A DNA stretch of 27,293 nt. It comes from a virus. This document shows positions 1 to 27,293 of the stretch, piece by piece (position 1 is the first letter of the stretch; every line of letters starts with the position of its first letter). Below the pieces are notes generated by a model that saw nothing but the letters and a program-made list of their open reading frames with translations, was not told where the DNA came from and ran no database searches. The translations under genes and the position numbers were made by a program. Where the stretch lies: positions 1 to 27,293 of the IMG/VR virus record IMGVR_UViG_3300021961_000503; one strand, given 5' to 3'.

Positions 1-208
1 CGTGATCTGTTAAACTGGTGAAATATTTACCACCAATGATATCTATATTTGCAGCTACGCCAGCTGTTTCGGTTCCAGTACCTATAAAAAGTCTATCACC
101 ATTATTACCTTGCGAACCTGTACCATACGTATAGGCCAGTTCTCCTTGTGCCAGCTCCGATGGGGCTGTAGTACCTGAAGAACGTTTTATCTGAATTATT
201 GTTGCCAT
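1..208 (-). CDS. Fibre protein with Mtd-type N-terminal domain (partial, first 69 residues)
   Basis: The gene starts at the ATG at 208 and leaves the window at the left edge. The visible residues read MATIIQIKRSSGTTAPSELA, then QGELAYTYGTGSQGNNGDRL, then FIGTGTETAGVAANIDIIGG, then KYFTSLTD. This is the pattern of the N-terminal anchoring domain of phage receptor-binding proteins named after Bordetella phage Mtd: IxIKRxxxxxxPxxLxxGELAY, then LFIG, then IGG. The domain ends near residue 65, so the shaft and tip are outside. GGAG lies seven bases before the ATG. Whether the distal part is a large fibre, or carries a diversity-generating cassette, cannot be seen. Confidence 0.78.
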   Translation of the reverse strand, partial: MATIIQIKRSSGTTAPSELAQGELAYTYGTGSQGNNGDRLFIGTGTETAGVAANIDIIGGKYFTSLTDH

Positions 209-220
209 TTAAATTCTCCG

Positions 221-478
221 TTAAAAGTTTCCACCGTTGAACTTCAAAGTTCCTGTTTCGGTTGAAAGAGTAGTACGTGTAATAAACTTGTCCGTTGCAG
301 AATCATATTGTAACAATGAACCATCAGCCAATGATGTTGCATTTACGTCAGTTAAGGATCTCAATGTACCAGCAGTAGATAAACTAGGAGTTGTTACTGA
401 TACCTTTTGGGCACCAGAATTGTTTTTATTAATATTGGCAGTAACACCGCCAGAAGTTGTAACTACAGCTCTAACCAT
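221..478 (-). CDS. Short fibre-type virion protein
   Basis: This 85-residue protein begins MVRAVVTTSGGVTANINKNN. The middle (TLRSLTDVNATSLADGSLLQ) and the LQYDSATDKFITRTTL motif match the shaft-linker motif of the adhesins (LIYDASAGTLKKI), in the usual marine-phage form DVxATxLxDGSxLxYDxxTxKF. It ends TLKFNGGNF. It is all beta with no enzymatic motif. Probable role: a small fibre or fibre-connector subunit. The next gene starts 12 bases after its stop and has a CGGAG ribosome-binding site, so both belong to the operon of the promoter at 503. Confidence 0.72.
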   Translation of the reverse strand: MVRAVVTTSGGVTANINKNNSGAQKVSVTTPSLSTAGTLRSLTDVNATSLADGSLLQYDSATDKFITRTTLSTETGTLKFNGGNF

Positions 479-502
479 TAAACTATCTCTCTATTTTAGT
501 AA

Positions 503-510
503 TATTTATA
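503..510 (-). promoter_or_regulatory. T4-type late promoter upstream of the 85-residue fibre protein
   Basis: This is a perfect TATAAATA on the minus strand, in the 38-base gap before the ATG at 478. The expected leader is about 19 bases and holds GAGAGAT as a possible ribosome-binding site. Confidence 0.7.
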
Positions 511-516
511 ATGAAA

Positions 517-858
517 CTATGTTGTAACCGAAGGACTAACTGTAATAATACCCTCAATCACTCTTGTTATGGTACTATCAGATGTTCTTAATATTTCAAC
601 ATCATAGACATATCTGGCAGGTGCGTCTAAATTATTCGTTTGATCGGCAGATAAAGATAGTGTAACCACACCTGTTGTAGGTGAACCTATTGCAGTAGTG
701 ATGATAACTCTTGTTCGAGTAGAGGCAAAACCTCGTGCCATTTTAGACGAGGCCGTGTAACCTGTTAAATCAAATGCGTCACCATTTGAGTCTTTTACGG
801 TAACGTCTGTACTAAATGTGGCGCCTTGTTCAATCGTTAGATGTGCTGTCGCTGCCAT
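517..858 (-). CDS. BppU-N-like baseplate/fibre-base protein
   Basis: This 113-residue all-beta protein starts MAATAHLTIEQGATFSTDVT. Features are the DLTGYTASSKMARGFAS turn, the TGVVTLSLSADQTNNLDAP strand, and an end of RYVYDVEILRTSDSTITRVI followed by EGIITVSPSVT. This order (polar strand, DLTGxT, Ser-rich strand, YVYDVE, TRVxEGxxxVxP) is typical of the small immunoglobulin-like domain that anchors receptor-binding proteins (BppU N-terminal domain) and of similar stand-alone proteins in marine phages. A role at the fibre base is inferred. It overlaps the DUF6447-like gene by 29 bases; AAGGA lies rather far (13 bases) before the ATG. Its stop is followed by a late promoter. Confidence 0.75.
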   Translation of the reverse strand: MAATAHLTIEQGATFSTDVTVKDSNGDAFDLTGYTASSKMARGFASTRTRVIITTAIGSPTTGVVTLSLSADQTNNLDAPARYVYDVEILRTSDSTITRVIEGIITVSPSVTT

Positions 859-1054
859 TGAATTTGTCTAATCCTTCTTTAATTCTATTATTATAATAGT
901 TAGTTAGAACTTCTATCTTTTCTAACTCAATATTGTGTCTTGTTTTAGACACTTGTATTTCTTGTCTAGCAATAATAATATTTTGCAAATCAATGGGTAA
1001 CTTACTCATCTCATAATCTACGCCATCTATATTAATTTTTGTCAAATCAACCAT
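830..1054 (-). CDS. DUF6447-like small protein
   Basis: This 74-residue protein begins MVDLTKINIDGVDYEMSKLP, followed by a long helix (LQNIIIARQEIQVSKTRHNI, then ELEKIEVLTNYYNNRIKEGL) and a polar tail. The short beta hairpin INIDGVDY followed by LP and a charged helix is the DUF6447 pattern seen in phages of marine bacteria. The function is unknown; the helix may form a coiled coil. It overlaps the next gene by 29 bases. The start is fixed by the first in-frame ATG after the promoter, and no ribosome-binding site precedes it. The gene order (small helical protein, then a fibre-base protein) repeats what is seen around 14494. Confidence 0.72.
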   Translation of the reverse strand: MVDLTKINIDGVDYEMSKLPIDLQNIIIARQEIQVSKTRHNIELEKIEVLTNYYNNRIKEGLDKFNGSDSTSND

Positions 1055-1059
1055 ATATC

Positions 1060-1067
1060 TATTTATA
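1060..1067 (-). promoter_or_regulatory. T4-type late promoter upstream of the DUF6447-like gene
   Basis: This is a perfect TATAAATA on the minus strand, starting at the base after the oxygenase 6 stop. Five bases separate it from the ATG at 1054. There is no room for a ribosome-binding site, so a leaderless message is predicted. Confidence 0.7.
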
Positions 1068-1733
1068 TTAAACTATACTACTCATATTAAAAGAGTTTAG
1101 TATGTTTTTTTCTACTGCTCTTATATTAATATGAATAAATCTAAAGGGTTCTATTCCGTGATCTACTTGATAAGCGTGGGACAAATACGCAGGAAATAAC
1201 ATCAATAATCCTGGTTTAGGTGTATAGTTTATTAAATCGTTTGCGTTTGATATTTTAGACGAATCTTTTTCTGCAAGTTTTAAAGGTACGTGTGCAGTAC
1301 GAGGATCCTGAAACATAGGCCTAGATGTTTTATCACTTGCTTTTAAAAAGTAAAATCCTGATATGTGATTGTTAGAGTGTGTATGAAACCAATGATGGCC
1401 TGCACCATTAAATGAAAACTCTTGTACCCAACTTTCAGTATAGATAAGATTATATCGACTCATATCATAACCCATATCATCCAATACCCAACGAGATTTA
1501 GTTGCTATGTATTGATGAAACTCAGCAAAATTGGGATCAGGTTCTAAAGGAGAACTATGATAAGTTTGTCCTATATCATTTTTATAACCAACTTGTAATC
1601 TTTTTTTATTATTTTCTTCCTGATCTTTACGAGCTTGTGCAATATAAGGGTCTGAACATTTATTTAAAAAATTAACCCATTCAGGTTTATCTTCATAATA
1701 TACTGGTGAAGAAAAGTATTCTTGTTTATTCAT
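1068..1733 (-). CDS. 2OG-Fe(II) oxygenase-fold protein, HxH type (oxygenase 6)
   Basis: This 221-residue protein has the metal site read as H117 and H119 in GAGHHWFHTHSNN, with the strand HISGFYFLKASD directly after. The distal H186 is in FPAYLSHAYQV and R198 in EPFRFIHINIRA. A flexible segment at 131-170 is longer than in oxygenase 5. The N-terminal half holds the SPVYYEDKPEWVNFLNKC start and a TKSRWVLDDMGYD helix. It is the last enzyme of the cassette. Its stop lies directly against the late promoter of the next operon. The second ligand is again His. I infer an oxygenase of unknown substrate; a catalytically dead binding protein is possible if the HxH site does not hold iron. Confidence 0.8.
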   Translation of the reverse strand: MNKQEYFSSPVYYEDKPEWVNFLNKCSDPYIAQARKDQEENNKKRLQVGYKNDIGQTYHSSPLEPDPNFAEFHQYIATKSRWVLDDMGYDMSRYNLIYTESWVQEFSFNGAGHHWFHTHSNNHISGFYFLKASDKTSRPMFQDPRTAHVPLKLAEKDSSKISNANDLINYTPKPGLLMLFPAYLSHAYQVDHGIEPFRFIHINIRAVEKNILNSFNMSSIV

Positions 1734-1999
1734 TATTCATTTATCCTAGCAACAACTGTATTATATTCTTCTAATACTTTCCAGGTACTTTGATTTTTTT
1801 CTGCGTGTATCATTGTACCAATTCCATCTTCCGAAGGGTAGACAGAAAGTATTTTATCTATATTTATTGCTAATGCTTTACCAAGATAAGGTTGAAACTT
1901 ACTCTCTTGTATAATACTTCCATTAGTAAAAATCTTAAATTTACCTTTTGATTTTTTTACATCTAAAGGTTTTAAATTATTTAAATCAACTTCACTCAT
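1733..1999 (-). CDS. Small FlbD-like protein in the oxygenase cassette
   Basis: This 88-residue protein has a Lys-rich first third (LDVKKSKGKFKIFTNGSII). Residues 40-88 then read as beta strands and a last helix: GKALAINIDKILSVYPSEDG, then GTMIHAEKNQSTWKVLEEY, then NTVVARINE. The order (strand with Asn/Ile, ILSVYP, small turn, strand, W-K-V-xE helix, VVxRI) resembles the short FlbD-type fold found in flagellar operons and as small proteins in phages. That similarity is by eye and weak. There is no catalytic motif. It overlaps oxygenase 6 by one base (TAATG), so the two are probably coupled. It could be a regulator or an accessory subunit of the enzyme beside it; both are inference. Confidence 0.65.
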   Translation of the reverse strand: MSEVDLNNLKPLDVKKSKGKFKIFTNGSIIQESKFQPYLGKALAINIDKILSVYPSEDGIGTMIHAEKNQSTWKVLEEYNTVVARINE

Positions 2000-2004
2000 T
2001 TTAT

Positions 2005-2008
2005 CTCC
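2005..2008 (-). promoter_or_regulatory. Strong ribosome-binding site for the FlbD-like gene
   Basis: GAGGAGAT on the minus strand, five bases before the ATG at 1999, is among the best Shine-Dalgarno matches in the window. It suggests that the small 88-residue protein is well translated. Confidence 0.6.
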
Positions 2009-2025
2009 TCTGTTATATGTATATA

Positions 2026-2643
2026 CTATTTAAATTCTAATATGTATTCTTCTTTTCCTAATTTACCTTTTATCCAAAAATTAAATGCCAATGAATATCT
2101 TGGTTCATTAGATAAATTTTTTAAAACTGAATGAGTTAAATGTGATGGAAACATCACTATCATTCCTTCTTTAACAGGCAAAATATAAGTTTCACCTTGT
2201 AAATTATTACTTTCATCATATTCCATTCTAATTGAATTGTGAAATAGATTAGTATATGAACTACTTTTATGAAATGCAATATCTCCTGAATTTTTAGGAA
2301 CGTGAGTATAATAAACACCACTTAATAATGAATTACCGTGATAATGTTCTTGTGCTTGATCTCCTGGATAATGTATATTAGACCAAGAGTTTTGTAAAAC
2401 AAATTTAATATTTTTAGATAGAATTAAATATTTTCTAGCAAAAGATTCACAATGATTTTCTATATCACTTTTTAAATCAGGCATTTCATTTAACAAATAT
2501 CTATTTAAAGATATATCACTATTACCAATGTGTGTTCTTCTATATTCAACATCTTCAATATATTTTTTCCATTCGTTTTTTACAGGTATTTCTCCTTCAT
2601 AAATGGGTATAGGCCAAAGATTATGTATTTTAAATTCAGGCAT
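2026..2643 (-). CDS. 2OG-Fe(II) oxygenase-fold protein, TIGR02466-like, HxH type (oxygenase 5)
   Basis: This 205-residue protein fits the TIGR02466/PF13759-like pattern. It has IPIYEGEIP near the N-terminus, NSWSNIHYPGDQAQEHYHGN leading to the metal site, then LLSGVYYTHVPKNSGDIAF. The ligands read as H100 and H102, with distal H171 (FPSHLTHSVLKN) and R182 (EPRYSLAFNFW). As in oxygenases 1 and 6, the second position is His and not Asp. Its start overlaps the halogenase stop by eight bases, so the two are coupled. A TTTAAATAG sequence spans its stop codon, but as a late promoter it has a mismatch. Members of this family occur in many marine phages without a known substrate. Base composition is as AT-rich as the halogenase, so the pair may have been acquired together. 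Confidence 0.82.
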   Translation of the reverse strand: MPEFKIHNLWPIPIYEGEIPVKNEWKKYIEDVEYRRTHIGNSDISLNRYLLNEMPDLKSDIENHCESFARKYLILSKNIKFVLQNSWSNIHYPGDQAQEHYHGNSLLSGVYYTHVPKNSGDIAFHKSSSYTNLFHNSIRMEYDESNNLQGETYILPVKEGMIVMFPSHLTHSVLKNLSNEPRYSLAFNFWIKGKLGKEEYILEFK

Positions 2644-4093
2644 TTGTATTTCTAATTATATTTAAATAATCTTTATGACCTATTGTGATGTTATTAAAAC
2701 CCTCATAGTTATCTTTTATTTTTTTTTCAACATCTTTTTTTATATGTTCATTTACATTTTCATACATATTTTTTATATTTTTTATATTTAACAAATTCAA
2801 ACCATACAGCACTTGTACAAAATTAGCTTCAAAAAATAAATAATAGTTTGTTCCTTTAAAGTCCTCTAATATAGGTAATCTAGTTTGCCATCTTTCTAAA
2901 TTAGTTTTTAAAGTATCAGGTAATTCAATTGTTTTTAAATTTTTCCAAAAAGATGTATCTTCTTTTTTTGTTATATAATGTAAAACTATAAAATCTCTAA
3001 TGTTATTCATTATTAAAGTCATTTTATTATTAAAGTCATCAATAGATAATTGATTATAATTATCAAAATAATGTGTGAATAAAAATAATTGATAAATTGA
3101 TGTACCTATGGAAGTAGCTTCTAAAGGTTCTACAAAATTAGCACTTAATCCTACTGCTAAACAATTTTTAATCCAAGGTTTGTCTAAACAACCAGGATCA
3201 AACTTAACCTGTCTTCCAACCTCAATTTCGTGTCCCATATATTTTTCTACTTCTTGTTTAGCTTGATCTGCGTTAATATAATCACTATCAAATATGTAAC
3301 CGTTACCCCAACGACCATATGTAGGAATGTGCCAAGTCCAACCATAGTCCATAGCTTGCGCTACTGTGTATAAATTATATTCATCGGTATCTTTTGTAGG
3401 AAAAGCAATTGCCTCTTTCATTTTTAAATATTTACCATATGATTGCCATTTAGCTCCTAGTTTTGAAATAAGTAGTTTTTTAAATCCTGTACAATCAATA
3501 TAAAAATCTGAAGAATAATTATTTTTTTCACCTTTTAAATTTGATATTTCACCTTGTTCATTTAAATTCACATCTAATATTTCATCTTCTATAACATCTA
3601 TTCCTCTTTCAACAGATTTTTTATGTAAAAAATCATTTAACTTAAAAGTATTAAAATGATATTGATTTACAGGACTATTATTTTCTTTAAGTAAATTTTT
3701 AGATATTTTATTTTTGATAAAATTTAAATCATTGAATTTAAAGTTTTCAACATCGTCAGCAACTAATTTCATATAAGCAATAAGATGTTGAGCATTTTTT
3801 ATTTCGTATAAATCTGTTACGTTGTGAAAATAATCTTTATCGGACCAGTTTTTAAACATTACTCCACCTTTTAAAGTAGCATCACATTCTTTTATAATTT
3901 CTTTATAACTTATACCCACAACATCCATAAAAATCTTCCAGTGTTCAGTTGAGCCTTCTCCAACACCTATAATACCAATTTTATTAGATTTAACAACTTT
4001 AATTTCTAATTTAGGATATGTTGTTTTTAAAATTAAAGCAGACACATATCCTGCTGTACCTCCACCTACGATAATAATTTTATTTGTTTTCAT
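2636..4093 (-). CDS. Flavin-dependent (tryptophan-type) halogenase, viral VirX1-like
   Basis: This 485-residue protein has the landmarks of FADH2-dependent halogenases. The FAD dinucleotide motif GGGTAG is at 10-15, GVGEGS at 43-48, and the halogenase signature GWTWHIP at 251-257. K75 (DATLKGGVMFKNW) aligns by eye with the catalytic lysine K79 of PrnA, and E325 (FVEPLEATSIG) with PrnA E346. Such enzymes make hypohalous acid at the flavin and pass it through a tunnel to the lysine, then to an electron-rich substrate. A cyanophage relative, VirX1, is known to halogenate and iodinate many small substrates. Reduced FAD must come from a reductase, and none is in the window. The gene is very AT-rich, abuts oxygenase 4 and overlaps oxygenase 5 by eight bases. 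All key residues are kept, so activity is likely; the substrate is unknown. Confidence 0.88.
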   Translation of the reverse strand: MKTNKIIIVGGGTAGYVSALILKTTYPKLEIKVVKSNKIGIIGVGEGSTEHWKIFMDVVGISYKEIIKECDATLKGGVMFKNWSDKDYFHNVTDLYEIKNAQHLIAYMKLVADDVENFKFNDLNFIKNKISKNLLKENNSPVNQYHFNTFKLNDFLHKKSVERGIDVIEDEILDVNLNEQGEISNLKGEKNNYSSDFYIDCTGFKKLLISKLGAKWQSYGKYLKMKEAIAFPTKDTDEYNLYTVAQAMDYGWTWHIPTYGRWGNGYIFDSDYINADQAKQEVEKYMGHEIEVGRQVKFDPGCLDKPWIKNCLAVGLSANFVEPLEATSIGTSIYQLFLFTHYFDNYNQLSIDDFNNKMTLIMNNIRDFIVLHYITKKEDTSFWKNLKTIELPDTLKTNLERWQTRLPILEDFKGTNYYLFFEANFVQVLYGLNLLNIKNIKNMYENVNEHIKKDVEKKIKDNYEGFNNITIGHKDYLNIIRNTNA

Positions 4094-4756
4094 TTATCCA
4101 TTTGGTATTGCATAATAAAAATGTGTTATGGTATAACGGCCGTATCCTATTTCTTTAGGTTGTGTATGAAATTTAACAGGACTTACTCTATGTAAATAAC
4201 AACAAGGAAAGAAAATAGCACGATTATGTTTTAATTTTATTTCGTGGCCTGATTCAGGAAAATCAAAATCACCACCATTAAACAAACGAGGTTCTCTTAC
4301 CATCCATATACAGTTTGTCCATAAAAATGTATCGTGGTGTGGTTCGTAATGGTCATCTTCTTCATAATAAGATATTAAAGTTGAGTCACTATTTGAAGAA
4401 GTAAAAGAACGTCCATAAGGCATACATTGTTCTATAATCTTATGAAATTCAGGTGTTCGTTGCTTATACATACTGTTAAAAATTGCTGATTTAGATAAAC
4501 CTTCGTTTGTATAGTATTCACCTGTATAAAATCTATATGCCTTACTTCGACTTGAACCATCTGAATTACGTGCCACAATTGTATTTTCAGCACGATCAAT
4601 TTTTTCTCTAGGCATACTTGAATAGTAATCTAATTCTTTCCAAACAGCCTTTTCTTCATTTGGTGTATACCAATTGTCTATGACTATAAAAGGAAAAGTA
4701 GGATTATCTTTAACAATCTGAACCTTCCAGTTTTGTTTAATCTGTTCACCTGACAT
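4094..4756 (-). CDS. 2OG-Fe(II) oxygenase (oxygenase 4)
   Basis: This 220-residue protein has a clear site: H140 and D142 in YEPHHDTFLW, H189 in FPCCYLHRVSPV, and R207 in GYGRYTITHFYY. The GGDFDFPESG strand (161-170) and NRAIFFP strand (178-184) have the order expected for a prolyl-hydroxylase-like core. The N-terminus FIVIDNWYTPNEEKAVWKEL resembles the entry helix of phage oxygenases. There is no signal peptide. The halogenase ATG follows its TAA with no gap (TAAATG), so the two are probably translationally coupled and may act on the same target or pathway. No ribosome-binding site is obvious before its own ATG, which suggests re-initiation from oxygenase 3. Confidence 0.83.
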   Translation of the reverse strand: MSGEQIKQNWKVQIVKDNPTFPFIVIDNWYTPNEEKAVWKELDYYSSMPREKIDRAENTIVARNSDGSSRSKAYRFYTGEYYTNEGLSKSAIFNSMYKQRTPEFHKIIEQCMPYGRSFTSSNSDSTLISYYEEDDHYEPHHDTFLWTNCIWMVREPRLFNGGDFDFPESGHEIKLKHNRAIFFPCCYLHRVSPVKFHTQPKEIGYGRYTITHFYYAIPNG

Positions 4757-4762
4757 AATTAA

Positions 4763-5611
4763 TTAATATATAATTTTTTTAGGTACTTGTCTATTTAAAT
4801 CTATATTAGTTTCTTGTTGTGTATGTTCAGGATTATCATTTTTATTTAATGCTTCCTGACTTCTAAAGCTACCTGGTAAACCAAGCACAGCTCTTCCATC
4901 ATTTGCAATTGCATAAGGACCGTTTTTATCATTGTAATGTAAAAATACTTGTGCGTGATTTGTGCCCCAAAATGGTTCTCTCCAATGTTCTACTTTACAA
5001 CCACGATAGATAATCATATCACCTGGTTTCATATGTATCGGTATTTCTTTACCGTTTTCTTCTTGTACAAACATAGGCCAATCCCAATCAGGATATTTGT
5101 TTAAATCTACGTTAGATATATTATAACCTAAACATAATGTTGTTGAAATTTCACAACTTGGTCGATCTCTATGTCTTTTTAATTCTGTGCCTGTTGTGTA
5201 AAGTCTATGATATGAGTATGTAGGTATCAATTCTTTACCTGTAAGTGTACACATTTGTTCTGTTCCTAAACTCAATAGAGTATCAAAGATAGGGTCACCA
5301 TATTTACTGAAATCACCAGGAGCTTGTTTATCAGTAAATGTGCCGTGTATTTCTTCATCATAATTACCTTTACCAAATTTTTCATCAAGGTAATTTAATC
5401 TTGCGGCCTCTAATTGTACGTGATGATATAATAGATTGGCCATATTCTGATCTATAAATCTATCTATCTTTACCCAATGATGTTCTTCGAAAAACTTAGC
5501 CGCTGGGTGTACTGTGGCTGCGTTTAAAGCAGGATTACCTTGTAATAAGGCTTCTGCGTTTTTCTTTTGATCGTCTGTTAGACTATCCCAATTTGCTATT
5601 TTATTATTCAT
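4763..5611 (-). CDS. 2OG-Fe(II) oxygenase-fold protein (oxygenase 3)
   Basis: This is a 282-residue protein if the ATG at 5611 is used. Residues 135-155 (YHRLYTTGTELKRHRDRPSC) hold the HxD pair H147 and D149. H209 in GCKVEHWREPF is the distal ligand. The usual arginine about ten residues later is not obvious: the segment reads WREPFWGTNHAQVFLHY, so R211, H219 or Q221 may bind 2OG instead, or the cosubstrate contact is unusual. KPGDMIIYRGC just before it is a typical strand of this fold. The first 50 residues are helical with a HPAAKFFEEHHWVKIDRFI segment. The stop is followed after six bases by the ATG of oxygenase 4. It is probably active as an oxygenase; the substrate is unknown. Confidence 0.8.
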   Translation of the reverse strand: MNNKIANWDSLTDDQKKNAEALLQGNPALNAATVHPAAKFFEEHHWVKIDRFIDQNMANLLYHHVQLEAARLNYLDEKFGKGNYDEEIHGTFTDKQAPGDFSKYGDPIFDTLLSLGTEQMCTLTGKELIPTYSYHRLYTTGTELKRHRDRPSCEISTTLCLGYNISNVDLNKYPDWDWPMFVQEENGKEIPIHMKPGDMIIYRGCKVEHWREPFWGTNHAQVFLHYNDKNGPYAIANDGRAVLGLPGSFRSQEALNKNDNPEHTQQETNIDLNRQVPKKIIY

Positions 5612-5620
5612 ACTCAATTG

Positions 5621-5624
5621 CTCC
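5621..5624 (-). promoter_or_regulatory. Ribosome-binding site GGAG deciding the start at 5611
   Basis: AAAGGAG lies nine bases before the ATG at 5611 but only three before a TTG at 5617. The ATG is therefore the likely start. Confidence 0.6.
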
Positions 5625-5631
5625 TTTATTC

Positions 5632-5639
5632 TATTTATC
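5632..5639 (-). promoter_or_regulatory. Late promoter variant GATAAATA upstream of oxygenase 3
   Basis: This reads GATAAATAG on the minus strand, three bases after the stop of oxygenase 2. Downstream genes through 2026 show no other clear element, so it may drive oxygenase 3, oxygenase 4, the halogenase and oxygenase 5 as one unit. Confidence 0.5.
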
Positions 5640-5641
5640 CA

Positions 5642-6424
5642 TTATTTAAATGGTTGTCCTAGTGACCATAACACTAAAGAATATCTTGTTCCTTTTGTAA
5701 CAGGTGTAACTTGATGATACACGTAAGAGGGAAATACAATGATTGATCCTTGTGGTCGTATCTCAACACATTCGTGGAATCTTTGTCCACTTGCGTGTGG
5801 TCCAAAGTCAAACTTTAAATTACCACCTTCATATTCACCTGGTTTATTTAAATTAATAGTCATTGATAACTTACGTATCTTACCTATCATATCTTTATTG
5901 TCTGTATATCCTCTTGGATATTGTCCTTTTGAATCTCTTGGAGTTACACCAGGAATGGCTCTTTTATATGCACCAAAATGACAACTATTGCCATCTGCGT
6001 GCCAACCATAGAATTGATTTAAACCGTACTTGGTAAATTGAAAAGACTCACTAAAATCCCATTCATATCTCCAACCAGCCTCCTGATTTGCACGTCTTAA
6101 AAATGGGTGTATTAAATCATACATCCATCTATCATCAAACCAACAGACTTCACTATCTCTTACAAATCTTTCATTTTCAACATCAGCGTCTGATATACCT
6201 ATTTCATTTTTTATATCTTCAATGGTTTTATCTGCTTGAGGTAAAACATTTTTACCTTCTCTTTCAAATTTTTGTTTATGATTATCTCCAAATGTAGTGG
6301 CTTCGGTTGTGCCACCTCTTTTTTTGATTTCATCTAGTCTGGCAGTACCCATATCAATAATACGTTGACATTGATCTGGTGTTAAGGCCTCTTTAAACCA
6401 AAAATACGAATTACGAACTTGCAT
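5642..6424 (-). CDS. 2OG-Fe(II) oxygenase, prolyl-4-hydroxylase/PiuC-like (oxygenase 2)
   Basis: This 260-residue protein has the full HxD...H...R signature. H142 and D144 are in FYGWHADGNS, H237 is in FPSYVYHQVTPV, and R247 is in KGTRYSLVLW. The N-terminal region (FKEALTPDQCQRIIDMG) is typical of prolyl hydroxylase-like phage enzymes. Residues 195-210 (GEYEGGNLKFDFG) form the strand that normally precedes the distal histidine. Such enzymes couple decarboxylation of 2-oxoglutarate to hydroxylation of a protein or small-molecule substrate, using Fe(II) and oxygen. Relatives are common in marine T4-like phages, and their substrates are largely unknown. It has its own late promoter and the strongest ribosome-binding site in the cassette. 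All catalytic residues are present, so an active enzyme is likely. Confidence 0.85.
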   Translation of the reverse strand: MQVRNSYFWFKEALTPDQCQRIIDMGTARLDEIKKRGGTTEATTFGDNHKQKFEREGKNVLPQADKTIEDIKNEIGISDADVENERFVRDSEVCWFDDRWMYDLIHPFLRRANQEAGWRYEWDFSESFQFTKYGLNQFYGWHADGNSCHFGAYKRAIPGVTPRDSKGQYPRGYTDNKDMIGKIRKLSMTINLNKPGEYEGGNLKFDFGPHASGQRFHECVEIRPQGSIIVFPSYVYHQVTPVTKGTRYSLVLWSLGQPFK

Positions 6425-6456
6425 TATATACTCCTTATACTATAAGTTATTATATC

Positions 6457-6464
6457 TATTTATG
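6457..6464 (-). promoter_or_regulatory. Late promoter variant CATAAATA upstream of oxygenase 2
   Basis: This reads CATAAATAG on the minus strand, in the 47-base gap after oxygenase 1. It would give a leader of about 26 bases carrying a strong TAAGGAGT ribosome-binding site six bases before the ATG at 6424. Confidence 0.5.
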
Positions 6465-6471
6465 GACTTTT

Positions 6472-7161
6472 TCATATCACTATAAAATTTCCTGACACAC
6501 TTATACGTTCTGCGTCAACCCAATATGAAGAAACATAGTGTTGTAAATTATTTGGAAAAATAAACATTAAATTTTCATAAGGTTGTACAGGAAATTCATT
6601 TCCTCTCAATGGAGTAATTGCTTCACCATTAATGAAACTTAATTGTCCTGCTCTTTTAGTGTTACTATCTGCCTGTACTGTAAATATTTCTTTAGGGACT
6701 TGACAAAATATAACAAACGATAATTTACCTGTATGTGTATGAGGCGGATTAAAATCGTGTTTTTGAGAAAAGTTTATCCATAGTGTATCTAATTTTAAAT
6801 TTCCTTGTCTATGTTTTTTTCTATCGTATTGAACATCTAAAATAGCATCAATACCTTCATAATCAGATCCATATTGTTGATACAATCCATCAAAAAATCT
6901 TTGAATATATGTTTTTAAATAAGGTTCTACTTTAAGTAGATATTCTTCTTTGTAGTGATATGAACGGCCGTATTTTAGATTACCAGCAAGACGTGGATTC
7001 CAGTCATCTTCTTGTATATTAAGTTTACGACCTTCTTCTATTAATTCTTTTGTGAATTTTGAATCAACTTCGGTTTGAAATATAGGGGGACTAAAAGGAT
7101 ATAATATCTTGTCGCCTGTTTGAGTTTGATAATATGCTACGTTTGTTATAAAGTCAGTCAT
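6472..7161 (-). CDS. 2OG-Fe(II) oxygenase-fold protein, HxH type (oxygenase 1)
   Basis: This 229-residue protein has the double-stranded beta-helix pattern of 2-oxoglutarate and Fe(II)-dependent oxygenases. The metal site is read as H141 and H143 (NPPHTHTGKLSFV) with the distal H208 (FPNNLQHYVSSYW). R219 (ERISVSGNF), 11 residues later, is the likely 2OG-binding arginine. The second ligand position holds His instead of the usual Asp, as I recall for the TIGR02466/PF13759-like subfamily. The N-terminal 80 residues hold IFQTEVDSKFTKELIEEGRK. It is the first gene of the enzyme cassette, after a 48-base AT-rich gap without a clear late-promoter element. AAGGTGA lies just before the ATG. The substrate is unknown. 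It is cytoplasmic, as no signal peptide is seen. Confidence 0.75.
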   Translation of the reverse strand: MTDFITNVAYYQTQTGDKILYPFSPPIFQTEVDSKFTKELIEEGRKLNIQEDDWNPRLAGNLKYGRSYHYKEEYLLKVEPYLKTYIQRFFDGLYQQYGSDYEGIDAILDVQYDRKKHRQGNLKLDTLWINFSQKHDFNPPHTHTGKLSFVIFCQVPKEIFTVQADSNTKRAGQLSFINGEAITPLRGNEFPVQPYENLMFIFPNNLQHYVSSYWVDAERISVSGNFIVI

Positions 7162-7209
7162 TCAATCACCTTCAATTTAATTATATAATATATAGTTTAA
7201 AAATAAAAA
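7162..7209. other. AT-rich gap between adhesin 3 and the enzyme cassette
   Basis: This is the longest non-coding gap in the window (48 bases). On the minus strand it holds a T-rich stretch right after the adhesin stop (ATTTTTATTTTT), preceded by a weak 4-bp inverted repeat, then TATATATTATATAATT and the AAGGTGA ribosome-binding site. There is no NATAAATA element. It may act as a weak terminator or a non-standard promoter. Confidence 0.3.
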
Positions 7210-8877
7210 TTAGTATTGCACTATTACAATTCCTTTACCACCTGCACCACCGTCTGAATCTGCTAAATTACCTGGCCAAGGATGACCTGCAGGACCTACA
7301 TCTCTACTTCCACCACCACCACCACCTTTATTTGCTTGTCCAGCTTGTCCACCTACACCTTGAGCGCTTGGGCTAGGATTATATCCACCATTTCCTCCAC
7401 CACCTTGTCCACCTGTTGATCCTCGACATATAGTTTGAGCACCACCACCTCCACCTCCAGCATAATAAACAGAAGTTATACCATCCGCAATTGTATAAGC
7501 TCTACCTATACCACCTGGTCCAGCTTGACCTGTAGGAGAACCTGGATTTATAACAGGACTACCTGCAGCGCCAGCACCACCACCACCACCACCTTCAGCA
7601 CCACAAGGATTTCCTCCTGCTCCTCCAGCATTACCAAATCCATATGTGCCTGAATCACCTCCTTGAATTGGTTGAGTAGCACTACCACCAGATGTAGGAT
7701 ATGGTACACTACCATTCATAGCACCACCGCCACCTGAACCTCCAGCACCTCCACATCTACCAGGAACGTTATAACTACCTCCACGTCCACCACCTTTTGC
7801 AGTTAATGTACCAAATATTGAATCTTGTCCAGCAACAGCTGCATTAATAGGTTCTCCGCCAGCACCACCGCAACCAACTGTAACTGAAACTGTACCGCCT
7901 GGAGTAACAGGATATCCTGGTCTATAAATTAATCCACCAGCACCACCAGCACCTCCAACTTGTCCTCCACCTCCGCCTCCACCAGCAACCACTAACACAT
8001 TAACGGAAGTAACTCCTGATGGTACACTAAAGGTACCAGATGAAGTAAATGATTGTACATTGTAAGGTGTTTCTGTAATAGAAAAAGCACGACTGCTTAT
8101 ATTTGAATTTGCGTCTGATGCTCTTAACGTAAAATTTGTAGTTGTGTTGCTTGAAATATTGGTTGTTAAAGTTCCCGTAATTCTATATTTTGAAACACCA
8201 TCTTCATTTACTGTTGTTGCAGACAATCCAGCAGGTAAAGCACCTGATATAATTTCAAAAGTTACGTTAGAAGCTGATTCAGGATCATATGCTTGAATGT
8301 CTATTGTAGAAATTGTAGTTTGTTCCTGAAAAGAACCAACTGAACCTGAAGCTGTATTAAATATTGGAGAAGCATCTACGTTGATTTGATTTCTTAAAAT
8401 TGCTTGTGTACCATTTGAACCATATATTCTTACATCATAAGGTTCATTAGCATTTGATAAACTTGATTTAGCGATAACTGCTGTAATTTGAGTAGCACTA
8501 TCTACTGTTACCGTATCAAAATCTACTTCAGATCCTCCGTCTGTAACTAAAACAGCAGTAGCACCTGTTAAATTTGTTCCTGTTATTGTAAAAGTATGAT
8601 TTCCTGTACCATCACCTGTTAAGGCGTTAGTTGGTGATACGGAAGATAAGGTGACAGCTTGCGTTCCTACATTACTTGCAGCAATTTTTTTAAGTATACC
8701 AGCACTTGAATCATAAATTAAAATATAATCACTTGCAGCAGCTGCTTCACTTAATTCTGTTTGACCTGTAATAGAAGTGATATCTAAATGTTCATCACTA
8801 ATTACGTCATCACCTAGTTTAGTAGCGTCAATTGCGTCAGCGCCTATACCTGTTTTTGTTATCTTTGTAAGTGCCAT
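7210..8877 (-). CDS. Glycine-rich tail-fibre adhesin 3 (555 aa)
   Basis: This is the third paralogue. It starts MALTKITKTGIGADAIDATK, with a shaft-type DAIDATKLGDDVISDEHL segment, then the YILIYDSSAGILKKI linker at 51-65. The IPT/TIG-like domain is at 76-168 (LSSVSPTNALTGDGTGNHTF), the Ig/cadherin-like domain at 170-269, and the glycine-rich tip at 274-555. The tip holds RPGYPVTPGGTVSVTVGCGG, the YTIADGITSVYYAGGGGGG motif, and ends GGKGIVIVQY. Conserved cysteines sit in the loops (VGCG, GRCGG, NPCGAEGG). The likely role is receptor recognition at a fibre tip. GGN codon runs appear as CCA/CAC triplet tracts on the plus strand and could change length without a frameshift. AAAGGAAAG precedes the ATG. 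It is the last adhesin before the enzyme cassette. Confidence 0.82.
   Translation of the reverse strand: MALTKITKTGIGADAIDATKLGDDVISDEHLDITSITGQTELSEAAAASDYILIYDSSAGILKKIAASNVGTQAVTLSSVSPTNALTGDGTGNHTFTITGTNLTGATAVLVTDGGSEVDFDTVTVDSATQITAVIAKSSLSNANEPYDVRIYGSNGTQAILRNQINVDASPIFNTASGSVGSFQEQTTISTIDIQAYDPESASNVTFEIISGALPAGLSATTVNEDGVSKYRITGTLTTNISSNTTTNFTLRASDANSNISSRAFSITETPYNVQSFTSSGTFSVPSGVTSVNVLVVAGGGGGGGQVGGAGGAGGLIYRPGYPVTPGGTVSVTVGCGGAGGEPINAAVAGQDSIFGTLTAKGGGRGGSYNVPGRCGGAGGSGGGGAMNGSVPYPTSGGSATQPIQGGDSGTYGFGNAGGAGGNPCGAEGGGGGGAGAAGSPVINPGSPTGQAGPGGIGRAYTIADGITSVYYAGGGGGGAQTICRGSTGGQGGGGNGGYNPSPSAQGVGGQAGQANKGGGGGGSRDVGPAGHPWPGNLADSDGGAGGKGIVIVQY
7575..7593 (-). repeat. In-frame (GGT)n triplet tract in adhesin 3
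   Basis: The plus strand reads CAC repeated about six times, which encodes a run of glycines on the minus strand. A second tract lies at 7310-7326. Loss or gain of a unit would change tip length by one glycine without a frameshift. Confidence 0.6.
7982..8076 (-). repeat. Dispersed repeat copy A inside adhesin 3
   Basis: These 95 bases encode the start of the glycine-rich tip (FTSSGTFSVPSGVTSV region). They match 10087-10181 over the full length with few differences, and 12223-12296 over the first 74 bases. The match is close at the DNA level, so it could support homologous recombination between adhesin genes. Confidence 0.75.
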
Positions 8878-8888
8878 TTACTTTCCTT

Positions 8889-9329
8889 TTACTTTTCTTC
8901 TGGTATCTCTTTAATCCTTTGTACTATTCTTTGTATCATTTCATCAAGGTAGTCAAGGTCGGCCGAGAAACCAATGTGAGGAATACGTATTTTTTTACCA
9001 TTCTCATCTTTACTTTCTCTAAAACCTTGCACACTTGTACCAATTCTTTCATTTTTAGTGAATTGGTGCCATAACGAAGTTTCAATGGGTTTCATAGGTA
9101 TTTGTTCTATTTGAAACCTTGTCTTTAATTCTTCAGCAAATATTGAACAAGGAACCATTCCTCTTGCGTTCAATAAATCAATAATTTCTTTTACTACTTT
9201 TTTATCACTATCAGTAATATTACCGTAGTCATAATTTGGTTGTATTGCCTCACCTGTCATATTAGAGGCCATTTTACCATCAGTACCCTCATTAGGGTTC
9301 TTTACTCCAAACTTTTCTTCTTCAGCCAT
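8889..9329 (-). CDS. Conserved-type acidic protein between two adhesins, function unknown
   Basis: This 146-residue protein begins MAEEEKFGVKNPNEGTDGKM. It is unlike its neighbours: rich in Glu, Lys, Asp and Ile with a mixed alpha/beta look. Residues 40-60 hold a helix (DKKVVKEIIDLLNARG), 65-80 hold a second (FAEELKTRFQIEQI), and the C-terminus is a long amphipathic helix (LDYLDEMIQRIVQRIKEIP). There is no signal peptide, membrane segment or known catalytic motif. It shares a late promoter with adhesin 3, whose ATG follows its stop after 11 bases. Phage adhesins often have a small dedicated assembly or chaperone protein next to them, and that is the most plausible idea here, but nothing in the sequence proves it. 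I do not recognise a named family. I used the ATG start rather than the TTG six bases upstream. Confidence 0.7.
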   Translation of the reverse strand: MAEEEKFGVKNPNEGTDGKMASNMTGEAIQPNYDYGNITDSDKKVVKEIIDLLNARGMVPCSIFAEELKTRFQIEQIPMKPIETSLWHQFTKNERIGTSVQGFRESKDENGKKIRIPHIGFSADLDYLDEMIQRIVQRIKEIPEEK

Positions 9330-9339
9330 TTTCAATTTA

Positions 9340-9343
9340 CTCC
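9340..9343 (-). promoter_or_regulatory. Ribosome-binding site GGAG deciding the start at 9329
   Basis: AAAGGAGT on the minus strand lies 10 bases before the ATG at 9329. A TTG at 9335 would be only 4 bases away, which is too close for normal initiation, so the ATG is preferred. Confidence 0.6.
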
Positions 9344-9367
9344 TTTAAAATAATGTTTATATAATAC

Positions 9368-9375
9368 TATTTATT
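9368..9375 (-). promoter_or_regulatory. Late promoter variant AATAAATA upstream of the 146-residue gene
   Basis: On the minus strand this reads AATAAATAG. It overlaps the stop codon of adhesin 2 by one base. It lies about 38 bases before the next ATG and gives a normal leader with a clear GGAG, so it probably drives the 146-residue gene and adhesin 3. Confidence 0.5.
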
Positions 9376-10913
9376 TAGTATTTAACGATTACGATTCCTT
9401 TTCCGCCTTGCCCTTGAGCAGTTCCGCCAACAGGTTGACCTCCACCACCTCCGCCTTTATTTGCCTCACCAGCTCTAGGAGAAGGACCAACTCCGTCTCC
9501 TCCACCACCACAACCTCCTAAACGTGATGTAGCAGGACCTAGTTCACCATATCCGCCTCCACCACCAGCATAATACACTGGAGTTGCACCATCAGCAATT
9601 GTATAAGCTTTTCCTGCACCACCATAACCATATAAACCTGAAGTAGGTGATTGATCGTTACCTCCTGGACCTCCTCCAGCACCAGCACCGCCACCGCCAC
9701 CAGCACCACTACCTGAAGGCCCTGGACCAGCACCGCCTGGGGTACCAAATCCATAAGTACCAGAATTACCTGGTTGAGTAGGTTGAGTTGCAGGTCCGCC
9801 TGGTGCACCTCCACCATCTCTACCTGCACCACCGCCTGAACCACCTGTTTGACCTGGACTACTAATGTGATGTCCTCCACCACCCCCACCTTTAGCAGTC
9901 AATGTTCCAAATCCTGAATCTTGTCCTATAATACCGTGAGCAGCACTAGGTGAATTATCTGTAACAGTAGAGTGAGCCCCACCACAACCAACTGTAACTG
10001 AAACTGTTCCGCCTGGTGTAACAGGATAACCTGGCATATAAATTAATCCTCCAGCACCACCGCCGCCAACTGAAGCCCCACCTCCTCCAGCAACTACTAA
10101 CACATCAACGGAAGTAACTCCTGATGGCACACTAAAGGTACCAGATGATGTAAATGATTGTACATTGTAAGGTGTTTCTGTTATTGAAAATGCTCTTGTG
10201 CTTGTATTTGAATTTGCGTCTGACGCTCTTAAAGTAAAGTTTGAAGTTGTATTACTTGAAATATCAGTCGTTAAAGTTCCTGTAATTCTATATTTTGAAA
10301 CGCCATCTTCATTAACGGTAGTTGCTGATAAACCAGCAGGTAAAGAGCCTGATATAATTTCAAAAGTTACGTTACCAGTAGATTCTGGATCAGCGGCCAC
10401 AATGTTTATAGTAGAAATAGTAGTTTGTTCCTGAAAAGAACCAACTGAACCTGAAGCAGTTTGAAAAACTGGTTGTGCGTTTATGTTAATTTGATCTGCT
10501 AATGTAGATGATAATCCTGTAGCAGAAATTACTTTTACATCATAAGGTTCATTATCATTAGATAAACTTGAAACAGCAATCACTCCTGTTATTTGTGTGC
10601 TATTATCTACTGTTACCGTATCAAAATTTACTTCAGCCCCAGCAGCAGTTAATAATTTAGCACTTGCACCTGAAAAACCTGTTCCTGTAATAGTGAAAGT
10701 TGCATTACCTGTACCATCTCCTGTGTTAACGTTAGTAGGTGATACACTTGATATTAAAGGAACGTTTAATAAATTTACTTGTGATATTTTTTTAAGAGTA
10801 CCAGTGCTTGCGTCATAGATAAGTGTATAATCTCCTGAAGCAACATTTGCCCCCAAATCAGTTAATCCTGTTACTATACTTTCGTCTAAATTTGATTGTC
10901 TTACTTTTGCCAT
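9375..10913 (-). CDS. Glycine-rich tail-fibre adhesin 2 (512 aa)
   Basis: This is the shortest of the three adhesins. It lacks an N-terminal TGDGST module and begins MAKVRQSNLDESIVTGLTDL. The linker TLIYDASTGTLKKI is at 30-43, the IPT/TIG-like domain at 53-146, the Ig/cadherin-like domain at 147-246, and the glycine-rich tip at 251-512. The tip opens VQSFTSSGTFSVPSGVTSVD, includes MPGYPVTPGGTVSVTVGCGG and VYYAGGGGG, and ends GGKGIVIVKY. Over the 130 residues from the Ig-like domain into the tip it differs from adhesin 3 at only 13 positions, while the glycine-rich loops differ widely. That is the pattern of a duplicated receptor-binding protein with variable loops. Its start is five bases from a GATAAATA late promoter with no ribosome-binding site. 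Confidence 0.82.
   Translation of the reverse strand: MAKVRQSNLDESIVTGLTDLGANVASGDYTLIYDASTGTLKKISQVNLLNVPLISSVSPTNVNTGDGTGNATFTITGTGFSGASAKLLTAAGAEVNFDTVTVDNSTQITGVIAVSSLSNDNEPYDVKVISATGLSSTLADQININAQPVFQTASGSVGSFQEQTTISTINIVAADPESTGNVTFEIISGSLPAGLSATTVNEDGVSKYRITGTLTTDISSNTTSNFTLRASDANSNTSTRAFSITETPYNVQSFTSSGTFSVPSGVTSVDVLVVAGGGGASVGGGGAGGLIYMPGYPVTPGGTVSVTVGCGGAHSTVTDNSPSAAHGIIGQDSGFGTLTAKGGGGGGHHISSPGQTGGSGGGAGRDGGGAPGGPATQPTQPGNSGTYGFGTPGGAGPGPSGSGAGGGGGAGAGGGPGGNDQSPTSGLYGYGGAGKAYTIADGATPVYYAGGGGGYGELGPATSRLGGCGGGGDGVGPSPRAGEANKGGGGGGQPVGGTAQGQGGKGIVIVKY
10087..10181 (-). repeat. Dispersed repeat copy B inside adhesin 2
   Basis: This is the counterpart of 7982-8076. Both span 95 bases without a gap in my alignment and share long identical words, for example actaaaggtaccagatga. 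It marks the junction between the Ig-like domain and the variable glycine-rich tip. Confidence 0.75.
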
Positions 10914-10918
10914 ATCTA

Positions 10919-10926
10919 TATTTATC
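10919..10926 (-). promoter_or_regulatory. Late promoter variant GATAAATA upstream of adhesin 2
   Basis: On the minus strand this reads GATAAATA and shares its first G with the TAG stop of the 198-residue gene. Only five bases lie between it and the ATG of adhesin 2, and no ribosome-binding site is present. At T4-like spacing the transcript would start at or next to the A of the ATG. Confidence 0.55.
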
Positions 10927-11522
10927 TACGCAGGTAGTTCCCTAATTTGTATTACATCCGAAGCTGCAGGTGCAGTTCCAAATGTTAAAGTTGTTCCTGA
11001 TACTGTATAATCAGTTGTTGGAGTTTGAATCACTCCGTTAATAGACACTAAACATTGTGCCGCTGTTACTCCACTTGTAACTGTAAATCCTACTGTTGAA
11101 CCATCGCCTGTTGCCGTTCTACTTACACTGGCCGCAACGATATTACTTGTTTGTATTTTCTTTAATGAAGAAGCACTTACATCATATAGTAAGAAGAAAT
11201 CCCCACTTGCAGCTCTTTCTGCTAATTCTGTTTGAGAAGTAATCATCGCCGTAGTGGCCTGTAATACATCTCTAGCAAATCCTAAATATTGTACATAAAT
11301 TACATCACCTGTTGTCGGTGCTTCTGTAAAGATAAGTGAAGAACCTCCACCTGATATTGTGTATCCAACTTCTGGTTCTTGTACAACACCAGCAACGGAT
11401 ACGATAATTGAAGAAGATGAACCTACTGTATAAGTTAAACTAAAAGTCGTAGTTGAACTATCAGCAGTAAGTGTCTGCTTCTCAAATGCGCCGTAACTTG
11501 GTTGTCTTCCTATATATGCCAT
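10926..11522 (-). CDS. Short fibre protein with two TGDGST-type modules
   Basis: This 198-residue protein begins MAYIGRQPSYGAFEKQ, like the anchor of adhesin 1. It contains two copies of the same beta module, at about 15-80 (TTFSLTYTV, VAGVVQEP, GYTISGG, IFTEAPTTGDVIYV) and 136-196 (ATGDGSTVGFTV, INGVIQTPTTDYTVSG, LTFGTAPAASDVIQIR). Between them lies the LLYDVSASSLKKI linker found in the adhesins. It lacks the IPT, Ig and glycine-rich parts, so it looks like an adhesin base without a tip: either a connecting subunit or a shortened paralogue. Its ribosome-binding site AAAGGAA overlaps the end-to-start junction. Nine bases separate its stop codon-side partner, adhesin 1, from its start, and the two share the tandem promoter at 13851. 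Confidence 0.75.
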   Translation of the reverse strand: MAYIGRQPSYGAFEKQTLTADSSTTTFSLTYTVGSSSSIIVSVAGVVQEPEVGYTISGGGSSLIFTEAPTTGDVIYVQYLGFARDVLQATTAMITSQTELAERAASGDFFLLYDVSASSLKKIQTSNIVAASVSRTATGDGSTVGFTVTSGVTAAQCLVSINGVIQTPTTDYTVSGTTLTFGTAPAASDVIQIRELPA

Positions 11523-11531
11523 TTAATTCCT

Positions 11532-13445
11532 TTAATACCTTACTATTACAATTCCTTTACCGCCACTACCAGAACCAGGAGCAGCATCTCTAACACCGCC
11601 TGATCCTCCACCTCTATTTGCAGTAGCATTTCCTGAACCAGGAGAAGGTCCTCCGCCAGCAGTTCCACCGCCTTGGCCGCCTTGTCCTGCTGTACCACAA
11701 CCACCATTATTTCCTCCTCCACCACCAGCATAATACACTGGAGTTGTTCCGTCAGCGATTGTATAAGCTCTTCCTACACCTCCTTGGCCTCCTGTAGTAG
11801 TGCTTGTAGTACCTCCAACTGCGCCAGCACCTCCTCCTCCACCACCACCTTGTGCTGGACCACCAGTACCACCGTTATTTCCAAATCCATAAGTACCAGA
11901 ATCTCCTGGTTGCGTAGGTTGAGTTGCTGTACCACCTGATCCAGTTACTGCGCCTCCACCACCCGATCCACCTGGAGTAACTGGATTTGAACCAGAATCT
12001 TTTCCTCCTGCACCACCACCTTTTGCAGTTAATGTACCAAATACTGAATCTTGACCTGAATTTCCTGCACTATCAGGTGTGCCTTGAGGAGCAGCTCCAC
12101 AACCAACGGTAACTGAAACTGAACCACCTGGTGTAACAGGGAATCCTGGTCTATAAATTAATCCACCAGCACCTCCACCACCTGTACCTGAACCTGAATG
12201 AGCTTTTGCACCTGATCCTCCTCCAGCAACCACTAACACATCAACGGAAGTTACGCCTGATGGTACACTAAACGTACCAGATGAAGTAAATGATTGAGTT
12301 ACAGGAGCTAAAATTGTAATAGTAAATTGTCTTGTACTTGTATTTGACGCTGCGTCAAAAGCTCTTATAGTAAATGTAGATGTTGTATTTCCACCTACAG
12401 CACTAAATCCTGAAATTTGATATTTTGAAACACCATCTTGGTTAACTGTGGTTGCACTAGCACCAGTTGGCAAAGAACCTGAATACAGTTCAAAAGTTAC
12501 GTTACCAGCAGATTCAGGATCAGCAGCAACAACTGTTAAAGTTGTAGAGCTTCTTGTACTATCGGTAACAGTACCTAAAGACCCAGCAGCAGTTTGAAAC
12601 ACTGGTTGTGCGTCAATAGAAATTTGATTTGTTAAAGAAGATGATAAAGCACTACCATTGGTTACTTTAATTCCATAATTTTCATTTGCATTACTTAAAG
12701 ATGATTTAGCAATCACTCCTGTAATTTGTGTAGATGAATCTCTTGTAACAGTATCAAAAGAAACTTCGGCACCTGCAGATGTTAAAAGTTTTGCTGTAGC
12801 ACCTGAGTCAAATCCTTCTCCTGTAATAGTCAAAGTAGCATTACCTGTACCATCACCTGTTGTAACGTTAGTAGGCGATACACTTGAAATGGTTGGAACA
12901 GCTAGAGCAACATATTGTCTTTTAATTTTTTTAAGAGTACCAGCACTTGCGTCATAGATTAAAAGATAATCTGTGTTTGCGGCCTCTTCAGATAATTCTG
13001 TATTACCTGTAATAACAGTTGTTGCAAAATGTTCATTACTGATTGCTTCATCGGCAATTTTAGCATTAGTAACAGCATCAGCATAAATTTTTGCTGTTGT
13101 AACGGCCGTGTCTTGTAATTTTGCAGTTGTAACTGTATTGTCTCCAATACCTGCAACGGCCTCTATTCTTCTTGGATTGATAACATAGATAGATTGACTT
13201 GCTTCTGGAGCAGTATTAAATGTAATTCTTCTTAAATTATTTGATCCGTCAAGGCCAACTGTATAAGACGCACCAGAACCTGGTTCTTGTCTTACGTTAT
13301 CTACAAATACCTGAATATCATTTTCACCACCAGCAGGTATATCAGTTGTAATATCAAAAGTGGTAGTAGAACCATCGCCTGTAAAGGTGTATTTTGAAGC
13401 AACACCTGATAAGACTTGTTCTGGTCCTTTTCCTACATATGCCAT
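11532..13445 (-). CDS. Glycine-rich tail-fibre adhesin 1 (637 aa)
   Basis: Modular adhesin. Residues 1-18 are a short MAYVGKGPEQ anchor. Residues 19-90 are a TFTGDGST beta module. Residues 104-137 are a TAKLQDTAVTTAKIYADAV shaft repeat. About 159-174 is the LLIYDASAGTLKKI motif shared with its paralogues. Residues 183-277 look like an IPT/TIG domain (ISSVSPTNVTTGDGTGNATL). Residues 280-378 look like an Ig/cadherin-type domain (ADPESAGNVTFELYSGSLP). From 384 to the end is a glycine-rich domain that opens SFTSSGTFSVPSGVTSVDVL and closes GGKGIVIVRY. Glycine-rich C-termini of this kind serve as receptor-binding tips in T-even-type adhesins. A strong AGGAG lies 10 bases before the ATG. The best reading is a host-receptor adhesin; the receptor is unknown. 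Confidence 0.82.
   Translation of the reverse strand: MAYVGKGPEQVLSGVASKYTFTGDGSTTTFDITTDIPAGGENDIQVFVDNVRQEPGSGASYTVGLDGSNNLRRITFNTAPEASQSIYVINPRRIEAVAGIGDNTVTTAKLQDTAVTTAKIYADAVTNAKIADEAISNEHFATTVITGNTELSEEAANTDYLLIYDASAGTLKKIKRQYVALAVPTISSVSPTNVTTGDGTGNATLTITGEGFDSGATAKLLTSAGAEVSFDTVTRDSSTQITGVIAKSSLSNANENYGIKVTNGSALSSSLTNQISIDAQPVFQTAAGSLGTVTDSTRSSTTLTVVAADPESAGNVTFELYSGSLPTGASATTVNQDGVSKYQISGFSAVGGNTTSTFTIRAFDAASNTSTRQFTITILAPVTQSFTSSGTFSVPSGVTSVDVLVVAGGGSGAKAHSGSGTGGGGAGGLIYRPGFPVTPGGSVSVTVGCGAAPQGTPDSAGNSGQDSVFGTLTAKGGGAGGKDSGSNPVTPGGSGGGGAVTGSGGTATQPTQPGDSGTYGFGNNGGTGGPAQGGGGGGGAGAVGGTTSTTTGGQGGVGRAYTIADGTTPVYYAGGGGGNNGGCGTAGQGGQGGGTAGGGPSPGSGNATANRGGGSGGVRDAAPGSGSGGKGIVIVRY
12223..12296 (-). 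repeat. Dispersed repeat copy C inside adhesin 1
   Basis: This is a shorter and more diverged 74-base counterpart of copies A and B. The similarity stops just before the Ig-like domain, where adhesin 1 differs from the other two. Confidence 0.7.
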
Positions 13446-13471
13446 CTATCTATCTCTCCTAATAAATTTTA

Positions 13472-13834
13472 TTATACGTCTTCCAATACCGAGATTGTAC
13501 AATCTAAAGCACTTGAAGCACTTGCTGAAACTCTTAATGCGTCATTATTAGTTCCATTACCTTGTAACACAAGTTTGTTTCCTGCCATAACTTCTAAAGT
13601 AGATCCTGTTGGGATACTTGCGTTCTTAACTATGTAAACATCATTTGATCCATCATAGTTGTCTAAAAAAACATCGGCTGTGATACCTGAAGCGCTTTTG
13701 TTTGACAACGTGATACCAATGACGATTGATTCCATAGCAGAACCACTTGAAGGTACAGTATAAACAGCAGTTGCCGAAGCACCTGAAGTCGTCCCTAAAC
13801 TTGCGGAAGTAAATCTTTTAAAATCGTTTGCCAT
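13472..13834 (-). CDS. Conserved small virion-type protein (MANDFKRFT type)
   Basis: This 120-residue protein begins MANDFKRFTSASLGTTSG and continues AVYTVPSSGSAMESIVIGI, then NKSASGITADVFLDNYDGS, then a TGSTLEVMAGNKLVLQG loop and an SALDCTISVLEDV end. This is the pattern of a small all-beta protein found next to tail-fibre genes in many marine T4-like phages: strand, VYTVP turn, GxxLSNxS, polar loop, ISVLE. I infer a structural role such as a fibre tip, decoration or trimer subunit. It has tandem late promoters and an AAAGGAA ribosome-binding site, so it is probably made in large amount. There is no signal peptide and no enzymatic motif. The adhesin gene follows downstream after 26 bases. 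Confidence 0.72.
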   Translation of the reverse strand: MANDFKRFTSASLGTTSGASATAVYTVPSSGSAMESIVIGITLSNKSASGITADVFLDNYDGSNDVYIVKNASIPTGSTLEVMAGNKLVLQGNGTNNDALRVSASASSALDCTISVLEDV

Positions 13835-13850
13835 TTGTTGTTCCTTTGAC

Positions 13851-13867
13851 TATTTATATTATTTATA
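13851..13867 (-). promoter_or_regulatory. Tandem late promoters upstream of the 120-residue virion protein
   Basis: Two perfect TATAAATA elements lie at 13867-13860 and 13858-13851 on the minus strand, separated by one base. They fill most of the 35-base gap. With T4-like spacing, the proximal copy would start the transcript inside the AAAGGAA ribosome-binding site, while the distal copy would keep it intact. The two starts could therefore give messages of different translational strength. Confidence 0.7.
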
Positions 13868-13869
13868 CT

Positions 13870-14271
13870 CTATCCTAAGGCAACTGCCTGAGCAATTGCA
13901 AAAGGTTGTGTTGCGACAGCTACATTGTTAACTGTAATAGCTGCACTATTCAAACTTGTTAAACCTGTTATCGTGGTATTTAATGCAATCGTAACTGTAT
14001 CTGTAGCAGAAACAGTTGCCGTTACGTTAGAACCACTTGAAATTCTAAATACATCGCCTGCAACAATCGTTTGAGTTACAGTTGAAGTATCATCAGCAAT
14101 AGAAAAACCTGTTGCAGTAACCGTGGAATTAATCTCATTAATTGCACCTACAATACTTGTAGCACTGGTAGTAAGACCTCCGACATCACCTATATCGGTA
14201 GACGATAAACTATTAAACGTTGTTCTAAACGTTTCTAAAGTATCGGTTGTTGCAACTGTACGAGCGGCCAT
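13870..14271 (-). CDS. Short virion-type (fibre-like) protein
   Basis: This 133-residue protein starts MAARTVATTDTLETFRTTFN. Residues 28-50 (DVGGLTTSATSIVGAINEIN) resemble the repeating helical segments of phage fibre shafts. The second half is almost wholly Ser/Thr/Val/Ala beta sequence (GDVFRISSGSNVTATVSATD, then TVTIALNTTITGLTS) and ends in ATQPFAIAQAVALG. There is no signal peptide, catalytic motif or cysteine. It has no promoter of its own and is preceded by AGAGAAG inside the end of the upstream gene, so it belongs to the gp8 transcription unit. A minor fibre or neck-type structural protein is the best guess; I do not recognise a named family. Confidence 0.7.
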   Translation of the reverse strand: MAARTVATTDTLETFRTTFNSLSSTDIGDVGGLTTSATSIVGAINEINSTVTATGFSIADDTSTVTQTIVAGDVFRISSGSNVTATVSATDTVTIALNTTITGLTSLNSAAITVNNVAVATQPFAIAQAVALG

Positions 14272-14272
14272 T

Positions 14273-14494
14273 TTACTTCTCTATTACCTTTTTTAATAAA
14301 TTTTTGATTTCGTATAATTCAGACTTTAAATTATTTATTTCTTTGATTGTACTTCTTAACATATCATTACTTTTTTCTCTTGCTTTATATTTTGCAATAT
14401 AAGCTTGATAGTCTGATTCGTTTGTATTGACAATAGCGTTAGAAGATAAATCTCTAACTAATGATGTATATCCTTCTACTTTTATTTTTGTCAT
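14273..14494 (-). CDS. Small conserved coiled-coil protein, unknown function
   Basis: This 73-residue protein begins MTKIKVEGYTSLVRDLSSN and continues with NAIVNTNESDYQAYIAKYK. The last 30 residues form an amphipathic helix with regular hydrophobic spacing (IKEINNLKSELYEIKNLLKK), so a coiled coil is likely. I chose the ATG at 14494, one base after the stop of the giant structural gene, because a start at 14512 would add MHWRYK and overlap that gene. Similar small LVRD-type proteins occur next to structural genes in marine T4-like phages, and I know no function for them. It may oligomerise with, or act as an assembly partner for, a neighbouring virion protein; that is inference. The next gene starts one base after its stop. 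Confidence 0.7.
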   Translation of the reverse strand: MTKIKVEGYTSLVRDLSSNAIVNTNESDYQAYIAKYKAREKSNDMLRSTIKEINNLKSELYEIKNLLKKVIEK

Positions 14495-14495
14495 T

Positions 14496-17400
14496 TTATA
14501 CCGCCAATGCAATTGCTCGTAAATCTTTTAAACGAGCAGGTAGTGCCGAGTTAGTTCCTTTAAATACAATCTTAATTTGGAAAGATGTGAAACCAGTTAA
14601 ATCACTTGCACTAAATTTGTGATCTTTAAAATCTAAATCCAAAACTACATCACCATTGGAAGGTAATACAGTTACATCTGGACTTCCATCTGTATTAAAT
14701 GGAGTAAATTCTATATCTTGTATTCTTCTTGTTTCTTCACCGCCTGATAATCTGTAATATGCTTTGATAGATGAAGTGGATCGTACACTTGCAGCAATTC
14801 TTACTTCTAATGCAGTTGAAGGATTAGCAAGATTAACTGGTTTAGTTATGTAAGCACCAGCAGATGAACCACCTTCTATTGCAGTATCATCTTCGTAATC
14901 TACGGTGTTAGTAATTTTAGCAACTATTTTAGAACCACTTGCAGGAGCAGAACCCATAGTTAAAGTTGTTCCTGAAACTGTAAAGTCATCAACTGGTTGT
15001 AATTTTTTACCATCTTTTCTAATAGACAATAAATGAACACTTGAAGGTGTTCCAGATAAAGTAAATGCAACTGTGGATCCATCTCCTGTAAATGTATCGG
15101 TAGATGAAACAGTAGGATTATTTAATCGGTTTGAAATTGCAAAAGCATTAACTCGTTTTAAATCTATAACTGGAGATAATTTAGAATTAGTTGAACTGAT
15201 AGTAATATTGGTTACAATAGATTTACTACCAGACATTTCGTTTGTTTCATTTATTTCACTTGCAACTAATCTTGGATTATCAAAATAAATGTTATCACCT
15301 AACACAACACTTTCGGCCGCAGTTGCAGCCTGTAAACTAAATGCAGTTTCAGAACCATTAACAGATTTACCTGATGTGGTTCTTAATGTAGATGTTAAAG
15401 TTGTGCCTGGGTGAACTACGTGTCCAATTTGTAGTTGTAATACATCAAACAATCTATTTTGTGTAGCAGTTACAGTTGAACCACCTACATCTCCTGTAGC
15501 ATTTGCTGTTCCAGAAGTAGTTATATCATAACTATCTAAAGTGATATTTGAAATAGTTGTATAATCTCCATTGATATCTGAATGTGCAATACCATTGTAA
15601 GTACCTGAAGAAATTCCTGCAATAGTTACGTTATCACTTGTACTATGCAATCCGTGATTTTTATGGAATACTCTTACGATACTAGAACCATTAAATGTTC
15701 TGATTGGATTACTTGCCAATGTTTTACTTGATAATGTTGCGTTTGCAAGTGTTAAAGTTCCTGAACTTGTTGTATCAAAATCTGCACGTTTCATTACAAA
15801 TTTTAAATCTTCCATTTGTTCAGCAGTCCAAGTACGATTGTTAGCAGATTTAAATAATACTCCAACCGCAGGTTGAGCAGATACGGTTCTATCTGAACCA
15901 ATAACTGTATCACCTAATCGTGCAACATAAACTGTATAATCAGCAGAATCAGAATATAATACTAACGCATATTCTGTTTTCTCTTTTAAATAAACTGGTG
16001 AATTAAATGTAAATGTAGTTGCAGTTGAACCATCTGTACTTGTATTAACAGAACTAGGATTTAACCATTTAGTAGAAAAAGGTACAACTGAATTACCTGG
16101 GTAACCATTGACCATATTTCTTATTTCTGCTTTAACAGGAATAGTAGATGATTTTGTTGCAAAATAAGCATTTACACTTGTTACAAACACTCCATCCTCA
16201 TCATCAATCATAAAAGATTGTGCTAAAGGATCTCTACGGCCTATTGTTGTAGAAGTTTGCCTAGAAATGGATCTTTGTTCAGTAGTTGTTTGTCTAACTG
16301 TTTGTGCCTCTCTAGTAGAAACAATTGCTTCTTGTACAGTTTCTAATAATCCTTTTGCGTCATAATCAGCTTCTGCTGAAGTAGCAACTGCTGTTCTATC
16401 TGAGGAATTAGTAGATGAACTTGTTAATCTGAATATTCTCTTACCTGTTCTCCATCTTGGATTAGATGAAACATTTGGATCAGGAATAGAAAATACTCCT
16501 TTAACATAACCATTAGTATTTGTATTTAAATTACCACCTAATGAACCACCGTCTGGTGTAACATAACTTGTAACATTAATATTATCAAAGTAAGGATAAA
16601 CTCTTGTATTAGGTCTTAATCCATATCCTTCAAAAGTAATATCTCTACTTCTTACAAATGGAACAAATGCAACTGAAATAACTCTATTACCTAAACTTTG
16701 TCTAACTGTTTGTGGAATGATTACAGAACGAATACCTGATCTTGTTTGTACAACATCGGCACTTGTTGTTTGAACTAAACTGTTACCTTGCCAACTTGTA
16801 TCGGTTCTTGGATTTCCTGACCATTGATCTTGCCATTCATTCCATTCAGTACCGACAGGAATTTCTGAAATACTTGTATTATCTAAACCAGCATTAATTG
16901 CCAAGTTGTCAAATGTACCATTTACATTCACCACTAATTCTGGTGCAACTTGTGTTTCTTTCCACTCATCTACTGGTGGATTTAAATCTATATTACCAAT
17001 CCAATCAAAGATTAAGAATGGATTTAAATTTTCTGTTTTTGTAGCATAAGGTTGTTCAAATAAAGTTACTTCATCATAAGGTAAAGTTATTAGATCACCT
17101 GTTAATTGATAATTTGCAGCCGTTCTATCAGCGGCCACAATTGCAGTTAAATCATCATCAACTTCTTCTAAAGCAATAACATCTTCATTGAATGGTGTTC
17201 TTGCCTCACCTCGGCCTCTATCAATAGATAATTTGTAATCATTATTTCCTACATCTCCAACATTGTGTCCAGAGAAGTTATCAACAACGAAACCATTTTT
17301 AAATCTATCAAAACCATCTGCGTCTTGTATTTGTAAAGATTGTGCGTCTGCCTCTAATAAAGATAATTGAGTATAGTATTCTAAATTTCTAATTCTACCT

Positions 17401-20400
17401 TCTAACTTACCAATATCTCTCATTGTGTAACGTCTGTTATCTTCTTTTTTAATTGTTACATCGGAAGTACGTAAAGTATAACTTGGTATAGTTAAAGTTG
17501 CCAATAATAAATGGCCGTCTAAATTACCAGGCTCTAATGGATTAATAGCAGAAGCACCTTTAAGTGCTTTTAATTCTCCATCTCTAGTAATAAAAATTTT
17601 ATCTATTCTGTTTAAATAATATTCAAAGTCTGTGGTTACATCAGCATTAAATTGTACAACATCTACCGTAGATGAACCTGTACCACTATAATTTCTATCT
17701 GCTGAACCAGAACTAATAGTTGAGTTATCTGCAACTCTTGGTCTAAAGTCTAAACTATCTCTTAATTCATATTTTTCACCAGTAGTGTCGGAAGTATAAC
17801 TTGGTATATTTTCATAATCAATAACTCCTGAATATGAATCTACATCAAAGTAATCTCCAGAACCGTGTGAGAAATAATCAAAGTTAACAAGTAATCTACC
17901 TGTAGGACGAATTGCACCTGGTTTTAATTTTAATCTACCAATATCATAGTAGTTATCTCTTTGACCTGTATCTAAATCAAAACGAGATGTAATATTTGTA
18001 TCACTTGTTGTTGCAGCTGAACCAAATCCACTTGACATATAAACAGCATTGATTTTATAAACATCCGCTTTACCTAATCCAATAATTCCACTTTCTATCG
18101 TTGTTTGTGATGAAATAGCAATTGTTGAACCAGAGTTTAATGTTTTTGTTTTTGAACCTGCAACTGTTCTTTGTACAGTAGCAAGAATTTTAATTTTATG
18201 TCCTTGGAAGTTTGCACCAAAATCAAGTGTTAAAGTTTTACCTGTTGGAGAACCTCCTAATGTAAAGATAGAATCACCTTCGTGGTTATTACCTTCTAAA
18301 TTTAATACATCCCCTACCGCACCTGTTCCACCACCTCCTGTTGTCATTATAGAAACAGTAAAGTCATCACTTGCGTTAGAAGCAAACGTTTCGTTTGTAC
18401 CTGCAGTAATTGTAGCGTCACCGTTTGATGATAAAGTGGCAGTAAAGTTTCTTCTTACATTGAAATTTGTATCCGTTGTACCACCATTAGTAGTTGTTTT
18501 TAATGTTTTAACTGTTACGTGTGGCAATTCAAATATAGAAATATTATTTTCAGGATTTTGTAATTTAGCTCTTCTTCTTGTTAATACAGCAGCAGTAGTT
18601 ACATCTGAACTACCAACAGCACTTGTTAATATTAATTCTGTTTGAGAAACAATATAGTTAACAGTTGCAGTTACAGTTGAACCTGCGTCATTTGTCAATG
18701 AAATTGAATCACCAATTTTTAAATCAGTTGTAAAGTTTGTTCCTTTACCAAGTAATGTATTTGATGAATTTGAAATAGATACGTTACCTGTAATAACATA
18801 GTTATCTCCATACGTAGAAGTTAATACGGTATCCGCAGTATAAGTTGGAGAACCTGCCATACCAATTTGTTTAACAGCAGAAATATCTCTTGTTCTTACT
18901 CCTAAAAATCCTAATCTATCATTTTGAATAGTTGAACTTGCGTTTGATGTTTGTCCTGTAACAACTTCTCCTGCACTAAAAGTACCTTTTACATTTGATA
19001 CAACAATAGTTGTGTGTTCAGCAGTTGGTGCTGAACTAAATGAAGTTACGTTTTGAGATGTTGTTCCATCAGAACCATATAACTCAAAAGTATTTGTGGT
19101 AGCATTTCGTACAGTATAAACTCCTTCAGTATAAGCTGCAGAATTTATTTGAAAAGAACCACCAGATAAAGTAATTTGTTGTCCGTCATTAAATCCGTGT
19201 GCCGCTAAAGTTACTACACCAGGATCAGCAGTAGAAATAGAAGTTACGGCCGCTGTTTTAGTTGCAGTAACACTTTGTACAACACCAGTAGCACCTGAAG
19301 TAGCACCTGATACAATTTCTCCAGTTGTATAACTTACCGAAGTAGTTGTATTTAAGTGTGTAAACATTTCAATATCAAACAAATAATGTCTGTATATTGA
19401 AGATGTATCATTTATATCTGAACTTTCAGTTGCACTTACAGTTTCAAATCCTTTTGATTTTGCTCTACCAATTTGAGGTACAGTTGTACCAACATTTGAT
19501 TGTTGAGTTCCTCTAACAGCAGTTGCTGTATCAAATAGATTAACTGATTTAAATGCCTCTACATCACCAGATACAAATCCTATATCTGGAGTACCATAAA
19601 CGTTAGTTACGTTTAAATAATTTTTAATATTGTATCTTGTTTTGTGATTGTTTGCAGTTTCAAAATCTCTTGCCTTATCAACTGTAACAAAAGTTGTTCC
19701 TAATCTTTCTGCCTCATAACCTCTTACGTAGGCCTTGAAAGGTGAAATACCGATTGCAAGTTTTGAAGCACTACCGCCATTACCTGAAGTGTAAATACCT
19801 CTATTATTACCCGAACTTAAATGTTCTCTTACATCAAAATCAGGATTAGTTAAAACATAATCTCCTGATTCGTCAAACGTTCTACGAGCAAGTGTATCTT
19901 CTAGTACAGCATATTCTGTACTTCTAACAAGTGTTTTAATTTCGCCATTTTCTACTCTAGCAATTTCAAAAAAGTTATCATCTTCGGTTGATGATAAAGT
20001 TTTCTTTGCAAGTGTTAAAGTAATTTTAAATCTGTGAGCACCTGGTGCATTTGCATTTGAAGAACCTGCAGCGTTATCATTTAAACTTGAATCATCATTT
20101 GGTGAAATGAAAGATTCAGTTGCAGTAAAACCAATTCTATATGAAGGTGAATTTGTATATTTGTCTAATACTAAAGTGGTACTATCTACTTGTACAAAGA
20201 AACCATTAATATAATAAACACCTGATTGAACACCTGCAGCTGATCCTGTTGCAGTTGTATTTACTACCGCAGTTGGACTACCTGAAGCATCCGATGTAAT
20301 TGTTTCTCCGTCTGTAAAAACAGTAGATGTATTGTTTGTTCCTGTTTTATTATACTTAACATATAATGTATCAGGATCAGTACCGTCTGTAGCAGCAACG

Positions 20401-20723
20401 CCAACTACTTCAGCAACTACACCTGACGTACCACCTGTTACAGTTGTACCATTGTAAGTATTAATACTTGAAGCAGATTTTGATGTTAATTTAACAGCAG
20501 TATAATTTGTGTCAATTGAAACTTGACCTGGAATAACCATTGCACCTTGTTTAAAAAGGTGATCGCCAACTCTTTCTATTTGATTTTGAAGTATAGTTTG
20601 AGATTGAGTTAATTCTCTTGCTTGAACAGCAAATGCAGGTCTAAAAAGTATTCTATGAAACTTCTTCGACTCTGTAAAATCGTCATAATAGGGACTGACA
20701 TTGAAATCAGTTTTTGCTGGCAT
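14496..20723 (-). CDS. Giant DUF4815-type baseplate/tail-fibre structural protein
   Basis: This is the largest gene in the window (2075 residues). Its N-terminus (residues 6-60: FNVSPYYDDF, FHRILFRPAFAVQARELTQS, QNQIERVGDHLFKQG) is the start of a DUF4815 region, which appears to run through about residue 470. DUF4815 proteins are virion structural proteins common in marine myophages. ITG-type segments follow at about 139-155, 467-483 and 583-598. The middle third holds a helix of the form MRDIGKLEGRIRNLEYYTQL, and later a DPLAQSFMIDDEDGVFVTSV block probably begins a beta-sandwich domain. A TFTGDGST module at 1877-1935 also occurs in the fibre genes. The gene follows gp8, where T4 has genes 9-12, so a role in the outer wedge or fibre attachment is likely but not shown. 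The start is supported by AAGGAAG just upstream. Confidence 0.82.
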   Translation of the reverse strand: MPAKTDFNVSPYYDDFTESKKFHRILFRPAFAVQARELTQSQTILQNQIERVGDHLFKQGAMVIPGQVSIDTNYTAVKLTSKSASSINTYNGTTVTGGTSGVVAEVVGVAATDGTDPDTLYVKYNKTGTNNTSTVFTDGETITSDASGSPTAVVNTTATGSAAGVQSGVYYINGFFVQVDSTTLVLDKYTNSPSYRIGFTATESFISPNDDSSLNDNAAGSSNANAPGAHRFKITLTLAKKTLSSTEDDNFFEIARVENGEIKTLVRSTEYAVLEDTLARRTFDESGDYVLTNPDFDVREHLSSGNNRGIYTSGNGGSASKLAIGISPFKAYVRGYEAERLGTTFVTVDKARDFETANNHKTRYNIKNYLNVTNVYGTPDIGFVSGDVEAFKSVNLFDTATAVRGTQQSNVGTTVPQIGRAKSKGFETVSATESSDINDTSSIYRHYLFDIEMFTHLNTTTSVSYTTGEIVSGATSGATGVVQSVTATKTAAVTSISTADPGVVTLAAHGFNDGQQITLSGGSFQINSAAYTEGVYTVRNATTNTFELYGSDGTTSQNVTSFSSAPTAEHTTIVVSNVKGTFSAGEVVTGQTSNASSTIQNDRLGFLGVRTRDISAVKQIGMAGSPTYTADTVLTSTYGDNYVITGNVSISNSSNTLLGKGTNFTTDLKIGDSISLTNDAGSTVTATVNYIVSQTELILTSAVGSSDVTTAAVLTRRRAKLQNPENNISIFELPHVTVKTLKTTTNGGTTDTNFNVRRNFTATLSSNGDATITAGTNETFASNASDDFTVSIMTTGGGGTGAVGDVLNLEGNNHEGDSIFTLGGSPTGKTLTLDFGANFQGHKIKILATVQRTVAGSKTKTLNSGSTIAISSQTTIESGIIGLGKADVYKINAVYMSSGFGSAATTSDTNITSRFDLDTGQRDNYYDIGRLKLKPGAIRPTGRLLVNFDYFSHGSGDYFDVDSYSGVIDYENIPSYTSDTTGEKYELRDSLDFRPRVADNSTISSGSADRNYSGTGSSTVDVVQFNADVTTDFEYYLNRIDKIFITRDGELKALKGASAINPLEPGNLDGHLLLATLTIPSYTLRTSDVTIKKEDNRRYTMRDIGKLEGRIRNLEYYTQLSLLEADAQSLQIQDADGFDRFKNGFVVDNFSGHNVGDVGNNDYKLSIDRGRGEARTPFNEDVIALEEVDDDLTAIVAADRTAANYQLTGDLITLPYDEVTLFEQPYATKTENLNPFLIFDWIGNIDLNPPVDEWKETQVAPELVVNVNGTFDNLAINAGLDNTSISEIPVGTEWNEWQDQWSGNPRTDTSWQGNSLVQTTSADVVQTRSGIRSVIIPQTVRQSLGNRVISVAFVPFVRSRDITFEGYGLRPNTRVYPYFDNINVTSYVTPDGGSLGGNLNTNTNGYVKGVFSIPDPNVSSNPRWRTGKRIFRLTSSSTNSSDRTAVATSAEADYDAKGLLETVQEAIVSTREAQTVRQTTTEQRSISRQTSTTIGRRDPLAQSFMIDDEDGVFVTSVNAYFATKSSTIPVKAEIRNMVNGYPGNSVVPFSTKWLNPSSVNTSTDGSTATTFTFNSPVYLKEKTEYALVLYSDSADYTVYVARLGDTVIGSDRTVSAQPAVGVLFKSANNRTWTAEQMEDLKFVMKRADFDTTSSGTLTLANATLSSKTLASNPIRTFNGSSIVRVFHKNHGLHSTSDNVTIAGISSGTYNGIAHSDINGDYTTISNITLDSYDITTSGTANATGDVGGSTVTATQNRLFDVLQLQIGHVVHPGTTLTSTLRTTSGKSVNGSETAFSLQAATAAESVVLGDNIYFDNPRLVASEINETNEMSGSKSIVTNITISSTNSKLSPVIDLKRVNAFAISNRLNNPTVSSTDTFTGDGSTVAFTLSGTPSSVHLLSIRKDGKKLQPVDDFTVSGTTLTMGSAPASGSKIVAKITNTVDYEDDTAIEGGSSAGAYITKPVNLANPSTALEVRIAASVRSTSSIKAYYRLSGGEETRRIQDIEFTPFNTDGSPDVTVLPSNGDVVLDLDFKDHKFSASDLTGFTSFQIKIVFKGTNSALPARLKDLRAIALAV

Positions 20724-20740
20724 TTTTCTTCCTTATCTAA

Positions 20741-22231
20741 TTAAAATTCAATAACAAGTTTAACATTTTCAGTTTGATCGGTTGCTCTAGTGATCGGAGC
20801 TCTATTTTCAACATACATAACATCTCCTGTATCAGCATCCAATTCTGAACTTGAATAACCAGAAGTAAATGAAGAACCGTTTACTGTACTAGAAAAAGAA
20901 GTGTCTGGTGTTGCTGTTGCACTTGAACTTTGACCAGTAATAACAGCATTTGTTGAAAACGCTACTAAATCTCCACTACTGTTTGCACCTTCATCATTAA
21001 ATCTTGTTTGAATGTAATATAAAACTCTATTAGTCGCATCCCATTCTACAACTTTACCAACAGCGCCAGTTGTTGCTTGATTAATTTCTTCATCAACAGT
21101 AAATGTGCCTGGAGTTGGAGAAGAAGCCATACGAATTGCTTTTGTTGCTCTTAATGTTGTAGAAGAAGCAGCAGAGCCTCCTGAATTAGGATCTCTTAAT
21201 AATCCAATTCTTCTAAAATCGTTTGCGGCAGAAACATCTGAACCAGAACCTGATTCAACACCTTCAAAGTTAACATTTAACATTACAAAGAATCCACCTA
21301 ATTCTTTTACGGCATTATAACCGTGACCACCTTTTGGTCCAATCAATACATCTAATTCAGCACCTGAACCAGTACCACCGCCTTGTGCTTGTATATCTGC
21401 GTTAGTAATATAAGCGTAAGTGTAACCAGCACCAGCAGTTGTAATTGAAACTCCTGTTACTACACCTGAAGCAATAGTTACAGTTGCATATGCTCTAGTA
21501 GTATAATCTCCTCTAATTGGAACGGAAGTAATTGTTCCTGTGCCAGAAGCACCTGAAGTTGTATAACCAGTACCACCTGCTTTAACTGTAACAATATCTA
21601 ATGCACCGTTTACAGCAGCCGCACTTACAGTTGAGTTAGTTGCAACGGCCATAAAGTCAGTTGATAAGAAATTAGTTTGTTGAGAAGCAGATAAAGTGTA
21701 CATATATTTCCATTTGTATCCATCTGCGGTAGTTAAAACTGAAGTTGAAGTTCCAGTAGGTTCAACAGTTGAGTTTGCACCTGAATTGTTATCTAAACAT
21801 TTGTAAACATTACCTGCACTTGAATAAACATAAAAAGTTGCGTCATATAAATTGGATGCACCACTTGTAGATGTTTTTGCAGTTGTTGTTCCTGTAATTC
21901 TTCGACCATAGTCGTGTCGGTACATATCATAAACTGTACCTGTTGTCCAATTTCTTCTTGGTATTACATAAGATACATCTGAACTTGTAATCTTTTTAGC
22001 CGCAATAGCGTCATCAAAAGTATAAAATTCATAATCTATTGAATCTGGAGGTGTAATTGGTGATGTATCAGAACCTTCGTTTTCTGTACGAGAGTCTGGT
22101 CTTGTTGAAGTTGCAAATGCTTGCGGTCTGCCTAACAGTAAATAATATACGTTAGGTGACGCTTCTGAAAATGATTCGCTGAATTGTTCAGCGTTGTGTA
22201 TTCTAAATTTGTTTGTTACTATTGCTGGCAT
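20741..22231 (-). CDS. 8: Baseplate wedge protein gp8
   Basis: This 496-residue protein carries the main conserved blocks of T4 gp8, which dimerises on the wedge and links it to gp7 and gp10. The N-terminus AIVTNKFR (3-10) corresponds to AIVTSKFR of T4; VIPRRNW (89-95) to VIPRRDW; VYKCLDN (142-148) to VYRCLD; and the DGYKWKYMYTL segment (170-180) to the GDGYVWEYLFEI segment. T4 gp8 has about 334 residues. The extra length here falls mainly after residue 200 as Gly/Ser/Thr-rich beta sequence with a GGTGYTT motif, a GAGYTYA motif and ITG-like repeats shared with the neighbouring large proteins. The gene has a doubled late promoter and an AAAGGAAAG ribosome-binding site, and is followed 17 bases later by the 2075-residue gene. 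Confidence 0.92.
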   Translation of the reverse strand: MPAIVTNKFRIHNAEQFSESFSEASPNVYYLLLGRPQAFATSTRPDSRTENEGSDTSPITPPDSIDYEFYTFDDAIAAKKITSSDVSYVIPRRNWTTGTVYDMYRHDYGRRITGTTTAKTSTSGASNLYDATFYVYSSAGNVYKCLDNNSGANSTVEPTGTSTSVLTTADGYKWKYMYTLSASQQTNFLSTDFMAVATNSTVSAAAVNGALDIVTVKAGGTGYTTSGASGTGTITSVPIRGDYTTRAYATVTIASGVVTGVSITTAGAGYTYAYITNADIQAQGGGTGSGAELDVLIGPKGGHGYNAVKELGGFFVMLNVNFEGVESGSGSDVSAANDFRRIGLLRDPNSGGSAASSTTLRATKAIRMASSPTPGTFTVDEEINQATTGAVGKVVEWDATNRVLYYIQTRFNDEGANSSGDLVAFSTNAVITGQSSSATATPDTSFSSTVNGSSFTSGYSSSELDADTGDVMYVENRAPITRATDQTENVKLVIEF

Positions 22232-22248
22232 AACTTTCCTTTAAATTC

Positions 22249-22262
22249 TATTTATATTTATA
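22249..22262 (-). promoter_or_regulatory. Tandem overlapping late promoters upstream of gp8
   Basis: Two perfect TATAAATA elements overlap by two bases (22262-22255 and 22256-22249, minus strand), giving TATAAATATAAATA. They lie in the 38-base gap before gp8. The proximal copy would give a leader of about 12 bases that still holds the AAAGGAAAG ribosome-binding site. The doubled element may raise the rate or shift the start by 6 bases. Confidence 0.7.
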
Positions 22263-22269
22263 CGGCAAA

Positions 22270-24834
22270 TTAATAACTTACCTTAATCTCCGTTGGTAGG
22301 GCAATATATGTTCTCAAATTAGGTGTATCAGTCATATTAATAAATTCAACTACCTCACCATCACTATTAGTTTGTGTTCCTATGATTCTATGATCTGCCC
22401 AATTACTCATTTGCATAGGACTTATATAACTTGCAGTTGTTGAGTCTGCACCCACAGCTGTTGTTTGTGCAATACCACTACCACTATATCTTTGCCAATA
22501 CTTATTAATGTTTCCAAGACGAGGTCCTGCAAACGCATAACCAAACTTTGTAGTTTCTCCATCTATTGTAAGTTTAGGTACACTTTCAAATATAATAGTG
22601 ATTGCACGTTTCAATGTTACATCTCTTGTGTTGGCTGTAAAGTGTTCAATTGTACTATCTGTTAAATCTGCAGGAACACCTAATGCAGGATTAGCACGTA
22701 ACGTTGTGCCATCGTCCACAGTACCCAATCTTCTACCAAGTATAGTTGTAAAGATTGTTCTGTAAACTCCAAAGATATCTTCAGTAATACCTGTATTAAT
22801 ACCAGTTACACTTCTCAATCTAGCATTTACTTGTGTTTCAATAGTAACTTCTCCTTGAAAATAGAAACCAGCACTATGTAAAGTTTTAGTGTAAGTATCT
22901 CTCCAGTCATTAATAGAACGGCCTACTCTTACAATGTAAGAATAATCCTGATACAATAAACTATCTTGTAACTTCATTGAAGTTTCTGAAACCCAACCAT
23001 CTTGGTTAATAAATTGACCATCAGTAGTTGCCACAGCACCTACGGTAGCAGTTGCAGTTGCTTGATCTATTTTATAAATGGTTGCAGTTTGTAAAGATGT
23101 GCCGCCTGTAATTAATGTGTTTTCGGCAAAAGTTCCAGTTGCACCAGAACATTTTAAAATATTTGTATTCGTATCTAACGATACCACAGTTGCAGTTACA
23201 ACACTTGAACTTGAATCTAATCCTGTAATGGTTTCACCAATTGTAAAACCTCCTGTACGAGATTGTAAAAGTAAATAAGTTGGTAAAGTTAAAGTAGGTG
23301 GACTTGGACTGTCATCATAGTTATCCCCTAACTCAATTGTTTTTAATCCTAAAACTCTTCCAATTTCAGGACCATATGCAAATAAAGACGCACCACTACC
23401 TGATGATGTAATAGTTACAGTTGGTAAAGAGGTATAACCATTACCTTCGTAAATCATTCTTACATCTGTAATATCTCCTACACCTGTTCCTGATTCTTGT
23501 ACAATTTTATTTCCATTATATGGATCTCCTCTTACAGTTTCATCTTCTAAAATAATATGAGAAGTAGAACTTGATTCTGTTCCTTCTTCTAATCTTACTC
23601 CACCATTTACAACAGAAATTTTTGCAGTAGCATTTCCAATACTAAAGTTTACAACATCACCAATTGAATAACCTGTACCGCCATCATCTACTAATATTTC
23701 AGAAATAGATCCTGAACCCACAGCATTAACTTGAATAATTGCGTCATTACCTCCACCACTTAAAGCAACACTATCTCCTTCACTATAAAATGCACCATCA
23801 TTTGAAACTGTTTTGGTGGTAATAATTCCTTCTATCGTACAAGTAACTAAAACATCTTCATTTGTATTATCTGTACCTGTAATATTTTGTCCTGCAACAA
23901 AAGTACCTGTAACTGAATCATCACCTAATACTAATTCTACTACGGTTGCACCTGCAATAGCATATTTGTAAACTTGTTCTACAACAGCAGTTGCCTCATT
24001 AATATTTGAATCAGACGGTACATCGGCCTGTGTAATAGTTTGACCTACTAAATTAGCTGCGTCTGAAGTTCCTGACTCTTTACATCTTAAAACTTTTTGT
24101 GTATCCCATTTACCATCGGATGCTCTTAAAATATTTTCTTTAGGAAATCTTATCGTTGCATTTTCATTAAATAGTAATTTAAAAAAGATTTCACTTGCAC
24201 GTTTAGTTCCTTTTGCACGATAAAGTGATTTAATATTTTTAATTAATTTTCTTTTATCAATACCTGTATCTAATGTATCAGGTATAGATTGTAAAAACGC
24301 ATTTCTAAATTTAGTTAAAAATCCTTGTATTGTTTTATCAGGATCAGGATAGTCTAAAAGTTGTTGAATGTTTTGTACTGGATTGGCTCTATATTTTAAA
24401 ATAGTTGCAACCGCACCTGAAGTAGAACCTGTAATTGTTTCTCCTTCAATAAATTTATTTTGATGTGTTACGAATAAACGAGAACCACCATCTATATCTT
24501 CTACTAATACAGTTGAAGTAGCACCTGAAGTAGAACCTGTTATAGTTTCACCATTGACAAAATCACCATAAGTAGTATCTTCTAAAAGTATATTATCACC
24601 ATCATTATCTTTTTGTTGATTGGTACCATTTAACAATAGATAACTTACAGTTGTTGTTTGTGTTTCTAATCTTAAAGTATCTGGTGGATTAATATCAGTT
24701 AAAGTTAATTCTGCTGATTCTAAAAATTTATAATATTCTTTTACAAACTCTAAAAAATATGGATGATCTTCAAGCACAAAGTCAGGTGCTTGTGAATTTA
24801 TTAAATAGGATATTTTATCTTTAAAGTCTGACAT
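22270..24834 (-). CDS. Large baseplate structural protein in the gene 7 position
   Basis: This 854-residue protein lies between gp6 and gp8, the position of gene 7 (the wedge organiser, about 1030 residues) in T4. The N-terminus (residues 5-45, with LINSQAPDFVLEDHPYFLEF) and the charged helical region at 155-250 (QLLDYPDPDKT, LYRAKGTKRASEIFFKLLF) look like wedge-core helices seen in marine T4-like phages. The rest is beta-rich and modular. An ITG-type motif (GETITGSTSGA) recurs at about 95-110, 130-146, 314-334 and 532-550, and a DGGTGY / EGNGY motif at 384-389 and 463-467 precedes further strands. Near the C-terminus are RVGRSINDWRDTY and TIIFESVPKLTIDGETT. No signal peptide or membrane segment is seen. 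The gp7 assignment rests mainly on gene order; a structural role is much surer than homology to T4 gp7. Confidence 0.75.
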   Translation of the reverse strand: MSDFKDKISYLINSQAPDFVLEDHPYFLEFVKEYYKFLESAELTLTDINPPDTLRLETQTTTVSYLLLNGTNQQKDNDGDNILLEDTTYGDFVNGETITGSTSGATSTVLVEDIDGGSRLFVTHQNKFIEGETITGSTSGAVATILKYRANPVQNIQQLLDYPDPDKTIQGFLTKFRNAFLQSIPDTLDTGIDKRKLIKNIKSLYRAKGTKRASEIFFKLLFNENATIRFPKENILRASDGKWDTQKVLRCKESGTSDAANLVGQTITQADVPSDSNINEATAVVEQVYKYAIAGATVVELVLGDDSVTGTFVAGQNITGTDNTNEDVLVTCTIEGIITTKTVSNDGAFYSEGDSVALSGGGNDAIIQVNAVGSGSISEILVDDGGTGYSIGDVVNFSIGNATAKISVVNGGVRLEEGTESSSTSHIILEDETVRGDPYNGNKIVQESGTGVGDITDVRMIYEGNGYTSLPTVTITSSGSGASLFAYGPEIGRVLGLKTIELGDNYDDSPSPPTLTLPTYLLLQSRTGGFTIGETITGLDSSSSVVTATVVSLDTNTNILKCSGATGTFAENTLITGGTSLQTATIYKIDQATATATVGAVATTDGQFINQDGWVSETSMKLQDSLLYQDYSYIVRVGRSINDWRDTYTKTLHSAGFYFQGEVTIETQVNARLRSVTGINTGITEDIFGVYRTIFTTILGRRLGTVDDGTTLRANPALGVPADLTDSTIEHFTANTRDVTLKRAITIIFESVPKLTIDGETTKFGYAFAGPRLGNINKYWQRYSGSGIAQTTAVGADSTTASYISPMQMSNWADHRIIGTQTNSDGEVVEFINMTDTPNLRTYIALPTEIKVSY

Positions 24835-24837
24835 TTA

Positions 24838-26694
24838 CTAATAACTTGATGTTGTTGTGTAACCAACACCAGCATTAGCAGAACCACCAACTAGAGTATC
24901 AGCAGTAACCGTAATAGTGCTATTAGCTACATCTATATTTAAAACTTGATTTCTAACAGGTACAATATCATTTGAAGATGGTTGTACTGTTATTTCTATT
25001 ACAGTTGAAGCAGATCCTCTAATATTTTCTATTGAAGAAATGTTAATTGAATCGATATCAATTTTTCCAGTTGAATAATTAATTGTACCAGCAGTATTAT
25101 CAGCATAGGTTCTTACTGAACCAACAAGATAATATCTTCTTAAATTACCAGCACCGTCATCATCAAAATAATATATGTTAGTTGAATCTCCATCAACTTT
25201 AAAACCTGTTGAACTTAAAATACCACCTTCAGTAGATTTGTGTCCTGAATGTGGATTATACAATGCGTTTGAAAAAGAAACTGTATAATTCGTTGCACTA
25301 CCAATGGTAGGTGTAAATGGTTTTCTAATTCTTAATGTAGTAATGTTTGATAAAATACTTGTATCAGCGTCATCAATTAATTCTACAACTTTTGAATATC
25401 GAAATACACTATCAAATTTTTGTAAAGTGTTTGTGTTATAATTTGTTAATGCGGTAGTAATATTTGTTTTTAATGTTGAAGCAGATTTAGAAGTTGCTTG
25501 TTCATTATATTTAACAGTTGAAGTTAAAAGTAATGATGTTGTTTCTGGATCAATAATTACAGGCGTTACTGAAGCAACTGAATATCTTTTTAATTGAGTA
25601 ACAATAGAATCTTTTGTTGTTTGTGTTAATGTCGAACCTGAAATAGGATTAATAGAAATATAAACTCTACCATAGAAAGGTGTTTCGGCATCTTCACCAC
25701 CCCAAGCACTTATAGAACGAGCATTGGCATATAATTCTGCAACCTTTGTTTTATAATCTTCTATCGTTACAGCACGGTCTTGTGCTGCATAAGATTTAGG
25801 TGCATTAAATTTAATACTTGCATTAGTTTCAGAATCAGAACCATTAGCCGCATTTGAATTTACTGTTAAAGTAACATCACTAAAACCACCAATGTTTCCT
25901 GATAAACTAAATGATGAAGCACCATTAGCAGCAGTTTTATTAGTTACAACATATTTTAAAATTATAATATTACCATCGGATAAAGATTTACCAATAACAC
26001 CATCACCAAAATAAATTTCAAATTTACCATCTTCAGCTTCTTGTAAGAAATAAACTTTTGAAGTTGAATCTAATTCTGTAATAGAAGTAGCCTTAGTGTA
26101 AGTGTTTGTAGTTGTATCGGATGAACTGTTTTGTACTTGTACAGTTAAAGTAGTAGTATCAGCATTTGCTGATTGTATTAAAAATCTTTGGTCGATATCG
26201 GTAGTGTCCACAGTATATTGATAGGTAACATAAGTTCCTTCATAAACAGAAATATTTGAAAATGTATAAACACCATTAACAGGAGTTATTGTATTTGATC
26301 CAGTGGTTACAAAGTTATAAGAAACACCATCCACACTGGTAGTAAATTTAGTTCCAGCATCCATTGTTAAAGAAGTACCAGTTGCGTCATTAACCACAAC
26401 AGTTAAATTTGCAACTGGTGCTCTTGGTGAATTTGGAGTATAACCCAAAGCCTTTGCCAAAGATACAATGCTGTTTCTTAAATCAGCAGTATCTATAAAC
26501 ATTTCATTGGCTAATATATTTGCATTATAAGCGAGATAATGTGTATTGTAAGCTAATAAATCAAGGAGTACGGCCATACCAGAACCTTCAAAGTCATAAT
26601 CTTTGAATTGACTTTGATTGGATAAAAATCTTTTTAAATTAATTTTAATTTGGTCAAAGTCTAGTTGTGATATGTTTAATTTGTGTGAACTCAT
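24838..26694 (-). CDS. 6: Baseplate wedge protein gp6 (J-like)
   Basis: This 618-residue protein is close in size to T4 gp6 (about 660). It belongs to the gp6/P2 gpJ/Mu gp47 family, whose dimers clamp neighbouring wedges into the inner baseplate ring. The N-terminal signature is clear: residues 36-70 (EGSGMAVLLDLLAYNTHYL, followed by ANEMFIDTADLRNS) and ALGYTPNSPRAP at 82-93. Next come beta-rich segments, then a middle region with FQDGxIG-like YFGDGVIGK and a helix with AQDRAVTIEDYKTKVAEL, which resembles the conserved J-family core. The last 150 residues are Ser/Thr-rich beta sequence. It follows gp25 by one base and its TAG is followed after three bases by the next ATG, so gp25-gp6-854 aa form a single translational unit behind the promoter at 27136. 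Confidence 0.9.
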   Translation of the reverse strand: MSSHKLNISQLDFDQIKINLKRFLSNQSQFKDYDFEGSGMAVLLDLLAYNTHYLAYNANILANEMFIDTADLRNSIVSLAKALGYTPNSPRAPVANLTVVVNDATGTSLTMDAGTKFTTSVDGVSYNFVTTGSNTITPVNGVYTFSNISVYEGTYVTYQYTVDTTDIDQRFLIQSANADTTTLTVQVQNSSSDTTTNTYTKATSITELDSTSKVYFLQEAEDGKFEIYFGDGVIGKSLSDGNIIILKYVVTNKTAANGASSFSLSGNIGGFSDVTLTVNSNAANGSDSETNASIKFNAPKSYAAQDRAVTIEDYKTKVAELYANARSISAWGGEDAETPFYGRVYISINPISGSTLTQTTKDSIVTQLKRYSVASVTPVIIDPETTSLLLTSTVKYNEQATSKSASTLKTNITTALTNYNTNTLQKFDSVFRYSKVVELIDDADTSILSNITTLRIRKPFTPTIGSATNYTVSFSNALYNPHSGHKSTEGGILSSTGFKVDGDSTNIYYFDDDGAGNLRRYYLVGSVRTYADNTAGTINYSTGKIDIDSINISSIENIRGSASTVIEITVQPSSNDIVPVRNQVLNIDVANSTITVTADTLVGGSANAGVGYTTTSSY

Positions 26695-26695
26695 T

Positions 26696-27127
26696 TTATC
26701 TTAATCTTTGTAAAAATTCTGTTATCGTTACAGGTTCAGGCCTGTTGATAACATAAAACGAAACAGTAACTTTGTATTCGTTGTTATCAATATTATCTAT
26801 TACGACAATTTGATTAATGGCAACTCTTGGTTCAAAATTAATAATAACTTCTTCAATTCTATCCTGTAATAAAACAGCATTCAAAGGAGTAATAGGTTCA
26901 AATAATAAATCTCTCACACTAGAACCAATTTCAGGATGAAATGGTCTTTCAAACCTATTAGTCAATATTAAATTACGAACAGAACGTTTTACAGCTTCAA
27001 CATCTGTTAATCGTGCAACATCTTTGGTTGCAGGATTTTTAGTAAAATTCAAATTAAGATCACTATAAATTCTATTTGATCGTTTTGAATTGTTTGTTGA
27101 CTGTGCGTCATAATTTGCAAGTGCCAT
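26696..27127 (-). CDS. 25: Baseplate wedge protein gp25 (TssE/gp25 family)
   Basis: This 143-residue protein matches the T4 gp25 family, a core part of the baseplate wedge that contacts the first sheath ring and helps start sheath assembly. T4 gp25 has 132 residues, so the length fits. After a short polar N-terminus, residues 20-80 hold the family core: SDLNLNFTKNP, a helix at about 42-57, then RFERPFHPEIGSS and the LLFEPIT turn. FEPR at 98-101 is the conserved Glu-Pro-Arg motif of the family. A two-strand segment follows and the protein ends in FLQRLR. The stop is separated by one base from the gp6 ATG (TAAAATG), so the two are probably translationally coupled. A late promoter lies 8 bases before the start and no ribosome-binding site is visible. 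Confidence 0.92.
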   Translation of the reverse strand: MALANYDAQSTNNSKRSNRIYSDLNLNFTKNPATKDVARLTDVEAVKRSVRNLILTNRFERPFHPEIGSSVRDLLFEPITPLNAVLLQDRIEEVIINFEPRVAINQIVVIDNIDNNEYKVTVSFYVINRPEPVTITEFLQRLR

Positions 27128-27135
27128 AGTAATAA

Positions 27136-27143
27136 TATTTATA
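27136..27143 (-). promoter_or_regulatory. T4-type late promoter upstream of gp25
   Basis: On the minus strand this reads TATAAATA, a perfect match to the T4 late-promoter element. It lies in the 18-base gap after the PAAR gene stop. Only 8 bases separate it from the gp25 ATG and no Shine-Dalgarno-like sequence lies between, so a transcript starting at the usual distance would have almost no leader. Confidence 0.7.
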
Positions 27144-27145
27144 CA

Positions 27146-27293
27146 CTATCCTGCAAAGACATTAGAAGAACCAGAAATAGTATGTCCGCAATTTGCAGCG
27201 TCACCTTCTCTACAAATTAGAATACTATTTACTCGTACTGTTGAAGAAGCTTCAGACATTGGTGGGGTAGGTGCGTGTGGTGGTAATCCGTGA
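27146..27293 (-). CDS. PAAR-motif baseplate spike-tip protein (partial, C-terminal 48 residues)
   Basis: Only the 3' end is inside the window. The open frame enters at the right edge and ends at a TAG at 27148-27146. The visible residues show the C-terminal half of a PAAR repeat: a proline-rich turn (HGLPPHAPTPPM), then VRVNSILICREGDAANCGH, then a GSSNVFAG ending. PAAR proteins fold into a small cone that caps the central spike of contractile tails (T4 gp5.4 class) and usually bind a metal through His and Cys; here His and Cys residues lie near the end. Its place directly before gp25 fits a baseplate operon. The N-terminal half, and any extra effector or spike domain, lies outside the window. 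The family call is from pattern recognition and is fairly secure. Confidence 0.8.
   Translation of the reverse strand, partial: HGLPPHAPTPPMSEASSTVRVNSILICREGDAANCGHTISGSSNVFAG

Follow-up and report, generated by a model that had tools for sequence, protein, structure and literature searches.

A conserved cassette of predicted 2OG-Fe(II) oxygenases and a flavin-dependent halogenase in the tail-fibre region of a T4-like phage contig, with a possible role in fibre tailoring

Gene content and genomic setting

The window analysed here comprises the 27,293 nucleotides of IMG/VR virus record IMGVR_UViG_3300021961_000503, a T4-like contig most similar to Pelagibacter phage Mosig and with no near DNA match among phage records. 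Eight co-directional minus-strand ORFs, running from 7161 to 1068, form a cassette of six oxygenase genes (OxA to OxF), a halogenase gene (HAL) and a small gene, s (Table 1). An earlier sequence-only reading had placed six oxygenase-fold genes and a halogenase here, mostly touching or overlapping; Pfam, AlphaFold2 and Foldseek bear out the gene content, and four of the seven junctions overlap or leave at most 6 bp, the other three gaps being 24, 26 and 47 bp.

Glycine-rich tail fibres flank the cassette on one side and a fibre-assembly-like gene on the other. The host recognition cluster (HRC) of pelagimyophages is a hypervariable region that runs from VrlC, its border, to gp14 and contains the tail fibres (PMC7029224). 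The VrlC-like gene lies upstream of the cassette and is followed by the fibres, so that the cassette sits within a host-recognition region and, as the sequence-only reading held, among tail-fibre genes; the far border of the HRC falls outside the window and is observed in Mosig instead. No RNA elements or tRNAs were found in the window, and a defence-system search of it returned nothing but a generic 2OG model.

Table 1. Features of the cassette and its surroundings, in window coordinates
Feature	Position	Strand	Evidence or remark
Tail-fibre-assembly-like gene, L-shaped	517..858	(-)	phrog_3304
sm830, small conserved gene at the cassette's end	830..1054	(-)	adjoining upstream late element, 16/16 relatives
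OxF, predicted 2OG-Fe(II) oxygenase, PF13759/TIGR02466	1068..1733	(-)	Pfam 6e-13
s, 88-aa orphan, mostly beta, cassette-specific	1733..1999	(-)	12-member alignment; AF2 pLDDT 68
OxE, predicted 2OG-Fe(II) oxygenase, PF13759/TIGR02466	2026..2643	(-)	Pfam 2.5e-23; NCBIfam TIGR02466 above cut-off
HAL, predicted flavin-dependent (tryptophan-type) halogenase	2636..4093	(-)	PF04820 3.5e-101
OxD, predicted 2OG-Fe(II) oxygenase, PF13640	4094..4756	(-)	Pfam 4e-7
OxC, predicted P4H-fold 2OG oxygenase	4763..5617	(-)	AlphaFold2 pLDDT 88.8; Foldseek
T4-type late element ATAAATA, upstream of OxC	5632..5638	(-)	not conserved in relatives
OxB, predicted 2OG-Fe(II) oxygenase, PF13640, PKHD/P4H-like	5642..6424	(-)	Pfam 8e-13
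T4-type late element ATAAATA, upstream of OxB	6457..6463	(-)	sequence match
OxA, predicted 2OG-Fe(II) oxygenase, PF13759/TIGR02466 type	6472..7161	(-)	Pfam 9e-12
Glycine-rich tail fibre, directly upstream of cassette	7210..8877	(-)	PF21722, phrog_2295
Second glycine-rich fibre	9375..10913	(-)	PF21722, phrog_2295
Third glycine-rich fibre	11532..13445	(-)	PF21722, phrog_2295
VrlC-like baseplate protein	14496..20723	(-)	matches HTVC008M VrlC

Predicted oxygenases and the small gene

OxA to OxF are six predicted genes of the 2OG-Fe(II) oxygenase fold. Five belong to the superfamily by Pfam, with OxA, OxE and OxF above the cut-off for PF13759 and OxB and OxD above that for PF13640, and OxC by its AlphaFold2 model and Foldseek. 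The predicted iron triad HxD...H is invariant in OxB (H142xD144...H237, with R247 likewise invariant in relatives), OxC (H149xD151...H211) and OxD (H140xD142...H189, invariant in 35 relatives). OxA (H141xH143...H208, R219; invariant in 13 relatives), OxE (H100xH102...H171, R182) and OxF (H117xH119...H186, R198) carry an invariant HxH...H of predicted iron ligands in place of HxD; HxH is also present in both solved PF13759 relatives, 2rg4 and 3bvc. By PDB profile OxB matches the PKHD-type hydroxylases 3dkq and PiuC. A homologue of OxF in podophage HTVC023P is 49% identical.

OxC has no Pfam match and belongs to PHROG families labelled "ferrochelatase" (phrog_2954 and phrog_3531), the former matched by 44 of 44 OxC relatives. 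Phage genes of the phrog_2954 type have been annotated as ferrochelatases and interpreted ecologically for pelagiphages (PMC9599517, PMC11561400). The best Foldseek match of the OxC model is a P. putida P4H (4e-11), its nearest folds are the protein prolyl hydroxylases EF-Tu P4H and PHD2, and its closest solved structure is the EF-Tu prolyl hydroxylase. This prolyl-hydroxylase-type predicted fold, the HxD...H motif and the failure of all 44 OxC members to match the ferrochelatase Pfam family lead us to reject a ferrochelatase. Because of the fold predicted for OxC, the published phage "ferrochelatase" of phrog_2954 is very probably another 2OG oxygenase.

The small gene s has no homologue in isolate phages. 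Its description as FlbD-like is not supported: neither Pfam nor NCBIfam gives an FlbD match, and the best Foldseek hit (E 0.013, on a model of moderate confidence) is weakly PH-like.

Halogenase

HAL carries the PF04820 motifs of a predicted flavin-dependent tryptophan halogenase. All of the residues earlier read from the sequence are present: GGGTAG at 10-15 (GxGxxG), GWTWHIP at 251-257 (WxWxIP), and the predicted catalytic residues K75 and E325, neither of which varies among 141 relatives. Its PDB matches include tryptophan halogenases, down to 2e-69, and 5uao (MibH), a peptide halogenase. Tryptophan halogenases act mostly on free tryptophan. A flavin reductase near a halogenase is usual, not strictly defining; no partner reductase is found among the annotated genes of the window, and a host reductase may serve HAL.

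HAL is optional across cassettes, and the slot between OxD and OxE is taken by two distant halogenase clades. This repeated recruitment of distant halogenases to one slot argues for functional coupling of the halogenase with the oxygenases.

Conservation and probable late-type control

The order A-B-C-D-[HAL]-E-s-F is kept in 30 of 31 loci, counted over loci that hold OxD and two other cassette families; 27 keep it by strict count, and in the other three the sole departure is an additional, distant halogenase. This excludes that relatives carry the genes scattered and supports the earlier view of one conserved unit. In the oxygenases and s, dN/dS ranges from about 0 to 0.30, and in HAL it is about 0.08 (one pair available), which indicates that all cassette genes are under purifying selection. 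Because the row recurs in related viruses, its enzymes probably share one job. Among relatives, extra 2OG genes are gained and lost inside the cassette. No fusion ("Rosetta stone") proteins joining cassette enzymes occur in the loci examined.

The T4-type late-gene element NATAAATA lies upstream on the coding strand, and the two copies within the cassette are those that the sequence-only reading had located. Over the whole window ATAAATA shows no excess over chance (14 against 16.6 expected), with 13 of the 14 copies on the coding strand. In spacers, 11 copies are sense and none antisense against 1.1 expected, a count reached in 0 of 2000 shuffles. The OxB element recurs within 80 nt upstream in 9 of 19 relatives, and a late element precedes sm830 in 16 of 16. 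The spacer enrichment and these conserved elements make late-type control of the cassette likely, as first proposed. A transcriptome of HTVC027P has been published, the main text of which gives no timing for the 2OG gene of that phage (PMC12753301).

Fibre association

Gene positions link the OxB/OxC pair, often with OxF, to fibres across unrelated virion types. The pair adjoins phrog_2295 glycine-rich fibres in the short-tailed pelagiphages HTVC023P and HTVC033P, both of which also hold OxF, and lies a short distance downstream of tail fibre genes in SAR11 prophage L317. Glycine-rich fibres also stand beside the same 517 gene with no oxygenase at all (L232, L237, L242, L244 and L290). A bias-filtered HMM for these fibres was discarded, as low-complexity bias cost true matches, and its counts are descriptive only. 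Prolines of the fibre glycine-rich domain were rejected as the OxB/OxC substrate: the podophage motif PPxxPPQG is absent from the fibres of the window and does not track with the oxygenases.

Possible function

Perhaps a virion protein is the substrate. We tentatively favour, at somewhat short of even confidence, a late-expressed modular cassette for the oxidative, and sometimes halogenating, tailoring of tail-fibre protein. The enzymes would be produced alongside the tail fibres, the oxygenases would hydroxylate residues of the neighbouring fibre polypeptide in succession, and HAL, if present, would halogenate an aromatic residue on the same target with reduced flavin from the host; the outcome might be an adhesin that differs in its stability, in the receptor it chooses or in its antigenic surface. 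Synteny, purifying selection, invariant catalytic residues, sense late elements, the two halogenase clades in one slot and the fibre link all speak for fibre tailoring, as do the resemblance of OxC and OxB to protein hydroxylases and the peptide-level precedents of MibH, of weak LodB/QhpG maturase matches and of the viral prolyl hydroxylase and hydroxyproline cited in PMC9301287. Against it stand the oxygenase-free glycine-rich fibres, the absence from the window's fibres of a proline motif that some of these fibres have, slot cargo elsewhere that resembles metabolite or glycan chemistry, and the known role of marine T4-like tail regions as favoured insertion sites of metabolic genes (PMC2984593, PMC7029224). 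A literature search on hydroxylated phage fibres found nothing beyond remarks.

The full form of the idea, a multi-step protein-modification line with which marine phages hydroxylate their own tail-fibre adhesins and, in certain lineages, halogenate them as well, is doubtful. If true, it would be the first virion-protein halogenation system and would yield chemically diversified receptor-binding surfaces. Marine phages commonly encode 2OG oxygenases and halogenases, enzymes that lack an explanation and are usually filed under metabolic genes; with synteny, late-type elements, fibre neighbours and halogenase recruitment in hand, their role becomes testable by proteomics in cultured phages (Mosig, HTVC008M, HTVC023P).

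Joint action on an amino-acid- or sugar-derived product, such as a secondary metabolite or a capsule or O-antigen decoration that might exclude competitor phages, is a possible but less likely account. Free tryptophan is the main substrate of tryptophan halogenases, the same insertion slot holds radical-SAM, TauD, epimerase, methyltransferase and sulfotransferase genes in other phages, and the cassette of relative L018 includes a NodU/TobZ-type carbamoyltransferase. A cyanophage cluster of halogenase, 2OG and carbamoyltransferase genes has likewise been proposed to perform metabolite or capsule chemistry (PMC7824862). However, the cassette in the window has no scaffold-making enzyme (glycosyltransferase, ligase, NRPS or epimerase), its oxygenases most resemble protein hydroxylases by fold or profile, and late-type control, like the neighbouring fibre, is conserved across virion types.

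We consider it improbable that these are auxiliary metabolic genes loosely assembled in a hypervariable island (PMC7029224), with separate host targets such as EF-Tu, ribosomal proteins or the 2OG pool and no joint function. Scattered 2OG genes are abundant in marine T4-like phages (PMC3037559), with 24 in S-SCSM1 (PMC9602691), further 2OG genes appear and disappear within the cassette, and the solved structure closest to OxC acts on EF-Tu. Yet the order of up to eight genes is near-invariant in diverged phages, two halogenase clades use the same slot, and late elements lie in the cassette spacers. An iron or haem system with OxC as the ferrochelatase partner of the 2OG enzymes, suggested by published annotation and co-location (PMC9599517, PMC11561400) and by the haem genes adjoining the Mosig cassette, is contradicted by the predicted fold, motif and Pfam results for OxC and is scarcely credible.

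Comparison with known systems

The sequence-only reading of one oxidation and halogenation system in virion assembly is supported in part. Its conserved unit and fibre setting hold and its late-type control is likely, but its "FlbD-like" label lacks support, and its remark that it knew of no phage pathway of this composition goes too far. The cyanophage S-SSM6a-type cluster, like the window, brings together a halogenase and several 2OG/DSBH enzymes, but it also has carbamoyltransferases, a methylase and phosphatases and was called biosynthetic, with no tie to tail fibres (PMC7824862); carbamoyltransferase and methylase are absent from the window. The cyanophage protein VirX1 (PDB 6qgm) shares with HAL a phage origin and the flavin-dependent halogenase fold, but is distant in sequence (7e-41, near the weakest of 30 matches).

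Co-located 2OG gene clusters in pelagiphages have already been published (PMC9599517). HTVC023P-type podopelagiphages have, close to a glycine-rich fibre, a triplet of orthologues, OxB-OxF-OxC, but OxD, s and a halogenase were not detected there, and OxC was published as ferrochelatase (PMC9599517). HTVC008M (KC465899) has orthologues of OxB, OxC and an E-type oxygenase in one cluster, and a 2OG and halogenase pair in its structural module; it differs from the window in gene order and strand, and its halogenase, of another clade, lies between the terminase small and large subunit genes.

The Mosig EXVC030M cluster (MT647606, genes 55-60) lacks a halogenase, s and OxF, has no OxA at the locus, carries between C and D an extra gene annotated as endonuclease V, and is followed by haem oxygenase and bilin reductase, all unlike the window. 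In common with the window, it keeps the order B-C-D-E behind a glycine-rich fibre and an 8889 homologue, and it lies between the fibres and the neck genes.

Genomic context

One baseplate protein shares 67% identity with Pelagibacter phage Mosig and 50% with HTVC008M, which marks the window, an IMG/VR virus fragment of 27,293 bases taken whole, as a pelagimyophage-like T4 relative. Its main genes all lie on the minus strand and run, from high to low coordinates, through gp25, gp6, baseplate wedge genes, VrlC, small structural genes, three glycine-rich fibres, the enzyme cassette, the small gene sm830, the fibre-assembly-like gene 517, gene 221 and the beginning of a further fibre-like gene. 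Downstream of VrlC lies the region known as the hypervariable 'host recognition cluster' (PMC7029224). The three fibres are paralogous and share a common terminal domain.

Features of the window and of related loci
Feature	Locus	Coordinates
Glycine-rich fibres (three)	window	7210-13445
OxC	window	4763-5617
Mosig_00058	L010 (Mosig)	17699-18208
Second halogenase + 2OG partner	L094	17341-20703
NodU/TobZ-type carbamoyltransferase	L018	13325-14920
Prophage OxC-OxB region	L317 (SAR11)	7857-9100
Small basic protein	L014	540-788
Small basic protein	L015	690-905
Small basic protein	L187	389-619
Small basic protein	L194	3252-3509
Small basic protein	L196	7339-7596

Cassette enzymes

The anatomy of the cassette is secure: six 2OG-Fe(II) oxygenases (OxA to OxF), a halogenase (HAL) and the 88-aa gene s. 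HAL is clearly a flavin-dependent tryptophan-type halogenase, and five of the oxygenases score above their Pfam thresholds. All seven enzymes have conserved catalytic residues. OxA, OxE and OxF carry HxH in place of the HxD of the classical triad; the same HxH in two solved relatives, 2rg4 and 3bvc, suggests that it is probably a family trait.

OxC has no match in Pfam, and its PHROG families, phrog_2954/3531, carry the name ferrochelatase. All 44 scanned OxC relatives match phrog_2954, and none matches the ferrochelatase Pfam family. The AlphaFold2 model of OxC (pLDDT 88.8) best matches P. putida prolyl-4-hydroxylase and HIF PHD2, and H149, D151 and H211 are invariant. From the A8 alignment, both 'ferrochelatase' families appear to be 2OG oxygenases; the ecological interpretations in PMC9599517 and PMC11561400 depend on the ferrochelatase label. 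OxC homologues also occur in Lysobacter and other gammaproteobacterial genomes (L325, L329, L336-L338, L308, L318), with no obvious phage neighbours at the loci inspected. Within Mosig's oxygenase cluster, Mosig_00058 is annotated as DNA endonuclease V and matches nothing in Pfam; window OxE weakly matches phrog_274 'endonuclease V' (3e-4). This label may be another misnamed oxygenase.

Among the fetched loci, orthologues of s occur only within cassettes, and isolate phages have none. Its model is mostly beta, at moderate confidence, and the FlbD label of the sequence-only reading found no support.

Expression and synteny

ATAAATA is not enriched across the whole window; the 573 spacer bases hold 11 sense and 0 antisense copies against 1.1 expected. 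Copies ahead of sm830 and 221 are present in every relative tested and that ahead of OxB in 9/19; the copy ahead of OxC is not conserved. On sequence grounds, late expression of the cassette, as first proposed, thus seems likely.

Scans for OxC, HAL, OxD and gene 517 gathered several hundred loci, as best-hit samples rather than random ones. Gene order is conserved: where two or more further families (oxygenases or s) accompany OxD, 27 of 31 loci are strictly colinear, and 30 of 31 once three are counted whose sole difference is a second halogenase several kb downstream, though the 31 do not represent as many independent phages (L094 and L184 are one contig; L185/L186 are near copies). dN/dS is ~0 to 0.30 in all testable cassette genes. 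Several relatives add further 2OG-like genes; in L018 a carbamoyltransferase directly follows OxE. A small basic protein, absent from the window, lies between fibre and cassette in several relatives, usually just before OxA.

The halogenase is optional, lying between OxD and OxE in the window, the L094/L185/L186 lineage, L015 and L178; most other loci lack it. In the halogenase tree, a very long branch separates the clade of the window and L094 from that of L178 and L015, which indicates that the slot was occupied on two or more occasions, whether by insertion or replacement in place. L094 has its second halogenase, paired with a 2OG gene, between gp15-type and terminase genes, and another 2OG gene before the large terminase gene. 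In another phage group (L096-L107, L110), several divergent halogenases, as many as five within 20 kb, are interspersed among 2OG oxygenases and, on some contigs, also among glycine-rich proteins.

Function and known systems

The short-tailed pelagiphages HTVC023P and HTVC033P carry OxB-OxF-OxC just downstream of phrog_2295 glycine-rich fibres, and in a prophage of the SAR11 single-cell genome SAG-MED28, tail fibre genes are shortly followed by OxC-OxB, then an endolysin gene. The oxygenase-fibre association therefore crosses virion types. Weighing against the link are five loci anchored on 517 that hold the fibre but no oxygenases, and the other cargo, listed below, that the slot holds elsewhere.

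Together with the late elements and the protein-hydroxylase relatives of OxB and OxC, the cross-virion fibre association makes oxidative tailoring of fibre protein the preferred reading, at slightly under even chances. Glycan or small-molecule tailoring is rather unlikely, and draws on the cyanophage cluster of PMC7824862 and on the slot's cargo in other phages (radical-SAM, TauD, Asp_Arg_Hydrox, epimerase, methyl- and sulfotransferase genes). That the cassette is a loose assortment of metabolic genes is improbable, and the synteny speaks against it. In L251, L254, L258, L268, L270, L271, L273 and L287, from other phages, it is this slot upstream of 517 that holds islands with radical-SAM and other modifying enzymes.

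The conserved eight-gene order, the repeated halogenase slot and the ferrochelatase correction were not described in the open-licence literature searched. The earlier suggestion that no phage pathway of this composition had been described was too broad: 2OG clusters are already known in phages, as are halogenases, and a cluster combining a halogenase with 2OG enzymes has been published under a different interpretation. HTVC008M carries a comparable halogenase/2OG pair, its halogenase in the same clade as the second halogenase of L094.
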